The notes beneath the pieces are model-generated. The model saw only the letters and a list, made by a program, of their open reading frames with translations, was not told the DNA's origin and did not search any database. A program made the translations under genes and the position numbers. Positions 1 to 64,000 of a stretch of DNA of 64,000 nucleotides are shown one piece after another (the stretch's first letter is position 1; every line of letters begins with the position of its first letter). The DNA is taken from assembly GCF_000382045.1 (NCBI RefSeq), contig NZ_KB907457.1, forward strand, positions 1-64,000. The letters are read 5' to 3'. This stretch comes from Variovorax atrisoli 110B (GTDB taxonomy: Bacteria; Pseudomonadota; Gammaproteobacteria; Burkholderiales; Burkholderiaceae_C).

Positions 1-410
1 CCTGCGATCCTGGCTCGGCTTTCATCGGACAGCATCGGCGCGATATTCATCAGTGCGTGCCACTCACCCTCACCGAAATTCTCGACGCTCTCGGATGGTG
101 ACATGTTCATCTCACGGCACGCCTGTAGAGCGGTCAGGCCAATTACAAGAAAAGCGGCCGTCATCGCGCGGCCCGCATCGCTGTTGGCCTCATACAGGGT
201 CGACCGGAAGGGCAAGTTCGCTTCGCCATCGATGTATTCGCAAATCAGACGAGGGTCAACGTCGCGCCCCTTCACCCATTCCCAAGAGAGTTTTAACCCC
301 TGCGCCAAAAGCACTCTGTCTTCGCCGGTCAGGTCGCTAGCGTCAAGAAGACGGTCTGCGATCAAAAGCCAAAGAGCCAGATTTTTTGGAAGGGTGAAAT
401 CGCAATCCAT
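1..410 (-). CDS. hypothetical all-alpha protein, Imm6-like (partial)
   Basis: The gene runs off the left edge; about 136 residues are visible, from the ATG at 408-410. The protein begins MDCDFTLPKNLALWLLIADR and is rich in predicted helix, with acidic patches and the stretch YIDGEANLPFRSTLYEANSD. The pattern of an early helical LWLL segment and later conserved Asp/Glu positions reminds me of the Imm6 family of predicted immunity proteins, but that is from memory and unconfirmed. It lies on the same strand as the other small cargo genes, with two copies of the local intergenic repeat between it and the next gene upstream. The partner toxin, if any, is not visible. Confidence 0.65.
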   Translation of the reverse strand, partial: MDCDFTLPKNLALWLLIADRLLDASDLTGEDRVLLAQGLKLSWEWVKGRDVDPRLICEYIDGEANLPFRSTLYEANSDAGRAMTAAFLVIGLTALQACREMNMSPSESVENFGEGEWHALMNIAPMLSDESRARIA

Positions 411-436
411 AAATCAATTCTTCTACGAACCAGATT

Positions 437-503
437 GAATGTCGGCTCTGGGGCGCATTGTCCCAACATGTCGAATAGCCGCTTCTGGCCGATAGCCGAT
501 GCG
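437..503 (+). repeat. two copies of the cargo-region intergenic repeat
   Basis: Two roughly 28-31 bp units in tandem (437-464 and 473-503). Each starts GAAT, has a central TCTGG-type core and ends with a GCATTG / GATGCG-like tail. They sit between two minus-strand genes, like the other copies at 1811, 2134, 2748, 2784, 3383 and 3769. Shared core: GAATGNCGGNTCTGGCCG. Confidence 0.7.
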
Positions 504-554
504 TCACGACGAGCGGGACAGGCGTTGCAGGGGCTGAGGTTGAGATCAACCGTA

Positions 555-797
555 CTACGTCACCTCTCCCCAAATGAAGTCGCCATCGCTATCCCATAGC
601 TCGATCTTGCCGTCGGCCTTTAGATTGCCCCAGATGTAATTGCTGTCCTGATCCCACAATTCAATTTTTCCGCCCGATTGCAGCTTTCCCCATATGTAGT
701 TGCTCTCGCTGTCCCAGATCTCGATGGCTCCGTCCACTTTCAGGTTGCCCCAAAGGTAGTTGCTTTCACTGTCCCAGAGTTCGATCTTCCTCGTCAT
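555..797 (-). CDS. 80-residue protein made of four tandem 20-residue repeats
   Basis: The whole protein is four near-identical repeats of about 20 residues. Each has the pattern [K/A]IE[L/I]WD[S/Q]-[E/D]-S-N-Y-[L/I]-W-G-x-L followed by a Gly-containing turn; the last is degenerate and truncated (DGDFIWGEVT). Alternating strand-forming residues and turns suggest one small closed all-beta structure with four blades, resembling four-fold beta-flower proteins, an analogy I recall rather than can test. A strong ribosome binding site (AGGAGG) lies just upstream of the ATG. No catalytic residues or signal peptide are evident. It is part of the same-strand cargo gene series. Confidence 0.8.
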   Translation of the reverse strand: MTRKIELWDSESNYLWGNLKVDGAIEIWDSESNYIWGKLQSGGKIELWDQDSNYIWGNLKADGKIELWDSDGDFIWGEVT

Positions 798-966
798 CTT
801 TCCTCCTATTGAATCAGCTGCTTCATTCCCGGCAATTTACCGCTCGACGCGCACCTCCTCCTGGGCCTAAGACGGGGCTACAGCAAGGTGCCGAGTGCTT
901 GCCGCCAGGCAAACGCCTACTAGAGGCCTGCCCGAACGTCGCGGCACAAAGTGGAAGAAGGCTGCG

Positions 967-1716
967 TTAGTTGTCGCCGGTTTCCGTCTCATCGGTGATG
1001 TCAAAGCTTGCGAATATGCAAGCATCCAGCATGCATGGGTAAATGTTGAGCGCGCGCGAGATCTGGTGCAAACAATCTTGCACGAATAGATATACCGCTT
1101 CATCAGTCAGCGAAGCACCTGAGGGAACGAAACTTGCACCAAACTCTTTGAGCTTCTTCAGGACCCGGCTGTCCAGCGGCACTTCGTAGCGGGACACTCC
1201 TAGCCACTGAATAAAGTTGCGCGACTGCTTCTGTCCCAAACCCGGGTATTTGCTCCCGAGCAGGTAATTGACTACTGCCTTTTCTTTGAGGATAGTTGGA
1301 TAGGTTCGAAGTGTCTCAAGGTGTATGAGAAGTACAGGCCACTCGCCCGCCTCGAGATTCTCCCAAATTGTCGCGAGGTTGCTCGCAATCGTAGGAGCCC
1401 GCCGGAGTCCCGCATTTGTCATTTCCGTCGTCAAGAATTCGCGCAGGGTCTTGGACTTCCGACATTTGGCAAGGTCTAGTGCGAGACTAGTTGAATTCAG
1501 GAATCGACTTACCGCCGACCTGGGTCCAGAGCGTTGCTGCGTAGTGACTTGACAGCCAACGAGCGCATGCCAGACGTTCTGCTCTGAGAGGTCGATTCCG
1601 ATACGCCGAACGTTCAGTTTGTAGCGACGACGAGGTAGGGACTTGCTCCTGTTGTCTCGTACTAATTGCTCCCACTTCGAGAGAGTGACCTCGTCGAACG
1701 TCCAGCTTGCGAGCAT
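967..1716 (-). CDS. HhH-GPD-type DNA glycosylase-like protein
   Basis: About 249 residues. The start at 1716 is chosen because AGGGAG precedes it; an in-frame start lies further upstream at 1773 without such a site. The C-terminal half carries a helix-hairpin-helix-like stretch, YPGLGQKQSRNFIQWLG (roughly residues 160-176), followed by EVPLDSRVLKKL. This matches the HhH-GPD layout, in which a hairpin contacts DNA and an Asp a few residues on assists glycosidic bond cleavage; the Asp here is in PLDSRV. The upstream WHALVGCQVTTQQR resembles the family's leading helices. A base-excision or modified-base-sensing role is inferred. It sits alone among unrelated cargo genes, with no partner nuclease beside it. 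Confidence 0.7.
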   Translation of the reverse strand: MLASWTFDEVTLSKWEQLVRDNRSKSLPRRRYKLNVRRIGIDLSEQNVWHALVGCQVTTQQRSGPRSAVSRFLNSTSLALDLAKCRKSKTLREFLTTEMTNAGLRRAPTIASNLATIWENLEAGEWPVLLIHLETLRTYPTILKEKAVVNYLLGSKYPGLGQKQSRNFIQWLGVSRYEVPLDSRVLKKLKEFGASFVPSGASLTDEAVYLFVQDCLHQISRALNIYPCMLDACIFASFDITDETETGDN

Positions 1717-1810
1717 GTGTAACTCCCTTTGATACCTGATATCGCGCACGCGGCTGACTCCGCACAAGGCCAAGTAGTCCTAGCGAGCGCCTCTTGGGGC
1801 CCGAGCACGC

Positions 1811-1838
1811 GGATGTCGGCGTATGGCCGCATTCTGCC
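1811..1838 (+). repeat. copy of the cargo-region intergenic repeat
   Basis: A single unit beginning GGATGTCGGCGTATGGCCGC and ending ATTCTGCC. It lies just downstream of the stop codon of the minus-strand gene ending at 1847 and matches the shared GAATGNCGGNTCTGGCCG core in most positions. Confidence 0.6.
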
Positions 1839-1846
1839 TGCCGGCC

Positions 1847-2107
1847 TCATTCCCTGAACGCGACCTTTTGAGCGCGTAGGTCCACAAGCAAGACCGTCGA
1901 CCCGTCAAGCTCGACGCCCCTGTGTACCGACGTGAAGACGGCGGACCAGTGGACCGGCGTCTTTCCCTCACGCTCGCTCAGCACAGGATCAGGCTGGACG
2001 TCCAGGAGCGAACCCTCCATTCCGCTGGAGTTTGCGAACTCCACGGCGAGCGCTTTTGCCTGCGAGGCCGCCTCATCCCGAGAGAGGTGCCGAATGAAAT
2101 TGCTCAT
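1847..2107 (-). CDS. small hypothetical protein
   Basis: 86 residues, starting MSNFIRHLSRDEAASQAKAL. An amphipathic N-terminal helix is followed by a predicted beta-rich part (VHWSAVFTSVHRGVELDGST) ending in VLLVDLRAQKVAFRE. The order of helix, then strands with a conserved-looking W and D, is common in small immunity-type proteins, but I do not recognise a family. It lies between two repeat-containing gaps, on the same strand as its neighbours. No membrane segment or metal site is visible. Confidence 0.6.
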   Translation of the reverse strand: MSNFIRHLSRDEAASQAKALAVEFANSSGMEGSLLDVQPDPVLSEREGKTPVHWSAVFTSVHRGVELDGSTVLLVDLRAQKVAFRE

Positions 2108-2133
2108 GAGCTTTGAAACTGCGGGGTCGCGGT

Positions 2134-2160
2134 GAAGGTCGGCTTCTGGCCGACCAGTGT
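2134..2160 (+). repeat. copy of the cargo-region intergenic repeat, with perfect hairpin
   Basis: The unit GAAGGTCGGCTTCTGGCCGA plus ccagtgt contains a perfect 7-bp inverted repeat (GGTCGGC, loop of five, GCCGACC). It follows the stop codon of the acetyltransferase gene, where a small hairpin could form in RNA or single-stranded DNA. Confidence 0.7.
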
Positions 2161-2182
2161 CGAAGCACTGCCAGCTGAATTT

Positions 2183-2686
2183 CTATGGAGCGAGGATTGC
2201 CCATCGCTCGTGATCGCGCCAACGCCCGTTGATTTTCAAGTAGCGAGGTGAGTACCCTTCCTGCAGAAAGCCGCAGGCTTTTACAAGCGCGATTGAGGCG
2301 ACGTTGGTCGGCTGGATGTTGGCCTCCAACCGATGCAACTTGAGGTTTCGGAAAGCAAATCGAACTACTGCTTCTAATCCCTTCCGCATCAGGCCTTGTC
2401 TCTCGTGACCGGCGAAAACGTAGTAGCCGAGGTATCCACTTTGGAACGCGCCCCTGACGATATTGGTGATGTTGAAGACGCCGACGAGGCAATCGTCGGC
2501 ATGCCGGAAAACAAGAAATGCTGCGTTTTCATACGTAGACATTCTTTCTAGGTACGCTCGAAAATGTTCAGGCGTGGATGGCGGCAAGGTCCAAGGGCTG
2601 TGAAGGGCTCCACTCTTCTTAACCGAGGCAAGGAACTCGCGCTCGTCAGACGATTTAGGTGGCCGAAGATAAACAGGCTGCCGCAT
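2183..2686 (-). CDS. GNAT-family N-acetyltransferase (RimJ/RimL-like)
   Basis: 168 residues from the ATG at 2686; an in-frame upstream start at 2863 would read through repeat DNA and is rejected. The sequence begins MRQPVYLRPPKSSDEREFLA, the usual first strand and helix of RimJ/RimL-type acetyltransferases. It has GYYVFAGHERQGLMRKGLEA, the Q/RxxGxG/A-like acetyl-CoA loop, then LHRLEANIQPTNVASIALVK and CGFLQEG, which are hallmark C-terminal GNAT motifs. It probably transfers an acetyl group from acetyl-CoA to a protein N-terminus or small-molecule amine; the substrate cannot be told. It is a stand-alone cargo gene flanked by repeats. Confidence 0.88.
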   Translation of the reverse strand: MRQPVYLRPPKSSDEREFLASVKKSGALHSPWTLPPSTPEHFRAYLERMSTYENAAFLVFRHADDCLVGVFNITNIVRGAFQSGYLGYYVFAGHERQGLMRKGLEAVVRFAFRNLKLHRLEANIQPTNVASIALVKACGFLQEGYSPRYLKINGRWRDHERWAILAP

Positions 2687-2747
2687 TTCAGGTGTTAGCA
2701 ATATCTGAGGGAGGCCGCGACATCTTGCCCGATCGAACAAGCATCGC

Positions 2748-2811
2748 GAATGACCGGTCTTGGCCGCATTGTGCCGGCACGGCGAACGGCCGGTTCTGGC
2801 CGACTGTAGCC
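2748..2811 (+). repeat. two copies of the cargo-region intergenic repeat
   Basis: Units at 2748-2775 and 2784-2811 in a 241-bp non-coding gap. Outer segments GACCGG and CCGGTC are complementary, so the pair could fold as one long imperfect hairpin. Short direct repeats (TCGCGATGC-like on the minus strand) flank the pair. This is the fullest copy of the repeat in the window. Confidence 0.7.
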
Positions 2812-2927
2812 GGTCGCGACAGCATCGCGAACGGGCCCAAACCGGCTGTGCGGATTTCTCCAAACCTGACCCTCAAATTGGCGCGATGCAAGCGGACTTT
2901 GGCTGCGACCGGTGAAGACGGAGGGGC

Positions 2928-3371
2928 CTACGGTTGGTCTCCAGCCGTCGGGTCTCCCAGCCACCATCGCATGGTGCGCGCGGCAGCAATCTCGCCGTCA
3001 CTCAGGCCTTCAGTCGCTTGCACAGACGCGAGCGCATCGATTGCTGCCTGCTTCCCAAGCACTCGGGCGAAATACTGGGGAAGTTGCTCGACGCTGAGGT
3101 CGTAGCTTGGCAGAGACGCTCGCATGCATTCGACCAAGTCAAATTCCTTGGTCGGCTCTGCTGTATCGAGCAATCTGCCAGCCAGCTCTTGCCGCTGAGA
3201 CCGAAATTCTTTGGGCGCACTCTCGACGAAGACTGCGAACAGGCCTGCAAAAACCTCGGCGGGTGCACACCGGCTCAGCCGCGACCTGAGAAAAGCAAGT
3301 TGCTGGGGGTTGTCCGCTCCGAAGCGGTCTGCCGACTGGAGCACGGCAGCAAGAACCTCATCACGTTTCAT
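2928..3371 (-). CDS. hypothetical helical protein
   Basis: 147 residues, starting MKRDEVLAAVLQSADRFGAD. Predicted almost entirely helical, with many Leu/Ala heptad-like positions and a Trp-rich tail (RTMRWWLGD). No catalytic motif, signal peptide or membrane segment was seen, and no family is recognised. The start lies 45 bases after the stop of the next upstream gene, with one repeat unit in the gap. It may be translated with that gene or be an independent cassette. Confidence 0.6.
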   Translation of the reverse strand: MKRDEVLAAVLQSADRFGADNPQQLAFLRSRLSRCAPAEVFAGLFAVFVESAPKEFRSQRQELAGRLLDTAEPTKEFDLVECMRASLPSYDLSVEQLPQYFARVLGKQAAIDALASVQATEGLSDGEIAAARTMRWWLGDPTAGDQP

Positions 3372-3382
3372 TGGCCGCCCTT

Positions 3383-3410
3383 CAACTTCTGGTTATGGCC
3401 GAATTCCGTC
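3383..3410 (+). repeat. degenerate copy of the cargo-region intergenic repeat
   Basis: The unit CAACTTCTGGTTATGGCCGA plus attccgtc fills most of the 44-bp gap between two minus-strand genes. Only the TTCTGG / TGGCCGA core is conserved, so this is the weakest copy. Confidence 0.45.
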
Positions 3411-3415
3411 TTCGC

Positions 3416-3748
3416 CTACACATGTCCTAAGTCATCGAGCTGGCGAAGCTCCTCGGCCCCCTCTTCGGACGCCTGAAGGATGTTTCGCAGAATCTGCGGA
3501 GTGATTGACCGACCAGCCTCGCTGACAAGAGGTTGATGCCCATAACGCTCCAGAGTTGAAAGAAGCGCACGCGCTTTTGCAAAGACGTCTTCGGTTCGAT
3601 TGGAAAAAATCTCCTGGTCAAACACGGGCTTTCCGGTGGACAGACGGTCTCGCACGTCGAGGACTCCGAGGTTTGTGATACGCCGAACTTCGCCTACCAA
3701 CGAGGCGGACGGGTCACACGGAGCTGTAGAAATGGTCACACGGCTCAT
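3416..3748 (-). CDS. small protein with ribosomal L7/L12 C-terminal-like domain
   Basis: 110 residues. The segment VGEVRRITNLGVLDVRDRLS followed by a Gly-Lys-Pro turn (about residues 18-41) fits the L7/L12 C-terminal fold signature (K/R-x-[I/V]-R-x-x-T-G-L-G-L-x-x-[A/V]-[K/R]). The C-terminal third is helical and acidic. Stand-alone L7/L12-like domains occur in proteins of unknown function. It is far too divergent and too short at the N-terminus to be the ribosomal stalk protein, which needs an N-terminal dimerisation domain and a hinge. It is a same-strand cargo gene with a repeat upstream. Confidence 0.6.
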   Translation of the reverse strand: MSRVTISTAPCDPSASLVGEVRRITNLGVLDVRDRLSTGKPVFDQEIFSNRTEDVFAKARALLSTLERYGHQPLVSEAGRSITPQILRNILQASEEGAEELRQLDDLGHV

Positions 3749-3768
3749 CTTCGTTGGGAAGTGATAGG

Positions 3769-3796
3769 GAATGGCTGGTCTTGGCCGAGTCCTGCC
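3769..3796 (+). repeat. copy of the cargo-region intergenic repeat
   Basis: The unit GAATGGCTGGTCTTGGCCGA plus gtcctgcc lies between the stop of the gene at 3844 and the start of the gene at 3748. It closely matches the unit at 2748. Confidence 0.65.
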
Positions 3797-3843
3797 ACAT
3801 CAGTGCTCAGGTATAAAGCGTGCCCGCAGTCAGCGCCGCGTGA

Positions 3844-4710
3844 CTATGCAAACTGCGGGACCGATTTGTACACCGCTTCGCATACGCACTTGGCGGCCTC
3901 TGTCGAGATGAGACTCCTGTTCCAAACCAGAACCTGTCGCAGCGAGTAATCGAGTGCCCCGTCGTCGTCAGTCCTAAACAGAAACAAGACGGCGTGGACG
4001 GTAGCCCTGAAATGCTTGAAGCGCGCCGCAGCAGCTTGAATATGCTTCGGGTAGGCAGGCTTCGGCTCCTGGAACAGGCCAAAGATTTCGCGTCTGTAAT
4101 GTTTAGGGACCTCGGAATCCCCATAAGTCGCCAACATGCAGTCGTGTTGGTCGACCGTACCCAGCAAGAGGTCCGAGACGCATAGCACGACGATGTTGAA
4201 GGTTCCTTTTTCGATCGAGAGGAACTTGATGGGCTTACCTCCCGACTCGACTTTGCTAAGCAAAGTGCTCTGAGCGCGAAAGATCTCGGCTTGCTCGTCG
4301 GCACCATCTTTCATTACCTGATAGACGGTTGAAGCTGCGAGTTGCTTTGCGATATCTTCCGCTGTCTTTCGGTCCTGCTGCAGTAAGCGAAGCTCAAAAT
4401 AGACGGCTTCGCCCGATGGCAGAGTCATCTTGAAATCGATAGAACTGGTCTGTTCGGCTATCTGCTTCGCTTCGTAATCCAGAGGGAATCCCGCAAGCTC
4501 AAACTGATAGGCGAAAGTGACTTCCAACAGGAGTGCCAAGAAATTGCTCTTATCGTTTGATTTGGCAATGCCTTTGAGAAGCTGGCCATAGCGGCCAATC
4601 TTTTCAAGGTAGTGAAGCTTGGCGAGAAGGCTCTCAACATGTTCAGCCGGCTGCTCCGCGCCCCCGGACGCTTTGATCGCAGCTTCGATGACTTGGCGCT
4701 CAAGGGACAT
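3844..4710 (-). CDS. hypothetical protein with degenerate PD-(D/E)XK-like core
   Basis: 288 residues. An acidic helix LALLLEVTFAYQFELAGF (about 56-73) is followed by SSIDFKMTLPSG and AVYFELRLLQQD (about 89-112). This order of helix Glu, strand Asp and strand E-x-R/K copies the arrangement of PD-(D/E)XK nucleases, but the usual Lys is Arg, so it may be inactive or only structurally similar. The C-terminal half (FNIVVLCVSDLLLGTVDQHD onwards) is mixed alpha/beta and unrecognised. Its start overlaps the 3' end of a frameshifted small gene. No partner methylase or helicase is adjacent. Confidence 0.6.
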   Translation of the reverse strand: MSLERQVIEAAIKASGGAEQPAEHVESLLAKLHYLEKIGRYGQLLKGIAKSNDKSNFLALLLEVTFAYQFELAGFPLDYEAKQIAEQTSSIDFKMTLPSGEAVYFELRLLQQDRKTAEDIAKQLAASTVYQVMKDGADEQAEIFRAQSTLLSKVESGGKPIKFLSIEKGTFNIVVLCVSDLLLGTVDQHDCMLATYGDSEVPKHYRREIFGLFQEPKPAYPKHIQAAAARFKHFRATVHAVLFLFRTDDDGALDYSLRQVLVWNRSLISTEAAKCVCEAVYKSVPQFA

Positions 4711-5036
4711 ATCGAGATTGTGGGTTAGTTTGGAGCGTCCGGTATCGGTCGATCATGCAGGTTGCAGGGTGATTCGACAAAAATATCTGGTCCTCACTAG
4801 AGATGAACACGGGCGAGACTTCAACAGGAATCACTCTCTTGTGGGCCAGAGTTCGCTCTCCGTCTGTCAACAGGTTCCATTCTTCCGTCGGGAAACTGCC
4901 TGAACACCACTTCATCAATGACCACCGCCTTAGGAAGTCCGAGCCGCTCTTTTTCCGCGGAGAGCTTGGCAAACCGCTCCGCCAGGCGCCGCTTGAACTC
5001 AGGCGTCTGCATCAACCGAAGCACCGATCGGGCCAT
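4700..5036 (-). pseudogene. small ORF interrupted by a frameshift, next to the second tniQ
   Basis: From an ATG at 5036 with AGGGA upstream, the frame reads MARSVLRLMQTPEFKRRLAE and continues through AVVIDEVVFRQFPDG, then stops at 4821 after a low-complexity tail. The next frame, entered at about 4888, stays open and looks coding (NLLTDGERTLAHKRVIPVEV, then SPVFISSEDQIFLSNHPATC) to a stop at 4700. Joining both parts gives a protein of about 111 residues. This fits a one-base indel at a TTTCCC run, or less likely a programmed shift. Read unshifted, the product is 71 residues. No family is recognised; the position right after the transposition genes suggests an accessory role. Confidence 0.5.
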
Positions 5037-5064
5037 AATGGTCTTCCCTGTAACTGCGATTTCG

Positions 5065-5925
5065 CTAGCTTGAACGCTCGTGCTTGGGCTTCCAGGCAAC
5101 ACCAGATGGACTAAAGGATTTTGAATCATTGAGAAGGATATATGGGCCTTCGCGTTGATATCTTGGCCCGCTATCTATTGAGGCTTGAGTCGCCAATGCT
5201 TGCCTCGCCCCATCCGCAGTCAAATGGTCTGCACGCATCGGCAGCGCCCCCATCCTTGCGAGTCGTTTCAAGTTCGATAGAGGTTTCTCCGCCTGATTAT
5301 CTATACGCACTACGCCCTGACGGAGAGCGGCCAGCGTAGCTCGCCCATTTTTCAACAGCATCCAATCCCATTCGGACAGGGGCAAGTCATGAAGAGCAAC
5401 CGCCTTCGCAGCTACCAACGCCCCTTCACACCATTGACATTTACTCAAATACGCGACACCTGATTTTTTTATCCCTGCGCAGACCATGTCGAAAGGCAGG
5501 ACAACAGGTCGCCGGCAATGCGGGCAAGCGTCTTCCAGCAAACAATGATGAAGTGGGCAGAAGCGCCAAGGAATGAAACGGCAATGAATCTCAAAGCAAC
5601 TCTCACGTCGTGTCGCCAGACAGCGCGGGCAAAACCGAGAGCGCGGCCATCCCTCTCGAGTCGTAAGCAACAGGCTGGGACCTATCGTCCCGAGGCCTTT
5701 GAGACGACCGAAAACATTGACGGCAAACGAAAACTGCTTTGATACACCACAGTGCGCGAGGACTCTTCGTCCGGCGCCCGAAGTGATTGCCAAGTCGAAA
5801 TCGCGAACATCAGGAAGGTCCAGATGAGCCAGGAAGGCAACGACGGTCTCACCTTGCGAAAGCGCGGCGCGGGTCACCCAAGAAGCAGGGGACTCGAACG
5901 GAAGGGGCTCCGGCAAGCCAATCAT
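5065..5925 (-). CDS. TniQ-family target-selection protein, second copy (TniE-like position)
   Basis: 286 residues from the ATG at 5925, which lies 16 bases after the stop of the first tniQ; a more upstream in-frame start (6036) would overlap it by 95 bases. The N-terminus MIGLPEPLPFESPASWVTRA is the typical TniQ opening. It is followed near residues 95-145 by a Cys/His zinc-finger cluster (FCPRC, CFEIHC, FCPLHHC, CPHC). TniQ proteins link the TnsC ATPase to a chosen target. The sequence differs strongly from the first TniQ, so the two probably recognise different targets or act as a hetero-pair. It is the last intact gene of the tns operon. Confidence 0.85.
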   Translation of the reverse strand: MIGLPEPLPFESPASWVTRAALSQGETVVAFLAHLDLPDVRDFDLAITSGAGRRVLAHCGVSKQFSFAVNVFGRLKGLGTIGPSLLLTTREGWPRSRFCPRCLATRRESCFEIHCRFIPWRFCPLHHCLLEDACPHCRRPVVLPFDMVCAGIKKSGVAYLSKCQWCEGALVAAKAVALHDLPLSEWDWMLLKNGRATLAALRQGVVRIDNQAEKPLSNLKRLARMGALPMRADHLTADGARQALATQASIDSGPRYQREGPYILLNDSKSFSPSGVAWKPKHERSS

Positions 5926-5941
5926 GCCGTGCGGCAGCTGC

Positions 5942-6943
5942 TTAGCCTTCAACACGATCAAAGAGCTCCAGTTGCCCTTTGGCAGGCCTACCGCCGCGCC
6001 TCGGACCATGTCGAAGAGGATCCGATGCCCCGCCATCCAGCATTTTCAACAGCTGTCGAGCGGTCTCTTGATCGGCCGCTTCGACACCCTGTTTCGCCAG
6101 CCGCAACAAGCCGGGCTCGTAAACCAGCAGGCGCAACGTCTGGATTTCTTCGCTGAGTTGCCCAAGCATCGAGCCCACGCGAGCCAAGCCTCGCTCGACG
6201 ATCACGGCCATCTCGTCCGGACTTGGTACTTCCACAGCGCGCGCCGAAGACATCCGCTCTCCGGGCCTGCTCAGCACACCAAAGGCATGGATCAGACGGG
6301 ATGCACCATCAGGACTGATGTGATTGAGCCAGCTTGGCAGCGCGCAAGTACGCACTCCTGCGACCACTGCCGCGCTGTTGCGCTCCAGGCGGCCCTTCAT
6401 GGCGCTGCACCAAGCCAGAATCCGGGCTGAGGGCCTGGCCGATGCCGCGGAGCGCCGAAGATATCGCCCGCAACAGCAAATTTCTACGGCGGGACGCTGC
6501 CATGACAAGGCGATCCCACAATGCGGGCACCGGTCTATCAGCATCGTCTGGTGGACTGGGCATGCAGGAGCAGCTGCGACCTCCCATTCCGCCTTGCAGG
6601 ACATGCTTTCCTGCAAGCACTCCGGGCACACCTGAGCATGTTTGACTCTCAGCGAAGCGACGGAACCCCAGTCCCAACCAAGAAAGGAGTATCGTCTTCG
6701 TCGATCCACATGCCGCCGGTACTTCAGGCGTGTTATCAACCACTCTGGCGAAACGCCAGCCAGGAAAGCGAATGCTTCCGCGTCACGGGTCGTCATCCAG
6801 CGAATCGACTGCGCGCCCGCGTAGTTGGCAAGTTCAGAAAGCGTTACCCCGTTGGCATGGGAACACCTCAGAAGAAAGCCCAGACCGGATTCGCCTTCGC
6901 GGGCTGAAACGGCCACCGGAAGGGGTTGGAGGTCATTCAGCAT
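5942..6943 (-). CDS. TniQ-family target-selection protein (TniD-like position)
   Basis: 333 residues from the ATG at 6943, which overlaps the tnsC stop by 11 bases; an upstream in-frame start at 7039 would overlap tnsC by more than 100 bases. MLNDLQPLPVAVSAREGESG opens the TniQ domain. A zinc-finger set near residues 106-160 includes VCPECLQE, CPVH and CPHCGIAL, then CCCGRYL. The C-terminal third is helical and lacks the long DNA-binding extension of Tn7 TnsD, so site-specific attTn7-style targeting of glmS is not expected. It works with TnsC and TnsB in target choice. Confidence 0.88.
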   Translation of the reverse strand: MLNDLQPLPVAVSAREGESGLGFLLRCSHANGVTLSELANYAGAQSIRWMTTRDAEAFAFLAGVSPEWLITRLKYRRHVDRRRRYSFLGWDWGSVASLRVKHAQVCPECLQESMSCKAEWEVAAAPACPVHQTMLIDRCPHCGIALSWQRPAVEICCCGRYLRRSAASARPSARILAWCSAMKGRLERNSAAVVAGVRTCALPSWLNHISPDGASRLIHAFGVLSRPGERMSSARAVEVPSPDEMAVIVERGLARVGSMLGQLSEEIQTLRLLVYEPGLLRLAKQGVEAADQETARQLLKMLDGGASDPLRHGPRRGGRPAKGQLELFDRVEG

Positions 6944-7889
6944 ACGGATTTCCCAAGCTGGCATGCTTCCCGTAGACGCGATCGAAGGCCGTCCGCAAAT
7001 GCTCCGCACCAATCTGAGGAAAACCGCCATCAGCGGCAATCAATACTGCTTCCGTCACTAGACGCTTGAACGCGCGCAGGTTGCCAGCAGTAGCTTTCTG
7101 CATCCGCACGGCTTCGTCCTTCTCGGCAAGCAAGCTGAGATCAATTCCCTTGCTCTGTCTCACGAACGCCCTGATGAAACCTTGCCACATGGATCCGGCC
7201 TCAAATGACTGGAGCAAGTGACGCGCGCTGATCCGGCTTGCAAGATGGAGATCCACGCCTGTTAGATCAGCAAGTTCCTCTCCCCCAAAGAGGGCAAGTC
7301 CCAAAGGCACTTCGTCCATCAACTCCCGAAGGCAGTCGGTGACGTTGTTACCTTCCTCGGTACGGATACGCATCCGAGTCTGCAGCAGCAGGTGGTGAGC
7401 CTCATCGACAAACAGCAGACGTGTTCCTTTTTGCTTGAGCGCGTCAATCAATACGTTGCGTTTGACGCCCAGCGTATGCGCGCTGACATTGGGAAAGGGA
7501 TAACGGATCTGGCGCAGCAAACTGCCGACGAGCTGGCCGACCGTCGGCCGCTTGGAAAGCCGAACCGCCAAAGCGCCATGCCCGGTCTCAAATAGGTTGG
7601 AACTCGGCAAGGAGCTACGGAAATACCGGATCAAGGCCGTCTTTCCCGAGCCTGTGGGACCACTCACGACAACTCCCTGTTGTGTCGAGAATTCGCGACT
7701 GAGCTGAAACACGCGATCGCAGCTAGCCAAGATGTCCTTGAAGCCGGGGTGACTGACCATGATGCGATCAACCGGTATCGCGGTCGCCAGGGCGTACGAC
7801 GAGTAGGTGAAAAGCCGCCTTGCGATGGTCTGCCGCTCTTCTTCGTCCGGCCAATCGACATCACTTTCGTCGTTGCCGCGCGCGCTCAT
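6933..7889 (-). CDS. tnsC: TnsC-like AAA+ ATPase of a Tn7-like transposon
   Basis: 318 residues. Walker A is GPTGSGKT (77-84) and Walker B is RLLFVDEAH (around 156-164), with arginine-rich sensor regions further on (HLASRISARHLL). TnsC/TniB proteins polymerise on target DNA and pass the signal from TniQ to the transposase. The start overlaps the tnsB stop by 4 bases and the end overlaps tniQ by 11, so the genes are translationally coupled. The length is typical for the shorter Tn6022/Tn5053-like TniB group and well short of Tn7 TnsC (about 555). Confidence 0.92.
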   Translation of the reverse strand: MSARGNDESDVDWPDEEERQTIARRLFTYSSYALATAIPVDRIMVSHPGFKDILASCDRVFQLSREFSTQQGVVVSGPTGSGKTALIRYFRSSLPSSNLFETGHGALAVRLSKRPTVGQLVGSLLRQIRYPFPNVSAHTLGVKRNVLIDALKQKGTRLLFVDEAHHLLLQTRMRIRTEEGNNVTDCLRELMDEVPLGLALFGGEELADLTGVDLHLASRISARHLLQSFEAGSMWQGFIRAFVRQSKGIDLSLLAEKDEAVRMQKATAGNLRAFKRLVTEAVLIAADGGFPQIGAEHLRTAFDRVYGKHASLGNPYAE

Positions 7890-9847
7890 CGGGCCTCCAG
7901 GTCGAAAGCCTCGAACTCCGGGATCTCGCTTTCTGTCGTGATGTTCTCCACGGGGGGAGGCGCTTGCTGCGGTTCGGTGGGGCAGGATTTCGTGGGTTGC
8001 GGAAGTCCCACTGAAGTGACCCCTGCTGCGCGAGCAGCCAACAACGAACTCTTTCGGCTCTTAGGCCGGGTCGCATCCATCCAATGATCGTGGAGCCGCA
8101 TTCGCGCCTCCCAAAGATCGTCCACCGTCCCTTTGGTACGTAGAACCTCGCGCTCGAATCGCCGAATCGTCCGGTGCTGATTCAACGAGAGCCCGTTCGC
8201 ATAATCGGTGCGGCGAGACGGACTTTTCACCCATTCGGTCAAGCGCTTGGGATGCTGGATGTACAGATGGCTCATGTCGTCGGGATCCATCTTGCACAGC
8301 GTCTTGAAGGGCTTGTCGAATTCGTTCCGCCACGGCTTCAACTCATCCGACCCGTAAGGAACACCTTCGAAAATCACACCGCCTTGAGAGACCGTGTAGT
8401 GCTTCGAATGTCCAGTAATGAGACGCAAGTTCTCCATGCTTCCTGGGTAGACAGCCGGCGGACAGCGCTCCAACCCTTGTTGGAAGAGATCCAAGGGCCT
8501 CGCCAGCTTTTGCTCGTTGACTTTCAGGGGATGCACCTCTGCGACAAACATCGTGAGCCCTTTGACAAGGTCATCGAAGCTGATCAGGGCATCCTTGTAA
8601 GGATCGATTCGAGCCACATTGGCGATCTTCCGATGCACCCGTCCACGCGCCAGCGTCAGGAAGTCGAGCTCGCCGAAAAAACGTTCGACGTGTGGCTTCA
8701 ACCATGGAGTACGTACCCTGCAATAGGTCACGTCGATCCCGAGCTCCCAGGACATTCGCTTGAAGGCGTTGGAATGAAACTCAAGCCCGTTGTCCAGGAC
8801 CCATTCATCCGCCAGTCCGTAGGACAGCCAGGGATGCGTCAAGCCAAGTCCTTTCGTCAGCTCGTCTTTCGGCAGGACCGAACTACGCAGCACACCTGAA
8901 ACGCTGCTCACGCCGGGGCCATAAAAGCTGAGATAGAAGCCGAGCACGTAGTACGAATAGGCATCGAGCGCAACTGTCAACAGTGGTCGTCCAAGCGGCA
9001 ACCCCGTGCGAGGGCAAACGACAACGTAGTTCAGCGGGGTGTGGTCCACTTCGACTCGCTGAAGGGGATACGCAGCACCAGCACCATCGATGCTCGTTCG
9101 ACAGACCATCCGCGCTCGCCCATCGCCGTCGCGCGCTGCAATACGGCGATATGCGTCGATGTCTTTGACCCGCCGTGAAAGGGTCGTGAAACTGACCGTC
9201 GCTTCTGCTTCCTGCAGCTGCCCATTGCCCACAGCGACCTTCAACTCCCGCCTCAGGCAGTCGTGCGCATGTCGCAGCGAGTGACGATCTCGGGTGAGAT
9301 AGTTTGCCTCGAGCGTTTCCACGATGAGTTTCTCCACAATCCCGGGGAGGCGACGCTGACTGACTCGAGCCTTGGTCAGGCTCACCAGTGCAACGGGATT
9401 CAGCTCTGCCTTTTCATACGCGCGGATCCAGCGCATGACCGCTGACGCTGAAGGCGGGGAAGCGTCTGCGCTGGACTCTGCAACGTGGCGAATGACCCTG
9501 GCGATGCGGGAGCGCTGACCTCGGCTCACGTGCGCGGCCCGAATGGCGTGAACATAGCGAAGTCGATACTCGATTTGCTGCTGCCACTCCAGCTTGAGGG
9601 CTGACACATCGATCAGTGCAGGCCATCTTTTTTCTTCCGCCTGGCTTGTATCGGCGCTCGCCGGATCAAAGACGACCTTCAGGCGGCCACTCCAGACCCG
9701 TCGAACCAACTCGGCCTCACGCATGTTCTGAACTCGACGCGTCAGCACCTCCTCCAGCTGGACAACCCCGTCGGGCAGCACCCGGACGAGTTCCAGGCTA
9801 CGTTCACCACAACGCAGTGCCAAACCAACTCTCAAGGCGAAATTCAT
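7886..9847 (-). CDS. tnsB: TnsB-like DDE transposase (RNase H fold)
   Basis: 653 residues. The catalytic triad is visible: D268 in QRVEVDHTPL, D352 in EWVLDNGLEF and E388 in WLKPHVERFFGEL, with 35 residues between the last two, as expected for this family. Helix-turn-helix DNA-binding regions precede the core (about residues 100-230) and a Mu-type C-terminal barrel follows. It binds the transposon ends, joins 3' ends to target DNA and should be recruited by TnsC. The start overlaps the tnsA stop by 44 bases. All catalytic residues are intact, so activity is expected. Confidence 0.95.
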   Translation of the reverse strand: MNFALRVGLALRCGERSLELVRVLPDGVVQLEEVLTRRVQNMREAELVRRVWSGRLKVVFDPASADTSQAEEKRWPALIDVSALKLEWQQQIEYRLRYVHAIRAAHVSRGQRSRIARVIRHVAESSADASPPSASAVMRWIRAYEKAELNPVALVSLTKARVSQRRLPGIVEKLIVETLEANYLTRDRHSLRHAHDCLRRELKVAVGNGQLQEAEATVSFTTLSRRVKDIDAYRRIAARDGDGRARMVCRTSIDGAGAAYPLQRVEVDHTPLNYVVVCPRTGLPLGRPLLTVALDAYSYYVLGFYLSFYGPGVSSVSGVLRSSVLPKDELTKGLGLTHPWLSYGLADEWVLDNGLEFHSNAFKRMSWELGIDVTYCRVRTPWLKPHVERFFGELDFLTLARGRVHRKIANVARIDPYKDALISFDDLVKGLTMFVAEVHPLKVNEQKLARPLDLFQQGLERCPPAVYPGSMENLRLITGHSKHYTVSQGGVIFEGVPYGSDELKPWRNEFDKPFKTLCKMDPDDMSHLYIQHPKRLTEWVKSPSRRTDYANGLSLNQHRTIRRFEREVLRTKGTVDDLWEARMRLHDHWMDATRPKSRKSSLLAARAAGVTSVGLPQPTKSCPTEPQQAPPPVENITTESEIPEFEAFDLEAR

Positions 9848-10484
9848 GTGAAGCCTCCAAAGGATTCAATGGAAAGACAAGACTGGAGTCGTCTATGGCA
9901 AGCGACCTGGAAACCCGCATCGCACGCGCTGCGATCAGATGCAGGACATCGGCGCGCGATGCGGCGCTTCGTTTCGCCAGCGACCCGATTGCCAAGCCGC
10001 GTGGACATTCGCCCACGCAGGCTAGGAGACGAAGACGAGTCGCCGGGTCGATTCCGGATTTGCGGTAACGCAGAACAAGGGCCGCTCGCTCGTGCGCCTT
10101 GGCACGCCGAATCGCCCCCTCGTCCAGTACCAGGAAATCTGCTTGGTGTGTTTTCAGTTCGGCACGTGCATAGTCAAAAGCGCCTCGATAACGCTCAACG
10201 CGCGCTCCCAGCTTGACCTCGACGACGACACGGCTTCCGTCGGCGTACGTCGCCAGGAAATCCGGGGTGAACCGAGAGCCTGAGGGTTGTTTGAGCTGGA
10301 AAGGCTGATGCCGCAGTCGAACGATGCTCGGGCAGAGCGCGGCGCGCAGTACGAAGTCACGTTCAAGGGAAGACTCGCATTCCACCGGTTCTTCGAAGAT
10401 GCCCGGCAAATTCAGCCGGCGCACGGTTCGAATAGGCGAACGCGAGACCACCCTGCGCGCGGGCGCAGGGAAATCAAAATCCAT
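9804..10484 (-). CDS. tnsA: TnsA-like PD-(D/E)XK endonuclease
   Basis: 226 residues from the ATG at 10484; an in-frame start at 10598 would add a basic, low-similarity leader running through a hairpin and is rejected. The nuclease core is complete: CESSLERDFVLRAAL (E41), RFTPDF (D75) and VVVEVKLG (E89-x-K91). A helical C-terminal domain follows (about 130-226). TnsA cuts the 5' ends of the element so that, with TnsB, it moves by cut-and-paste; its presence separates this element from Tn5053/Tn402-type transposons, which lack it. First of the coupled tnsA-tnsB-tnsC-tniQ-tniQ series. Confidence 0.93.
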   Translation of the reverse strand: MDFDFPAPARRVVSRSPIRTVRRLNLPGIFEEPVECESSLERDFVLRAALCPSIVRLRHQPFQLKQPSGSRFTPDFLATYADGSRVVVEVKLGARVERYRGAFDYARAELKTHQADFLVLDEGAIRRAKAHERAALVLRYRKSGIDPATRLRLLACVGECPRGLAIGSLAKRSAASRADVLHLIAARAMRVSRSLAIDDSSLVFPLNPLEASHEFRLESWFGTALW

Positions 10485-10560
10485 GGAGTTCTCCAGGCAA
10501 AAGAAGACCATCTCGACCTTCAAAAAAGTCGAGGCGATTCTTGACAGGGGAGCTTCGCCG

Positions 10561-10639
10561 GAAGAAACTGTGGTTGCCGACCGTTGTAGTTTCTTCAACG
10601 GGGGAAGCGCCGCCAGCCGAAAGGTTGAGCGGCGTTTTT
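10561..10639. other. two stem-loops between the HTH gene and tnsA
   Basis: A perfect 9-bp inverted repeat (GAAGAAACT at 10561-10569, AGTTTCTTC at 10588-10596) is followed by a G+C stem (CGCCGC at 10608-10613, GCGGCG at 10629-10634) with TTTTT on its plus-strand side. The second looks like an intrinsic terminator for plus-strand transcripts, that is, antisense to the tns operon. The first could be a regulatory site or attenuator in the tns leader. Roles are inferred. Confidence 0.45.
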
Positions 10640-10641
10640 CT

Positions 10642-10929
10642 TTACATGGCTACCTCCTCGTTTTTGCGGGAGCCGCGGGGTTCTTCGGACTCAGTCCGTG
10701 TGTGGGCCGCACGCTCAGCTGACAGTTCGAGCATGTCAGCGATCTCTTCAGTCCAAGCAAAAATTCCTCGCCGTCCCGGAAGATTGAACGCCAGGAATGG
10801 GAGCAGCCCGCGGCCGTGCGCCGCATTGAGCGAGGTTGTCGATCGATAGTGCAGCACCTTGCAAAGGGCGACAGCATCCATCACAGGGCCAAATTCAGAC
10901 CACAGTCGCTGTTTTAAGCTCGTATGCAT
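10642..10929 (-). CDS. small AlpA/MerR-like helix-turn-helix protein upstream of tnsA
   Basis: 95 residues. The core VALCKVLHYRSTTSLNAAHG followed by RGLLPFLAFNLPGRRGIFAW has the layout of AlpA/excisionase-type DNA-binding proteins: a choice helix, a recognition helix containing RGLLP, and a wing ending in a GRRG turn and an aromatic residue. A charged tail follows. It precedes tnsA on the same strand with two stem-loops between, so it is probably the first gene of the transposition operon. It could repress that operon or assist end binding, by analogy with small regulators of mobile elements. No known symbol fits. Confidence 0.65.
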   Translation of the reverse strand: MHTSLKQRLWSEFGPVMDAVALCKVLHYRSTTSLNAAHGRGLLPFLAFNLPGRRGIFAWTEEIADMLELSAERAAHTRTESEEPRGSRKNEEVAM

Positions 10930-11156
10930 GATTCAACCTGGGAATCAAAGATCGAGGGAGTTTTCCTTTCCTTGAATGTTCTCTCAAAATTTCTAGGCTG
11001 TCCATGTGATTTGGGCCTAATTTGAGGCATCTACCGGCATGCTGAATATTGGGGCCTTCGGCCACAAAGCTCAAAAAACCACTTTTTCAACGGATATATC
11101 GAATTTGGATTATTTTTTCCAACGAATCTCATCGTATATATCAAAAAATTTAGCCG
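10930..11156. other. AT-rich region expected to hold the tnsA-proximal transposon end
   Basis: No gene seen. The stretch is much richer in A+T than its surroundings. It contains two similar sites at 11083-11104 and 11113-11137 (TTTTTC, then AACG, then AT, then ATCG) and a pair of AGGCCC-type words on the minus strand about 40 bp apart. Tn7-like ends carry several TnsB-binding repeats and terminate in TGT/ACA; one ACA occurs near 11064-11066 (minus strand TGTGGCCGAAGG). The exact end and any target duplication cannot be fixed without the other end. Confidence 0.4.
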
Positions 11157-11519
11157 CTAAACTGAATGCCACGAAAGGCCCTCGAAAATCGCATGGCCCA
11201 TTTCGCTGAGTAAGTTGATAGAAACGCCCGAGGTGGCCAGGAATGGCCGGCCGTGCGTGGGTGATGACACTTGCGGATCGATCGATAAGCAGCGATTGCC
11301 GTCGATCCCGGATAAGACGTCGACGGCAGCCTGGTCAGAAGCGGAGGTTGACGCTCGAATCTCGAAAGATGGCTGAAGACTGATTGCGATCACGCCCCTG
11401 GGGCCGCTTTGCGATAGACCAAGCTTCCAGTGAGCGTCAAAGGCTCTGGGTCGGTTGGCCTCTGAAGCGGCTGGCGCAGCGAACCAAGCTGGGAGAATAG
11501 AACGGATACTTGGTGACAT
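11157..11519 (-). CDS. hypothetical ORF upstream of and divergent from gajA (doubtful)
   Basis: A 120-codon open frame (begins MSPSIRSILPAWFAAPAASE) with a plausible mixed composition and a middle part FDAHWKLGLSQSGPRG that looks strand-like. It starts only 24 bases from gajA and faces the other way, so the gajA promoter must lie inside it, which argues against it. No good ribosome binding site and no recognised family. It may be a remnant cut by the transposon end. Confidence 0.3.
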   Translation of the reverse strand: MSPSIRSILPAWFAAPAASEANRPRAFDAHWKLGLSQSGPRGVIAISLQPSFEIRASTSASDQAAVDVLSGIDGNRCLSIDPQVSSPTHGRPFLATSGVSINLLSEMGHAIFEGLSWHSV

Positions 11520-11543
11520 AGTGCATGCGACCTTGGGAGGGAC

Positions 11544-13274
11544 ATGGCGCGCATCCGACGGCTGGAAATCCGCAACTTCCGCTCGATCAAGTCGCTCGAT
11601 TGGGCGCCTTCACCCGGCATCAATTGCCTCATTGGTCCAGGCGACAGTGGCAAGTCGACCATTCTTGACGCCATTGATCTATGTTTGGGCACGCGGCGCA
11701 GCATTGCGATCGCCGACACTGACTTCTATGGGCTTGTCGTCACCGAGCCCATCGTAATCACAGTGACGCTGGGTGGCCTGTCCGACGAGCTATTAAGTCT
11801 GGAGGCCTACGGCGAGTTTCTGCGAGGGCATGACGCAATGACGGGACAGATCGAGCCGGAACCAAGGGCCGACATCGAGACTGCATTGACGCTACGCCTC
11901 GAGATCGGCGCTGACCTGGAACCGTCGTGGCTGCTGTACTCGGAGAGGGCGCAAGAGCAAGGTCTGGAACGTGGGCTCGCCTGGAAACATCGCGCCGCGC
12001 TGGCGCCGGCGCGCATCGGCAACTACGCCAGCGCTCACCTGTCCTGGAGCCGCAGCTCTGTGCTCAACCGGCTGACTGATGAACGCCCCGATCTCGGCGC
12101 CGAGCTGGCTCGTGCAGCACGGGACGCGAGGACAGGGTTCGGCAACCAGGCGGGAGCCCAACTGGCCGAGACCCTCCAGGTCGTGACGCGTACCGCCACC
12201 ACCCTGGGCGTGCCCGTCGGCCAGGCCCAGGCGATGCTAGACGCGCACGCGGTTTCCATCGGAGATGGTGCGATCGCGCTGCACAGCGAGATCGGCATCC
12301 CACTGCGCTCGCTGGGTACGGGATCTGCACGCCTGCTGATGGCGGGGCTGCAGCGAGAGGCCGCTCAAGCGGCGACCATCGCCCTCGTGGACGAAGTCGA
12401 GTTTGGTCTGGAGCCCCATCGGCTCAAGCGCCTGCTCGATTCCCTGGGAGCCAAGGACGCAAACCTGCCCCTGCAGGCATTCATGACGACGCACTCACCG
12501 GTTGCGCTGCGCGAGCTCTCCGGCAACCAGCTGTTCATCGTCCGGCGCGAGGGTGATGGCCACGTTGTGCGCCCTACGGGCGCGACCGATCAGGTGCAAA
12601 GCATCCTGCGCACAGACCCAGAGGCTTTCCTTGCGAAGTCGATCCTGGTCTGCGAAGGGGCCAGCGAGATCGGACTGGCACGAGGCCTCGACCAATACGG
12701 CGTGGAGGATCACAACCGGACGTCGTTCTTCGCGCTCGGCGGCGCGTACGTCAACGCAGGCGGCAGCACACCGGACCAGTGTCTGGAGAAGGCGCTCGTC
12801 TTGCGCCGGCTAGGCTACAACGTGACTGCCTTCATTGATGCAGACAAACCGCCGACATCGGCGCTCCTTACGACGCTTGCCACCGAGGGCATCGGCCTCC
12901 TCACTTGGCGGGCGGGCCGCGCGTTGGAGGATGAACTGTTCATCAGCATGGCGGACGCAGCGATAGATTCCCTGCTCGGCTACGCTATCGAACGCATTGG
13001 CCGAGATGATGTGGCCGAGCATATTCGGTCCAAATCCGAAGGTCAGCAGACCCTCGAAGCCATCGAGGCTGAGAGAGCAGCGCTGGGCAGCTATTCGCCA
13101 GCGACACGAGAGCTCCTGGGGCGTGCGGCGCGGGTCAGCAAGAGCGGCTGGTTTAAGTCCGTTTCTGCCTATCAGCACGTCGGCCGCAGGATCGTGGGAC
13201 CGCAGTGCAACAGCTCGGAGGCCGGATTCCTCGACGTGCTGAACCGGCTGTGGGCATGGACCCATGCCGCCTGA
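11544..13274 (+). CDS. gajA: Gabija anti-phage protein GajA (OLD-family ATPase/TOPRIM nuclease)
   Basis: 576 residues. N-terminal ABC-type ATPase: RIRRLEIRNFRSIKSL, Walker A GPGDSGKS (31-38), signature-like GTGSARLL (258-265), Walker B IALVDEVEFGLEPHR (279-293) and H-loop TTHSP (315-319). A C-terminal TOPRIM domain has ILVCEGASE (E371) and AFIDADK (D432, D434), the metal ligands for nicking. In Gabija, GajA forms a nuclease tetramer controlled by nucleotide levels and works with GajB. GGGAGG lies just before the ATG and the end overlaps gajB by 11 bases, so the two genes are coupled. The length matches known GajA (about 580). Confidence 0.9.
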   Translation: MARIRRLEIRNFRSIKSLDWAPSPGINCLIGPGDSGKSTILDAIDLCLGTRRSIAIADTDFYGLVVTEPIVITVTLGGLSDELLSLEAYGEFLRGHDAMTGQIEPEPRADIETALTLRLEIGADLEPSWLLYSERAQEQGLERGLAWKHRAALAPARIGNYASAHLSWSRSSVLNRLTDERPDLGAELARAARDARTGFGNQAGAQLAETLQVVTRTATTLGVPVGQAQAMLDAHAVSIGDGAIALHSEIGIPLRSLGTGSARLLMAGLQREAAQAATIALVDEVEFGLEPHRLKRLLDSLGAKDANLPLQAFMTTHSPVALRELSGNQLFIVRREGDGHVVRPTGATDQVQSILRTDPEAFLAKSILVCEGASEIGLARGLDQYGVEDHNRTSFFALGGAYVNAGGSTPDQCLEKALVLRRLGYNVTAFIDADKPPTSALLTTLATEGIGLLTWRAGRALEDELFISMADAAIDSLLGYAIERIGRDDVAEHIRSKSEGQQTLEAIEAERAALGSYSPATRELLGRAARVSKSGWFKSVSAYQHVGRRIVGPQCNSSEAGFLDVLNRLWAWTHAA

Positions 13275-14691
13275 GCTCGACCTGACCGCGGTCGCTCGCG
13301 GGTCGGTTACAGCCCCGGCCGGTTGCGGCAAGACGCAGCTCATCGCCGATACCTTAGCGGCGCATACCGGCAGCAAGCCCATCCTGGTCTTGACCCACAC
13401 CAACGCCGGTGTCGCGGCATTGCGGGCTCGCATGGCCAGAGCGGCCATCCCCAGCTCGGCCTATCGGATCTCGACGATCGACGGCTTCGCGATGCGACTC
13501 GCTGGGAAGTTTCCGCTGCGTAGTGGCCTTCCTGCCCAAACGCTGGAACTCGCCAATCCGGGCCAGGACTATCCGGCGATTCGAGAAGCAGCGGCCACCC
13601 TGCTGCAGGCTGGACACATCAACGCGCCGCTCCGGGCTACCTACGCAAGGCTCCTAGTCGATGAATACCAGGACTGCAATGCGGCGCAACATCGCCTTGT
13701 AGCCTGGGCTGCGCAGACGCTGCCGACGTGCGTGCTCGGTGATCCCATGCAGGCAATCTTCGGGTTCGGCGGCAATCCCCTGGTCAACTGGCAAGTCGAT
13801 GTCGAGGCGCAGTTTCCCTCAATCGGCATGCTGCAGACACCTTGGCGCTGGCGGCTGGCTGGCACTGAGCAGTTGGGGCAATGGCTGCTGAACGCGCGGG
13901 CGCTGCTTCAAGCCGGACAGCCCGTAGACCTGCGGGGAGCGCCGCCTGAAGTGCAATGGGTGCAACTGGCCGCGGCGACGGCCGAAGAGCAGCGTCGGGC
14001 CGCCGCAAGGACGCGCGGGCGCAACGCGCAGGACAGCGTGCTCATCATCGGCGACGCGATGAATGTTCGCGGGCGCTACCAGCTGACCAGCCAGACTCCT
14101 GGCGCGACGGTTGTGGAGCGCGTCGATCTCGTGGAACTCATCCAGTTCGCACGAGTCTTTGACCCTTCTGGCGCCAATCCGCTGAGGCAAGTGGTCGAGT
14201 TTGCCGCGAGCCTAATGACTGGCGTGGGGGCGGCCGGGCTAATGGAGCGCGTGCGCGTTCTGCAGCATGGCAGGCCTCGCAATCCACCGACGCCGATCGA
14301 GGCTGCAGCCTTGGCGTTTGCTCAAGGTCCCAGCGTCGCGGAGGCTTCTCGTTTGCTGCAGGCCTTCGCTCGGCAGCCGGGCACTCATGTGTATCGCCCC
14401 GAAGTGCTGCGCTGCTGCCAAGCTGCCATGCAGGTCGCCGCTCGTGGGACTGGCACGTTTCACGCAGCAGCACTTGAAGCGCGCGAGCGTCAACGTCATA
14501 TGAGCCGGCCGGTTGCTCGACGAGCAGTTGGCAGCACCTTGTTGCTCAAAGGACTGGAGGCCGATGTTGCGGTTGTACTTGAGCCACAAGCAATGACGGC
14601 TTCACACCTGTATGTTGCGTTGACACGAGGCGCACGGCAAATCGTGGTTTGCTCGCCCACCAGCATGCTTATGCCACGCCCGGGCACTTAA
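13264..14691 (+). CDS. gajB: Gabija anti-phage protein GajB (UvrD-like helicase)
   Basis: 475 residues. Superfamily 1 helicase motifs are in order: motif I APAGCGKT (17-24), Ia VLTHTNAGV, II LLVDEYQDC (131-137), III LGDPMQAIFGF, IV-like LQTPWRW, V TLLLKGLEADVAVVLEP and VI HLYVALTRGARQIVV. The protein is shorter than housekeeping UvrD (about 720) because inserted subdomains 1B/2B are reduced, which is typical of GajB. It is thought to sense or process DNA termini and activate GajA. It is coupled to gajA by overlap and is the only other gene of the operon. Confidence 0.9.
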   Translation: MPPELDLTAVARGSVTAPAGCGKTQLIADTLAAHTGSKPILVLTHTNAGVAALRARMARAAIPSSAYRISTIDGFAMRLAGKFPLRSGLPAQTLELANPGQDYPAIREAAATLLQAGHINAPLRATYARLLVDEYQDCNAAQHRLVAWAAQTLPTCVLGDPMQAIFGFGGNPLVNWQVDVEAQFPSIGMLQTPWRWRLAGTEQLGQWLLNARALLQAGQPVDLRGAPPEVQWVQLAAATAEEQRRAAARTRGRNAQDSVLIIGDAMNVRGRYQLTSQTPGATVVERVDLVELIQFARVFDPSGANPLRQVVEFAASLMTGVGAAGLMERVRVLQHGRPRNPPTPIEAAALAFAQGPSVAEASRLLQAFARQPGTHVYRPEVLRCCQAAMQVAARGTGTFHAAALEARERQRHMSRPVARRAVGSTLLLKGLEADVAVVLEPQAMTASHLYVALTRGARQIVVCSPTSMLMPRPGT

Positions 14692-14719
14692 AGCCGCGGG
14701 CACCTTTTTCGCACTGGAT

Positions 14720-15889
14720 CTATTCGGCGTCGGTGTCGTCCCATTCCCCGATGTCATCGGACTCTTCATCGTCCCAGCCGCCGAAGGGCCTGATCAAGCC
14801 GGATTTGTAGAGCCCCGCTTCATAAGTGCGCGTCTTCAGACCCTCCAGAGCATTCCGCATGCCGATCACAGTACCAATGATATGCAGCTTGCCCCCGTCC
14901 CCACGCTTTAACGTCTTGACCTGGACGAGGCTACCGATGTCTTGTGCGCCACGCAGCCAACCAGTCCACGCCGAATTGGAGGTTGCCTCTCGGCGGTCGA
15001 AGTCGAAAGTGACCTCCACGCGGTTGGCTGATCGCCGCGCGCGGACAGCCTGCATGTTCGCTGGCGCTTGCAGAATGTCTTCGAAGATGTGGCGCCCCTG
15101 AACATAGATAAGGTCGCCCGGCAGCACGGCCGCCTTCAAGGGCCCACGATCCAGATCGTCGGAAATGTTCCTGACGGCCGTACAGCTGAGCACCTCATAG
15201 AGCATCGCCTTGGCGTACCGGTAGAGTGCCATGCGATGCGATCCGTCGTAGATGTAGCCGCCGTCTGGCGCTGTCGCCGTGATGTCGCCGTCCTCGTTGC
15301 ACACGCCGGCGCGCTCGGCCTGAACTCGCCCCGGCAAGCCGGCAAGATCGACACCGTTTGCACGTGCAAGCTCGGCTAGGCGCAGGTGATTGAAGTAGTT
15401 CCACTGATCGGACTGCAGCTGCGTGCCCATCTGGATCGCTTGTGCGTCGTCTCGCCCAGCCTGTTCTTCCCAACGCCGCTTGAAGTCGCGCAGCCGAGCT
15501 GCGGTCAGTGAGATCTGTAGATCGCGCGTCGAGTGGGCTTCACCGTGGTGCTCTGCGCACAATACGGCCAGGTTCCCCGCCGTGTGGTCATGAGTCTTCG
15601 CCCAAGGCTCGATGTGGTGGACGATGACTGGCCGACCTGGAATGCGGCAGACACAGCAGGCCCAACGGTTTGCATACAGTACCTGATTCAGGATATCGGA
15701 TGGGATCGCGGGCCTGGCCCCGGCGCGCAGATTTCTCATGACCGTCTCGGAAATGCCCAGCGCGCTCAGTTCCGCATTGGTCGCGGTTTGGAGCTTGGCA
15801 GCAGTCCAACCGCGCGCGCGCAAGTGAGCAGCCTGGTCGCTTGGCATGCCCCGCGCGACCAGCGCAATCTCGGTCCGGTTTCCATTCAT
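14720..15889 (-). CDS. HNH endonuclease-domain protein
   Basis: 389 residues from the ATG at 15889; an upstream in-frame start at 16279 would run 260 bases into the divergent gene. The N-terminal 60 residues (LRARGWTAAKLQTATNAELS, then ALGISETVMRNL) look like a helix-hairpin-helix or SAM-like DNA-binding unit. The HNH motif follows: RWACCVCR (C78-C81), VIVHHIEPWAK (H91-H92), AGNLAVLC (N106, C111) and EHHGEAH (H114-H119), complete with zinc ligands. The C-terminal 250 residues contain IYDGSHRMALYRYAK and an acidic tail, family unknown. It is divergent from a HEPN-type gene across 129 bases, suggesting a paired defence module. Confidence 0.8.
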   Translation of the reverse strand: MNGNRTEIALVARGMPSDQAAHLRARGWTAAKLQTATNAELSALGISETVMRNLRAGARPAIPSDILNQVLYANRWACCVCRIPGRPVIVHHIEPWAKTHDHTAGNLAVLCAEHHGEAHSTRDLQISLTAARLRDFKRRWEEQAGRDDAQAIQMGTQLQSDQWNYFNHLRLAELARANGVDLAGLPGRVQAERAGVCNEDGDITATAPDGGYIYDGSHRMALYRYAKAMLYEVLSCTAVRNISDDLDRGPLKAAVLPGDLIYVQGRHIFEDILQAPANMQAVRARRSANRVEVTFDFDRREATSNSAWTGWLRGAQDIGSLVQVKTLKRGDGGKLHIIGTVIGMRNALEGLKTRTYEAGLYKSGLIRPFGGWDDEESDDIGEWDDTDAE

Positions 15890-16018
15890 CCTGATAACTA
15901 TATGAGAGCAGTCGGCCAGATGCCAGCCACGCTGGGCATCCGCACGAGGGACAGCCTTCGACGCGTCAATTCCAACCAAGCTGTGCGGTATGCTCGAACA
16001 AACAAGTAGGGAGGAAGC

Positions 16019-16951
16019 ATGGACTTCAAAGGGCGTCGTGTTGTAGCGCATAACGTTTGGCCGGTCGCCACAGAGTTCCAGGCAGAAGCCGAGTTCAAGA
16101 ACAAAATCGCTTCCCAGAACGGCCTGGCTCCGTTCCAGACGATTGCGCTCGCCGCCGACTCCAATCCGGCCTACCAGCGATGCATTGGTCACTTGATCGA
16201 CGGCTTGGACGCCTTGCCGAACCGGCCCGACTACCTGTTCGATCATTGCGTCAAGGTCATGGATCTCGCTCAGAGGCACCTGGCGCAGGGTAAGGGCCTG
16301 CGTGGCGTGATGGAGAACCTGCCTGCTGCCTTGCTCGCACAGGACTCGACTTCATGGGAAGAAATCACCAAACAGCTAGGCCAAGCCATCCCGCGTGTCA
16401 CGGTTGATTTCCTGGCAAAGCGTCTTCTTCAGGCTCATCTTGGGCAGGGCGAGAAGCCTAACCAGCTGAAAGATCGGGCTGAGACTGCGATGGGGCAGGC
16501 GCTCTACAACGCCTTCTGCCAGAAGTATTCGACTGACTCCAGCGGAAACACGCTGCAAGACTTCGGCGTCAACATTCCTAAGGCCGGATCTTTTCTGCGC
16601 CTGTACCTTTCTGGTAGGCCCGGCACCCGCAAAAAGAAGGCGTCCGCAGCAGTTCTTAACCTGACCACCAATGAAATTCCGGCCCAGACGCGGATGAAGG
16701 TCATCCTCTCTCTGCTCCTCTTCACGGTCCGCAACGAGCGCGCACATGGTGCTGTGATCAGTCCCTTCCGAACCAGCAAAGCCAACCAGGAACGGTATGA
16801 AAGCTATTACTACCTCATGCTCACGGCGTACGTTTTTGCGCTGGGGACCTTGGTCTTGCGTTTCCCCGGCAAGAGCGTGACTTCACCTGCCATCTTGGCC
16901 GGGTGCCTCGATAATCTGGCGTTGCAACAATCGTTTTTCGCGCTCAAGTGA
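16019..16951 (+). CDS. HEPN-type putative ribonuclease (abortive-infection-like)
   Basis: 310 residues, almost all helical. Near the C-terminus, TVRNERAHGAVISPF contains R238-N-E-R-A-H243, the R-x4-H motif that forms the RNase site in HEPN dimers, preceded and followed by long helices (MKVILSLLLF, YYYLMLTAYVFALGTLVLRF). This arrangement is like Abi-type C-terminal domains. The N-terminal 200 residues are unrecognised; the start MDFKGRRVVAHNVW has AGGGAGGAAGC just upstream. It is divergent from the HNH gene. The inferred role is a nuclease toxin that stops growth upon phage sensing; the trigger is unknown. Confidence 0.7.
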   Translation: MDFKGRRVVAHNVWPVATEFQAEAEFKNKIASQNGLAPFQTIALAADSNPAYQRCIGHLIDGLDALPNRPDYLFDHCVKVMDLAQRHLAQGKGLRGVMENLPAALLAQDSTSWEEITKQLGQAIPRVTVDFLAKRLLQAHLGQGEKPNQLKDRAETAMGQALYNAFCQKYSTDSSGNTLQDFGVNIPKAGSFLRLYLSGRPGTRKKKASAAVLNLTTNEIPAQTRMKVILSLLLFTVRNERAHGAVISPFRTSKANQERYESYYYLMLTAYVFALGTLVLRFPGKSVTSPAILAGCLDNLALQQSFFALK

Positions 16952-17375
16952 TCTGAGCTTACTTACGGAGTACGACTTCCCGCAGCGCGGGCTTCTGGAG
17001 TTGGAGCCGGTCGACATCGAGTTAGACGCTAAGGGGCTTTGGCAAAGTCCGACGCGCCCCCATCTACCTGCGTGATTCATAAGCGAGCATGCTCGAGAGT
17101 CCGCTTGGGGCGCACAGCTGCTTGGTCCCTTCCTGATCAGCGTCAGCAACCGGTCTGAAGTGGATGGACGCGAAAGACGGCTACGCAGCGCTTGCGTCAG
17201 TCAAGCCTCCGGTGCAACAGTCCGCTCGATTTCTAGAAGCAGGCGCTAATAGAAGGTAATGATCTCTCCGCGTTCTTCGACGTCTTCTACCTCACGGTGC
17301 ACTCCGTCCTGACGTCTGTCCGTCCGCTCCATGGCGCGACGGCGACCGGACGCGCAAGTGGAGTAAGCTTTCTCG
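16952..17375. other. gene-free stretch with a short coding-like remnant
   Basis: No complete gene. On the plus strand 16959-17075 reads as 38 open codons that look like the end of a protein (TEYDFPQRGLLELEPVDIEL, DAKGLWQSPTRPHLPA, stop) but has no start codon, so it may be the remnant of a deleted gene. The rest shows no repeat or hairpin of note. GGAG at about 17361 precedes the next gene by 12 bases. Confidence 0.45.
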
Positions 17376-18473
17376 ATGAGTTGCAACATCGTCCCTGTGG
17401 GCCGGCGCCGAGACGGCGGGACTCGGTATTGGTGCCTTGGGCATCACGCTAACGCCACGGCTAAATACGGCACCCCTGCGGAGAGGTGCGTGGCGGCTGA
17501 CGACGAGCCGATCGCGCCCGAAGACACGCTGGACTTGGACTTCCGCTGCTACCCCGGCGGCATCGCGTTGTGGGGATCCGTGCCCGCCGTCTACGACACC
17601 ACGAACAAGCCCATCGACCGGGGCATTCACGTGCACGCCCGGCTCGAAAAAAGCGGGGTGAAAGTGATTGACCGGACGTATCGCAAGCTGCGTATCCCGC
17701 TCGCCAAGGACTTGCTCTCGGATGGGTGGGCGGAGGTCGACGAAATCGACGCCATCAACTACATGGTTTCAGCCGTGTTCGGGTTCCAGACGATTACGGT
17801 CAACTGCACCTACTGCGGCTTCCCGCACCTAGACCGCGACTGGTTCGCCGTCCATGCGCACCGGCGCCACCAGTGCCACGGGTGCGGCAAGCAGTTCTCC
17901 GATAGCGGCGCGGGCGTGGGCAATCCCTTGGCCACCGTGAGGCATATGCTGGGCGCGCAGAAACCCAAGCTCGCACCTGCGAAGAAGAAGGTCAAGTTCA
18001 AGCAGCGCGACTTCCCCGGGGGCATTCAGATCTGGGGCTCGAATCCTGCAATCCTGTGGACCTCGGCGCGTGCCGAGGAGGATGGCATCCACGTGCACGC
18101 CTTCAAGACCGCCGACGAAGAGATGCCCAGCGGCTTGGACGACACGTTCACCGAGGTTGAGATCGACGGTGTGGTGCTCAACGCAACGCACGTGCGCGCC
18201 TTCATGGCGCAGTCGGCCATGCCGCACCTGGAGGGCAGAGTTCTGGATCTGGTCTGCCCCGGCTGCGGAGATCATCACTTTGACGAAGGCGAACACGCGT
18301 TCACGCCTCACATCGAGCATCGTTGCGGCTCGTGCGGGCTCTCCTTTGGCGCCCGCGGTCAAATGAAGAAGACGATCGCTAATCCTTTCGCAGGCGTGCG
18401 TCAGGCTCTCGCGACGCTCGCGCCCAACCCCTTGCGCAACGACAAGCTAGGGCTGCGCCCGGAGACGATCTGA
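17376..18473 (+). CDS. unrecognised protein with internally duplicated zinc-ribbon module
   Basis: 365 residues. After a short Cys/His N-terminus (YWCLGHHANA, ERC), a module occurs twice. Copy one, about residues 57-180, has RCYPGGIALWGSVPAV, RGIHVHARL and then CTYCGFPHLDRDW-RHQCHGCGKQF. Copy two, about residues 211-330, has RDFPGGIQIWGSNPAI, DGIHVHAFK and then CPGCGDHHFDEGE-HRCGSCGLSF. Each module thus pairs a beta-rich GGI-WGSNPA / GIHVHA part with a CxxC...CxxC zinc ribbon. No signal or membrane segment. The HVHA strands could be a metal or catalytic site; function unknown. It sits between defence genes and is convergent with the PIN gene, 1 base apart. Confidence 0.7.
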   Translation: MSCNIVPVGRRRDGGTRYWCLGHHANATAKYGTPAERCVAADDEPIAPEDTLDLDFRCYPGGIALWGSVPAVYDTTNKPIDRGIHVHARLEKSGVKVIDRTYRKLRIPLAKDLLSDGWAEVDEIDAINYMVSAVFGFQTITVNCTYCGFPHLDRDWFAVHAHRRHQCHGCGKQFSDSGAGVGNPLATVRHMLGAQKPKLAPAKKKVKFKQRDFPGGIQIWGSNPAILWTSARAEEDGIHVHAFKTADEEMPSGLDDTFTEVEIDGVVLNATHVRAFMAQSAMPHLEGRVLDLVCPGCGDHHFDEGEHAFTPHIEHRCGSCGLSFGARGQMKKTIANPFAGVRQALATLAPNPLRNDKLGLRPETI

Positions 18474-18474
18474 G

Positions 18475-18954
18475 CTAGAACTCGGCTACGTCGATTGCAG
18501 GTAGGAAGCCTCCCCGCTCGCGCATCAGGCGGTAGGCGGCGAACGCCTCTGCCTGAGTGAGTAGCCCCGCCTTCACCGCTTCGCGCAAAAGGCCAATGGA
18601 GCCGGTGAGGCGATCTTCACCAAGAACTTTCACGATCACCTTGCGCGCAGCTTTGTCGTCGCAGGCGACCGAGGAGCCTACCTCCGCTGCGGCCAGGATG
18701 CACTCGGTCTCGCCATTGTCCAATTGCCACTCCGCTTTCGCCTTGAGGAAGCGCGAGACGCTGATCAACTTGTCGTCGACCAGTGCGAGACGTCCGGCCG
18801 CGACAGCCGCGTCGATCGCCTCCGCGACGGTGCGCGACTCGTCGCGCACGACGCCGCTCACTTGGAACGATGTGCCCGGAAGGCGCAGGACTTTCGAAAG
18901 GACTTCGCCGTTGGCGAGGTTCAGGAGGGTTGAGGCATCCAGGATCCGGATCAC
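18475..18954 (-). CDS. PIN-domain nuclease paired with an HTH-ImmA protein
   Basis: 159 residues, GTG start. The PIN acidic residues are visible: D6 in IRILDASTLLNLA, E82/E84 in DNGETECILAA and D99-D100 in VACDDKAAR, followed by a helical tail. PIN proteins cleave RNA and often act as toxins. The start overlaps the stop of the HTH-metallopeptidase gene by four bases (GTGA), so both are made together, which recalls predicted toxin modules in which a COG2856-type HTH-peptidase accompanies a PIN protein. It lacks its own small antitoxin gene. Confidence 0.78.
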   Translation of the reverse strand: MIRILDASTLLNLANGEVLSKVLRLPGTSFQVSGVVRDESRTVAEAIDAAVAAGRLALVDDKLISVSRFLKAKAEWQLDNGETECILAAAEVGSSVACDDKAARKVIVKVLGEDRLTGSIGLLREAVKAGLLTQAEAFAAYRLMRERGGFLPAIDVAEF

Positions 18955-20072
18955 GCGGCTATTTCGGCGTTGGCAACGAACAGCGCGGAGACCGGGACGT
19001 TGAGGAGTTCCGCAGCGCGCCCTACCGAAATCTCCCCGGCCCTCACCTTACGCGCCGCCGCCTGCAGGAGCGCAGGGGAGGCGTCCACCGGGATGTCCGG
19101 GCGCGGCGGGATGCCCAGCTCTGCGGCGCGCCGCTCGGGATTCTTGTAGTCCTCCTGCAGCTTTTGATACATGGCGCGCGCACCGCGCGGCGGCACCAAG
19201 CCCAGGCCTTCACATCTGCGCGCTGCGACCTCGAAGCTGACGTGGAACAGGTGTGCCAGCCACAAGATCTCGATGTCGCCCAGCGGGCCCTTGGCCCCGA
19301 GTTGCTCTCGAATTGTCTTTATCGCCAGCAGCACGCCGTGGCGCGGCAGCACGAGGGCCGAGCCGAAAGCGTCGGCGAACTTTTCCTCGAGCTTGCGCGG
19401 AACGCCTGGAATGCCGTCGAAGTCCTCTTGACGATCAAAGTGCGCATAGCCGCTCGCCTGATCGTCGTGGTGGGCGACCAAGTGCCCGAACTCGTGGGCC
19501 ATGGTGAAGAGCAGGCGCGGCTTGAACGCGCGCGCGCCTAAGATCATCAACGCGTAGCCCTCGACGATGACAGACACCCCTTCGATGGCCGAGTCGCGCG
19601 AATAGAGGACGATGACGCCGAGCTCGTGGGCGACTTGCGGCAGGCGCGGAAAGGGCTCCTTGTCATCGAGGCCAGCGAAAGCCTTGCGGAAAAGCTGCGC
19701 AAATTCTTCAGCCGCCTCGAACTTCGGCTCCATGCCCCGGAACAGATTGAGCCACGCGGTGTTGCGGGGCATGCCTCGTGCGATCGCCAGCGCGTCGCGG
19801 ACCTGGGCGGACACGACGTCGACCTCCGAGGAGACTTCAACCTCGCGTTGCCCTAGCGTGTGGCGGAACAGCGCCTTAACGGGTTCGGCGGGCTCCGCAT
19901 CCAGCAAGCTCTCCAAAGGCAAGCGCATGGCTTTGGCGATGGCGCGCATCTCCGCCAGGCTTGCGTCGGCGCCGGCCGCGATCTGCGCGAAGCGCTCGGA
20001 CGGTAGCTTCGCCTTCGCGGCGATCTGGTCGGCGGCGAGCTTGCGGCTGGCCAAGTGCTCGCCGATGTTCAT
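18951..20072 (-). CDS. XRE-family HTH / ImmA-IrrE metallopeptidase
   Basis: 373 residues from the ATG at 20072 (a GTG three bases earlier is also possible). The N-terminal 60 residues are an XRE-type helix-turn-helix (ASRKLAADQIAAKAKLPSER, then LAEMRAIAKAMRLPLESLLD). The middle has the peptidase motif TMAHEFGHLVAHHDD (HExxH at about 193-197), with a further acidic ligand region following. Such proteins cleave or bind repressors and can control stress or defence genes. It overlaps both the upstream Nmad2-like gene and the downstream PIN gene by a few bases, making a three-gene operon; a possible operator lies before the first gene. Confidence 0.88.
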   Translation of the reverse strand: MNIGEHLASRKLAADQIAAKAKLPSERFAQIAAGADASLAEMRAIAKAMRLPLESLLDAEPAEPVKALFRHTLGQREVEVSSEVDVVSAQVRDALAIARGMPRNTAWLNLFRGMEPKFEAAEEFAQLFRKAFAGLDDKEPFPRLPQVAHELGVIVLYSRDSAIEGVSVIVEGYALMILGARAFKPRLLFTMAHEFGHLVAHHDDQASGYAHFDRQEDFDGIPGVPRKLEEKFADAFGSALVLPRHGVLLAIKTIREQLGAKGPLGDIEILWLAHLFHVSFEVAARRCEGLGLVPPRGARAMYQKLQEDYKNPERRAAELGIPPRPDIPVDASPALLQAAARKVRAGEISVGRAAELLNVPVSALFVANAEIAA

Positions 20073-20656
20073 CACGCCGCCGCCTCGCGCTTAATGTCCA
20101 TCAACTCCCGGCGCAGCCGGTCCGCCTGCTCGTCGGTGAGCTTGCGGTGGCGCCCCACGATCTGGGCCACGCGCGGCCCGGAGCGGTCGAAGAGGCTCGA
20201 GAGAATGTCGATGGTCCGCTCGCGCCCCAGCTCGACCTCGCGCGGGGTCTCGAGCACCACGGGGTTCTGCCCCACTAGGTAGTTCTTGATTCGGTTCTCG
20301 AAGGACTCCGGCTTGTGGGTGTCCTGAGGGTGCTGGTAGCCATCGGGGGTCACGATGATGTTGCCCATCTTCTTGCCCGCGTCGAAGCGCAGGGCGTTCT
20401 CGGGAAACTTTCGCAAGGCGGCGAGCTGGTCTTCAAGCTTCTCTGCGATCTCCAAGCCACCGATCACGTATTGCCGGTGCTTTGGCCCCATGCTGCCGCT
20501 GATCACGAAGATCTGGTCGCCAGGGCGCACGAGGCGGCGTAGGTCAGGCCTACAAGAGCCCATGGTCGGGCGCGACCCGGAGGTGAGTAACGGGTCGGCC
20601 AGCGGGTGGCCCATGCCGGGATCAGACTTGGGCGAGATGAAGATGTAGCTGGACAC
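20072..20656 (-). CDS. Nmad2-like nucleotide-modification-associated protein
   Basis: 194 residues, GTG start with AGGAGG seven bases upstream. The opening SSYIFISPKSDPGMGHPLAD, then GSRPTMGSCRPDLRRLVRPG and DQIFVISGS, resemble the Nmad2 family pattern of a strand, a Cys-x-Pro-x-[I/L]-R element and GDxI/VxGxGS. Nmad domains were predicted to work with enzymes that handle modified nucleotides; this is similarity from memory, not proof. The C-terminal part (RKLTDEQADRLRRELMDIKR) is helical. It is the first gene of the operon with HTH-ImmA and PIN, so it may be the sensor part of a toxin-based defence unit. Confidence 0.6.
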   Translation of the reverse strand: MSSYIFISPKSDPGMGHPLADPLLTSGSRPTMGSCRPDLRRLVRPGDQIFVISGSMGPKHRQYVIGGLEIAEKLEDQLAALRKFPENALRFDAGKKMGNIIVTPDGYQHPQDTHKPESFENRIKNYLVGQNPVVLETPREVELGRERTIDILSSLFDRSGPRVAQIVGRHRKLTDEQADRLRRELMDIKREAAA

Positions 20657-21052
20657 AGCACCCTCCTAGAAAGAGTCACATAGGCATAGAACTGTATTTT
20701 TGAACAGTATTGATTTCTGTGCAAGAACTATCGAGATCAAAGTGTTCCAACGCGCCTTCATTTCAGTGGGCGCATGTCCGCTTCCTGATCTGCTCCTCTA
20801 TAGCCTGCCCGCTAAGCGTGGGCGGCTGAAACGGCCTGGTTGCCGAGCAACGGGCATGTCTTAATGTTCAGCGCTGGCTCGCGGCAGGTTTCGACTGCCC
20901 GTTCTTCCGAACAGCAGTCTTCCATCGTAAAAGGGATGACAGACCGCTGTCAGTCTGATGCGGTCGTCTGCGAGAACTGCATGACGAACACCGCAACAAC
21001 GCGCCACTATGAACTGCGGTCGGTTCTCGGTTATGAAACCTAGTCAGCTGAC
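20657..21052. other. upstream region of the Nmad2-ImmA-PIN operon, with possible operator
   Basis: No gene seen. At 20689-20709 the bases read GAACTGTATTTTTGAACAGT: an inverted repeat (ACTGT, gap of eight, ACAGT), with GAACTGTA and GAACAGTA also in direct order, about 35 bases before the first gene of the operon. It is a good candidate operator for the HTH-ImmA protein. The rest (20720-21052) has no recognisable site. Confidence 0.35.
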
Positions 21053-22096
21053 TTATCTGACGCGTCTGCCACGCCTCGTCACTCGATCGAAAGTAAAGAC
21101 ATGCTCCTGAGGTGCCTCGACGCAGCAGCCGAAGAGTCTGCGTCGCTCGTTGCCCTCGCCATAGCGCAGTTCAACCGCAGCAGCGCAGACAGGGCAGGTG
21201 GCGCTGTATCGAACCATGCCGACGATGCGCGCGTTGCCATCCTTAAAGCTCTCCAACTGGGCTGGCGCCTCGCTCCACCCTAGCAGAACGTCCGCGACGG
21301 GAATGATCCGATCCGCCAATAGCCACCAAAGGCTGCGAATCGAGCTCCAGAGCATCCAGCCTAGCCCAGCACCGAAGACTAAGAAGGCCAGATCCGCCGT
21401 GGTGACCGGCCGCCTCACAAAAAGCATCAGCCATACAGTCGCGACCAAGCCGGCAACACATACCATCGGCGCGAGGCCAGTGCACGCAAACAACAGGCCT
21501 CGAAGCGACCTTGTCTTAAACCAGCCGCTTCCAAAAAGCGGACGCGCTAGCCATGATGGCCTCACGGTGCCGGCAACCGCGTAGTCGTACTCTATTTGCG
21601 CGCCATCCGCACCCAACCTCGCCTCAACCAGTTCGTTGTCGCTTTGCGCGTCAATGATCCCCACTGGGGATCCCAATAAATACGGCTCCAGAGACCATTG
21701 CGCGCGATGGCGACCCGAGGGTGAGCGCTTGCAGACTCGCAGCGCATGCTGAAGGCCGTGCCGCACAAAGAATGCCTCCTGGTCTGCAGCTCGACTCGAG
21801 AGGTACTTCTCCAGATTGGCACTCTTGATCTTCCTGGAGGCGGCATCGAAGTCATCGCACTCTGGCCATTGGCATGCCTGGGCGAGGTCAAGCGCATCGA
21901 ATTCCAATTGCTGCAAATCAGTGGAACCCGCGACTTTGAGCGACTCATCGGTCAAGGCCCGCAGCAACGTCAGCGCCTTGGCCTCGTCACGCTGAGTTGC
22001 GAGCCAATCGCGGAAGCACGGCAGCAATTCCCGCACAGCCGGCAACCCGTTGGCAACCGGTTGGTGGCTGGTTGGTGAGAGTTCGGATCGCAACAC
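21053..22096 (-). CDS. membrane protein with C-terminal zinc-ribbon-like tail, unknown function
   Basis: 347 residues from a GTG. A soluble N-terminal part (about 1-215) is followed by two clear membrane regions (FACTGLAPMVCVAGLVATVW and DLAFLVFGAGLGWMLWSSIR, with a possible third hydrophobic stretch SLWWLLADRIIPVADVLLGW). A cytosolic tail holds CPVCAAAVELRYG and GCCVEAPQEHVF, likely one metal-binding ribbon. No enzymatic motif. It is divergent from a CoiA-like nuclease gene with only 32 bases between starts, so the pair probably shares control. The arrangement of a membrane protein plus a nuclease is seen in effector-type defence systems, but that is inference. Confidence 0.65.
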   Translation of the reverse strand: MLRSELSPTSHQPVANGLPAVRELLPCFRDWLATQRDEAKALTLLRALTDESLKVAGSTDLQQLEFDALDLAQACQWPECDDFDAASRKIKSANLEKYLSSRAADQEAFFVRHGLQHALRVCKRSPSGRHRAQWSLEPYLLGSPVGIIDAQSDNELVEARLGADGAQIEYDYAVAGTVRPSWLARPLFGSGWFKTRSLRGLLFACTGLAPMVCVAGLVATVWLMLFVRRPVTTADLAFLVFGAGLGWMLWSSIRSLWWLLADRIIPVADVLLGWSEAPAQLESFKDGNARIVGMVRYSATCPVCAAAVELRYGEGNERRRLFGCCVEAPQEHVFTFDRVTRRGRRVR

Positions 22097-22128
22097 TGGG
22101 GCACCTCAACTCAACTCTTGGAGCCCCT

Positions 22129-23010
22129 ATGTTGTCACTGTTTGCACTGCACGCCTCGAATCGTTTCGTCCACATCACAGAAGTCGAGCGTGGCCTTGCC
22201 TGCGACTGCCGATGCGCGATTTGCGGTGAGGTCGTCCTAGCACGCCAGGGGGACAAGCGCGAACACCATTTCGCACACAGCCCCAACATCGAGCCGTGTG
22301 CATCCAACTACGAGTCGGATCTGCATCGCTTCGCCAAACGCGTGATCCTTGAGGCAGGCGGCCTTGTTGTACCAGTAACTGCGGCCGTGGCACAAGCGCT
22401 CGGCTTCGGTGACGACCGAGCGTCTTCTATCCTCTTGGCGTGCGCGAACATCAAAGAGGAAGTCGCCATTGATGATCGGCGACCTGACTTGCTCGCGACC
22501 ACAACAGATGGTGTTGGTGTGGCAATCGAGATCGCCTACTCTTCCTTCTGCGACTTGGAAAAGCGCCGGACATACGAGAACATGCAACTACCCGCGCTGG
22601 AGATTGACCTGCGGGCGTTCACACCCTCCGCTTTTGACGTGACCCAGGTCAAGCGAGTCGTCCTGGAAAACACCGCTTGCAAGTATTGGCTCTGGCCGGT
22701 CCGGCTGGATGACACGGCGATGGCGGAGCAACTACCAACATTGTCACCTGCCGCGCTGGCGGCGCAGCGACAGTTCCTACCCGAGGAAATCGTGACGATG
22801 CGCGGACGCTGGATCTCGATCAAAGAACTCCCGAGTGGTGACATCGCCATCAAGGCGGTGCGGTTCGACCCCGAAATCGTCTCAGCAGTGCGCACAGTCG
22901 CTCGGGCTCACTATGGGCGATATCGCCAGACACATCACAACTGGGTAATTCCTCACTTTCGGGCGGAGGCCGCTCGTGCACAACTGCGGGCAATTGCCTC
23001 AGCCAGATAG
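22129..23010 (+). CDS. CoiA-like nuclease protein
   Basis: 293 residues from the ATG at 22129; an in-frame start at 21997 lies inside the divergent gene. The N-terminal zinc finger has ACDCRCAICGEVVLARQGDK (Cys 25-32), then HHFAHSPNIEPC and ESDLHRFAK. This is the CoiA layout: a small zinc domain followed by a PD-(D/E)XK-like core, here ESDLH, RRPDLLATTT and VAIEIAYSS, where the usual Lys after E-x is replaced by Ala. CoiA helps recombination of incoming DNA in transformable bacteria; stand-alone homologues in islands are of unknown role. It is divergent from the membrane protein gene. Confidence 0.75.
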   Translation: MLSLFALHASNRFVHITEVERGLACDCRCAICGEVVLARQGDKREHHFAHSPNIEPCASNYESDLHRFAKRVILEAGGLVVPVTAAVAQALGFGDDRASSILLACANIKEEVAIDDRRPDLLATTTDGVGVAIEIAYSSFCDLEKRRTYENMQLPALEIDLRAFTPSAFDVTQVKRVVLENTACKYWLWPVRLDDTAMAEQLPTLSPAALAAQRQFLPEEIVTMRGRWISIKELPSGDIAIKAVRFDPEIVSAVRTVARAHYGRYRQTHHNWVIPHFRAEAARAQLRAIASAR

Positions 23011-23268
23011 CCGCGATGCCCAACCTCGACTAGGGCCACAAAATTCCAACGCTCCTCATTATTTTATCCGGGTAATATATCAACTTATCCGAAAAGAACC
23101 CGGGATCTTTGCCCCGTTGCTACGGTCGAACGCAGTGTTTTATCGGTGCCGCCAGAAGCCAGAGCAGCGCCAAGTTGTTGATTTCAAAGAAACTGGAGTT
23201 CCGTTCCCAGTGAAAAAAATTCCAAACTCAGTGAAAACCGACAATAGAAATTCAAGGGAACCCTTGGA
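23011..23268. other. AT-rich junction between the island and rpoH
   Basis: No gene seen. A block near 23036-23100 is rich in A+T in an otherwise GC-rich genome and contains CCGGGTAATATATCAACTTA with a nearby CCCGGG. This marks the probable edge of the accessory island next to the core rpoH gene. No attachment-site repeat could be identified. Confidence 0.4.
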
Positions 23269-23295
23269 TTAGCACTCCCTCTAACCGAGTGCTAA
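23269..23295 (+). promoter_or_regulatory. perfect CIRCE operator (HrcA site) upstream of rpoH
   Basis: TTAGCACTC (23269-23277), nine bases, GAGTGCTAA (23287-23295): an exact match to the CIRCE inverted repeat bound by the heat-shock repressor HrcA. A possible promoter lies in it (TTAGCA at 23269, TAATAT at 23293, 18 apart), so HrcA binding would block RNA polymerase directly. hrcA itself is not in the window. Confidence 0.93.
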
Positions 23296-23323
23296 TATGG
23301 CCAACACAAAGGAGTTTCCCCTG

Positions 23324-24265
23324 ATGACAACCCTGTCTGGAGTCTCTGCAAACCAGCTGGCCGTCGCCAACCCCTGGTCGATGGTTCCCCCGCTGGGCAA
23401 CCTGGACGCCTACATTTCGGCCGCCAACCGCCTGCCGATGCTCACGCTCGAGGAAGAGCAGGGCTACGCACGCAAGCTGCGCGACCACAACGATCTCGAA
23501 GCCGCCGGCGCGCTGGTTCTTTCGCACCTGCGCCTCGTGGTTTCCATCTCCCGCCAGTACCTGGGCTACGGGCTGCCGCACGGCGACCTGATCCAGGAAG
23601 GCAACGTCGGCCTCATGAAGGCCGTGAAGCGCTTCGACCCCGACCAGGGCGTGCGGCTCGTGAGCTACGCGATGCACTGGATCAAGGCCGAGATCCACGA
23701 GTACATCCTGAAGAACTGGCGCATGGTCAAGGTCGCGACGACCAAGGCCCAGCGCAAGCTGTTCTTCAACCTGCGCTCGATGAAGCAGGGCTTCAAGGCC
23801 GACTCGGCCCTTGCCGACACCGGCACGCACCGCGACACCCTGAGCCCCGACGAGGTCTCGCAGATGGCGACCCGCCTGAATGTGAAGCCCGAGGAAGTGC
23901 TCGAGATGGAAACCCGCCTCTCCGGCGGCGACGTGATGCTCGATCCGGGCCCGACCGACGACGGCGACGAAGCCTTCGGCCCGATCGCCTACCTGGCCGA
24001 TGCCTCGCAGGAACCCACCGCCCTGCTCGAATCGCAGCAGCGCGACCGCCTGTCGAGCGACGGCATCGCGACCGCGCTCGAAGCGCTGGACGACCGCAGC
24101 CGCCGCATCGTTGAAGAGCGCTGGCTCAAGGTCAACGACGACGGTTCGGGCGGCATGACGCTGCACGACCTGGCTGCCGTGTACGGCGTGAGCGCCGAGC
24201 GCATCCGTCAGATCGAGGTGGCGGCCATGAAGAAGATGAAGAAGGCGCTCGCGGAATACGCGTAA
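23324..24265 (+). CDS. rpoH: heat-shock sigma factor RpoH (sigma-32)
   Basis: 313 residues from the ATG at 23324, which has AAAGGAG nine bases before it; the earlier in-frame ATG at 23297 directly abuts the CIRCE element and is less likely. Region 2 is clear: SHLRLVVSISRQYLGYGLPH, then GDLIQEGNVGLMKAVKRFDP, and VRLVSYAMHWIKAEIHEYIL. The RpoH box AQRKLFFNLR (core-binding signature of sigma-32) is present. Region 4 ends RIRQIEVAAMKKMKKALAEY. It directs transcription of chaperone and protease genes on heat stress. A terminator follows directly. Convergent with the AlkC-like gene. Confidence 0.97.
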   Translation: MTTLSGVSANQLAVANPWSMVPPLGNLDAYISAANRLPMLTLEEEQGYARKLRDHNDLEAAGALVLSHLRLVVSISRQYLGYGLPHGDLIQEGNVGLMKAVKRFDPDQGVRLVSYAMHWIKAEIHEYILKNWRMVKVATTKAQRKLFFNLRSMKQGFKADSALADTGTHRDTLSPDEVSQMATRLNVKPEEVLEMETRLSGGDVMLDPGPTDDGDEAFGPIAYLADASQEPTALLESQQRDRLSSDGIATALEALDDRSRRIVEERWLKVNDDGSGGMTLHDLAAVYGVSAERIRQIEVAAMKKMKKALAEYA

Positions 24266-24299
24266 GCCTTTCCTTCTTCCCTCCTGCCCTTCACGAACG

Positions 24300-24325
24300 A
24301 AGCCCGGCCCTGCCGGGCTTTTTTC
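24300..24325. terminator. intrinsic terminator after rpoH (probably two-way)
   Basis: Stem AAGCCCGG / CCGGGCTT with loop CCCTG, followed by TTTTTT on the plus strand. It overlaps the last codon region of the convergent downstream gene. Confidence 0.88.
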
Positions 24326-25148
24326 ATTTCGAGAGCGTCCGCAGCGCCCGCTTCGCGATGTAGCGGGTCTCGGCGGCATCCGACTCCGCCAGCCATCGTG
24401 CGCAGAGCTTTTCGACCCACTCGGGCTGGCTCTTGCTCGCATCGTTGAGCCAGTTCGCCACCGAGTTCTGCACATAGCGGCTGGTGTCGGCGCGCAGCGG
24501 TTCGATCAGCGGCAGGGCGCGCCAGGGCTCGGCCTTGAGCGCCTCGATCTGCGCGCACCACACGCCGCGCGGCCGCGTGAGTTCGCTGGCGAAGCGGCGG
24601 ATGTTGGGGTCGGCATCGAGCACCCACGGCTGCAGCAGCACCAGCGCTTCGTCGAGCGATGCATTCACCGCGTCGCGCACCGCCATCCACGCGATCTCGC
24701 GTACGCCGAAATGCGGGTCGGCCGCGAATCGGCGCACCGACTCCAGCTGCGCCGCCAGCGGCAGGCCCGAAAGCGTGACCCACTGCGCCGCCCAGCTGCG
24801 CGCCACGTCGCTCGCATGGGTGGCCAGCCGGTGCGCGACGGCATCACGCTCGTCGTGCAGCGCGGCCAGGTCGTAGAGGGCGCGGGCGATGTGCCCATGC
24901 CGCTGCATCGGCTTGAAGGCGCCCAGCATCGCGATCGTGTCGGCCAGCCGCTCGCTCTGCGCATCGAGGCCGATTTGGCCCGCAACGCTGCGCGCCAGCC
25001 GCGGCAGTTCGAGCGCGAGGAACTCGTTGAGGTTGACGGTTTCGATCAGCCCGTCGTTGAGGGCATCGAGCACCTCGGGCGGGATGAGCGCGATGCGGAA
25101 GGCGCCCTTGCGCCCCTTCAGGTGCCCGAGCGGATCGGTGGCGGACAT
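24324..25148 (-). CDS. DNA alkylation repair protein (AlkC-type HEAT-like repeats)
   Basis: 274 residues made of paired helices throughout. The C-terminal segments YVQNSVANWLNDASK and WVEKLCARWL, and the middle HFGVREIAWMAVRD, fit the HEAT-like AlkC/AlkD superfamily; SRYVQNSVANWLND is a typical AlkC (COG4335) stretch. AlkC excises 3-methylated bases by flipping the lesion without a HhH motif. It lies between rpoH and the SCO gene, last on the strand of the cox operon but 17 bases after it, so it may be read with it. Confidence 0.75.
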   Translation of the reverse strand: MSATDPLGHLKGRKGAFRIALIPPEVLDALNDGLIETVNLNEFLALELPRLARSVAGQIGLDAQSERLADTIAMLGAFKPMQRHGHIARALYDLAALHDERDAVAHRLATHASDVARSWAAQWVTLSGLPLAAQLESVRRFAADPHFGVREIAWMAVRDAVNASLDEALVLLQPWVLDADPNIRRFASELTRPRGVWCAQIEALKAEPWRALPLIEPLRADTSRYVQNSVANWLNDASKSQPEWVEKLCARWLAESDAAETRYIAKRALRTLSK

Positions 25149-25164
25149 CAGGCGGGGGCCCCTC

Positions 25165-25785
25165 TCAGGAAGCCAGCAGCGTCTTCAGGTCGGACACCAT
25201 CGGCGCCACGCCCGCGCCGTAGCGCGCGTAGAGCCGCAGCCGGCCCTGCGTGTCGTAGACGTAGCTGGCGGCGGAGTGGTCCATCGAGTAGCTGGTCGGC
25301 GTCTTGCCGTCGACCTTCTTGTAGTAGACCTTGTAGTCCTTCGCGACGGCTGCGAGCTCGTCGGCCGTGGGAATCAGCGCGACGAAGCTCGGGTCGAACG
25401 CGCCCATGTAGGCCTTGAGCACCTCGGGCGTGTCGCGCGCCGGGTCGACGGTGATGAACAGCACCTGCAGCTTGTCGCCGTCCTTGCCGAGCTGCTGCTT
25501 GACCTGCGCCATCTCGGTCATGGTGGTCGGGCAGACGTCCGGACACTGCGCGTAGCCGAAGAACAGCACGACCAGCTTGCCCTTGAAGTCGGCCAGGGTG
25601 CGGACCTTGCCGTCGGCGTCCTTCAGCGAGAAGTTCTTGGCGTAGTCGGCGCCGGTGATGTCGACGGCATTGAAGCTCTGCCTGGTTTCTTCGCTGCACG
25701 CCGCAAGGCCCAGGCCGAGCGCGGCGCTGATGCCTGCCCAGCCTGCGCCTGCAGCCATCAGCCGAAGAGCGTTGCGCTTGTTCAT
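25165..25785 (-). CDS. SCO1/SenC copper chaperone for cytochrome c oxidase
   Basis: 206 residues from the ATG at 25785. A lipoprotein signal (GLGLAAC, Cys30) anchors it to the outer face of the membrane. The thioredoxin-like fold has the copper ligands FFGYAQCPDVCPTTM (C81, C85) and YSMDHSAASYVYD (H170). SCO delivers copper to the CuA site of subunit II. It is encoded 17 bases downstream of ctaB in the oxidase assembly cluster. Confidence 0.95.
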   Translation of the reverse strand: MNKRNALRLMAAGAGWAGISAALGLGLAACSEETRQSFNAVDITGADYAKNFSLKDADGKVRTLADFKGKLVVLFFGYAQCPDVCPTTMTEMAQVKQQLGKDGDKLQVLFITVDPARDTPEVLKAYMGAFDPSFVALIPTADELAAVAKDYKVYYKKVDGKTPTSYSMDHSAASYVYDTQGRLRLYARYGAGVAPMVSDLKTLLAS

Positions 25786-25802
25786 TGAAACTTGATGCTC
25801 AC

Positions 25803-26708
25803 TCACTGGATGTAGTGATCCACGAGCAGCGCCAGGAACAGCACGCTCAGGTGGATCAGCGAGAAACGGAAGGTCTTGCGCGCCAGCATGTCGGAGTAGT
25901 TGCGCCACAGCGCGAACGCGTAGCCGGTGAAGCCGATGCTCACCGCGACCGCCACCGCCAGGTACAGCCAGCCGCTCATGCCGTGGATGAAGGGCATCAG
26001 GCAGGCCGCGAAAAGGATGAAGGTGTAGAGCAGCACCTGCAGCCGCGTGAACTCGTTGCCGTGCGTCACGGGCAGCATCGGAAGGCCTGCCTTGCGGTAG
26101 TCCTCCACGCGGTAGAGGGCCAGCGCCCAGAAGTGCGGCGGCGTCCACAGGAAGATGATGAGAAAGAGGATCCACGCCCCCGGATCGAGGCTGCCCGTCA
26201 TCGCGGCCCAGCCCAGCACCGGCGGCATCGCGCCCGAGGCGCCGCCGATCACGATGTTCTGCGGCGTGAGCGGCTTGAGGATCACGGTGTAGATCACCGC
26301 ATAGCCCACGAAGGTGGCGAAAGTCAGCCACATGGTCAGCGGATTGACCAGGAACCACAGCAGCGCCGAACCCGCCGCGCACAGCAGCGCCGAGAACACC
26401 AGCGCCTGCCTGTCGCTGAGCTCGCCGCGCGCCGTGGGGCGCCAGGCGGTGCGCTTCATCTTCGCGTCGATGCCCTTCTCGACCAGGCAGTTGAACGCCG
26501 CGGCGGCGCCGGCCACCAGCCAGATCCCGATGCAGGCCACGGCCGCGCGCTTCAGTTCCGCCCATGAGGGCAGCCCGGGAATGGCCAGCACCATGCCGAT
26601 CAGCGCGCAGAACACGATCAGCTGCACCACGCGCGGCTTGGTCAGCGCGTAGTACTGGCGCAGCACGTTGGTGCTGGCGGTTTGCTGAACGGAAATCGGG
26701 GTGCTCAC
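25803..26708 (-). CDS. ctaB: protoheme IX farnesyltransferase (heme O synthase)
   Basis: 301 residues, GTG start overlapping the ctaA stop (GTGA). The family motif is split over [15 protein letters not shown] and the N-x-x-x-D-x-x-x-D-x-x-M-x-R-T pattern, with a second aspartate-type site near [13 protein letters not shown] and [15 protein letters not shown]. Eight to nine membrane helices are evident. It attaches a farnesyl chain to heme b to form heme O, the first step to heme A. Product passes to CtaA, encoded just upstream. Confidence 0.96.
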
Positions 26709-27934
26709 GCGGCGGCCTTCCTCTGACGCTGACTGTTGTTGTGACCTGCCGCATTTTCGCCGGCATGCGCAGACCGCGCTGCCGGGGCGCGCCGGCTCTC
26801 GCACAGCGCCCAGGTGAGCACCACGGCGAGCGCCGCCGCGCCGCCGGTATGGAGCACGGCCGCGGCCAGCGGCCAGCCCAGCAGTACGTTGCCCAGTCCG
26901 GTGGCCAGCTGCAGCAGCGCGAGGCCGGCGAGCCATCGCGCCTGCGGCCGCAGCGCGACGATGCGGCGCATGCGCCAGGCCAGCACGCCGAGCGCGACGA
27001 ACACCGCATAGGCCATCAGCCGATGCGCGTAGTGGATGGCGGTGAGCGCGGAAAAATCGAGCGGTTGGCCGTCACCGGTCACGCCCAGGTGGCGCCAGAT
27101 CTCGAAGCCCTGGGCGAAGTTCATGGGCGGCCACCAGCTGTCCTGGCAGGTCGGGAACTGCGTGCAGGCCAGCACTGCATAGTTAGTGCTGACCCAGCCG
27201 CCCAGCGCGATCTGCAGCACGAGCAGCACGGTGGTCGCGATGAGGCCGTTGCGCAGCGCGGGCGACACGGGGGTGGGCAGCCGGTCGGCCGCGGCCTGCC
27301 TGTAGTGGACGGCCTGGATGCACAACAGCGCCAGCAGCACCACCGCGCCCAGCAGGTGCAGCGTGACGATGGCCGGGAACAGCTTCCACGTCACCGTGAG
27401 AGCGCCGAAGGCTCCCTGCAGGCACACCCAGACCAGCGTGAAGGCCGGCCACCAGGCGCTCAGCGTGGCATGGTGCCCGCTTCCGTCCGTCGAGGAAGGC
27501 GGTGCGAGGCGCTGCCGGCGGCGCACGATCCAGGTGGCCGCGGCGAGGGTGAGGATCAGCACCCCAACCCCGGTGGCCAGGTAGCGATGGACCATCTCGA
27601 CCCAAGCCTTGCTGTGCGTCACCGGCCCGGTCGGCTGCGCCGACTGCGCCATCGCGATCTCGTGGCGCGCGCCGTGCGGGCTGGCGTTGCCGTAGCAGCC
27701 GGGCCAGTCGGGACAACCCAGGCCCGAATCGGTGAGCCGCGTGAAGGCGCCGAACAGCGTGAGGTCGAAGGTGAGAAAGAGCGTGAGCACCGTCAGCGCA
27801 TGCAGCCGCCGCGCGGGGCCGCTGCCGGCATTGCGGCGCCACACCCACACCAGCGGGCCGAGCGCGATCAGCACGCCGACCGCCATGAGCCAGGCGATGG
27901 GCGTCAGGTCGTAGAGCGAGCTCGTGCTGTCCAT
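26705..27934 (-). CDS. ctaA: heme A synthase (COX15/CtaA)
   Basis: 409 residues, eight membrane helices in two four-helix halves. Conserved parts: [21 protein letters not shown] in a loop after the first helix, [16 protein letters not shown] (first His pair), [15 protein letters not shown], and [20 protein letters not shown] (second half). It oxidises the C8 methyl of heme O to make heme A for the oxidase. It overlaps ctaB by four bases and follows a thioredoxin-fold gene. Confidence 0.95.
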
Positions 27935-27956
27935 GCGGCGTCCGTCGTTTCTTTCG

Positions 27957-28637
27957 TCAGCGGCCGGGCTCGTCCCACGACGCCGAAGCGCGCAGCAGGC
28001 GGTCGAGGTCGCGCTTGGCGCGGCCGGCGCCGGCGACGTCCATGCGGGCGGGAAAGCGCATCATCCAGTTGCCCATGGGGTCGACCACGTACAGGTGTTC
28101 GGCCAGGGAGTGGCCTTGCGCAGGTGCAAGCCACTTCGCCAACTGGTCGGCCGGCACGCGCAGTACGGTCGCGCCGTGCAGGCCGTTGTCCAGGCGCTCG
28201 GGCACGGGAGCGGCATCGCTCACGAGCCAGACGCGGTCCATGCGGTCCTTCTCGCGCCCCAGGCTCTCGCGCAGCTGCCGCGCCAGGTAGAGTTGCTGCT
28301 CGCAAAGCGTGTCGCATGCGGCATCGGCCACCGTCACCAGCAGCCACTGTCCCTTGAGCGTGCTCAGTTCCACCGGCGCGCCGCTGCGGTCGGTGGCGGT
28401 GAGCTTCGGCAGCTCGCGCTGCGGGTCGATCAACTCGCCATAGACGCTGCGCCCCTCGGGCCGGATCACGTAGTAGGTGAAGTAGGAGGCGATGACCGGC
28501 GAGGCGCACATCAGCATCACCGCGATCATCTTCCAGCGCCCCATGGCCGTGCGCCGGCCCTCCGCACCGTCGAGCGCCTGGTTGGGCGACGGCATCGAAT
28601 GCACCGTCAGGCCCAGCGGCTCGTCAGAAGCGGCCAT
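27957..28637 (-). CDS. membrane-anchored SCO/thioredoxin-like oxidase assembly protein
   Basis: 226 residues from the ATG at 28637, which overlaps the SURF1 stop by 14 bases; an in-frame start at 28856 would lie deep in SURF1. One membrane anchor (MIAVMLMCASPVIASYFTYY) is followed by a thioredoxin-like periplasmic domain with a C-x3-C pair in DAACDTLCEQQLYLARQL. This is the same spacing as in SCO proteins, but the preceding sequence differs. A second copper- or thiol-handling helper for CuA assembly is inferred from motif and from position between SURF1 and ctaA. Confidence 0.75.
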   Translation of the reverse strand: MAASDEPLGLTVHSMPSPNQALDGAEGRRTAMGRWKMIAVMLMCASPVIASYFTYYVIRPEGRSVYGELIDPQRELPKLTATDRSGAPVELSTLKGQWLLVTVADAACDTLCEQQLYLARQLRESLGREKDRMDRVWLVSDAAPVPERLDNGLHGATVLRVPADQLAKWLAPAQGHSLAEHLYVVDPMGNWMMRFPARMDVAGAGRAKRDLDRLLRASASWDEPGR

Positions 28638-29499
28638 CGCGTGCGCGGCGCCTTGCGCGGCGGAGGGGCGTGATGAATTGGAACCAGACATAGAGGATGA
28701 CGACGAGGGCCGACAGGCCGAACCACTGGAATGCGTAACCGTAGTGCCTCTCGAGGCCCAGCGCCGGGGCCGGCCAGTCGCGCTGCAGGCCCTCGGAAGC
28801 CGGGCCGCTCTGCTGCAGCGATACGTCGGTGCGCAGCGGCAGCTTGGTCTCGGCACGGAAGGCCTCCAGGTCGAGATTCTGCCGGATGGGCGAATACCCT
28901 TCGGCGACCGGTGCCGCAGCGGCGGCCTGGGCCTCGGGGGCCGAAGCGACGGCGGCAGGCGAAGGAGCGGCAGCAGAAGCGGCGGCCGTGGGCGCCGCAG
29001 CGGAGGAGCCCAGTTCCAGCAGATGGCTCGGCGGCGGCTCGATGAGGCCGGTCACTTCCACGATGCCCGCCGGCGTCTCGACCGGCTCCAGCTTCGTGCG
29101 GTCGACGAAATTGCGCTGGATCCAGCCGCGCTGCACCATCACCGTCTGCTCGGTGCCCTCGAGGGCGAAGGGCGTCAGTACGTAGAAGCCGGGCGTGCCG
29201 TGCATCTGGCGGTTGTCGAGGTACACGGTCTGAGGCGTCAGCCAGAGGCCGCGAAGGCGCACCGCACGGTGCAGCGCATCGGAGCCCTTGCCGAGCGCGA
29301 GGAACTCGGCCTGCGTCAGCGGCGGCTTCTGCTTCTCGGCGTCGATGCTGGCTTGCAGCGCCTCCTTCTGAGCGGCGCGCGAAAGCTGCCAGCGACCGAG
29401 CGAAATGGTGGCCGACACGGTCATCGCGGCGGCAATGGTGATGACCAGGAAGCGGCCCCGGCGTGGGCGTTCTTCGGGATACAGGGGTACGGGATTCAC
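28624..29499 (-). CDS. SURF1-family oxidase assembly protein
   Basis: 291 residues from a GTG at 29499. N- and C-terminal membrane helices (FLVITIAAAMTVSATISLGR and FQWFGLSALVVILYVWFQFI) flank a periplasmic domain with SURF1 hallmarks LGRWQLSRAAQK, VRLRGLWLTPQTVYLDNRQ, PGFYVLTPF and VQRGWIQRN. An Ala/Pro-rich insertion of about 40 residues (AAAPTAAASAAAPSPAAV and more) sits in the middle of the periplasmic part; it is low-complexity and presumably a flexible linker. SURF1 aids heme A insertion into subunit I. The start is uncertain because no strong ribosome site is visible. Confidence 0.85.
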   Translation of the reverse strand: MNPVPLYPEERPRRGRFLVITIAAAMTVSATISLGRWQLSRAAQKEALQASIDAEKQKPPLTQAEFLALGKGSDALHRAVRLRGLWLTPQTVYLDNRQMHGTPGFYVLTPFALEGTEQTVMVQRGWIQRNFVDRTKLEPVETPAGIVEVTGLIEPPPSHLLELGSSAAAPTAAASAAAPSPAAVASAPEAQAAAAAPVAEGYSPIRQNLDLEAFRAETKLPLRTDVSLQQSGPASEGLQRDWPAPALGLERHYGYAFQWFGLSALVVILYVWFQFITPLRRARRRARDGRF

Positions 29500-29535
29500 T
29501 GGAGGGGACGGGGGGTGCGGCCGATAATGCGGGTC

Positions 29536-29757
29536 ATGAAATACTTCGTCGCCCTGGTGTTCGTGGGCATCTTCGCGAGCCTCGCGTTTGCCCTGTACTT
29601 CATGCTGAAGGACGGGCGCAACGGGCGCGCCAAGAGCGGCGGCATGGCGCGCGCGCTCACCTTTCGGATCGGCCTCTCGGTGTTTTTGTTCCTCTGCATG
29701 CTGCTCGCCTGGAAGTTCGGATACATCCAGCCAACCGGGCTCCCGCTCGGCAAGTAG
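29536..29757 (+). CDS. twin transmembrane protein (DUF2909)
   Basis: 73 residues with two hydrophobic segments, MKYFVALVFVGIFASLAFAL and IGLSVFLFLCMLLAWKFGYI, joined by a short basic loop (KDGRNGRAKSGG), typical of DUF2909 proteins found beside cox genes. It faces opposite to the oxidase operon, starting 37 bases from the SURF1 start. An earlier in-frame ATG lies at 29527. A role in oxidase assembly or stability is inferred from context only. It is followed by a strong terminator. Confidence 0.8.
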   Translation: MKYFVALVFVGIFASLAFALYFMLKDGRNGRAKSGGMARALTFRIGLSVFLFLCMLLAWKFGYIQPTGLPLGK

Positions 29758-29783
29758 ATGATGCTCGTGCCAGGAGAACCAAG

Positions 29784-29810
29784 AAAAAGGCGCCTTCCGG
29801 CGCCTTTTTT
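29784..29810. terminator. bidirectional intrinsic terminator
   Basis: Stem AAAAAGGCGCC / GGCGCCTTTTTT with loop TTCC. It lies between the DUF2909 gene (plus strand) and coxC (minus strand, ending at 29903) and carries A and T runs on both sides, so it can stop transcription both ways. Confidence 0.92.
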
Positions 29811-29902
29811 CTGGAATGCCGCCAGCGTCCGTCACCAATGAAATGCCATCGCGAAACGCTGCCGCACGATGAAGCAAGGGTGACAGGGCCTGGCTTCCCG
29901 GC

Positions 29903-30784
29903 TCAAAGCCAGTAGACCAGCAGGTACAGGCCGAGCCAGACGACGTCCACGAAGTGCCAGTACCAGGCCGCGCCCTCGAAGCCGAAGTGGCGCTCGGGCG
30001 TGAAGTGGCCCTTGCGCAGGCGCAGCGTGATGAACAGCAGCATCAGCATGCCGATGAACACGTGCAGGCCGTGGAAGCCGGTCAGCATGAAGAAGGTGGA
30101 GCCGTAGGTGCCCGAGCTGAGCTTGAGGTTCAGCTCGGTGTACAGGTGGTGGTACTCGTAGCCCTGCACGCCCAGGAAGATCACGCCCAGCAGCACGGTG
30201 AGCCACATGAAGCGGATGGTCTGCGCGCGATGGCCGGCGCGCAGCGCGTGATGGGCGATCGTGAGCGTGACGCCCGAGCTCAGCAGCAGCGCGGTGTTGA
30301 TCGTGGGCAGCCAGAACGGGCCGACGGTCTGGAAGGGCTCGACGATGCCCGCCGGCGAAGCGGTGGCGCCGGGCGCGACGCTGGGCCACACGGCCTTGAA
30401 GTCGGGCCACAGCAGCGCATTGTCGAGGCTGCCGAGCGTGGGCAGCGCATGGGTGCGGGCCCACCACAGCGCGGTGAAGAACGCGCCGAAGAACATCACT
30501 TCGGAGAAGATGAACCAGCTCATGCTCCAGCGGAACGAGAGGTCGATCTTGTGGCCGTACTGGCCGCTCTCGCTCTCGCCGATGGCGGCGCGGAACCACG
30601 CGAAGAGGGTGCCGAGCCAGATCACCATGCCGACCAGCAGGGACCATGCGCCCCACTCGTGGCCGTTGATCCATTGCGCGGCGCCCAGGATCACGAAGAA
30701 CAAACCGATCGCGGCCGAGACCGGATAGGCCGAGGGGCCCGGCACGAAATAGTAGGGCGTGGTGCCGTGGGTGGTTGAACTCAT
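29903..30784 (-). CDS. coxC: cytochrome c oxidase subunit III
   Basis: 293 residues with seven membrane helices. Family motifs: SWFIFSEVMFFGAFFTALWW, SSGVTLTIAHHALRAGH, GVIFLGVQGYEYHHLY, LTGFHGLHVFIGMLMLLFI and a C-terminal FVDVVWLGLYLLVYWL. Subunit III supports the proton-pumping core. It is the last structural gene of the oxidase operon; a terminator follows about 93 bases on. Confidence 0.97.
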   Translation of the reverse strand: MSSTTHGTTPYYFVPGPSAYPVSAAIGLFFVILGAAQWINGHEWGAWSLLVGMVIWLGTLFAWFRAAIGESESGQYGHKIDLSFRWSMSWFIFSEVMFFGAFFTALWWARTHALPTLGSLDNALLWPDFKAVWPSVAPGATASPAGIVEPFQTVGPFWLPTINTALLLSSGVTLTIAHHALRAGHRAQTIRFMWLTVLLGVIFLGVQGYEYHHLYTELNLKLSSGTYGSTFFMLTGFHGLHVFIGMLMLLFITLRLRKGHFTPERHFGFEGAAWYWHFVDVVWLGLYLLVYWL

Positions 30785-30853
30785 ATCAGCTCCTGGCTCT
30801 CTTTCTTCTCTCGGTTCAATGGATTCTGCTTGCCGTGGAAGGCTTCTTCTGCG

Positions 30854-31072
30854 TCAGGCACCGGCCGATGCGACCACATGGCGCACCACCAGCACGAGCA
30901 CGACCACGAAGACCACCACCGCCACGAACGCCACCGCGATGATGTGCAGTGGGTTCAGCTTGCGCAGGTCTTCCTGGTAGGCGCTGTTCTTGCGCACGCC
31001 GAAGAACGACCAGCCCACAGCCTTCACCGTGTCCCACAGCGAAGCCCTCGGCCGGTTCGACGGATCGGTCAC
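30854..31072 (-). CDS. small membrane protein (DUF2970)
   Basis: 72 residues: a soluble start with TVKAVGWSFFGVRKNSAYQE, the DUF2970 signature (W-S-F-F-G-[V/I]-R-x-x), and one C-terminal membrane helix (IIAVAFVAVVVFVVVLVLVV). The start overlaps the ctaG stop (ATGA). Proteins of this kind recur in betaproteobacterial cox operons; an assembly or stability role is inferred. Confidence 0.88.
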   Translation of the reverse strand: MTDPSNRPRASLWDTVKAVGWSFFGVRKNSAYQEDLRKLNPLHIIAVAFVAVVVFVVVLVLVVRHVVASAGA

Positions 31073-31695
31073 GAGCGCGGCTCATTCGCGGTGCCGGAAA
31101 CTGCGGCCACCGGGGCCGCGGGCGTCTTGCCGCCCACCTCGAAGAAGGTGTACGACAGCGTGATGGTCTTCACGTCCTTGGAAATCTTCGGGTCGATCAC
31201 GAACGCGACCGGCCACTGCTTCTTCTCGCCCGGATCGAGCGTGTACTGGTTGAAGCAGAAGCACTCGAGCTTGTTGAAGTACGGCGCGGCCTGCTGCGGC
31301 GCATAGCTCGGGATGGCCTGCGCGGCCATGCGGCGGTTCTGCACGTTCTGGAACTCGTACATCACCGTGTTGAGCTCGCCCGGGTGCACCTGGATGGTCC
31401 GCTCCGCGGGCTTGAAGTCCCACAGGCCGCCGCGCACGTTGGAATCGAACTCGACAGTGATGGTGCGGCTCTTGTCGACCTGCGTGTTGTCGGGCACGCG
31501 CACGTTCTTGCCGCCGCTCGCGCCGCCCGGCACCTCGAGCTCGGAGAGCGCGAGGATGTTGATGCCCGTCATCTCGCAGATCGCGCGGTACATCGGCACC
31601 AGCGCGTAGCCGAATGCGAACATGCCGCAGGCCACGACGGCCAGCTTGCCGACCATGCGGACGTTGGCGCGGCGGATGCGTGGACCGAGGCTCAT
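31069..31695 (-). CDS. ctaG: cytochrome c oxidase assembly protein CtaG/Cox11
   Basis: 208 residues. One N-terminal membrane anchor (VGKLAVVACGMFAFGYALVP) with VPMYRAICEMTGI, then an immunoglobulin-like periplasmic domain containing the copper motif KLECFCFNQYTL (Cys-Phe-Cys-Phe) and DPGEKKQWPVAFVIDP. It delivers copper to the CuB site of subunit I. The downstream DUF2970 gene overlaps by four bases; a 37-residue assembly peptide gene lies 59 bases upstream. Confidence 0.96.
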   Translation of the reverse strand: MSLGPRIRRANVRMVGKLAVVACGMFAFGYALVPMYRAICEMTGINILALSELEVPGGASGGKNVRVPDNTQVDKSRTITVEFDSNVRGGLWDFKPAERTIQVHPGELNTVMYEFQNVQNRRMAAQAIPSYAPQQAAPYFNKLECFCFNQYTLDPGEKKQWPVAFVIDPKISKDVKTITLSYTFFEVGGKTPAAPVAAVSGTANEPRS

Positions 31696-31754
31696 GCGCT
31701 GTGCTCCCGTTCGTTGCTTGCTTGAAGCTGGCTTCGCGTGATCGGCGCGCCGGT

Positions 31755-31868
31755 TCAGCGGCCGCTGAACCAGACCATGCGGACGATGAAACCGATGAAG
31801 AACACCACCGCGATGGAGGCCAGCGTGAGCCCCATGCGGCGGTTGTTCCTTTTCTGTTCGGGTGTCAT
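31755..31868 (-). CDS. 37-residue cytochrome oxidase small assembly protein
   Basis: A tiny gene between coxA and ctaG: starts MTPEQKRNNRRMGLTLASIA and ends with FFIGFIVRMVWFSGR, a basic N-terminus followed by a single membrane helix. Small one-helix proteins at exactly this position are common in proteobacterial cox operons (CoxF/assembly-peptide type). Its spacing, 28 bases after coxA, and the good helix make it a real gene despite its size. The last codons lie in a palindrome (AGCGGCCGCT). Confidence 0.85.
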   Translation of the reverse strand: MTPEQKRNNRRMGLTLASIAVVFFIGFIVRMVWFSGR

Positions 31869-31896
31869 CGTGCGGTGCGAAGTGCGGGGAATCCGC

Positions 31897-33540
31897 TCAA
31901 CCGATCACCCTGGTGGCGGTCGCGTCGAGCTTGGGCGGGTTCTCGAAGGTGTGGAAGGGCGCCGGCGAAGGCACTTCCCATTCGAGGCCCTCGGCCGCTT
32001 CCCAGGGCTTCTGCGGGGCCTTCTCGCCCTTGCCGCGCATCGTGGGCAGCACGATGAACAGGAAGAAGTAGACCTGCGCGAAGCCGAAGAAGAAGGCGCC
32101 CACCGAGGCGACGGCATTGAAGTCGGCGAACTGCATCGGGTAGTCGGCATAGCGACGCGGCATGCCGGCCAGGCCCAGGAAGTGCATCGGGAAGAAGGTC
32201 ACGTTGAACGAGATCAGCGACCACCAGAAGTGCACCTTGCCGCGCGTCTCGTTGTACATCACGCCGGTCCACTTCGGAGCCCAGTAGTAGAAGCCCGAGA
32301 ACATGGCGAACAGCGAGCCGGCCACCAGCACGTAGTGGAAGTGCGCCACGACGTAGTAGGTGTCCTGCAGCTGCGTGTCGATGGGGGCGACGGCCAGGAT
32401 CAGGCCGGTGAAACCGCCCATGGTGAACACGAAGATGAAGCCGACGGCGAAGAGCATCGGCGTCTCGAAGGTCATCGAGCCCTGCCACATGGTCGCGATC
32501 CAGTTGAAGATCTTCACGGCCGTGGGCACCGCGATCAGCATGGTCGCGTACATGAAGAACAGCTGGCCGGTCAGCGGCATGCCGGTCGTGAACATGTGGT
32601 GAGCCCACACGATGAACGACAGGATGGCGATCGACGAGGTGGCGTACACCATCGAGGCGTAGCCGAAGAGCTTCTTGCGGGCGAAGGCCGGCACCACCTG
32701 GCTGATGATGCCGAACGCCGGCAGGATCATGATGTAGACCTCGGGGTGGCCGAAGAACCAGAAGATGTGCTGGTACATCACCGGGTCGCCGCCGCCGGCG
32801 GGGTTGAAGAAGCTGGTGCCGAAGTGGCGGTCGGTCAGCGTCATCGTGATGGCGCCTGCGAGCACGGGCATCACGGCGATCAGCAGGTAGGCGGTGATGA
32901 GCCAGGTCCAGCAGAACATCGGCATCTTCATCAGCGTCATGCCGGGGGCGCGCATGTTCAGGATGGTCACGATGATGTTGATCGAGCCCATGATCGACGA
33001 CGCGCCCATGATGTGCATCGCGAAGATGCCGGCGTCCATCGAGGGGCCCATCTGCAGCGTGAGCGGCGCGTACAGCGTCCAGCCCGCGGCGGGCGCGCCG
33101 CCGGGCATGAAGAACGAGCCCACCAGCATCAGCGCCGCGGGGATCAGCAGCCAGAAGCTGAAGTTGTTCATGCGCGCGAACGCCATGTCGGATGCGCCCA
33201 CCTGCAGCGGGATCATCCAGTTCGCGAAGCCCACGAAGGCCGGCATGATCGCGCCGAACACCATGATCAGGCCGTGCATGGTGGTGAACTGGTTGAAGAG
33301 TTCGGGGTTCACCAGTTGCAGTCCGGGCTGGAACAGCTCGGCACGGATCAGGAGCGCAAGCACGCCGCCCACCATCAGCATCGTGAAGCTGAACAGCAGG
33401 TAGAGCGTGCCGATGTCCTTGTGGTTGGTGGCGAACACCCAGCGGCGCCAGCCGGTGGGCGCATGGTGATCGTGGTGATCGTCGTGTGCGTGGTCGCCAT
33501 GGCCTGCTGCGTGACCGTGGGGGTCGAGAACTGCGCTCAT
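31897..33540 (-). CDS. coxA: cytochrome c oxidase subunit I (aa3-type)
   Basis: 547 residues with twelve membrane helices. Ligands are visible: [15 protein letters not shown] (heme a His), [14 protein letters not shown] (CuB His with cross-linked Tyr), [12 protein letters not shown] (CuB His pair) and [18 protein letters not shown] (heme a and a3 His). The N-terminus is unusually His-rich ([20 protein letters not shown]), suggesting metal binding or crowding near the cytosolic face. It catalyses oxygen reduction coupled to proton pumping. It follows coxB by 43 bases. Confidence 0.98.
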
Positions 33541-33583
33541 TTCGTGGTTCCTTGCAATTTCTTCGTCGCGGGGCGATCGCGCA

Positions 33584-34762
33584 TCACTTGGCGCGCAGGG
33601 CCAGCACTTCGGCCGGCTGCACCAGCTGGCCCGTCTTGTTCGACCAGCTGTTCTTGGTGTAGGTGGCCACGGCCGCGAGGTCGGTATCGCTAAGTTGCTT
33701 CCAGGAAGGCATCGCGCCGTTGTTCTGGCCGTTGAGCAGCACCGTCAGCTGGACCTTGTGGTCGGCGTCGGTCACCTTCGGCGAACCATCGAGCGGCTTG
33801 ATCGGACCGGCGCCCTTGCCGTTGGCCTGGTGGCAGGCCGCGCAGTTGGCGGCATAGACCTTCTCGCCGCGCGCCAGCATGTCGGGCAGGGTCCAGACCT
33901 TGGTCGGGTCGTCGAGCTTGGCGGCGGCTTCCTTGCGCTTGGCGGCGACCCAGGCCGTGTAGTCGGCGGCCGAGAGCACCTTCACGTGGATCGGCATGTA
34001 GGCGTGTTCCTTGCCGCACAGCTCCTGGCACTGGCCGTAGTAGTCGCCCACGGTTTCGGCGCGGAACCAGGTGTCGCGCACGAAGCCGGGAATGGCGTCC
34101 TGCTTGAGGCCCAGCTGCGGCACGGCGAAGGCGTGGATCACGTCGTTCGCGGTGGTGATGATGCGGATCTTCTTCTGCACCGGCACGACCAGCGGGTTGT
34201 CGACCTTGAGCAGGTAGTCGTCGGGCATCTGGCCCTTGGCGCCCGCATCGGACATGGCGCGCTGCGAGCTGTCGAGCGTGGAGATGAAGGCCAGGCCCTC
34301 GCCTTCGCCGTTGAGGTAGTCGTAGCCCCACTTCCACTGGTAGCCCGTGGTCTTGATCGTGAGGTCGGCGTTGGTGGTGTCCTTCTGGGCCACCAGCACC
34401 TTGGTGGCGGGCAGCGCCATGACGATGACGATGAGGAAGGGCACGATGGTCCAGATGACCTCGACCACCACCGATTCATGGAAGTTGGCGGCCTTGTGGC
34501 CCACCGACTTGCGGTGCTTCCAGATGGAATAGAACATCACCGCGAACACGCCGACGAAGATGACCGTGCACAGGATCATCATGATCGTGTGGAGCAGATG
34601 CTGCTCCTGAGCGATCTTGGTCACGCCGACCGGAAGATTCAACTGGCGCACCGAAGGGCCGCCGGGCAGATCGTTGACTGCGTGCGCCGCGCTGCTGAAA
34701 GCCGCGCCGGCCGCCAGCAACAGATTCGCCGGCCTGTACTTATTGCGCCAAATGCTCTTCAT
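33584..34762 (-). CDS. coxB: cytochrome c oxidase subunit II with fused cytochrome c domain
   Basis: 392 residues from the ATG at 34762 (a GTG nine bases earlier is possible). Signal peptide, two membrane helices ([20 protein letters not shown] and [20 protein letters not shown]), then the CuA cupredoxin domain with [18 protein letters not shown]-terminal cytochrome c domain has heme motif CAACH and distal Met in [11 protein letters not shown], so this is the caa3 type that accepts electrons directly. First gene of the oxidase operon. Confidence 0.97.
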
Positions 34763-34823
34763 CGTGTTCACGTTTCTTCAATTTTTTCGACAAACCCAAC
34801 CGTGCAGCACTGCGCAAGTCTCC

Positions 34824-35300
34824 TCAGGCGCCACGCAACGCCATTCGAATCTCGCGGGCCAAGGCCGCACGCAACTCCGGGCGTACATAGCGCCCCACCC
34901 TGACCGATCGACCCTGCCCCGAGACCTCGATCAGCGAGCGATCGCCGGCCTGGGGTTCGATCCGCACCTGGTGCGGAAGAAATTCCGTGCGCTCGTAGTG
35001 CCCGCCGTTCTCGAGCTCGACGACGAGACGTCCCTCCTGCAATGCGATCTTCTCGCCGTCCGTCGCATGCCTTGCGTAGACCATGAAGGCAAACCCGACA
35101 GCAGCCAGTTCGAGCCAGGCAAAAGGCAGCACCATGGGCGCACCGTGCAGCCAGAACAGGGTGCCAATGCCGAGAGATACCACGCACAGCGATGCGTAGA
35201 GCCAGCCCAGCTGGCTCGGCGTCACCGAGCAGTTGCGCTTCAGGAACCAGTGGATGCTCTGGCCTGAAACGGTGGCAAATCGAAACACGGAATTCGACAC
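34824..35300 (-). CDS. DUF2244 membrane protein
   Basis: About 158 residues from a likely GTG at 35300 (in-frame ATG at 35384 also possible). After a cytosolic start with FRFATVSGQSIHWFLKRNCS, two helices follow (LYASLCVVSLGIGTLFWLHG and VLPFAWLELAAVGFAFMVYA), then a soluble tail with WERT/HYERTEFLP-like and VRVGRYVRPELRAALAREIR motifs, as in DUF2244. It sits immediately upstream of coxB on the same strand, its usual place in Burkholderiales. Function unknown. Confidence 0.85.
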   Translation of the reverse strand: MSNSVFRFATVSGQSIHWFLKRNCSVTPSQLGWLYASLCVVSLGIGTLFWLHGAPMVLPFAWLELAAVGFAFMVYARHATDGEKIALQEGRLVVELENGGHYERTEFLPHQVRIEPQAGDRSLIEVSGQGRSVRVGRYVRPELRAALAREIRMALRGA

Positions 35301-35479
35301 GGGCGAGTTCAGCAAATCGGTGCGTCGACGGTCGCCAAACCCTCTCGTACGAACAGGATCCGACACCCTTCGATCGCGGGACAATACCCGCGAGTTTCAC
35401 GCAACGGCGGATTGTAGCGGGTAGATACCTGCGCCCGGGTGCCCTGTGAGACGCCTACGGGTCACTACTAGTAGGCAAG

Positions 35480-35503
35480 AAACGCCCTCTGAGACAGGCG
35501 TTT
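35480..35503. terminator. possible terminator hairpin
   Basis: Stem AAACGCC / GGCGTTT with an eight-to-ten base loop and a short T run after it on the plus strand. It lies 38 bases beyond the stop of the minus-strand methyltransferase gene. Weak stem and T run, so the call is tentative. Confidence 0.4.
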
Positions 35504-35540
35504 TCGAGGCACGTTTTTCGGGTGCGCCGACCGCGATCGT

Positions 35541-36458
35541 TCAGGCGCCCGGACGGCCTCGCTGAAGCATCGATCGCATCTCGCGCAGCGACACCGCGCT
35601 CTCGGCCGAGAGCGACACGCGCGGCACCGGCTTGAAGGCGTGGCCGTAGACGACCTCGAAGGTCAGCGCGATGCGTCCGTCGCCGCCCTCCGCCGGTGCG
35701 AGTTCGGGCAGCGCCTTCTTCAGCGATTGCAGCCAGCCCTTGCCGCGCAACGCAGGAAAGCGCGCCGGATGCAGATTGCGGCCCAGCGTGCGCAGCTCGG
35801 CCAGCGCCGCCTCGGGCGTGGCCCAGGTCAGCACGATGCGCTCCATGTCCATCACCGGCTCGGCGAAACCGGCATGCACCAGCATGTCGCCCCAGTCGTG
35901 CATGTCGGTGTACTCGTGGCCTGCGGCCGGCCAGCCCATGCGGGCATGCAGCGCACGCAGCTCGCGCACGGTGTCCGGGCCGAGGCACGAGAACATGAGG
36001 AAGCCGTCGGTCGCCACCAGCTTGTGCCAGTGCGCGATCAGCGCCTCGGGGTCGGCCGCCATGTGCAGCGACATGTTGGCCCAGAGCAGGTCGACGCCGT
36101 CTTCGGGCGGTGCCTCGAAGCGCGGCTTGCCGGCCTGCCAGCGCCGCGCGCTCCACCACGGCGCGGCCAGCGCCTGGCCGGTGGCCGGGGCCAGCGCGCC
36201 CTCGGGTTCGATCACGTAGGAAGCCGCGTCCTTGTAGCGGCGGGCGACGAGTTCGTGGGCCTCGAGGCCGCCGCGCAGCGGGGCCCAGTCGGCCCAGCTG
36301 CGGGGCTGCGCCTTGATCCATTGCAGCCGGTCTTCCATGCGGCGGCCGATTTCCTCGTGCAGCCAGGGAGAGGCGCCGTCGGCGGGCGCGAGCCGGCGCC
36401 AGCGGGCGGCCGCCGTGGCATCGATAGTCGGCGGTCGTCTTGCGGGGTCGGTGGCCAT
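35541..36458 (-). CDS. SAM-dependent methyltransferase, BioC-like
   Basis: 305 residues. The Rossmann-type methyltransferase signs are weak at motif I but clear later: VDLLWANMSLHMAADPEALI (motif IV region), TDGFLMFSCLGPDTVRELRA and HDWGDMLVHAGFAEPVMDME, which match BioC-type proteins. The N-terminus RMEDRLQWIKAQPRSWADWA also fits BioC-like proteins that start with a helical substrate lid. A role in malonyl-ACP methylation for biotin synthesis is possible, but the weak motif I and absence of bio genes make this tentative. Divergent from comF (24 bases). Confidence 0.7.
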   Translation of the reverse strand: MATDPARRPPTIDATAAARWRRLAPADGASPWLHEEIGRRMEDRLQWIKAQPRSWADWAPLRGGLEAHELVARRYKDAASYVIEPEGALAPATGQALAAPWWSARRWQAGKPRFEAPPEDGVDLLWANMSLHMAADPEALIAHWHKLVATDGFLMFSCLGPDTVRELRALHARMGWPAAGHEYTDMHDWGDMLVHAGFAEPVMDMERIVLTWATPEAALAELRTLGRNLHPARFPALRGKGWLQSLKKALPELAPAEGGDGRIALTFEVVYGHAFKPVPRVSLSAESAVSLREMRSMLQRGRPGA

Positions 36459-36481
36459 GGGGCCGTGAGTATATTGAGGCG

Positions 36482-37225
36482 ATGCTCAGCCACCGGGCCA
36501 TGTGGCCTTTCCCGTCTTCCGGCCCGACCGGCCTCTTCACCTCGCTGCTCGCGCGGCTGCCCAGCCAGTGCGCGGTCTGCCGCGCCTGGCCGTCGCGCCC
36601 GGTGTGCGACGCCTGCGTGGCCCGCTTCGCCCCGCCCGTTTCGCGCTGCAGCGGCTGCGCGCTGCGCCTGCCCGAGGGTGTCGGCCGCTGCGGCGAATGC
36701 GTGAAGAGCCCGCCGCCGCTGGATGCCTGCCTGGCCGCCTGCACCTATGCATGGCCCTGGCCGGACGCCATCGCGGCATTTAAGTTCCGCGGCGAGGCCG
36801 GCTGGGCCGGGCCCTTCGCCACGCTGCTGCGCAGTGCGCCCTGGGTGGAGCCTGCACTGGAGGCCAGCGACATCGTGCTGCCGATGCCGCTGGCGCCCGG
36901 CCGACTGCGCGAGCGGGGCTTCAACCAGTCGCACGAACTGGTACGCCGCGTGGCGCCCTCGAAGGCAGACGCCGGCCTGCTCCTTCGCACTCGAGAAACG
37001 ACCGCCCAGAGCGGCCTGTCGCGCGCCGACCGGCTGCGCAACCTGCGCGGCGCCTTCGCGGTGGAGCCGCTGCGCGCCCACGAACTGCGCGGCCGCCGCA
37101 TCGTGCTGGTGGACGACGTCATGACCAGCGGCGCCTCGCTGTTCGCTGCAGCGGGTGTGCTGCGCGAGGCCGGCGCGGCACACATCACCGGGATCGTGCT
37201 GGCCCGCACCGATCCGCCGCGCTGA
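36482..37225 (+). CDS. comF: ComF-family phosphoribosyltransferase-like protein
   Basis: 247 residues from the ATG at 36482. An N-terminal zinc-ribbon with CAVCRAWPSRPVCDACV and CSGCALRLPEGVGRCGEC is followed by the phosphoribosyltransferase fold: DIVLPMPLAPGRLRERGFNQ (ComF hallmark RGFNQ) and the PRPP loop RIVLVDDVMTSGASL. ComF is needed for DNA uptake in competent bacteria and interacts with helicase and recombination proteins. It ends 34 bases before trmL on the same strand. Confidence 0.95.
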   Translation: MLSHRAMWPFPSSGPTGLFTSLLARLPSQCAVCRAWPSRPVCDACVARFAPPVSRCSGCALRLPEGVGRCGECVKSPPPLDACLAACTYAWPWPDAIAAFKFRGEAGWAGPFATLLRSAPWVEPALEASDIVLPMPLAPGRLRERGFNQSHELVRRVAPSKADAGLLLRTRETTAQSGLSRADRLRNLRGAFAVEPLRAHELRGRRIVLVDDVMTSGASLFAAAGVLREAGAAHITGIVLARTDPPR

Positions 37226-37259
37226 GATGCCGGCGCCCCGGCCCGCCGACAATCGCCGG

Positions 37260-37721
37260 ATGTTCAATATCGTCCTGGTCCACCCCGAAATACCGCCGAA
37301 CACCGGCAACGTGATCCGGCTCGCAGCCAACACCGGCTGCAAGCTGCACCTCGTGGAGCCGCTGGGTTTCTCGATGGACGACCGCCTTCTGCGCCGCGCC
37401 GGCCTCGACTACCACGAGTACGCCGAAGTCAGGCGCCATGCCGACTGGCCGGCCCTGCTCGCGGCCGAGCAGCCCGCCGCCGACCGCATGTTCGCACTCA
37501 CCACGCGCGGTTCTCGCCCGGTGCACGAAGTGCGCTTCCAGCCCGGCGACTGGCTGGTGTTCGGATCGGAAACCAGCGGGCTGCCACCCGCGCTGCGCGA
37601 GGGCTTTCCAGAGTCGCAGCGGCTGCGGCTGCCGATGCGCGAGGGCCAGCGCAGCCTGAATCTCTCGAACGCGGTGGCGGTGACGGTGTTCGAGGCCTGG
37701 CGGCAGAACGGCTTCGCCTGA
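37260..37721 (+). CDS. trmL: tRNA (cytidine(34)-2'-O)-methyltransferase TrmL
   Basis: 153 residues. SPOUT-class knot fold: MFNIVLVHPEIPPNTGNVIR (motif 1), then DWLVFGSETSGLPPALRE (motif 2) and LPMREGQRSLNLSNAVAVTV (motif 3, SAM loop). The size and the sequence HPEIPPNTGN are diagnostic of TrmL, which methylates the wobble ribose of some leucine tRNAs. A small G+C hairpin without T run (37727-37748) follows the stop. Confidence 0.96.
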   Translation: MFNIVLVHPEIPPNTGNVIRLAANTGCKLHLVEPLGFSMDDRLLRRAGLDYHEYAEVRRHADWPALLAAEQPAADRMFALTTRGSRPVHEVRFQPGDWLVFGSETSGLPPALREGFPESQRLRLPMREGQRSLNLSNAVAVTVFEAWRQNGFA

Positions 37722-37851
37722 GGCTGCTGCTGCCCCTTCCGGCAGCAGGGACAGGACACATCCATTCGGCGGATCGCGTCGTATGGAAGACATGCCGGCC
37801 GCAAGGCGGTCCGGCATTCATCCCATCCACCCTGTACCAAGGAGTCCCGCC

Positions 37852-38145
37852 ATGAACGCCAAGCCGATCGCTCTCGCCGCACTCGCAACGCTCGCCTTCG
37901 CCGGCAGCGCGCAGGCCTTCCAGGGAGAGCAGAACCCGCTGCCGCCCGCCCCCTTCCAGTCGACGCTGTCCCGCGCGCAAGTGCAGGCCGACGCGCGCCA
38001 GCCGCTTCGCATCAGCAATGGCGGCACCGGCGTGACGCAGGCCAGGAGCGGCGAAACCGACCGCGACGCAGTGCGCGCCAGCGCCCTCAGCATCACGCGC
38101 CAGGGCGCGGCCACCTACGGCGAAGTGACCGACCGCCGGATGTAA
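37852..38145 (+). CDS. small exported protein (DUF4148-like)
   Basis: 97 residues with a clear signal peptide ending in FAGSAQA (about residues 17-22). The mature part has LSRAQVQADARQPLRISNGG, the DUF4148 signature (S-R-A-x-V-x-A-[D/E]-x), and a Ser/Thr-rich tail. Start fixed by AAGGAG 11 bases upstream. A periplasmic protein common in Burkholderiales, function unknown. Confidence 0.85.
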   Translation: MNAKPIALAALATLAFAGSAQAFQGEQNPLPPAPFQSTLSRAQVQADARQPLRISNGGTGVTQARSGETDRDAVRASALSITRQGAATYGEVTDRRM

Positions 38146-38181
38146 GAAGAAAGAAAAAGAAGCAAGGATGCCGCGGCCGCT

Positions 38182-38652
38182 TCAGCGGTAGCGGCGCACC
38201 ACCGACTCGGCCACGCAGGCCGGCTTGGCGGCGCCTTCGAGCTCGATGGTGGTTTCCCAGGTCATCTGGAAGCCGTCATCGGCAATGGGGTCCGCCGTCA
38301 GCAGCTTCATGCGCGCGCGCAAGCGCTTGCCCACCGGCACCGGCGACATGAAGCGCACCTTGTTCAGGCCGTAGTTCACGCCCATGCGCGACTCGACCAC
38401 GTCCAGCGCCGTCTCGTAGAAGCGCGGCAGCAGCGACAGCGTGAGGAAGCCGTGCGCGATCGGCCCGCCGAAGGGGCCGGCCTTGGCCCGCTCGATGTCG
38501 ACGTGGATCCACTGGTGGTCGCCCGTCGCCTCGGCGAACTGGTTGACCTGCTCCTGCGTGATGGCGATCCAGTCGCTCACGGCGACTTCCTGGCCGACGC
38601 AGGCGGCGAGATCCTGAAGGGTCTGGAATGTCTTCTTGGTCATGCGGGGCAT
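38182..38652 (-). CDS. MaoC-like (R)-specific enoyl-CoA hydratase family protein
   Basis: 156 residues. The hot-dog fold hydratase motif is present: QFAEATGDHQWIHVDIERAK (catalytic Asp/His pair in D-H-x-x-I-H) and PFGGPIAHGFLTLSLLPRFY. The close match to NodN/MaoC-type proteins suggests hydration of a short- to medium-chain enoyl-CoA, or only a related fold. It lies downstream of the ParA-like gene on the same strand, 79 bases apart. Confidence 0.93.
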   Translation of the reverse strand: MPRMTKKTFQTLQDLAACVGQEVAVSDWIAITQEQVNQFAEATGDHQWIHVDIERAKAGPFGGPIAHGFLTLSLLPRFYETALDVVESRMGVNYGLNKVRFMSPVPVGKRLRARMKLLTADPIADDGFQMTWETTIELEGAAKPACVAESVVRRYR

Positions 38653-38730
38653 TCTGGTGTCTGGGGTCGCCGCGAGGCTGTCGGCCTCGCGACAACCGGG
38701 GTCAGGGTAAACCGGGAGCCGTGGCGCGGC

Positions 38731-39351
38731 TCAGGCGTCGAGCCATTCGCAGATCGGCTGCCACTGCTCCAGGTCGCGCTGCACGCGGCCGGGCGCGATG
38801 TCGAACAGCGTGAGTCCGCGCGCGGCGAGTTGCACGTAGTTCTGCGTGTCGCGCAGCTCGCCGATCACCGGCACGCCCAGCCCCTCGATGAACTCGTGCA
38901 GCCGGTCGGCCGCCAGCGTGCGGGCGTTCACGCGCATGCCGACGAGGCCGATCTTCGTCTTCTCGGCGCGGCGGTTCTCCTGCAGCCGGTCGAGGAAATC
39001 GCGGGTCGCGTAGATGTCGAAGATGCTGGGCTGCAGCGGCACGATCACGCGGTCGGCCAGCGCCAGCACTTCCTTGAAGCGCCAGCCGTGCAGGCCGGCG
39101 GGGGTGTCGAGCACGGCGTGCGTGGTGCCGCGCGGCGGGCGCACCACGGCGCCTTCGCCGGTGGCTTCCCAGGTGGATATCTGCCGGGCCACCGGCGGGC
39201 GCAGGCCCAGCCAGAGGCGCGAGGACTGCTGCCGGTCCACGTCGCCCAGCATCACGGCGTGGCCCCGGCTTGCGAAGTAGCCCGCGACGTTCGTCGCGAT
39301 CGTCGATTTGCCCACGCCACCCTTGGGATTGGCGACCAGAACCACCGGCAT
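38731..39351 (-). CDS. ParA/MinD-like P-loop ATPase
   Basis: 206 residues from the ATG at 39351. Deviant Walker A KGGVGKST (start VVLVANPKGGVGKSTIATNV), then VMLGDVDRQQSSRLWLGLRP (A' motif) and HAVLDTPAGLHG (switch, Asp). It belongs to the orphan ParA group without a neighbouring ParB, unlike the chromosomal parA. Roles in positioning a protein cargo or the pole are typical; none can be assigned here. Confidence 0.9.
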   Translation of the reverse strand: MPVVLVANPKGGVGKSTIATNVAGYFASRGHAVMLGDVDRQQSSRLWLGLRPPVARQISTWEATGEGAVVRPPRGTTHAVLDTPAGLHGWRFKEVLALADRVIVPLQPSIFDIYATRDFLDRLQENRRAEKTKIGLVGMRVNARTLAADRLHEFIEGLGVPVIGELRDTQNYVQLAARGLTLFDIAPGRVQRDLEQWQPICEWLDA

Positions 39352-39451
39352 AAAAGCACTCCTCCAGAACGGCAACAGCGCGAATGGTAGTCGCAGGACG
39401 TTTATGCCCGGCGAAACCCACCCCGGCGCACTCTTGAGCTATGTTCGCGGG

Positions 39452-40213
39452 ATGACGACAACAACATCCATGGGAACCGCAGCCGAGAGCCCCGCGGGCG
39501 GCTCCGGCGGCATCTACGTGCTGGCCGCCCACCCCCACTGGCGCGACTCGCGCGTCAACCGCCGCATGCTCGCCGCCGCGCGCGGCGTGCCGGGGGTCGA
39601 CGTCAACGACCTCTACGGCACCTACCCCGACTTCGCCATCGACGTCGAGGCCGAGCAGGCGCGGCTCGCCAGGGCCAGCCTGGTGGTGCTGGTGCATCCG
39701 ATCCACTGGTACTCGATGCCCGCGCTGCAGAAGCTCTGGGTCGACGACGTGCTCGCCTACGGCTGGGCCTACGGCCCAGGCGGCACCGCCCTGCAGGGCA
39801 AGGACCTCTGGCTGGTCGCCACCACGGGCAGCCCCGAAGCGAGCTACCACCCTCAGAACTACCACCGCTACTTCTTCGACGCCTTCCTGCCGCCCTACGA
39901 GCAGACCGCGGCGCTGTGCGGCATGCGCTTCCTGCCGCCGATGATCTTCTACGGCGCGCGCAGCGCCGGCGAGGCGGCGGTGAAGGCGCATGTCGAGACC
40001 TTCGCCGAGCGGCTGGGCAGCTACCCCGACTGGCCCGAGATCGAGGAGATCGACGCCTGCATCGCCTGCCCCGTGCCCGAGAGCGACCGGCCGGCCGACA
40101 ATGACGAGGTCGGCAAGGTGGTCTCCGACGCATTCCGCGCGGCGATGGTCCACGGGCTGGCCAGCACCACCGCCTCCACCGCACCCGCGGACGGCAACGG
40201 GAAGGCGGCCTGA
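39452..40213 (+). CDS. NAD(P)H-dependent quinone reductase-like, Kef ancillary (KefF/KefG type)
   Basis: 253 residues from the ATG at 39452. Flavodoxin-like fold: IYVLAAHPHWRDSRVNRRML (phosphate loop), VNDLYGTYPDFAIDVEAEQA, VVLVHPIHWYSMPALQKLWV and LVATTGSPEASYHPQNYHRY. The order of motifs is that of KefF/KefG, ancillary proteins that activate the Kef potassium-efflux channels in response to glutathione adducts. It is next to kefC with no gap (TGA then ATG). The C-terminal 40 residues are extra and low-complexity. Confidence 0.88.
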   Translation: MTTTTSMGTAAESPAGGSGGIYVLAAHPHWRDSRVNRRMLAAARGVPGVDVNDLYGTYPDFAIDVEAEQARLARASLVVLVHPIHWYSMPALQKLWVDDVLAYGWAYGPGGTALQGKDLWLVATTGSPEASYHPQNYHRYFFDAFLPPYEQTAALCGMRFLPPMIFYGARSAGEAAVKAHVETFAERLGSYPDWPEIEEIDACIACPVPESDRPADNDEVGKVVSDAFRAAMVHGLASTTASTAPADGNGKAA

Positions 40214-42103
40214 ATGGAACACGCACCCGCCTGGCTGACCAACAGCCTGATCTACCTGAGCGCCGCCGTGCTGGTGGTGCCGCTGTCGAAGGCCCTGGGC
40301 CTGGGCTCGATCATCGGTTACCTCGTGGCCGGCATCGCCATCGGGCCCTGGGGCCTGGGGCTGGTCTCCAGGGTCGAGGACGTGCTGCACTTCGCCGAGT
40401 TCGGCGTGGTGCTGATGCTGTTCCTCGTGGGCCTGGAGCTCGAGCCCAAGCGCCTGTGGAACCTGCGCCGACCCATCTTCGGCTGGGGCACGGCGCAGGT
40501 GCTGAGCTGCGCCGCCGTGCTGTTCGCGGTCGGCTGCGCCGTTGGTGCCAGCTGGCGCGTGTCGCTGGTGGCCGCGCTGGGCCTTGCGCTGTCGTCCACC
40601 GCGATCGCGCTGCAGGTGTTCGGCGAGCGCAACCTGCTGAAGACGCCCAGCGGGCAGGCCGGCTTCTCGATCCTGCTGTTCCAGGACGTGGCCGCCATCC
40701 CGATCCTCGCGCTGCTGCCGCTGCTGGCCGGCGCCACCGCGGCCGAGCAGTCGATCACCGGGCTGGAGCGCGCGCTGGAAGCGGCCAAGATCATCGGCGT
40801 GATCGGCGGCATCATCCTCGGCGGCCGGCTGCTGCTGCGCCCCATCCTGCGCTGGATCGCGCGCAGCGATACGCCCGAGATCTTCACCGCCGCCGCCTTG
40901 CTGCTGGTGGTGGCCATCGCGGCGCTGATGCAGCTGGTGGGCCTGTCGATGGCGCTGGGCGCCTTCCTCGCCGGCGTGCTGCTGGCCGAGAGCGAATACC
41001 GGCGCGAGCTCGAGACCGACATCGAGCCGTTCAAGGGACTGCTGCTGGGCCTGTTCTTCATCGCGGTGGGCATGTCGATCAACTTCGGCGTGCTGATGGC
41101 GAGCCCCTGGATCATGGCGATGCTGGTGGTCGGCTTCGTGGCCATCAAGCTGGTGGTGATCTATGCGCTCGCCAAGGCGATGGGCATCGCCTACCAGGAG
41201 CGGCCGGTGTTCACGCTGCTGCTCGCGCAGGGCGGCGAGTTCGCCTTCGTGGTGTTCCAGGCGGCGGGGCCCGACGTGCTGCCGCCCGAGGTCACCTCGC
41301 TGCTGATCGGCGCGGTGGCGCTGTCGATGCTGCTGTCGCCGCTCCTGCTGGTGCTGCTCGACAGGTTCGTGCTGCCGCGCTACAGCCGCAACACGGGCAC
41401 GAAGCTCGAAGAGATCTCGGAGCAGCAGGACGCCAAGGTGCTGATCTGCGGCTTCGGCCGCTACGGCCAGATCGTCGGTCGCATGCTGATGTCGCAGGGC
41501 CTGCGCGTGACGGTGCTCGACCACGACGCCGACACCGTCGAAGGCCTGCGGCAGTTCGGCTTTCGCGTGTTCTACGGCGACGCGACGCGGCTCGACCTGC
41601 TGCGCACCGCGGGAGCGGGAACGGCCAAGGTGATCGTGGTGGCGGTGGACGACATCGAGCAGTCGCTGGAGATCGTCGACCTGGTGAAGGAGAACTTCCC
41701 GCAGGCCCGCATCATCGCCAGGGCACGCAACGTGACGCACCTGTTCCAGCTGCGCGACCGCGGCGTGACGGAGGTCGAGCGCGAGGTGTTCGAGTCTTCG
41801 CTGCGCAGCGCGCGAGCCACGCTCGAGGCGCTGGGCTGGCCGCCCTCCGAGGCGCGCGAATCGGCCATGCGCTTCCGCCGCCGAAACATCGAACTCAGCA
41901 ACGAGATCTACCCGCACTACAAGGACCGCGCCAAGCTGATCGCCGCCAACAAGGCGGGCCGCCAGCAGTTCGAGGAGCAGATGGCGCGCGAGCGCGAGGA
42001 GCGCCGCCGGCGGCTCGGACGCGACTGGGATGCGCTGGAGGAAGAACCCGAAGCGGAAACGGAAACGCCGCAACCCGGGCGGGAATCGCAGCCGGTTCCC
42101 TGA
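40214..42103 (+). CDS. kefC: glutathione-gated potassium-efflux antiporter (KefB/KefC type)
   Basis: 629 residues. Twelve or so membrane helices form the CPA2 exchanger domain (GSIIGYLVAGIAIGPWGLGL, LFQDVAAIPILALLPLLAGA, then GAFLAGVLLAESEYRRELET with the conserved acid). After residue 400 a RCK/TrkA-N domain follows: DAKVLICGFGRYGQIVGRML (Rossmann GxGxxG) and VLDHDADTVEGLRQFGFRVF. It expels potassium in exchange for protons during electrophile stress. The tail is charged coiled-coil-like (RAKLIAANKAGRQQFEEQMA). Coupled with its ancillary gene. Confidence 0.93.
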   Translation: MEHAPAWLTNSLIYLSAAVLVVPLSKALGLGSIIGYLVAGIAIGPWGLGLVSRVEDVLHFAEFGVVLMLFLVGLELEPKRLWNLRRPIFGWGTAQVLSCAAVLFAVGCAVGASWRVSLVAALGLALSSTAIALQVFGERNLLKTPSGQAGFSILLFQDVAAIPILALLPLLAGATAAEQSITGLERALEAAKIIGVIGGIILGGRLLLRPILRWIARSDTPEIFTAAALLLVVAIAALMQLVGLSMALGAFLAGVLLAESEYRRELETDIEPFKGLLLGLFFIAVGMSINFGVLMASPWIMAMLVVGFVAIKLVVIYALAKAMGIAYQERPVFTLLLAQGGEFAFVVFQAAGPDVLPPEVTSLLIGAVALSMLLSPLLLVLLDRFVLPRYSRNTGTKLEEISEQQDAKVLICGFGRYGQIVGRMLMSQGLRVTVLDHDADTVEGLRQFGFRVFYGDATRLDLLRTAGAGTAKVIVVAVDDIEQSLEIVDLVKENFPQARIIARARNVTHLFQLRDRGVTEVEREVFESSLRSARATLEALGWPPSEARESAMRFRRRNIELSNEIYPHYKDRAKLIAANKAGRQQFEEQMAREREERRRRLGRDWDALEEEPEAETETPQPGRESQPVP

Positions 42104-42111
42104 ACCGGCTG
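42089..42111. terminator. hairpin over the kefC stop codon
   Basis: Stem CAGCCGGTT / AACCGGCTG with loop CCCTG covering the TGA. It has no T run, so it may be only a weak or Rho-related stop, or merely a coding palindrome. Confidence 0.4.
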
Positions 42112-42131
42112 CGCCGCGGCAGGCAGCCCGG

Positions 42132-43082
42132 CTAGAGCGGCACCGTCAGGTAGACGCCTTCGCGTCCTACCAGCGGCGCGCGCGTGGGCATGAAGATCGT
42201 GCAGTCGTCGCAGGGCGAGCGGATCTCCTGGCCCGCGTCGGTCGCGATCAGCTCGCCCTTGCGGAAGACTTCGAAGCCCAGCACCGGCCGCGCGAAGCTG
42301 AAGCTTTCGGTCTTCACCATGTGCACTTCGAGCAGCCGGAAGCGCCGCGCCGGCGCCTTCGCCGCGGCGCCAGGCGGCGGCTCGACCAGCCCCAGGTGCG
42401 CAAGGAAGCGCAGCGTCACGTCGGTCGCCAGGTCGGCCGCCGACTGGCTGAAATGCTGGCCGCATTCAACGACCACGGCGCCGCCGTCGACGCCCTCCTC
42501 GCCATGGCGGCCGTAGGCCGTCACACCGGTGCCCGGCGCGCCGCCAACCGGCATCACCAGATGCACCAGCGGATCGCCGATGGCCAGCGCCAGCCCGGCG
42601 TTGCGATCGAACTCCGGATAGACCCAGAAGGGCTGCACCGGTGCGCGGGTCGAATGGATGTCGAGCACGTAGTCGGCCGCGTCCAGCACCGGGCGCAGTT
42701 CGCGCGCGCGGCGCAGCTCGGGGCTCTGCCCGGTGCCCTCTAGCATGGCCTTCGACCAGATGCGATTGAGGTTGTGCACCAGCTGGCGGTTCTCGTAGGG
42801 CTTGTCGATGTCGAAGGCCTCGTAGGCCTCCACGTTGGCGAAGCTGACCGTGAGCGTGCCGATCCGCGGCCGCACGCCGGTGTCCAGCAGGTGCGTGGCG
42901 GCCACCATGCCGCAGATCTCGTTGCCGTGGGTCAGCGCGTTGACGAGCACGTGCGGCCCCGGCCGGCCGGACTCGAAGCGATGCACGTAGTCGATGCCGG
43001 TGTTGCCCTGCCTGTAGGCGGAGAGGTCGCGCGGCAGCACCTCCAGCGGGGCGGTGTCGGGCGCGAACGATGACTCGGTCAT
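42132..43082 (-). CDS. succinylglutamate desuccinylase / aspartoacylase-family zinc hydrolase
   Basis: 316 residues. Zinc carboxypeptidase-like ligands: VLVNALTHGNEICGMVAATH (His and Glu of HGNE) and ADYVLDIHSTRAPVQPFWVY (distal His in D-I-H-S); catalytic Glu in GAVVVECGQHFS. The N- and C-terminal parts are typical of the family. It probably releases an acyl group from an N-acylated amino acid or similar amide. The stop of the Bug-type gene lies 8 bases upstream on the same strand, so the two are likely co-transcribed. Confidence 0.88.
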   Translation of the reverse strand: MTESSFAPDTAPLEVLPRDLSAYRQGNTGIDYVHRFESGRPGPHVLVNALTHGNEICGMVAATHLLDTGVRPRIGTLTVSFANVEAYEAFDIDKPYENRQLVHNLNRIWSKAMLEGTGQSPELRRARELRPVLDAADYVLDIHSTRAPVQPFWVYPEFDRNAGLALAIGDPLVHLVMPVGGAPGTGVTAYGRHGEEGVDGGAVVVECGQHFSQSAADLATDVTLRFLAHLGLVEPPPGAAAKAPARRFRLLEVHMVKTESFSFARPVLGFEVFRKGELIATDAGQEIRSPCDDCTIFMPTRAPLVGREGVYLTVPL

Positions 43083-43089
43083 GCGGCGC

Positions 43090-44085
43090 TCATTCCCCGC
43101 GGATGCCGGCTCGCCGGACCAGGTCGCCGTAGACCGCGAGGCGCTCCGACATCATGGCGGTGAACTGCTCGGGCGACTGCACCTCGGGCGGCAATGCGCC
43201 GCGCGACTGCAGCGCCTCGGCCATCGAGGGCTGGTCGGCCACCGAGCGCACCGCCTTGTGCAGCGTCGCGACGATCTCCGGCGGCGTCCTGGCAGGCGCG
43301 GCGATGCCGATCCACGAGGTGGTGTTGAGCACCGGATGGCCCAGCTCCGCGAAGGTCGGGATGTCGGGCAGCGCCGCCACGCGCGCGGGCGCGGCCACGG
43401 CCAGCGCGCGCAGCTTGCCGGACTGGATAAGCGGCAGGAAGGGCGCGAGGTTGTCGAGGCCGAACTGCACTTCGTTCGAGATCAGCGCGGTGACCAGCGG
43501 GCCGCCGCCCCGATAGGGCACGTGCGTCGCGTCGAGCTGCAGCTGCGACTTCATCAGCTCCACGTTGAGCTGCCCCATGCTGCCGGGGCCCGCGCTGCAG
43601 AAGTTGAGCTCGCCGGGACGCGACTTCACCAGCGCGACGAACTCCTTGAAGTTCTTCGCAGGCACCGCCGGGTTGACCAGCAGCACGTTGATCGAGCGCG
43701 AGAGCTGGCTGATCGACGCGAAGTCCTTGATCGGGTCGTAGCCCGGATTGGGCTGGGTCAGGGGATTGGCCAGGTGCGAGCTCTGCGACGACGCGACCAG
43801 CGTGTAGCCATCGGGCTTGGCGCGCGCCACCTGTGCGCTGGCGATGGAGCCGCCGGCACCCGCGCGGTTGTCGATGACGACCGGCGTGCCCAGCGCCTTC
43901 GCGAGCGGATCGGCGTAGAGCCGTGCGATCAGGTCCACCGAGCCGCCCGGCGGGAACGGCACCACCAGCGTGACCGGCCGCGAGGGCCAGGCCTGCGCGT
44001 GCGCCGCCAGCGGCAGCACCGACGCGAGGCCGGCAGCGAGGAGCTCGCGGCGGCGCAGTGCCGCGGCGGTGAAGAGGGGTTCCAT
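43090..44085 (-). CDS. Bug-family (TctC-like) periplasmic binding protein
   Basis: 331 residues from the ATG at 44085. Signal peptide with twin-arginine-like RRRELLAAGLASVLPLAAHA, then the Bug pattern WPSRPVTLVVPFPPGGSVDL, FASISQLSRSINVLLVNPAV and GLDNLAPFLPLIQSGKLRAL. These proteins bind carboxylates or related metabolites; most are orphans without permease genes, as here. Divergent from the RpiR-type regulator, with the shared operator between them, and followed by a hydrolase gene. Confidence 0.92.
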   Translation of the reverse strand: MEPLFTAAALRRRELLAAGLASVLPLAAHAQAWPSRPVTLVVPFPPGGSVDLIARLYADPLAKALGTPVVIDNRAGAGGSIASAQVARAKPDGYTLVASSQSSHLANPLTQPNPGYDPIKDFASISQLSRSINVLLVNPAVPAKNFKEFVALVKSRPGELNFCSAGPGSMGQLNVELMKSQLQLDATHVPYRGGGPLVTALISNEVQFGLDNLAPFLPLIQSGKLRALAVAAPARVAALPDIPTFAELGHPVLNTTSWIGIAAPARTPPEIVATLHKAVRSVADQPSMAEALQSRGALPPEVQSPEQFTAMMSERLAVYGDLVRRAGIRGE

Positions 44086-44138
44086 GGGCGTCCTGTCGTG
44101 CAATAGAAAGTGCGCGCATTGTTGCAAGACGATTTAAT

Positions 44139-44160
44139 TTTTGCAATGACCATTGCAAAA
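44139..44160. promoter_or_regulatory. perfect inverted-repeat operator between Bug gene and RpiR regulator
   Basis: TTTTGCAATG (44139-44148), AC, CATTGCAAAA (44151-44160): a 10-bp perfect inverted repeat in the 114-bp divergent region. Related words TTGCAAGA and CTTGCAAAG occur at 44121 and within the regulator gene near 44317. It probably binds the RpiR-type protein and controls both genes. It forbids the in-frame ATG at 44146 as the regulator start. Confidence 0.75.
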
Positions 44161-44199
44161 TCAGGCGCAACCCGGCTGCGCATGCAGAATGCCCCGACC

Positions 44200-45096
44200 A
44201 TGAATCTGAACCAACGCATCGCGGGCTACGGCAGGAAGCTCACCAGGAGCGAGCAGCGCCTGATCGACGAACTGCAGACGCGCTACCCCCAGGGCCTTCT
44301 CGAATCTGCAACGAGTCTTGCAAAGAAGGTGGGCACCAGCGCCTCCACCGTGGTGCGGCTGCTGGCCAAGCTGGGCTATCCCAGCTATGCCGATGCGCAG
44401 ATCGAGGCGCGCTCGGAGGTGACGGCGCGGCTGTCGTCACCGGCCACGCGCGCGGACGCCGTCATCGCCGACGACACGTCCGTGCGCACCTGCCTTGCCA
44501 ACGCGCTGCTGCACGACCAGCACAACCTGGCCTCGACCTTCGCGGCGCTCGACGTCGCGGCCTTCGAGGGTGCCGTGCGGATGCTCACGCAGCGCAAGGC
44601 GCGCGTGCACGTGACCGGCCAGCGGCATGCCGCCGCGCTGGCCGGCCATCTGACGCTGCACCTGAACATGTGCCTGCCCGACGTGCGTGCGATGAACGGC
44701 GGCGGCCCGCTGCTCATGGAAGACCAGTTGCTGTGGATCGGCGAGCACGACGTGCTGCTGGCCCTCACGTTCAGGCGCCACGGGCTCGCCACCGCGCGCG
44801 CGGCCAGGTACTTCAGGGAAAAGGGCGCCAAGGTCATCGTCATCACCGACGGCCCCTCGGTCGCTGCGGCCTCGGCGGCCGATCACGTGATGCTGGTGCG
44901 CACCTCGAGCGCGTCGCCCTTCGATTCGTACACGGCGGCGCTCTCGCTGTGCAACGCTCTGGTCACCGCGGTCGTGCAGCGGCGCAAGAAGGAACTGGGC
45001 GCCGCGCTCGAACGTGGCGACGCCCTGTGGGAGCAGCACTGGAACGACTCGGCCGCACAGGCCGGCCGTTCGCGCAAGGCGGCATCAGCCGGCTGA
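44200..45096 (+). CDS. RpiR/MurR-family transcriptional regulator
   Basis: 298 residues from the ATG at 44200. N-terminal HTH: LTRSEQRLIDELQTRYPQGL, then SATSLAKKVGTSASTVVRLL. The C-terminal SIS domain has RKARVHVTGQRHAAALAGHL and DHVMLVRTSSASPFDSYTAA, with AKVIVITDGPSVAAASAADH in the sugar-phosphate-like pocket. The family senses phosphosugars or related acids. Earlier in-frame starts (44146, 44182) are unlikely because of the operator at 44139-44160. Convergent end overlap of 12 bases with the amidohydrolase gene. Confidence 0.92.
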   Translation: MNLNQRIAGYGRKLTRSEQRLIDELQTRYPQGLLESATSLAKKVGTSASTVVRLLAKLGYPSYADAQIEARSEVTARLSSPATRADAVIADDTSVRTCLANALLHDQHNLASTFAALDVAAFEGAVRMLTQRKARVHVTGQRHAAALAGHLTLHLNMCLPDVRAMNGGGPLLMEDQLLWIGEHDVLLALTFRRHGLATARAARYFREKGAKVIVITDGPSVAAASAADHVMLVRTSSASPFDSYTAALSLCNALVTAVVQRRKKELGAALERGDALWEQHWNDSAAQAGRSRKAASAG

Positions 45097-45981
45097 TGCC
45101 GCAGGTGCGGCCGGCGCGGCATCCAGCCGCAGGAGCCGCATCGCGTTGCCCTTGAGGATGCCGGGCATCACCTCCGGCTTGAAGCCCGCGTTCTCGAAGT
45201 CGCGCATCCAGCGGTCGGGCGTGATGAGCGGGTAGTCGCTGCCGAAGAGCACGCGGTCCTTCAGCAGCGTGTTGGCGTACTGCACGAGCTGCTTCGGGAA
45301 GTACTTGGGGCTCCAGCCCGACAGGTCGATCCACACGTTGGGCTTGTGCGTGGCCACGCTCAGCGCCTCGTCCTGCCAGGGGAAGCTGGGGTGGGCCATG
45401 ACGATCTGCATGTCGGGGAAGTCGATGGCCACGTCGTCCAGGTGCATCGGGTTGCTGTATTCGAGCCGCAGCCCGCCGCCGCAGCGCATGCCCGAGCCGA
45501 TGCCGCTGTGGCCGGTGTGGAAGATGGCCGGCAGCCCGTATTCGGCGATCACCTCGTAGATGGGCCAGGCCATGCGGTCGTAGGGGTGGTAGCCCTGCAC
45601 CGTGGGATGGAACTTGAAGCCCTTCACGCCGTGCTCCTCGATGAGCCTGCGCGCCTCGCGCGCACCCATCTTGCCCTTGTGCGGATCGACGCTGCCGAAG
45701 GCGATCATGATGTCGCTGTTGTTCCTTGCGGCCTCGGCGATCTCCTCGTTCGGGATGCGGCGGCGGCCCATGTTCGATTCGGCATCGACCATGAACATCA
45801 CCAGGCCGATCTTTCTTTCGCGGTAGTACGCGACGCTCTCCGCAATGGTGGGCCGGCCGCTGGAGCCGAAGTACTTGTCGGCCGCGCGGTCGTATTCCTC
45901 GCCGTAGTTGTCGAACGGGTTCCAGCAGCTGACTTCTGCGTGGGTGTGGATGTCGATCGCGATCAGGTTCTGATGGTCCAT
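45085..45981 (-). CDS. amidohydrolase-2 family metal-dependent hydrolase/decarboxylase
   Basis: 298 residues. The metal-site motifs are AIDIHTHAEVSCWNPFDNYG (H-x-H), GVKGFKFHPTVQGYHPYDRM (His), PAIFHTGHSGIGSG (His), IVMAHPSFPWQDEALSVATH (His) and VLFGSDYPLITPDRW (Asp). This is the ACMSD/gamma-resorcylate-decarboxylase-like group, which acts on aromatic or unsaturated acids by hydrolysis or decarboxylation. Its divergent neighbours are hydroxycinnamate-type catabolic genes, so an aromatic acid substrate is likely. Confidence 0.88.
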   Translation of the reverse strand: MDHQNLIAIDIHTHAEVSCWNPFDNYGEEYDRAADKYFGSSGRPTIAESVAYYRERKIGLVMFMVDAESNMGRRRIPNEEIAEAARNNSDIMIAFGSVDPHKGKMGAREARRLIEEHGVKGFKFHPTVQGYHPYDRMAWPIYEVIAEYGLPAIFHTGHSGIGSGMRCGGGLRLEYSNPMHLDDVAIDFPDMQIVMAHPSFPWQDEALSVATHKPNVWIDLSGWSPKYFPKQLVQYANTLLKDRVLFGSDYPLITPDRWMRDFENAGFKPEVMPGILKGNAMRLLRLDAAPAAPAASAG

Positions 45982-46084
45982 GTCTTGTCTCCGGTACGGG
46001 TAAGTCCCTAGGTCCTTGGGGCTCCAAATTCCTTGAATTGATTATTTCCCATAACCATAATTCGACGCAACCCCGGACCCCATC

Positions 46085-46858
46085 ATGACCAATCCAGACC
46101 TCCAACTCGACATCCGCGACGAAGTCGCCATCGTCCGCCTCACGCGCGGCTCCAAGCGCAACGCGCTGTCCGACGGACTGATCCTCGCGCTGCGCGACAC
46201 CTTCGAGAAGCTGCCGTCCAGCGTGCGCGCGGCGGTGATCGACGGCGAGGGCCCGCACTTCTGCGCCGGCCTCGACCTGAGCGAGCTGAAGGAGCGCGAC
46301 GCCGGCCAGGGCATGCAGCACTCGCGCATGTGGCACGCCGCGCTCGACCTGATCCAGCACGGCCCGGTGCCGGTGATCGCGGCGCTGCACGGCGCGGTGG
46401 TCGGCGGCGGGCTCGAGCTGGCCAGCGCCTGCCACATCCGCGTGGCCGACCGCACCACCTTCTACGCGCTGCCCGAAGGCTCGCGCGGCATCTTCGTGGG
46501 CGGCGGCGGCTCGGTGCGCATCCCCAAGCTGATCGGCGTGGCCCGCATGACCGACATGATGATGACCGGCCGCGTCTACAACGCCGAGGACGGCGAGCGC
46601 GCCAACTTCGCGCAGTACCTCGTCGACGAGGGCCAGGCCTTCGACAAGGCCTTCGAGCTCGCCAAGCGCGTGGCCACCAACGCGCCGCTGACCAACTACG
46701 CGCTGATGCACGCCCTGCCGCGCATCGCCGAGCAGTCGGCCGATCACGGCTTCTTCACCGAGGCGCTGATCTCCGGCATCACGCAGGCCGCGCCCGAAGC
46801 CAAGCAGCGCGTGCGCGACTTCCTCGAAGGACGCGGCGCGAAAGTGAGCAAGGGATGA
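46085..46858 (+). CDS. crotonase-family enoyl-CoA hydratase/lyase
   Basis: 257 residues. Oxyanion-hole segments GEGPHFCAGLDLSELKERDA and PVIAALHGAVVGGGLELASA, with catalytic-position Glu in YALPEGSRGIFVGGGGSVRI. The fold and length match hydratases of aromatic acyl-CoA degradation (feruloyl-CoA hydratase-lyase-like) but could be any crotonase. First gene of the catabolic operon; its stop overlaps the next start (ATGA). Confidence 0.9.
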   Translation: MTNPDLQLDIRDEVAIVRLTRGSKRNALSDGLILALRDTFEKLPSSVRAAVIDGEGPHFCAGLDLSELKERDAGQGMQHSRMWHAALDLIQHGPVPVIAALHGAVVGGGLELASACHIRVADRTTFYALPEGSRGIFVGGGGSVRIPKLIGVARMTDMMMTGRVYNAEDGERANFAQYLVDEGQAFDKAFELAKRVATNAPLTNYALMHALPRIAEQSADHGFFTEALISGITQAAPEAKQRVRDFLEGRGAKVSKG

Positions 46859-48714
46859 GCACCCCCGCCGTCCGCTACCGCCCGCTGGTCTTCGGCGTCA
46901 CCCGCGCGGTGCTGCGCGACGGCGCGCCGGGCACGCAATACCTGAGCGCCGAGACGCCGCTCGCCCCCTATCGCGAGCGCATGACCGACCGCCTCGCCTA
47001 CTGGGCCGAGCGCGAGCCCGATCGCACCTTCATCGCCCGCCGCGAACGGCTGGCCGACGGCAGCACCGGCGACTGGCTGCGCGTGAGCTACGCGCAGGCG
47101 CTCGAAGAAGCACGCGGCATCGGACAGGCCCTGCTGGACCGCGGCCTGAGCGCCGACCGCCCGGTCGCGATCCTCAGCGAGAACGGCATCGAGCATGCGC
47201 TGATGGCGCTGGGCTGCCTCTACGCCGGCGTGCCCTACTGCCCCGTGTCGCCGCCCTACTCCCTGGTGAGCCAGGATTTCGAGAAGCTGCGCCACGTCTT
47301 CGACACGCTCACGCCCGGCCTCGTGTTCGCGAGCGACGCGGCGCGTTTCGCCAGGGCCATCGCGGCGGTCGTGCCCGCCGGCACCGAGGTCGTGCTGGCC
47401 GACGGCCGGCTCGACGACCGGCCGGTCACGCCGTTCAGCGCCCTCGCCTCCACGCCTGCCACGCCCGCCATCGACGCGGCGATGCGCGCCACCGGCCCCG
47501 ACACCATCACCAAGTTCCTCTTCACCTCGGGCTCGACCAAGATGCCCAAGGCCGTGATCAACACGCACCGCATGTGGTGCGCCAACCAGCAGCAGCTGCG
47601 CCAGTCGATCCCCGCACTGGGCGACGAGCCGCCCGTGCTGGTCGACTGGCTGCCCTGGAACCACACCTTCGGCGGCAACCACAACGTGGGCATCGTGCTG
47701 GACAACGGCGGCACGCTCTACATCGACGACGGCAAGCCCACGCCCGCCGGCATGGCCGAGACGCTGCGCAACCTGCGCGAGATCGCGCCCACCATCTACT
47801 TCAACGTACCCACCGGCTTCGAGGCCATCGCGCAGGCCATGGAAACCGACCCGGTGCTGCGCGGCAACCTGCTGTCGCGCGTGAAGATGTTCTTCTATTC
47901 GGGCGCGGCGCTCTCGCAGCCGGTGTGGGACAGCCTGCACCGCACGCAGGAGGCCGAAGTCGGCGAGCGCATCGTCATGGGCACCGGCCTGGGAATGACC
48001 GAATCGGGCCCCTTCGCGCTGTACGTGACCGGGCCCGACGTGAAGTCGGGCGACGTGGGCCTGCCTGCGCCGGGCATCGAGCTCAAGCTGATCGAGGTCG
48101 ACGGCAAGACCGAGGTGCGCTACCGCGGCCCCAACATCACGCCGGGCTACTGGCGCGCGCCCGAGGCCACGGCCGAGGCCTTCGACGAGGAAGGCTTCTT
48201 CTCCACCGGCGACGCGGTGAAGTGGATCGACGAGGACAACATCCACCGCGGCCTGCGCTTCGACGGCCGCATCGCCGAAGACTTCAAGCTCGCGACCGGC
48301 ACCTTCGTGAGCGTGGGCCCGATGCGCGCGAAGATCATCGCGGCCGGCGCGCCCTATGTGCAGGACGCGGTGCTGACCGGCATCAACCTGAAGGAAGTGG
48401 GCGCGCTCATCTTCCCGACGCAGAAGGTGCGCGAGCTCGCCGGCCTGCCGGCCGACGCCACCATGCGCGAGGTGCTCGAGAGCGTGCCCGTGCAGGCGCA
48501 CTTCCAGCAGGTGGTCGACACGCTGGCCGCCGGCGCCACCGGCAGCGCCAACCGCATCGCGCGGCTGCACCTGATGGCCGAGCCGCCATCCATCGACAAG
48601 GGCGAGGTCACCGACAAGGGCTCCATCAACCAGCGTTCCGTGCTCAAGCACCGCGCCGCGCTGGCCGAGGCGATGCACGACGGCAGCCTGCCCTTCACCC
48701 TGAAGCCCCGCTGA
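46855..48714 (+). CDS. feruloyl-CoA synthase-like AMP-dependent ligase
   Basis: 619 residues. ANL superfamily motifs: TKFLFTSGSTKMPKAVINTH (phosphate loop), VDWLPWNHTFGGNHNVGIVL, IYFNVPTGFEAIAQAM, VMGTGLGMTESGPFALYVTG (adenine site) and FFSTGDAVKWIDE (hinge). The C-terminus has GLRFDGRIAEDFKLATGTFV. Such ligases activate ferulate, caffeate or coumarate with CoA. The usual final Lys region (KGEVTDKGSINQ) is present. It overlaps the crotonase gene by four bases. Confidence 0.9.
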   Translation: MSTPAVRYRPLVFGVTRAVLRDGAPGTQYLSAETPLAPYRERMTDRLAYWAEREPDRTFIARRERLADGSTGDWLRVSYAQALEEARGIGQALLDRGLSADRPVAILSENGIEHALMALGCLYAGVPYCPVSPPYSLVSQDFEKLRHVFDTLTPGLVFASDAARFARAIAAVVPAGTEVVLADGRLDDRPVTPFSALASTPATPAIDAAMRATGPDTITKFLFTSGSTKMPKAVINTHRMWCANQQQLRQSIPALGDEPPVLVDWLPWNHTFGGNHNVGIVLDNGGTLYIDDGKPTPAGMAETLRNLREIAPTIYFNVPTGFEAIAQAMETDPVLRGNLLSRVKMFFYSGAALSQPVWDSLHRTQEAEVGERIVMGTGLGMTESGPFALYVTGPDVKSGDVGLPAPGIELKLIEVDGKTEVRYRGPNITPGYWRAPEATAEAFDEEGFFSTGDAVKWIDEDNIHRGLRFDGRIAEDFKLATGTFVSVGPMRAKIIAAGAPYVQDAVLTGINLKEVGALIFPTQKVRELAGLPADATMREVLESVPVQAHFQQVVDTLAAGATGSANRIARLHLMAEPPSIDKGEVTDKGSINQRSVLKHRAALAEAMHDGSLPFTLKPR

Positions 48715-48756
48715 GCCTTTTCCCCACCTTTCTGGACATTCCTGGAGACGAGACAA

Positions 48757-49533
48757 ATGAAGATCGAAGGACAAGCAGCACTGGTCACGGGCGGCGCATC
48801 GGGCCTGGGCGAAGCCACCGCGCGCGAGCTCGCGCGGCTGGGCGCGAAGGTCGCCGTGCTCGACCGCAATGCCGAACTCGCCGCGAAGGTGGCCTCCGAG
48901 ATCGGCGGCGTCGCGTGCGTCTGCGACATCACCGACACCGACAGCGTGAACGCCGCGCTCGACAAGGCCGAGGCCGCCCACGGCACCGCCCGCATCCTGA
49001 TGAACGTGGCCGGCATCGGCAGCGCCAAGCGCATCGTCGGCAAGGACGGCAATCCCGCGCCGCTCGAAGACTTCGTGCGCGTGGTCAACATCAACCTGAT
49101 CGGCGGCTACAACATGGCGCGCCTGTTCGCCGCGCGCTGCGCGAAGCTGCCGGCGCTCGACAGCGGCGATGAAAAAGGCGAGAAGGGCGTGATGCTCTTC
49201 ACCGCCTCGGTCGCCGCCTTCGACGGCCAGGTGGGCCAGCAGGCCTACAGCGCCTCCAAGGGCGGCCTGGTGGGCATGACGCTGCCGATGGCGCGCGACC
49301 TCGCGCAACACGCCATCCGCGTATGCACCGTGGCGCCGGGCCTCTTCGCCACCCCGCTGCTGCTGGAGCTGCCCGAGGCGGTGCAGCACTCGCTGGCCGC
49401 GTCCATCCCCTTCCCGCCGCGGCTGGGCAAGCCCTCGGAGTTCGCCGAGCTGGCCTGCCACATCGTCACCAACGGCCACCTCAACGGCGAGGTGATCCGC
49501 CTCGACGGCGCGCTGCGCATGGCGCCGCGCTGA
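48757..49533 (+). CDS. SDR dehydrogenase, 3-hydroxyacyl-CoA dehydrogenase type 2-like
   Basis: 258 residues. NAD-binding AALVTGGASGLGEATARELA, NVAGIGSAKRIV (NAG-like), catalytic Tyr/Lys in QAYSASKGGLVGMTLPMARD, and APGLFATPLLLELPE. The sequence pattern resembles HSD10-type 3-hydroxyacyl-CoA dehydrogenases. It likely oxidises the beta-hydroxyacyl-CoA formed by the crotonase. GGAG precedes the ATG; the gap to the ABC genes is 58 bases. Confidence 0.92.
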   Translation: MKIEGQAALVTGGASGLGEATARELARLGAKVAVLDRNAELAAKVASEIGGVACVCDITDTDSVNAALDKAEAAHGTARILMNVAGIGSAKRIVGKDGNPAPLEDFVRVVNINLIGGYNMARLFAARCAKLPALDSGDEKGEKGVMLFTASVAAFDGQVGQQAYSASKGGLVGMTLPMARDLAQHAIRVCTVAPGLFATPLLLELPEAVQHSLAASIPFPPRLGKPSEFAELACHIVTNGHLNGEVIRLDGALRMAPR

Positions 49534-49591
49534 GGCCCTTTCCCTTTTCGCGTTCGTTCCGCCCGCTTCACAACGTACCCAGGAGACACCG

Positions 49592-50728
49592 ATGACTTTC
49601 AAGAAGACCACCCTCGCCGCCGTGCTGGCGCTCATGGCCATGGGCCTCGCCCATGCCGACATCACCGTGGGCGTGGTTCAGCCGCTCACCGGCCCGGCCT
49701 CGGGCCTGGGCATTCCGGTGAAGAACGGCATCGCCATCTGGCCGAAGACCATCGCGGGCGAAACGCTCAAGGTGGTGGTGCTCGACGACGCCACCGACCC
49801 GACCACCGGCGTGAAGGACGCGCAGCGCCTGGTCACCGAGGACAAGGCCGACATCATCATCGGCTCCAGCGCCACGCCCGTCGCGATCCCGATGGCCGAC
49901 GTGACGGCCGAGTCGGGCACGCCGCAGCTGTCGACCGCGCCGGCCGGGCTGCCGCCGGGCAAGGACAAGTGGTTCTTCCGCCTGCCGCAGTCGAACGACG
50001 TGATGGCCTACGCGGTGGTCGCCCACATGAAGAAGCAGAACGTCAAGACGGTCGGCTTCCTCGGCTACACCGACGCCTACGGCGAACTGTGGCTCAAGGC
50101 GCTGACGGCCGAGGCCGCCAAGAACGGCATCAAGATCGTCGCCACCGAGCGCTTCGCGCGCGCCGACACCAGCGTGACCGGCCAGGTGCTCAAGCTCACT
50201 TCGGCCAACCCCGACGCGATCCTGATCGTGGCCTCGGGCAGCGGCGCGGGCATGCCGCAGAAGGCGGTGATGGAGCGCGGCTACAAGGGCAAGGTCTACC
50301 AGACGCACGCCGCCGCCACGCAGGACCTGATGCGCACCGCCGGCAAGGATGCCGAGGGCACCTTCGTGGTCTCGGGCCCCGCCACCGTGGCCGAGCAGCT
50401 GCCCGACAGCCATCCCTCGAAGGCCGCCGCCGTCGCCTTCGTGCAGGGCTACGAGAAGGCCTACGGCCCCGGCTCGCGCAACCAGTTCGCCGGCCATGCG
50501 GCCGACGCGCTCACGGTGCTCGAGAAGGCCGTGCCGGTTGCGCTCAAGAAAGCCAAGCCCGGCACGCCGGAGTTCCGCGCCGCGCTGCGCGACGCGCTCG
50601 AAGGCATGGGCCGCACCGTGCTCGCGCACGGCGTGCTGAACTGGACCGCGCAGGACCACTGGGGCTACACGACCGAGACCGGCGTGATGCTCAAGGTGGT
50701 GAACGGCGCGTTCAAGGTCGAGCAGTAA
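49592..50728 (+). CDS. Liv-type ABC transporter substrate-binding protein
   Basis: 378 residues with a signal peptide (KKTTLAAVLALMAMGLAHAD). Features include ITVGVVQPLTGPASGLGIPV, TLKVVVLDDATDPTTGVKDA and ETGVMLKVVNGAFKVEQ at the end, the standard fold of branched-chain amino-acid-type binding proteins. Such proteins in aromatic operons often bind hydroxycinnamates or aromatic acids. AGGAG lies 8 bases upstream. Followed by permease and ATPase genes. Confidence 0.95.
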   Translation: MTFKKTTLAAVLALMAMGLAHADITVGVVQPLTGPASGLGIPVKNGIAIWPKTIAGETLKVVVLDDATDPTTGVKDAQRLVTEDKADIIIGSSATPVAIPMADVTAESGTPQLSTAPAGLPPGKDKWFFRLPQSNDVMAYAVVAHMKKQNVKTVGFLGYTDAYGELWLKALTAEAAKNGIKIVATERFARADTSVTGQVLKLTSANPDAILIVASGSGAGMPQKAVMERGYKGKVYQTHAAATQDLMRTAGKDAEGTFVVSGPATVAEQLPDSHPSKAAAVAFVQGYEKAYGPGSRNQFAGHAADALTVLEKAVPVALKKAKPGTPEFRAALRDALEGMGRTVLAHGVLNWTAQDHWGYTTETGVMLKVVNGAFKVEQ

Positions 50729-50772
50729 TCCCCTCTTCTTCACATCCGCACCGCCAACATCGCGCATACGCC

Positions 50773-51813
50773 ATGGATTTCTCGATCGCCAGCATCCTGA
50801 CGCTGGACGGCCTCACCAATGGCGCGATCTATGCCCTGCTGGGCATGGGCATCGTGCTCGTCTTCACGGTGACCCGTGTCATCTTCATCCCGCAGGGCGA
50901 ATTCGTGGCGTACGGCGCGCTGACGCTGGCGATCTTCCAGACCGGCAAGACGCCGGGCACGGTGTGGCTGCTGCTCATCCTGGCCGGCGTCGCGGCGCTG
51001 ATGGACCTGGTCGTCACCTGGCGCCACGCCGGCAGCGCGGCCGCCGGGCTGAAGGCCGCGCTGCGCACCTTCGCGGCGCCGGCCGTCATCTGCGCGATCT
51101 CGGCCTGGGCCGGCCCGCGCAACCTGCCCATCGGCGTGCAGGCGCTGCTCACGGTGTTCATCGTCACGGCCTTCGGGCCGCTGGTGTACCGCGTGGCCTA
51201 CCAGTCGCTGGCGGGCGCGAGCTCGCTGGTGCTGCTGATCGTCTCGGTGGGCGTGCACTTCGCGATGACCGGCCTGGGCCTGCTCTTCTTCGGCGCGGAG
51301 GGTTTCCGCAACCCGCCGTTCTGGGACGAGCGCATGGCGCTCGGGCCGCTCAACGTGAGCGGGCAGGCGCTCATCATCTTCGGCATGTCGGCCGCGCTGA
51401 TCGTGCTGCTGTATCTGTTCTTCGAGCGCAGCCTCTACGGCAAGGCGCTGCGCGCCACGGCGGTGAACCGGCTGGGCGCGAGGCTCATGGGCATCTCGAC
51501 CCAGGCGGCCGGGCAGCTCACCTTCGCGATGGCGGCGCTGATCGGCGCGCTCTCGGGGCTGCTGATCGGGCCGACCACCACGGTGTTCTACGACTCGGGT
51601 TTCCTCATCGGCCTGAAGGGCTTCGTGGCCGGAGTGATCGCGGGCCTGGCGAGCTACCCCGGCGCGCTGGTCGGCGCGCTGGCCGTGGGCGTGATCGAGG
51701 CCTTCGGCTCCTTCTGGGCCAGTTCGTTCAAGGAAGTGATCGTGTTCACCATCATCCTGCCGGTGCTGCTGTGGCGCTCGCTGAAGAGCGGCCATTCGGA
51801 CGAGGAACATTGA
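50773..51813 (+). CDS. LivH-like permease of the ABC importer
   Basis: 346 residues from the ATG at 50773. Opens with DFSIASILTLDGLTNGAIYA and LLGMGIVLVFTVTRVIFIPQ, the LivH signature, and ends with LASYPGALVGALAVGVIEAF. About eight to ten helices. It forms the membrane channel with the LivM part of the following fused gene. Coupled downstream of the binding protein gene. Confidence 0.95.
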   Translation: MDFSIASILTLDGLTNGAIYALLGMGIVLVFTVTRVIFIPQGEFVAYGALTLAIFQTGKTPGTVWLLLILAGVAALMDLVVTWRHAGSAAAGLKAALRTFAAPAVICAISAWAGPRNLPIGVQALLTVFIVTAFGPLVYRVAYQSLAGASSLVLLIVSVGVHFAMTGLGLLFFGAEGFRNPPFWDERMALGPLNVSGQALIIFGMSAALIVLLYLFFERSLYGKALRATAVNRLGARLMGISTQAAGQLTFAMAALIGALSGLLIGPTTTVFYDSGFLIGLKGFVAGVIAGLASYPGALVGALAVGVIEAFGSFWASSFKEVIVFTIILPVLLWRSLKSGHSDEEH

Positions 51814-51824
51814 AATGAAACTCT

Positions 51825-51975
51825 CCCAGGCTTCGCGCACTTCGTGTCGCTTCGCCAACCCCCTCGCTGGGTGCGACACCTGCGGCCCGGCAAAGCCGGT
51901 TCCGCGGCGTTCCCCGCATCGGCCGTGCCGCGTGGGTGGATCGTGTGCGATGCGCACCGTGAGGGGCATCTGAAC
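51825..51975. repeat. dispersed intergenic repeat (long copy)
   Basis: Begins CCCAGGCTTCGCGCACTTCG and continues through CCCCCTCGCTGGGTGCGACA and GGCCCGGCAAAGCCGGTTCC. The first 32 bases are identical to 62873-62904. It lies between livH and the livM-livG gene. It can be read as a 52-codon frame from 51815, but the composition is that of the repeat, not of a protein. Confidence 0.8.
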
Positions 51976-53787
51976 ATGGAAGCGCTCCTCAATTCCTCGA
52001 CGGCCAGTGCGCCCGACAAGAGCGCGCTGCGCACCTGGGGCCCGCTGGCGCTGGTGCTGGTGCTCATCGCGCTGCCGCTGCTGCCGCTGCCCGACTTCTG
52101 GATCATCCAGCTCAACTACGTCGGCATCTACACGCTGCCTGTGCTGGGCCTGGTGCTGCTCACCGGCGTGGGCGGCCTCACCTCGTTCGGGCAGGCGGCC
52201 TTCGTGGGCATCGGCGCGTACACCACCGCCTATCTCACGGTGAATACCGGGCTGTCGCCCTGGGTCACGCTCTTCATCGGGCTGGCGCTCACGGGCGTCA
52301 GCGCGGCGATCATCGGCGCGATCACGCTGCGCATGTCGGGCCACTACCTGCCGCTGGCCACCATCGCCTGGGCGCTGTCGCTGTACTACCTCATGGGCAA
52401 CCTGGAGGCGCTGGGCAAGTACGACGGCATCCTCGGCGTGAAGGGTCTCACGGTGTTCGGCTTCGAGATCGGCCAGCAGCGCATGTTCTATGCGGTGGTC
52501 TGGATCTTCGCGCTGCTCGCGGCCTTTGCCGTGATCCGCCTGCTCGACTCGCGCAGCGGCCGAGCCATCCGCGCGCTGGCCGGCGGCTCTCAGATGGCCG
52601 AGGCCATGGGCGTGAACACGCTGCGCTTCAAGATCGGCATCTTCGTGCTGGCGGCGCTCTTCGCATCGGTCTCGGGCTGGCTGTTCGCGCACTTCCAGCG
52701 CACGGTGAACCCGTCGCCATTCGGGCTGAAGATGGGCATCGAGTACCTGTTCATGGCGGTGCTCGGCGGAGCGGCGCACGTGTGGGGCGCGATCGCCGGC
52801 GCGGGTGTGGTCAAGCAGCTCGAAGACCAGCTGCAGGTGCTGCTGCCCAAGCTGATCGGCACGGCCGGCAGCTACGAGCTGATCGTCTTCGGCATCATGA
52901 TCGTGCTGGTGCTCAAGTACCTGCCCGACGGGCTCTGGGCCTTCGTCGACCGCCGCCTGCCGCGTCCGCGCCGCGCGGTCGACTGGCACGATGCCGGCGA
53001 CCTGCCGGCACGCGCCAGGCCGGCGGCTGGCGAGGTGGTGCTCGACGTGCGCGCGATCCGAAAGACCTTCGGCGGCCTGGTGGCGGTGAACGACATCAGC
53101 TTCCAGACGCGCGCCGGCCAGATCGTCGGCCTGATCGGGCCGAACGGCGCGGGCAAGTCGACCACCTTCAACCTGATCACCGGCGTGCTCGGGCTCTCGG
53201 GCGGCGCGGTGAGCTTCCGCGGCGAGGCCATCGGCGGGCTGGGCGCGCGGCAGATCGCGCAGCGCGGCGTGTCGCGCACCTTCCAGCACGTGAAGATGGT
53301 GGCGGACATGACGGTACTGGAGAACGTGGCGCTGGGCGCCCACCTGCGCGGTCGCAGGGGCGCCGTCGCCGCCATGCTGCGCATCGACCGCGCCGAGGAG
53401 CGCGCGCTGTTCCGCGAGGCCGAGCGCCAGCTGCAGCGCGTGGGCATGGGCGCCTTGCTGCACGAGCTCGCAGGCAATCTCGCGATGGGCCAGCAGCGCC
53501 TGCTGGAGATCGCGCGCGCCCTGTGCGCCGACCCGGCCCTGCTGCTGCTCGACGAGCCCGCCGCCGGCCTGCGCCACAAGGAGAAGGAAGCGCTCGGCAA
53601 GGTGCTGCGCCAGCTGCGCGGCGAGGGCATGAGCATCCTGCTGGTCGAGCACGACATGGGACTGGTAATGGACATCTGCGACCACATCGTGGTGATGGAA
53701 TTCGGCACGCACCTGATGGAGGGCACGCCCGCCGAGGTGCAGGCGAGCGACAAGGTGCGCGCGGCGTACCTGGGAACGGAACATTGA
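51976..53787 (+). CDS. fused LivM permease and LivG ATPase of the ABC importer
   Basis: 603 residues. The N-terminal part (to about 340) is LivM: VGIYTLPVLGLVLLTGVGGL, TSFGQAAFVGIGAYTTAYL. After a linker (RRAVDWHDAGDLPARARPAA) comes a LivG ATPase: Walker A GLIGPNGAGKSTTFNLITGV, signature NLAMGQQRLLEIARAL and Walker B LLLLDEPAAGLRHKEK, ending in HDMGLVMDICDHIVVMEFGT. A permease-ATPase fusion of this kind is known in some Burkholderiales. It follows the dispersed repeat; livF starts right after the stop. Confidence 0.95.
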   Translation: MEALLNSSTASAPDKSALRTWGPLALVLVLIALPLLPLPDFWIIQLNYVGIYTLPVLGLVLLTGVGGLTSFGQAAFVGIGAYTTAYLTVNTGLSPWVTLFIGLALTGVSAAIIGAITLRMSGHYLPLATIAWALSLYYLMGNLEALGKYDGILGVKGLTVFGFEIGQQRMFYAVVWIFALLAAFAVIRLLDSRSGRAIRALAGGSQMAEAMGVNTLRFKIGIFVLAALFASVSGWLFAHFQRTVNPSPFGLKMGIEYLFMAVLGGAAHVWGAIAGAGVVKQLEDQLQVLLPKLIGTAGSYELIVFGIMIVLVLKYLPDGLWAFVDRRLPRPRRAVDWHDAGDLPARARPAAGEVVLDVRAIRKTFGGLVAVNDISFQTRAGQIVGLIGPNGAGKSTTFNLITGVLGLSGGAVSFRGEAIGGLGARQIAQRGVSRTFQHVKMVADMTVLENVALGAHLRGRRGAVAAMLRIDRAEERALFREAERQLQRVGMGALLHELAGNLAMGQQRLLEIARALCADPALLLLDEPAAGLRHKEKEALGKVLRQLRGEGMSILLVEHDMGLVMDICDHIVVMEFGTHLMEGTPAEVQASDKVRAAYLGTEH

Positions 53788-53788
53788 C

Positions 53789-54523
53789 ATGACGACACCC
53801 CTGCTTCGCATCCGCGACCTGCACGCCGGCTACGGCCGCGCCGAGGTGCTGCACGGCATCGACCTGCAGGCCGGCCAGGGCAGCGTGGTCACGGTGATCG
53901 GGCCGAACGGCGCGGGCAAGTCCACGCTGCTCAATGCGCTGATGGGCGTTCTGCCTTCCAAGGGCGTGATCGAGTTCAAGGGCCAGCCGGTCAACGGGCT
54001 GTCGCTCGAGGAGCGCGTGATGCTCGGGATCGCGCTGGTGCCAGAGAAGCGCGAGCTGTTCGGCACCATGCCGGTGGAAGACAACCTCGTGCTCGGCGCC
54101 TTCCGCCAGGTGCGGATGCGCAACCGCCAGTGGCGCGACCGCATCGACGAGGTCTACACGCTGTTCCCGCGCCTGAAGGAGCGCCGCGCGCAGCTGGCCG
54201 GCACGCTCTCGGGCGGCGAGCGGCAGATGCTGGCGGTGGGCCGCGCGCTGATGTCGCGTCCCACGCTGCTGATGCTCGACGAGCCCAGCCTCGGGCTGGC
54301 TCCGCTGGTGGTGCAGGAGATCTTCCGCACTGTGGAGGCCCTGCGCGCCACCGGGGTGACCATCCTGCTGGTGGAGCAGAACGCGCGCGCCGCGCTCGAG
54401 GTGGCGGACCACGGCTACGTGCTCGAGATGGGCAGCGTCAGCCTCGAAGGCGAGGCCAGGAAGCTGGCCGTCGACTCGCGCGTGATCGACACCTACCTAG
54501 GCGCCGCGAAGAAGGCCGCCTGA
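53789..54523 (+). CDS. LivF-like ATPase of the ABC importer
   Basis: 244 residues. Walker A VIGPNGAGKSTLLNALMGVL, signature GTLSGGERQMLAVGRALMSR and Walker B LLMLDEPSLGLAPLVVQEIF; H-loop in TILLVEQNARAALEVADHGY. The second ATPase of the importer. The sequence at its 3' end enters a four-copy 14-bp tandem repeat (54515-54569). Confidence 0.96.
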   Translation: MTTPLLRIRDLHAGYGRAEVLHGIDLQAGQGSVVTVIGPNGAGKSTLLNALMGVLPSKGVIEFKGQPVNGLSLEERVMLGIALVPEKRELFGTMPVEDNLVLGAFRQVRMRNRQWRDRIDEVYTLFPRLKERRAQLAGTLSGGERQMLAVGRALMSRPTLLMLDEPSLGLAPLVVQEIFRTVEALRATGVTILLVEQNARAALEVADHGYVLEMGSVSLEGEARKLAVDSRVIDTYLGAAKKAA

Positions 54524-54569
54524 ACCACGTCGCCTGAACCAAGCCGCAGAACCAGGCCGCCTGAACGAA
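54515..54569 (+). repeat. four tandem copies of a 14-bp repeat spanning the livF stop
   Basis: Units at 54515, 54529, 54543 and 54556 share the pattern GCCGCCTGAACCA; the third lacks one base. The first unit contains the livF stop codon, so the end of the gene looks like the source of a small tandem duplication. The remaining gap leads to the esterase gene. Confidence 0.75.
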
Positions 54570-54607
54570 CGACAACGCCGCAATTGGCGCGGCAAGGAGA
54601 CCACCGC

Positions 54608-56353
54608 ATGAAGAAGCCCCAGCGCCGCTTCCACCCTGCCCTGTGCGCGACCGCGCTCGGCGCCGCAGCGCTGCTCGCGGCCTGCGCGAGCCGGTCCACC
54701 GCGCCGCCGGCCGCGCATGCGCCGCTGGCGGCCGCACGGCCGGGCACGCTGCAGTCCTGCACCGACCTCGCCGCCCGCGCGGTGCTGCCCGGCACCGTCT
54801 ACACATCGGCCACCGAGGTGCCGGCCGGCACCGTCACGGTCGGCGGCGTCGCGATGGCGGCGCCCGCGCACTGCCTCGTGCAGGGCCGCATGAACGAGCG
54901 CACAAGCCCCGTCGACGGCCAGCGCTATGCCATCGGCTTCGAGATGCGGCTGCCGGTCGCCTGGAACGGCCGATTCTTCTACCAGGCCAACGGCGGGCTC
55001 GACGGCGTGGTGGTGCCCGCGCTCGGCGGCATCGGCGGCGGCGGACCGCGCAGCAGCGCGCTGCAGATGGGCTTCGCCGTCATCAGCTCCGACGCCGGCC
55101 ACGCGGGCTCGATGGGCCCGCGCTTCGGGCTCGATCCGCAGGCGCGGCTGGACTACGGCTACAACGCCGTCGCGCAGCTCACGCCGATGGCCAAGAACCT
55201 GATCGCCAAGGCCTACGGCCGCGGCCCCGACCGCTCGTACATCGGCGGCTGCTCCAACGGCGGCCGGCACGCGATGGTGGCCGCCGTGCGCTCGGCCGGC
55301 CAGTACGACGGGGTGCTCGCGGGCGACCCCGGCTTCAACCTTCCGAAGGCGGCGGTGGCGCAGCTCTACGGCGCGCAGCAGTACGCAGCGGTGGCCAGCG
55401 CGAAGACGCCCGCCGGACAGCCCGACCTGCAGAGCGCCTTCACGCCCGCCGAGCTGAAGCTGGTGGCCGACAAGGTGCTGCAGCGCTGCGACGCGCTCGA
55501 CGGCATCGCCGACGGCATCGTGTCGAACGTCAACGCCTGCCGCACGCGCTTCGACATCCAGCGCGACGTGCCGACCTGCGCCGCGGGCACGCGCGACGGC
55601 ATGTGCCTGAGCGCGCCGCAGAAGAACGCGCTCGCCAACGTGTTCAAGGGCGCGCGCAACGGCGCGGGCCAGCCGATCTACAGCAGCTTCCCGTTCGATG
55701 CGGGCGTAAGCGGCGCCAACTGGCGCGAGTGGAAGTTCGCGAGCCCGCCGACGCGCGACGCGGGCGCGGTCGGCTTCATCTTCAGCACGCCGCCATTGGC
55801 CGACCGGCCGCAGGGCCTGCCCTTCGCGCTGGGCTTCGACATGGACCGCGACGCCCCGCGCATCGCCGCCACCGACGGCGTGTTCCGCGAATCGGCGCTG
55901 TCGTTCATGACGCCGCCCGACGCAGCCAACCTGGGCGCACTGCGCGAGCGCGGCGGCCGCATGATCGTCTACCACGGCACCAGCGACCCGGTGTTCTCCT
56001 CCGACGACACGCAGGCCTGGTACGAGCGCGTGCAGGCCGCGAACGGCGGCGATGCCTCCTCGTTCGCGCGCTACTTCCCCGTGCCCGGCATGAACCATTG
56101 CGCGGGCGGCCCGGCCACCGACCAGTTCGACATGCTGAGCGCGCTGGTCGACTGGGTCGAGCAGGGCAAGGCGCCCGCGTCCGTCACCGCCGCGGCGCGC
56201 GGCGCGGGCACGCCGGTGCCCAACGCCGAAGTGCCCGCAGGCTGGGCCGCGCAACGCACGCGGCCGCTGTGCCCCTACCCCCAGGTCGCCACCTACACCG
56301 GCGGCGACACCGAGCGCGCGGGCAGCTTCGCGTGCAAGCTGCCGACACCCTGA
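54608..56353 (+). CDS. tannase/feruloyl-esterase family lipoprotein
   Basis: 581 residues from the ATG at 54608, with a lipoprotein signal (ALGAAALLAACASRS; Cys after LLAA). The alpha/beta hydrolase of the tannase family shows the nucleophile motif SYIGGCSNGGRHAMVAAV (C-S-x-G-G), an inserted domain with many Cys, and later VYHGTSDPVFSSDDTQAWYE (Asp) and VPGMNHCAGGP (His). It would release hydroxycinnamic or gallic acids from esters outside the inner membrane, feeding the CoA ligase in this operon. AAGGAG lies upstream. Confidence 0.9.
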   Translation: MKKPQRRFHPALCATALGAAALLAACASRSTAPPAAHAPLAAARPGTLQSCTDLAARAVLPGTVYTSATEVPAGTVTVGGVAMAAPAHCLVQGRMNERTSPVDGQRYAIGFEMRLPVAWNGRFFYQANGGLDGVVVPALGGIGGGGPRSSALQMGFAVISSDAGHAGSMGPRFGLDPQARLDYGYNAVAQLTPMAKNLIAKAYGRGPDRSYIGGCSNGGRHAMVAAVRSAGQYDGVLAGDPGFNLPKAAVAQLYGAQQYAAVASAKTPAGQPDLQSAFTPAELKLVADKVLQRCDALDGIADGIVSNVNACRTRFDIQRDVPTCAAGTRDGMCLSAPQKNALANVFKGARNGAGQPIYSSFPFDAGVSGANWREWKFASPPTRDAGAVGFIFSTPPLADRPQGLPFALGFDMDRDAPRIAATDGVFRESALSFMTPPDAANLGALRERGGRMIVYHGTSDPVFSSDDTQAWYERVQAANGGDASSFARYFPVPGMNHCAGGPATDQFDMLSALVDWVEQGKAPASVTAAARGAGTPVPNAEVPAGWAAQRTRPLCPYPQVATYTGGDTERAGSFACKLPTP

Positions 56354-56378
56354 TATCTAGTTAGCTAACGAGCCTCCG

Positions 56379-58136
<1,758 letters not shown>

Positions 58137-58182
58137 CCACTCCGGGCATTCGCGGCAGTCGGCGCGGGGTTACGCTCGGGCC

Positions 58183-58677
58183 ATGGCCTCCAACCCGAAA
58201 TCCGCTTCCGCCAAAGGCGAACAGGCCGCGGCGCCGCAAGGCAGCAAGCCCGACCGGCTCGACACGCGCATGCTCGAAACCCTGGTCGGCTACAACGCCC
58301 GCCGGGCCTGGCTGATCGTCAGCGCCTTCTTCGCGGAGCGCATGGCGCCCTACGGGCTCAAGCAGATCGACTTCTCGGTGCTCTCGCTGCTGGCCCACAA
58401 CCCGGGCGCCACCTCGCGGCAGCTGTGCAATGCGCTGGATATCCTGCCGCCCAACCTGGTGAGCCTGGTGGCCACGCTCGACAGCCGCGGGTTGATCGAG
58501 CGCCGCCCTCATCCGCACGACGGGCGCGCCGTCGGCCTGCATCTCACTGCCGCCGGAGAAACATTGATCCGCGAGGCGGAGCAGACCGTGATCCAGCTCG
58601 AGGCCGATGCCAGCGCCAAGCTCACGGCGCGGGAGCGCGAGACGCTGATACGGCTGCTGCAGAAGATCTATCTGTAG
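58183..58677 (+). CDS. MarR-family transcriptional regulator
   Basis: 164 residues from the ATG at 58183. Winged helix: YGLKQIDFSVLSLLAHNPGA, then TSRQLCNALDILPPNLVSLV, and the wing LDSRGLIERRPHPHDGRAVG. Long flanking helices for dimerisation. MarR proteins in such operons usually sense the CoA-ester or free aromatic acid and repress the operon. It is 47 bases after the ACAD gene and convergent with the TetR gene. Confidence 0.92.
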   Translation: MASNPKSASAKGEQAAAPQGSKPDRLDTRMLETLVGYNARRAWLIVSAFFAERMAPYGLKQIDFSVLSLLAHNPGATSRQLCNALDILPPNLVSLVATLDSRGLIERRPHPHDGRAVGLHLTAAGETLIREAEQTVIQLEADASAKLTARERETLIRLLQKIYL

Positions 58678-58701
58678 AAACGGTCTGTCGAAGCGCCGGC
58701 C

Positions 58702-59355
58702 TCAGAGGCCCCGCTCGACCATGTCGATGAGCTGCTGGCCCAGCTTGTAGGCCGCCTCGGGCGGTATCTCGCGCAGCGGCCCGTCGATGATGAGCAGCGC
58801 CAGCCCATGCACCGCGCTCCAGGCGCAGTACTCCGCGTTCGGGCGCCGCGCCGGGTCGAGCACGCCGGCGTCCACCAGCCGGTCGATGGCCTTCCCCAGC
58901 AGCTGGAACGGATCGAGCCCGCTCTCGCCGGCCTTGCCGGGGCCGAGTTCGCCGCGGCCCTCGTCGGAGATCACGAAGGCGGTGCGGAACAGGCCCGGCT
59001 CGGCCTGGGCGAAACGCAGGTAGGCGGTGCCGACGGCGCGCACCTGGCCGCGCGCGAAGTCGGCGGGCGGCTGGTCGCAGGGCTGGGCCGCCAGTTCCTT
59101 TTCCATGGCCTGCGCCGCCGCCGCCAGCGCCGCCTCGCGCACCGCGAGCAGCAGCTCCTGCCGGCTGCCGAAATGCCGGTAGGCCGCGTTGGGCACCACG
59201 CCGACGCGCCGGGTGGCCTCGCGCAACACGACCGCGTCGGGACCGCCGTCGCGGGCCAGTTCGATGCCTGCTTCCAGCAGCGCCCGGCGCAGATCGCCGT
59301 GGCGATACGTGCTGCGCGCGGGCGGCAGGCTTTCGGGGACGTTGTTGAGCTTCAT
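58702..59355 (-). CDS. TetR/AcrR-family transcriptional regulator
   Basis: 217 residues from the ATG at 59355. HTH in the first 60 residues: TYRHGDLRRALLEAGIELAR and REATRRVGVVPNAAYRHFGS, with FGSRQELLLAVREAALAAAA next. The C-terminal domain resembles that of WHG-type TetR proteins (FAQAEPGLFRTAFVISDEGR). Divergent from a VOC-family gene with two copies of a palindromic site between. It probably represses that run of genes in response to an electrophile or aromatic compound. Confidence 0.9.
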   Translation of the reverse strand: MKLNNVPESLPPARSTYRHGDLRRALLEAGIELARDGGPDAVVLREATRRVGVVPNAAYRHFGSRQELLLAVREAALAAAAQAMEKELAAQPCDQPPADFARGQVRAVGTAYLRFAQAEPGLFRTAFVISDEGRGELGPGKAGESGLDPFQLLGKAIDRLVDAGVLDPARRPNAEYCAWSAVHGLALLIIDGPLREIPPEAAYKLGQQLIDMVERGL

Positions 59356-59365
59356 CGCTTCTCCA

Positions 59366-59416
59366 TGTGGACACTGTCCATTATCTCTGTTATTCTTTGT
59401 GGACGGTGTACACAAA
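59366..59416. promoter_or_regulatory. two operator-like palindromes in front of the TetR gene
   Basis: Site one: TGTGGACACTGTCCA (59366-59380), with perfect arms TGGAC / GTCCA. Site two: TTTGTGGAC, GGT, GTACACAAA (59396-59416), arms matching in eight of nine positions. The TGTGGAC words start exactly 32 bases apart, three helical turns, on one DNA face. Likely binding sites of the TetR-family protein, in the divergent promoter region. Confidence 0.72.
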
Positions 59417-59487
59417 GTAATCCGATTGTTTGCGGCCCATGACACCGGCGGGCCTCCGAGTCACCTCACCAGTCCAAAGGAATCGTC

Positions 59488-59925
59488 ATGAAAGTCCAGT
59501 CGTATCTCTCGTTCGAAGGCCGCTGCGACGAAGCGCTCGGCTTCTACAGGAAGGCGCTCGGCGCCGAGGTCACGCAGCTCATGCGCTACAAGGAAGCACC
59601 CGCGGGCGCTCCGTCGGAAGCCGAAGAAACCGGCTGCGCCGGCGGCATGCCCGATGCCGAGAAGGTGATGCACGCGGTGTTCCGCATCGGCGAGACCGAG
59701 CTGATGGCCTCCGACGGCCGCTGCTCGGGCCAGCCGAAGTTCGAGGGCATCATGCTCGCGCTCACCGCCAGCACCGACGCCGAAGCCGTCAAGTGGTTCG
59801 ACGCGCTGGCCGAAGGCGGCCAGGTCATGCAGCCGCTGATCCCGACCTTCTTCACTTCCAAGTTCGGCATGCTGACCGACCGCTTCGGCGTGGGCTGGCT
59901 GCTGGTGGTCGCGCAGCCGGGCTGA
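59488..59925 (+). CDS. VOC-family (PhnB/glyoxalase-like) protein
   Basis: 145 residues. Two beta-alpha-beta-beta-beta halves: MKVQSYLSFEGRCDEALGFY and RKALGAEVTQLMRYK, and later VFRIGETELMASDGR, SKFGMLTDRFGVGWLLVV. These features match the PhnB-like group (DinB-superfamily-like name aside), often called DUF1428/PhnB or 3-demethylubiquinone-like proteins. Metal and substrate are unknown. First gene on the plus side of the TetR operator. Confidence 0.88.
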   Translation: MKVQSYLSFEGRCDEALGFYRKALGAEVTQLMRYKEAPAGAPSEAEETGCAGGMPDAEKVMHAVFRIGETELMASDGRCSGQPKFEGIMLALTASTDAEAVKWFDALAEGGQVMQPLIPTFFTSKFGMLTDRFGVGWLLVVAQPG

Positions 59926-59968
59926 CCGGCCTTTCCCTCGCATCAGGATCCCAGAGAAAGCTCCACCC

Positions 59969-60496
59969 ATGCTCAAGAAAATCGCCCTCGTCGTCGTGCT
60001 CGCGATCGCCGCGCTGCTGATCTATGCGGCCACCCGGCCCGACACATTCCGCGTCGAACGCACCGCGCGCATCGAGGCTCCGGCCGAGAAGATATTTCCG
60101 CTGATCGACGACTTCCACCGCTGGGGCACCTGGTCGCCCTACGAGAAGCTCGACCCCGCCATGAAGCGCAGCTTCGGCGGCAGTGCGAGCGGCAAGGGCG
60201 CGACCTATGCGTGGGAAGGCAACGACAAGGCGGGCGCGGGCCGCATGGAGATCGTGGAGTCCACGCCTTCGTCGAAGGTCGCGATCAAGCTCGACTTCAT
60301 CAAGCCCTTCGAGGGCCACAACACCGCCGAATTCACGCTTCAGCCCCAGGGCGGCGCGACGCAGGTCACCTGGGCCATGTACGGCCCGAGCCCCTACATC
60401 GCCAGGCTCATGGGCATCTTCTTCAACATGGACCAGATGATCGGCAAGGACTTCGAGACGGGTCTTGCCAACCTGAAGGCCGCCACCGAAAAGTAA
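59969..60496 (+). CDS. membrane-anchored SRPBCC (polyketide-cyclase-like) protein
   Basis: 175 residues. An N-terminal helix (KIALVVVLAIAALLIYAATR) anchors it, then the START-like fold: FRVERTARIEAPAEKIFPLI, HRWGTWSPYEKLDP and TWAMYGPSPYIARLMGIFFN. These proteins bind hydrophobic ligands in a deep pocket. It lies 43 bases after the first VOC gene and 17 before the second, so all three are probably one transcript. Confidence 0.9.
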   Translation: MLKKIALVVVLAIAALLIYAATRPDTFRVERTARIEAPAEKIFPLIDDFHRWGTWSPYEKLDPAMKRSFGGSASGKGATYAWEGNDKAGAGRMEIVESTPSSKVAIKLDFIKPFEGHNTAEFTLQPQGGATQVTWAMYGPSPYIARLMGIFFNMDQMIGKDFETGLANLKAATEK

Positions 60497-60513
60497 CCGC
60501 GAAAGGAAACACC

Positions 60514-60933
60514 ATGCCCAACATCCACGCCTACCTCACCTTCGACGGCAACGCAGCCGAGGCCATGCGCTTCTACGAGAAGACGCTCGGCGGCACCATG
60601 CAGATGATGATGACCGTCGGCGACGCGCCCGACACCGAGCAGTTCCCGCCCGAGGCGAAAAAGCGCCTCATGCATGCCTCGCTCGCCTACGGCGGCGGCA
60701 TCCTGATGGCCTCCGACTCCATGCCCGGCCAGCCGTACCAGGGCATGAAGGGCTTCGGCGTCGCGCTGACCATCGAGACCGTGGCCGAGGCCCGGCGCGT
60801 CTTCGACGCCTTCGCCGAGGGCGGCCATGTGGGCATGCCCTTCGAGAAGACCTTCTGGGTCGAAGGCTTCGGCATGGTGACCGACCGCTTCGGCACCCCG
60901 TGGCTCATCAACGGCGGCAAGCCGCTGGTCTGA
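60514..60933 (+). CDS. VOC-family (PhnB/glyoxalase-like) protein, second copy
   Basis: 139 residues. NIHAYLTFDGNAAEAMRFYE, KTLGGTMQMMMTVGDAPDTE and GFGMVTDRFGTPWLINGGKP show the same fold as the gene at 59488, but with only moderate similarity. Several conserved acid and His positions fit metal binding. AAAGGA precedes the ATG. Downstream is the MFS exporter, 35 bases away. Confidence 0.9.
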   Translation: MPNIHAYLTFDGNAAEAMRFYEKTLGGTMQMMMTVGDAPDTEQFPPEAKKRLMHASLAYGGGILMASDSMPGQPYQGMKGFGVALTIETVAEARRVFDAFAEGGHVGMPFEKTFWVEGFGMVTDRFGTPWLINGGKPLV

Positions 60934-60968
60934 GCCCCTCACCCTCCACTCCAAGAAATCCGCTTCCC

Positions 60969-62435
60969 ATGACCAACCAACTCGACAGCCGCAAGCGCTG
61001 GCTCGCATTGATGGTGCTGTGCCTGGGCGTCCTGATGATCGTGCTCGACACCACCATCGTGAACGTGGCGCTGCCCTCGATCCGTACCGACCTGGGCTTC
61101 ACCGAGACCTCGCTGGTCTGGGTGGTGAACGCCTACATGCTGACCTTCGGCGGCTTCCTGCTGCTCGGAGGCCGGCTGGGCGACCTGTACGGCCATCGCC
61201 GCGTGTTCCTCGCGGGCCTGGTGCTGTTCACGCTGGCATCGCTGGCCTGCGGGGTCTCGACCTCGCAGGGCCTGCTGGTGACGGCGCGCGCGGTGCAGGG
61301 CCTGGGCGGAGCGGTGGTGTCGGCCGTGTCGCTCTCGCTGATCATGAATCTCTTCACCGAACCGGCCGACCGCGCCAAGGCGATGGGCGTGTACGGCTTC
61401 GTGTGCGCCGGCGGCGGCAGCATCGGTGTGCTGCTGGGCGGCCTGCTCACGAGCACGCTGAGCTGGCACTGGATCTTCCTGGTGAACCTGCCGATCGGCG
61501 TGGCGGTGTATGCGCTGTGCGTGGCGCTTCTGCCCAGCGCGCGCGGCCATGCGCACGGCGAGAAGCTCGACGTGGCGGGCGCCATCACCGTGACGCTGTC
61601 GCTCATGCTCGCGGTGTACGGCGTGGTCAACGGCAACGAGGCCGGCTGGGGCTCCACGCAGACCCTGGGCCTGCTTGGCGCCGCGGTGGTGCTGCTGGCG
61701 ATCTTCATCGCCATCGAAGCGCGCGTGCAGCATCCGCTGATGCCGCTGGGTCTCTTCAAGCTGCGCAGCGTGTCGGTGGCCAACGTGGTCGGCGTGCTGT
61801 GGGCGGCGGCCATGTTCGCGTGGTTCTTCATCTCGGCGCTCTACATGCAGCTGGTGCTGAACTACACGCCGATGCAGATCGGCCTGGCCTTCCTGCCGGC
61901 CAACATCATCATGGCGGTGTTCTCGCTGGGCCTGTCGGCCAGGATCGTGATGCGCTTCGGCATCCGCAAGCCGCTGGCGGCGGGACTGTGGCTCGCGGCC
62001 ATCGGGCTGGCGCTGTTCGCGCGCGCGCCGGTCAACGGCAGCTTCGCGCTCGACGTGCTGCCCGGCATGATGCTGCTGGGCCTGGGCGCGGGCATGGCCT
62101 TCAACCCGGTGCTGCTGGCCGCGATGAGCGAAGTGAGCCCCTCCGACTCGGGCCTGGCCTCGGGCGTGGTCAACACCTCCTTCATGATGGGCGGCGCGCT
62201 GGGCCTGGCCGTGCTGGCAAGCGCCGCCGCCGCGCGCTCCGCATCGATGGAAGCTGCCGGTGCGCAACTGCCGCTGGCACTCACCGGCGGCTACAACCTC
62301 GCGTTCCTCGTCGGCGCCGTGTTCGCGGCGGTGGCGGGTCTGCTCGGTGCCTTGCTGCTTCGCTCCGCCATGCCGGGGCAGACGCAGAACAACGAAGAAA
62401 CAGCAGCACCCCACGAAACGGCGGCCTCGCAATGA
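60969..62435 (+). CDS. DHA2-family MFS drug exporter (EmrB/QacA-like)
   Basis: 488 residues from the ATG at 60969, with fourteen membrane helices. Motif C and A: MIVLDTTIVNVALPSIRTDL and GGRLGDLYGHRRVFLAGLVL, with LLGGLLTSTLSWHWIFLVNL (motif C-like, helix 5). The motif D-T-T-I-V-N-V-A-L-P is typical of EmrB-type exporters. It expels drugs or toxic metabolites using the proton gradient; expression under the TetR protein fits export of the sensed compound. Confidence 0.93.
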   Translation: MTNQLDSRKRWLALMVLCLGVLMIVLDTTIVNVALPSIRTDLGFTETSLVWVVNAYMLTFGGFLLLGGRLGDLYGHRRVFLAGLVLFTLASLACGVSTSQGLLVTARAVQGLGGAVVSAVSLSLIMNLFTEPADRAKAMGVYGFVCAGGGSIGVLLGGLLTSTLSWHWIFLVNLPIGVAVYALCVALLPSARGHAHGEKLDVAGAITVTLSLMLAVYGVVNGNEAGWGSTQTLGLLGAAVVLLAIFIAIEARVQHPLMPLGLFKLRSVSVANVVGVLWAAAMFAWFFISALYMQLVLNYTPMQIGLAFLPANIIMAVFSLGLSARIVMRFGIRKPLAAGLWLAAIGLALFARAPVNGSFALDVLPGMMLLGLGAGMAFNPVLLAAMSEVSPSDSGLASGVVNTSFMMGGALGLAVLASAAAARSASMEAAGAQLPLALTGGYNLAFLVGAVFAAVAGLLGALLLRSAMPGQTQNNEETAAPHETAASQ

Positions 62436-62505
62436 GCGGCAACCAGCCATGCAACCGCCGGTCTTCTTTCTTCAACGGTTCCACAGACTCTTCAGGAGAA
62501 CAACC

Positions 62506-62865
62506 ATGGCTCGCTATGTAGACGGCTTCGTCCTCGCCATTCCCTCGGCCAACGTCGAGGCCTACCGCAAGCTGGCGCGCAAGGCCGGCAAGGTGTGGAT
62601 GGAGTACGGCGCACTCGAATACGTGGAGTGCATCGCCGACGACGTGAAGCCGGGCAAGCTCACGTCATTTCCGCAGAGCGTGAAGCAGAAGCCCGACGAG
62701 ACCGTCGCCTTCTCGTGGATCGTCTACAAGTCGCGCAAGCACCGCGACGCCGTCAACGCGAAGGTCATGGCCGACCCTCGCATCACGGGGATGGACCCCA
62801 AGACCATGCCCTTCGACAGCAAGCGGATGATCTTCGGCGGCTTCAAATCCATCGTTGAGTTCTAG
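62506..62865 (+). CDS. DUF1428 family protein
   Basis: 119 residues. ARYVDGFVLAIPSANVEAYR, then FSWIVYKSRKHRDAVNAKVM and FDSKRMIFGGFKSIVEF form the DUF1428 pattern, a small dimeric alpha-beta-barrel-like fold. AGGAG is placed 9 bases before the ATG. Last gene of the apparent TetR-controlled run; function unknown. A copy of the dispersed repeat follows the stop. Confidence 0.92.
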   Translation: MARYVDGFVLAIPSANVEAYRKLARKAGKVWMEYGALEYVECIADDVKPGKLTSFPQSVKQKPDETVAFSWIVYKSRKHRDAVNAKVMADPRITGMDPKTMPFDSKRMIFGGFKSIVEF

Positions 62866-62872
62866 GCTCGCC

Positions 62873-62904
62873 CCCAGGCTTCGCGCACTTCGTGTCGCTT
62901 CGCC
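62873..62904. repeat. dispersed intergenic repeat (short copy)
   Basis: 32 bases identical to 51825-51856, beginning CCCAGGCTTCGCGCACTTCG, but cut off after CGCC. It lies between the DUF1428 gene and the end of the convergent permease gene. Only two copies are in this window. Confidence 0.8.
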
Positions 62905-62908
62905 GGCC

Positions 62909-63667
62909 TCATGCCAGAAAGCCGTCATAGACGAGCTTGAGTCCTGTCAGGAACATGCCCAGATACACGAAGCGATAGAACCACGTCGCATCGATGCGCC
63001 GCGCGATGCGGATGCCGACCCATACGCCCAAGGGCGCGATCGGCATCAGCACCAGCGAGGTGGCGAGCGTGCGGAAGTCGAGCAGGCCGAGCCATGCGTA
63101 GGGAATCCACTTGCTCAGGTTCACCACGAAGAAGAAGTAGGCCATGGTGGCCGTGAAGATCACCGGCGAGAGCCGCAGCGGAATGACGTAGGCGTTGATC
63201 GGCGGCCCGCCCGCGTGCGCGATGAAGCTGGTGAAGCCCGACACCGTCGTCAGCACCGCGCCGACGCCGCGCGAGGGCAATGGATCGTCGGGCTTGGGCG
63301 GAAAGAGCAGGCGCTGCGCCAGGAAGAGCAGCGTGAACACGCCGACGATGCCCGCCACCGTGTGCGCCGAGAGCACGCGGAACAGCAGCGTGCCGATCGC
63401 CGTGCCCAGCAGCCCGAACGGAATCAGGAACTTCAGCAGCGTGCGGTCGAAGTCGCGCCGGAACGCCGCGAGGCCCAGCAGGTCCATCAGCAGCAGCAGC
63501 GGCATCAGGATGGCGGCCGCCTGCGGCACCGTGACGGCCAGCGCCATCATCGGCACCGCGAGCGAGCCGAAGCCCGCGCCGAAGCCGCTCTTGCTGATGC
63601 CGAGCAGCAGCACGGCGGGAATGGCGACCGCGTAGAAGTACGGGTCGGTGATCAGGGGAAAAGCCAT
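62909..63667 (-). CDS. TauE/SafE-family membrane permease
   Basis: 252 residues from the ATG at 63667. Eight or so helices, with LLGISKSGFGAGFGSLAVPM and VSGFTSFIAHAGGPPINAYV, the two repeated gly-rich motifs of the family. Predicted to carry sulfonates, sulfite or organic acids out of or into the cell. A hairpin between it and the dioxygenase gene upstream (63687-63707) makes separate transcripts likely. Confidence 0.93.
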   Translation of the reverse strand: MAFPLITDPYFYAVAIPAVLLLGISKSGFGAGFGSLAVPMMALAVTVPQAAAILMPLLLLMDLLGLAAFRRDFDRTLLKFLIPFGLLGTAIGTLLFRVLSAHTVAGIVGVFTLLFLAQRLLFPPKPDDPLPSRGVGAVLTTVSGFTSFIAHAGGPPINAYVIPLRLSPVIFTATMAYFFFVVNLSKWIPYAWLGLLDFRTLATSLVLMPIAPLGVWVGIRIARRIDATWFYRFVYLGMFLTGLKLVYDGFLA

Positions 63668-63686
63668 GGGGAAGGAAGACAAGAGA

Positions 63687-63707
63687 AAACCCGCCTGGGG
63701 GCGGGCT
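63687..63707 (-). terminator. intrinsic terminator of the dioxygenase gene
   Basis: Stem AAACCCGCC / GGCGGGCTT with loop TGGG, followed on the minus strand by a T-rich tract (TTTTCTCTTG). It lies 46 bases after the dioxygenase stop and just before the permease gene. Confidence 0.82.
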
Positions 63708-63753
63708 TGCCTTCCGAGCGTAGCAGCATGGCACCGCGCGTGCCGGCTGCGGG

Positions 63754-64000
63754 CTACCGCCGAGCCGTCTGCTTCAGCGGATTGAGCACGAAGTCGAAGT
63801 CCAGGCGCCAGCGGCCGTTGTCCTGCTTCTTCCATGGCGCGACCAGCGACTGGCGCACCGCGAACACCGCATCCGAATCCAGGTACTCGTCGCCGTCGCG
63901 GAACACGTGCGTGATGAGCCGCTCGTAGCCCGGCGCCTCGATCTTGAAGTGCAGGTGCGCGGGCCGCCATGGATGTCGCCTGGTCGCGCGCAGCAGGTCG
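63754..64000 (-). CDS. intradiol ring-cleavage dioxygenase, C-terminal part
   Basis: The visible part is the last 81 or so codons; the rest lies beyond the window. It reads RRHPWRPAHLHFKIEAPGYE, then RLITHVFRDGDEYLDSDAVF. R-P-A-H-L-H-F with the two His is the Fe(III) site of catechol and hydroxyquinol 1,2-dioxygenases, and the following GYERLITHVF is typical. It opens the aromatic ring between the two hydroxyls. The exact substrate (catechol or hydroxyquinol) cannot be told from the tail. Suits the nearby aromatic catabolic genes. Confidence 0.88.
   Translation of the reverse strand, partial: DLLRATRRHPWRPAHLHFKIEAPGYERLITHVFRDGDEYLDSDAVFAVRQSLVAPWKKQDNGRWRLDFDFVLNPLKQTARR

Follow-up and report, generated by a model that had tools for sequence, protein, structure and literature searches.

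How does a Tn7-like element with two different short TniQ proteins choose where to insert? The question is raised by a stretch of 64,000 nucleotides from Variovorax atrisoli 110B (hereafter the window), in which a sequence-only reading had placed a complete transposition module in the order HTH, tnsA, tnsB, tnsC, tniQ, tniQ. The open reading frames indeed lie there, and Pfam, NCBIfam and profile matches bear the assignment out. All genes of the module are on the reverse strand. The first encodes an HTH-like protein of 95 aa (10642..10929), whose HTH character comes from the initial reading of the letters; a Pfam search gave no match even at E=1, and a further Tn7-like locus in the genome (C17) contains a 60-aa stretch with 55% identity to it. 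It is followed by the genes for the TnsA endonuclease (9804..10598; NCBIfam TnsA-like, 1.3e-12; Pfam Tn7_TnsA-like_N, 0.0012), the TnsB transposase (7886..9847), a TniB-like AAA+ TnsC (6933..7889; Pfam TniB, 1.2e-15), TniQ1 (5942..6955; 337 aa; Pfam TniQ, 7.3e-18), whose start the ORF list places further upstream, at 7039, and TniQ2 (5065..5925; 286 aa from its likely start; Pfam TniQ, 1.8e-06 for this form). A small reverse-strand ORF after tniQ2 (4821..5129) has no Pfam match and has counterparts at the same place in two relatives, L052 and L065.

In NCBIfam, TnsB matched IS481 and IS3 families weakly. A profile of TnsB relatives searched against the PDB recovered the TnsB of type I-F3 CASTs (Tn6677, PseCAST) at 3.7e-95 and 7.4e-78, the closest solved TnsB by profile. 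Residues D268, D352 and E388, which we take to be the DDE triad, are invariant in all six aligned sequences, the window's included; the catalytic residues are intact, as first described. The AF2 model of TniQ1 (pLDDT 89) has an adaptor-type fold, matching the I-F TniQ 6v9p over 258 aligned residues in VIA-align (Z 14.5, rmsd 5.1). The TniQ2 model is weak (pLDDT 66.6), and its best VIA-align match is to TnsD (Z 5.1). The tniQ2 frame is open to 6036 (5065-6036; Pfam TniQ, 3.5e-06 for the full ORF); since its homology to most relatives starts near residue 38, the ATG at 5925 is its likely start. The genes had been said to overlap, which holds for tnsA/tnsB (44 bp), tnsB/tnsC (4 bp) and tnsC/tniQ1 (23 bp) and not for tniQ1/tniQ2 if this ATG is used. 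Two tniQ ORFs are present in 34 of the 39 loci examined; the pair is thus a trait of the family. Nor are two TniQ genes rare in general: 998 dual loci were counted by Faure et al. 2023, in the part of PMC10293859 consulted. These tniQ-tnsD loci share the tandem arrangement; one protein of the pair is usually >400 aa there, whereas both are <340 aa here.

The extent of the element proved larger than the interval 5065-10929 first assigned to it. Its right end is at 23197..23243 (reverse strand; inward reading TGTCGGTTTTCACTGAG...), with two TnsB-type sites, and the reversed end pattern used as a control gave no hit. The left end falls past the contig edge at window position 1 and was mapped on C26, a different contig of this assembly, the two end-bearing contigs being joined by inference. 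These two ends are the only matches of the end pattern in the genome. The element is at least 30.7 kb long, and arrays of TnsB-type sites were mapped at both ends, dense on the right and dispersed on the left. A right end near 11.1 kb was considered and rejected: homology to L052 stops at 11162, where the HTH gene has its promoter region, and the true end is at 23243. The ends are flanked by a 5-bp target-site duplication, ATAGA, at 23244..23248, with its partner copy at G000:C26:32769-32773. In the comparison with genomes lacking the element, proposed at the outset, the empty site is intact in 20 congeneric genomes (87-97% identity across all 353 bp), one of which aligns gap-free at 96.6%.

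The element is inserted in the interval that separates an Mpo1-like gene from rpoH; a CIRCE operator, the site of HrcA, is 25 bp away. This operator (TTAGCACTC-N9-GAGTGCTAA; 23269..23295) has no mismatch to the CIRCE consensus. It stands upstream of the chromosomal target gene rpoH (sigma-32; 23297..24265, forward strand; NCBIfam TIGR02392, 9.6e-117), outside the element. Distance to the Mpo1-like stop codon does not set the target, as the insertion points extend from that in E3, within the gene, to that in V. beijingensis, about 33 nt past the stop. Further inserts, with no ends that could be recognised, occupy the rpoH upstream region in Variovorax (L219, L221, L224).

By its gene set (TnsA, DDE TnsB, AAA+ TnsC and a TniQ protein), its ends (TGT...ACA, several TnsB-type sites, 5-bp duplication) and a preferred attachment in a single orientation, the element is Tn7-like. 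Tn7 itself has TGT-type ends whose site array is dense on the right and dispersed on the left, a 5-bp duplication and its right end toward the target gene. The likeness to Tn7 with TnsD thus covers TnsA, TnsB, TnsC, the TniQ domain, end architecture, duplication and orientation. In contrast, both TniQ proteins are short here (337 and 286 aa), and the site is upstream of rpoH with looser spacing, instead of downstream of glmS. Elements of the Tn5053/Tn402 type have TniABQR without TnsA, together with a resolvase and a res site; here TnsA is present. I-F3 CASTs carry a Cas effector and a guide RNA and target protospacers, whereas the present element targets promoter sides and has a second TniQ. 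No Cas family was found among the window proteins scanned, which were all but a few small ORFs and do not extend to the assembly gap or to the 7.5 kb of the element on C26; this agrees with the suggestion that RNA guidance does not explain the target. A proposed resemblance to tniCABDE of Tn6022 (AbaR type) fails, because tniE/orf3 there encodes TnsF, a zinc-finger and inactive tyrosine-recombinase protein and not a TniQ, according to the part of PMC10293859 consulted. Tn6022 shares tnsABC and a short TniQ with our element; it has TnsF and TnsE and inserts in comM, whereas here tniQ1 is followed by another tniQ and the site is at rpoH.

The relatives show that this site is no isolated case. 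Of 29 members with a resolved site, the window included, 19 have their end upstream of a CIRCE box at a distance of 25-95 bp, seven at rpoH and twelve at groESL; in two of the twelve, the tns genes are on another contig. The other ten sites are upstream of gntR-type genes (five), pckG (three) and recA (one), or on a plasmid (one). For most resolved relatives, a few tens of bp therefore separate the end from a CIRCE operator downstream of it. Neither attTn7 nor comM accounts for the target, as had been suspected, and the homologues do not share one known site. Duplications are perfect in 13 of 15 family end pairs, the two without a match being L059 and an insert in G417; one clade has TGCGG ends.

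Exactly two CIRCE boxes were found in 34 of 40 genomes; the reversed CIRCE pattern gave no hit in the genomes searched, apart from one palindromic hit in G218. With CIRCE as a candidate, 17 members with unknown targets were inspected at one or both boxes; 12 had an end there and five did not. The 12 are nine members with the end at groESL on the tns contig (L065, L066, L068, L071, L075, L076, L077, L079, L081), two at groESL with tns elsewhere (L069, L073), and L038, whose end is 60 bp from the rpoH box (duplication CTCAG). By TnsB, L038 and the window clade are separate branches, both at rpoH. At 28 other CIRCE flanks (20 rpoH, 8 groESL), nine of them from the five misses and one the window genome's own groESL, there was no end within 250 bp. 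Several ends at groESL or rpoH match the pattern poorly, with 8 (L066), 7 (L081), 5 (L058), 4 (L061) and 4 (L065) mismatches of 26. A census by end pattern, run independently of tns genes, returned 29 right ends, spread over 22 of 399 genomes, and no control hit; five of these 29 are at CIRCE, the window itself being one. In one clade, seven members are at groESL; their ends stand 52-78 bp from CIRCE, and a -35-like TTGAAA is nearer to it, at 21-22 bp. Under a uniform model, the chance of landing <100 bp from either of two boxes is about 7e-5 per insertion, related elements not being independent. A binomial estimate based on an earlier tally, 16 of 27, treats them as independent and is given no weight here.

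The per-insertion chance speaks against the view that insertions merely survive in roomy promoter regions without any site being recognised, which we consider very improbable, even if the end-less inserts upstream of rpoH in Variovorax would fit such a hot spot. The same few genes recur across genera, and the right-type end points toward the gene in all 12 of the chromosomal pairs that show a duplication. We consider it probable that the element is a complete-looking Tn7-like cut-and-paste transposon of a Burkholderiales family with tnsABC and two short TniQ and, jointly with this, that it homes to the CIRCE-bearing promoters of rpoH and groESL, which would be marked by TniQ2 and/or an operator-bound protein. 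The data on CIRCE as a homing site are those of association.

CIRCE cannot be the sole signal. In four of the ten members without a resolved site (L056, L067, L080, L093), neither CIRCE box is flanked by an end; in a fifth, L064, one box was found, likewise with no end. In addition, all six resolved chromosomal members of the window clade are at rpoH and none at groESL, and two other clades are at groESL only, so that CIRCE alone cannot be the whole signal. Such fidelity to one of the two CIRCE genes, like the gntR, pckG and recA sites that lack CIRCE, would be expected if each clade's TniQ read the conserved DNA of one gene (the rpoH or groES start or promoter, for instance), CIRCE being a mere neighbour. 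For known Tn7-like elements, the part of PMC11406308 consulted describes a single conserved att gene per element. On this account, however, several branches must independently have picked exactly the two CIRCE genes of the genome. By eye, no other motif is common to the rpoH and groESL upstream regions, and the promoters look unlike each other: sigma-E-like GGAAC-N16-TCTAA for rpoH, CTTGAAA...GCCCTTAT for groESL. We regard gene-specific attachment as unlikely. The TniQ tree predicts the target in some clades and fails between pckG and gntR, as these targets are interleaved among close relatives; its labels predate L038 and most groESL resolutions, which are marked unknown there.

Under the preferred reading, homing to CIRCE promoters, TnsB would pair the TGTCGG ends and TnsA/TnsB would carry out excision. 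TniQ1, with the predicted fold of the I-F adaptor, may bridge TnsC and the target complex, while TniQ2 and/or an operator-bound protein may flag the CIRCE promoters. Insertion upstream of the promoter would provide a safe site on the promoter side instead of downstream of the gene, since the essential heat-shock gene retains its promoter and operator; other branches may have shifted to the gntR, pckG or recA upstream regions. Tn7 has a fixed insertion spacing, in contrast to the 25-95 bp seen here; this spread counts against the mechanism, as do the 10 of 29 resolved sites without CIRCE.

Variable spacing would suit a special case of this explanation, in which HrcA on CIRCE, and GntR-type or LexA repressors on their own operators, serve as beacons contacted by TniQ1 or TniQ2. 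Consistent with it, both TniQ are short and lack the TnsD tail, and TniQ1 has the fold of the adaptor that binds Cascade in I-F3. An operator-like palindrome was detected by script at three of three gntR-A and one of five gntR-B census sites, and a LexA-like box was seen by eye at the single recA site. However, HrcA alone does not explain the preference for one CIRCE over the other, and the pckG sites share no palindrome. TniQ1 and TniQ2 showed no match to HrcA, LexA or GntR, an absence that excludes nothing. On balance, we find a repressor beacon possible but somewhat doubtful. We hold just as tentatively its family-wide form, in which host repressors (HrcA at the rpoH and groESL CIRCE, a GntR-type protein at its own promoters, LexA at recA) would select targets read by short TniQ, a host regulator taking the role of Cascade in I-F3 CASTs.

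Besides chromosomal members, the family has members on plasmids (L035; L036, duplication GCTGG), which would fit the idea that the two TniQ serve two pathways, one for chromosomal promoters and one for plasmids; such a lifestyle is described for CASTs in the part of PMC11406308 consulted. Against this, only one plasmid insertion has both ends mapped, and the three plasmid records searched contain no CIRCE. This division of labour appears rather improbable.

According to the parts of PMC10293859, PMC11406308 and PMC8649781 consulted, Tn7-like elements attach on the downstream side of a conserved gene, at a tRNA gene (inside it or adjacent), or within comM. Our literature searches found no report of Tn7-like elements at rpoH, groESL or CIRCE, although supplementary tables may hold such sites. 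Inserting next to an operator that controls essential heat-shock genes would amount to a new logic of targeting. Were this operator, or the repressor that binds it, the signal, the element would represent a small integration system free of CRISPR, with a palindrome of 27 bp as its landmark, and it would become directly testable whether a host DNA-binding protein can select the target through TniQ.

The element also accounts for a recurrent Mpo1-like/rpoH island of several Variovorax genomes, which here bears anti-phage cargo. Rfam and tRNA scans of the window returned nothing. On the forward strand, a Gabija pair spans 11544..14691, with gajA at 11544-13274 (PADLOC GajA, 3e-233) and gajB at 13264-14691 (PADLOC GajB, 2.4e-195). 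The remaining right-side cargo (14692..23196), inside the mapped end, comprises a weakly HNH-like protein, an M78 peptidase, a CoiA_N protein and unnamed genes. On the left side (1..4710), a GNAT acetyltransferase is accompanied by small genes that have repeats of 28-33 nt, and the cargo runs past the contig edge.

The gene set proposed by the sequence-only reading, an HTH-like gene with tnsA, tnsB, tnsC, tniQ1 and tniQ2, was confirmed; all the genes are encoded on the minus strand, and the overlaps between them are small. The start of tniQ2 is probably at 5925, giving a protein of 286 aa, because most alignments of relatives start only at about residue 38 of the longer ORF, although a few begin upstream of it. 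A profile search of solved structures returned the I-F3 CAST TnsB as the nearest to the TnsB profile. The predicted model of TniQ1 (pLDDT 89) was aligned to full-length I-F TniQ over 258 residues (Z 14.5, rmsd 5.1), and structure prediction for TniQ2 gave a weak model.

The chromosomal flank common to the window and Variovorax sp. E3 (L053) is found only from window 23.2 kb onward; inward from this junction, the sequence reads TGTCGGTTTTCACTGAG... A search of the strain's own genome with this right-end sequence identified a partner at position 32774 of contig C26 (1 mismatch) and one more match on contig C1 (2 mismatches). The general end pattern occurs in exactly two places in this 7.5 Mb genome, the window right end and the C26 partner, and ATAGA flanks both. 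From these paired ends, the element therefore runs from C26:32774-40292 through an assembly gap into window 1-23243, over a length of at least 30.7 kb. When the joined flanks were searched in the genus, a match to the whole or a part of them was obtained in 97 of 101 genomes. All 353 bases were matched in 20 genomes at 87-97% identity, which represents the empty site; further genomes matched at 72-80%, and in others the two halves are separated by other DNA. The insertion site is bordered by an Mpo1-like gene (Pfam, 3.2e-17) on one side and by rpoH (TIGR02392, 9.6e-117) on the other.

One scan of genome contigs yielded 80 loci. TniQ and end counts cover 39 analysed loci (window, L052-L083, L093, L111, L035-L038), the other 46 loci of the 80-locus scan being outside. 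Of these 39, 34 have two called TniQ ORFs longer than 200 aa, and L065, L069, L071, L073 and L093 have a single one; tblastn gave a second TniQ match in L065 and a weak one in L071. Identical 5-bp flanks were observed in 13 of the 15 elements with both ends located, the two differing cases being L059 and a 9.7-kb insert in genome G417. TnsB-type sites are found at +10 and +31 in TGTCG-type right ends, and mostly at +10, +88 and +119 in the left ones; in one clade, the ends start with TGCGGAA in place of TGTCG. By eye, a conserved ATCAANNACTTNG-like motif was noted about 50-60 bp inside the majority of left ends (for example from 1501 in L133), and also near window 23170, inside the right end. 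In Hydrogenophaga (L055), the two ends of the element lie 73.8 kb apart.

Outward from the right ends lies the 5' side of a small gene set. The landmark common to the rpoH cases is CIRCE, the HrcA operator, identified by its consensus. The element end is 25 bp from CIRCE in the window, and 64, 56, 48, 53, 59 and 60 bp from it in the six other rpoH cases. CIRCE is rare: a pattern search of 40 genomes found exactly two loci in 34, one in four and three in two, and none in three plasmid records. CIRCE was then used as a prediction, by inspecting its flanks in 17 members with a previously unassigned target, and 12 of them had an element end there. In nine (L065, L066, L068, L071, L075, L076, L077, L079, L081), the groESL CIRCE is on the tns contig, 7-30 kb off, with the end 33-95 bp from CIRCE; in L069 and L073, ends are at the groESL CIRCE and tns is on a different contig. 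In the twelfth, L038 (G218), the rpoH CIRCE is 60 bp from one end; the left end lies 42.2 kb away, and the duplication is CTCAG. The tns gene direction within the element is reversed in L075 and L038. Mismatches to the end pattern, over 26 positions, were 8 in L066, 7 in L081, 4 in L065, 2 in L068 and 1 in L038; ends are partly duplicated in L068 (77 and 95 bp) and L066 (68 and 76 bp). No end was found at either CIRCE in L056, L067, L080 and L093, nor at the one CIRCE found in L064. The other CIRCE flanks inspected, 20 at rpoH and 8 at groESL, had no end; nine of these 28 are the sites of the five misses.

In total, seven of the 39 loci are at CIRCE/rpoH (window, L052, L053, L055, L058, L061, L038) and 12 at CIRCE/groESL, namely the nine on the tns contig, L069, L073, and L062 (78 bp from CIRCE, duplication ACACC). 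Five are at gntR-type genes (L059, L060, L063, L070, L078), three at pckG (L072, L082, L111), one at recA (L074) and one on a plasmid (L036), and ten have no site assigned (L035, L037, L054, L056, L057, L064, L067, L080, L083, L093). GroES, GroEL, RpoH, PEPCK and RecA were identified by family model in one example each and GntR in two, the remaining instances being named through similarity or by eye.

In Variovorax ZS18.2.2, both CIRCE sites are occupied, by a full element at groESL and by a 1.64-kb mini-element at rpoH (L183 5256-6897, G411:C3; TSD GTAGC, 47 bp from CIRCE). Comamonas testosteroni NFYY023 has a 19.6-kb member at groESL (L040 1355 to L041 1101; TSD CTAAT), and its plasmid pNFYY023-1 carries another (L035). 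At the same rpoH site, L220 (G453) 395-18700 is a decayed insert with GTAGC flanks and, by eye, degenerate TGCCGG-type ends; no ends could be recognised in the other inserts at that site (L219, L221 and L224).

Of 399 family genomes, 22 matched the right-end pattern, with 29 matches in all; these genomes partly overlap those behind the analysed loci. The reversed pattern had no match in the same 399. The 29 matches adjoin rpoH (2, one being the window), groES (3), pckG (8, two of which adjoin the same gene), gntR-type genes (8) and hemE (1, named by eye), and 7 have no assigned gene. A TnsB match at 1e-40 was absent in 15 of the 21 census genomes other than the strain's own; thus, many of these ends are those of elements that lack a transposase of their own or have one that is more distant.

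Position, orientation, duplications and recurrence at CIRCE-bearing promoters are observed directly. We infer that CIRCE belongs to the signal that is recognised; no other feature was seen to be shared by rpoH and groESL upstream DNA, and the promoters look different. CIRCE is not sufficient, because within the window clade every chromosomal member with a resolved site is at rpoH, and two other clades are only at groESL. In the seven groESL cases checked by script, insertion is upstream of a -35-like box, so that the promoter is left intact. Dual TniQ and Tn7-like islands are already known. In PMC10293859, small TniQs are proposed to signal an extra selector, a proposal that the short TniQs here fit. 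Besides the second TniQ, candidates for this selector would be the HTH protein and a protein of the host; a TniQ may read either the target DNA itself or a repressor bound there. In the portions of the literature searched, supplementary tables excepted, no rpoH, groESL or CIRCE attachment site was found. The targeting logic is unusual and open to direct test.

The same genome has a second locus (L042, G000:C17:34632-36030) with two TniQ matches, in open frames of 550 and 373 aa. It also has a distant TnsB, and one stretch of it shares 55% identity with the HTH-like protein. As to cargo, GAATGNCCGGTCTTGGCCGCATTGTGCC-like repeats lie between small genes, five in the window (432-3796) and eight in L065 (1455-7387), with weaker ones in the C26 part of the element; no integron attC core was apparent at them by eye. 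A GNAT gene and its flank (window 2135-2777) have a 94% identical counterpart in L065, suggestive of cassette-like exchange. The window also carries a Gabija defence pair (11544-14691) and, nearby at 18475-20075, a small protein and an M78 peptidase that match candidate-defence models more weakly.
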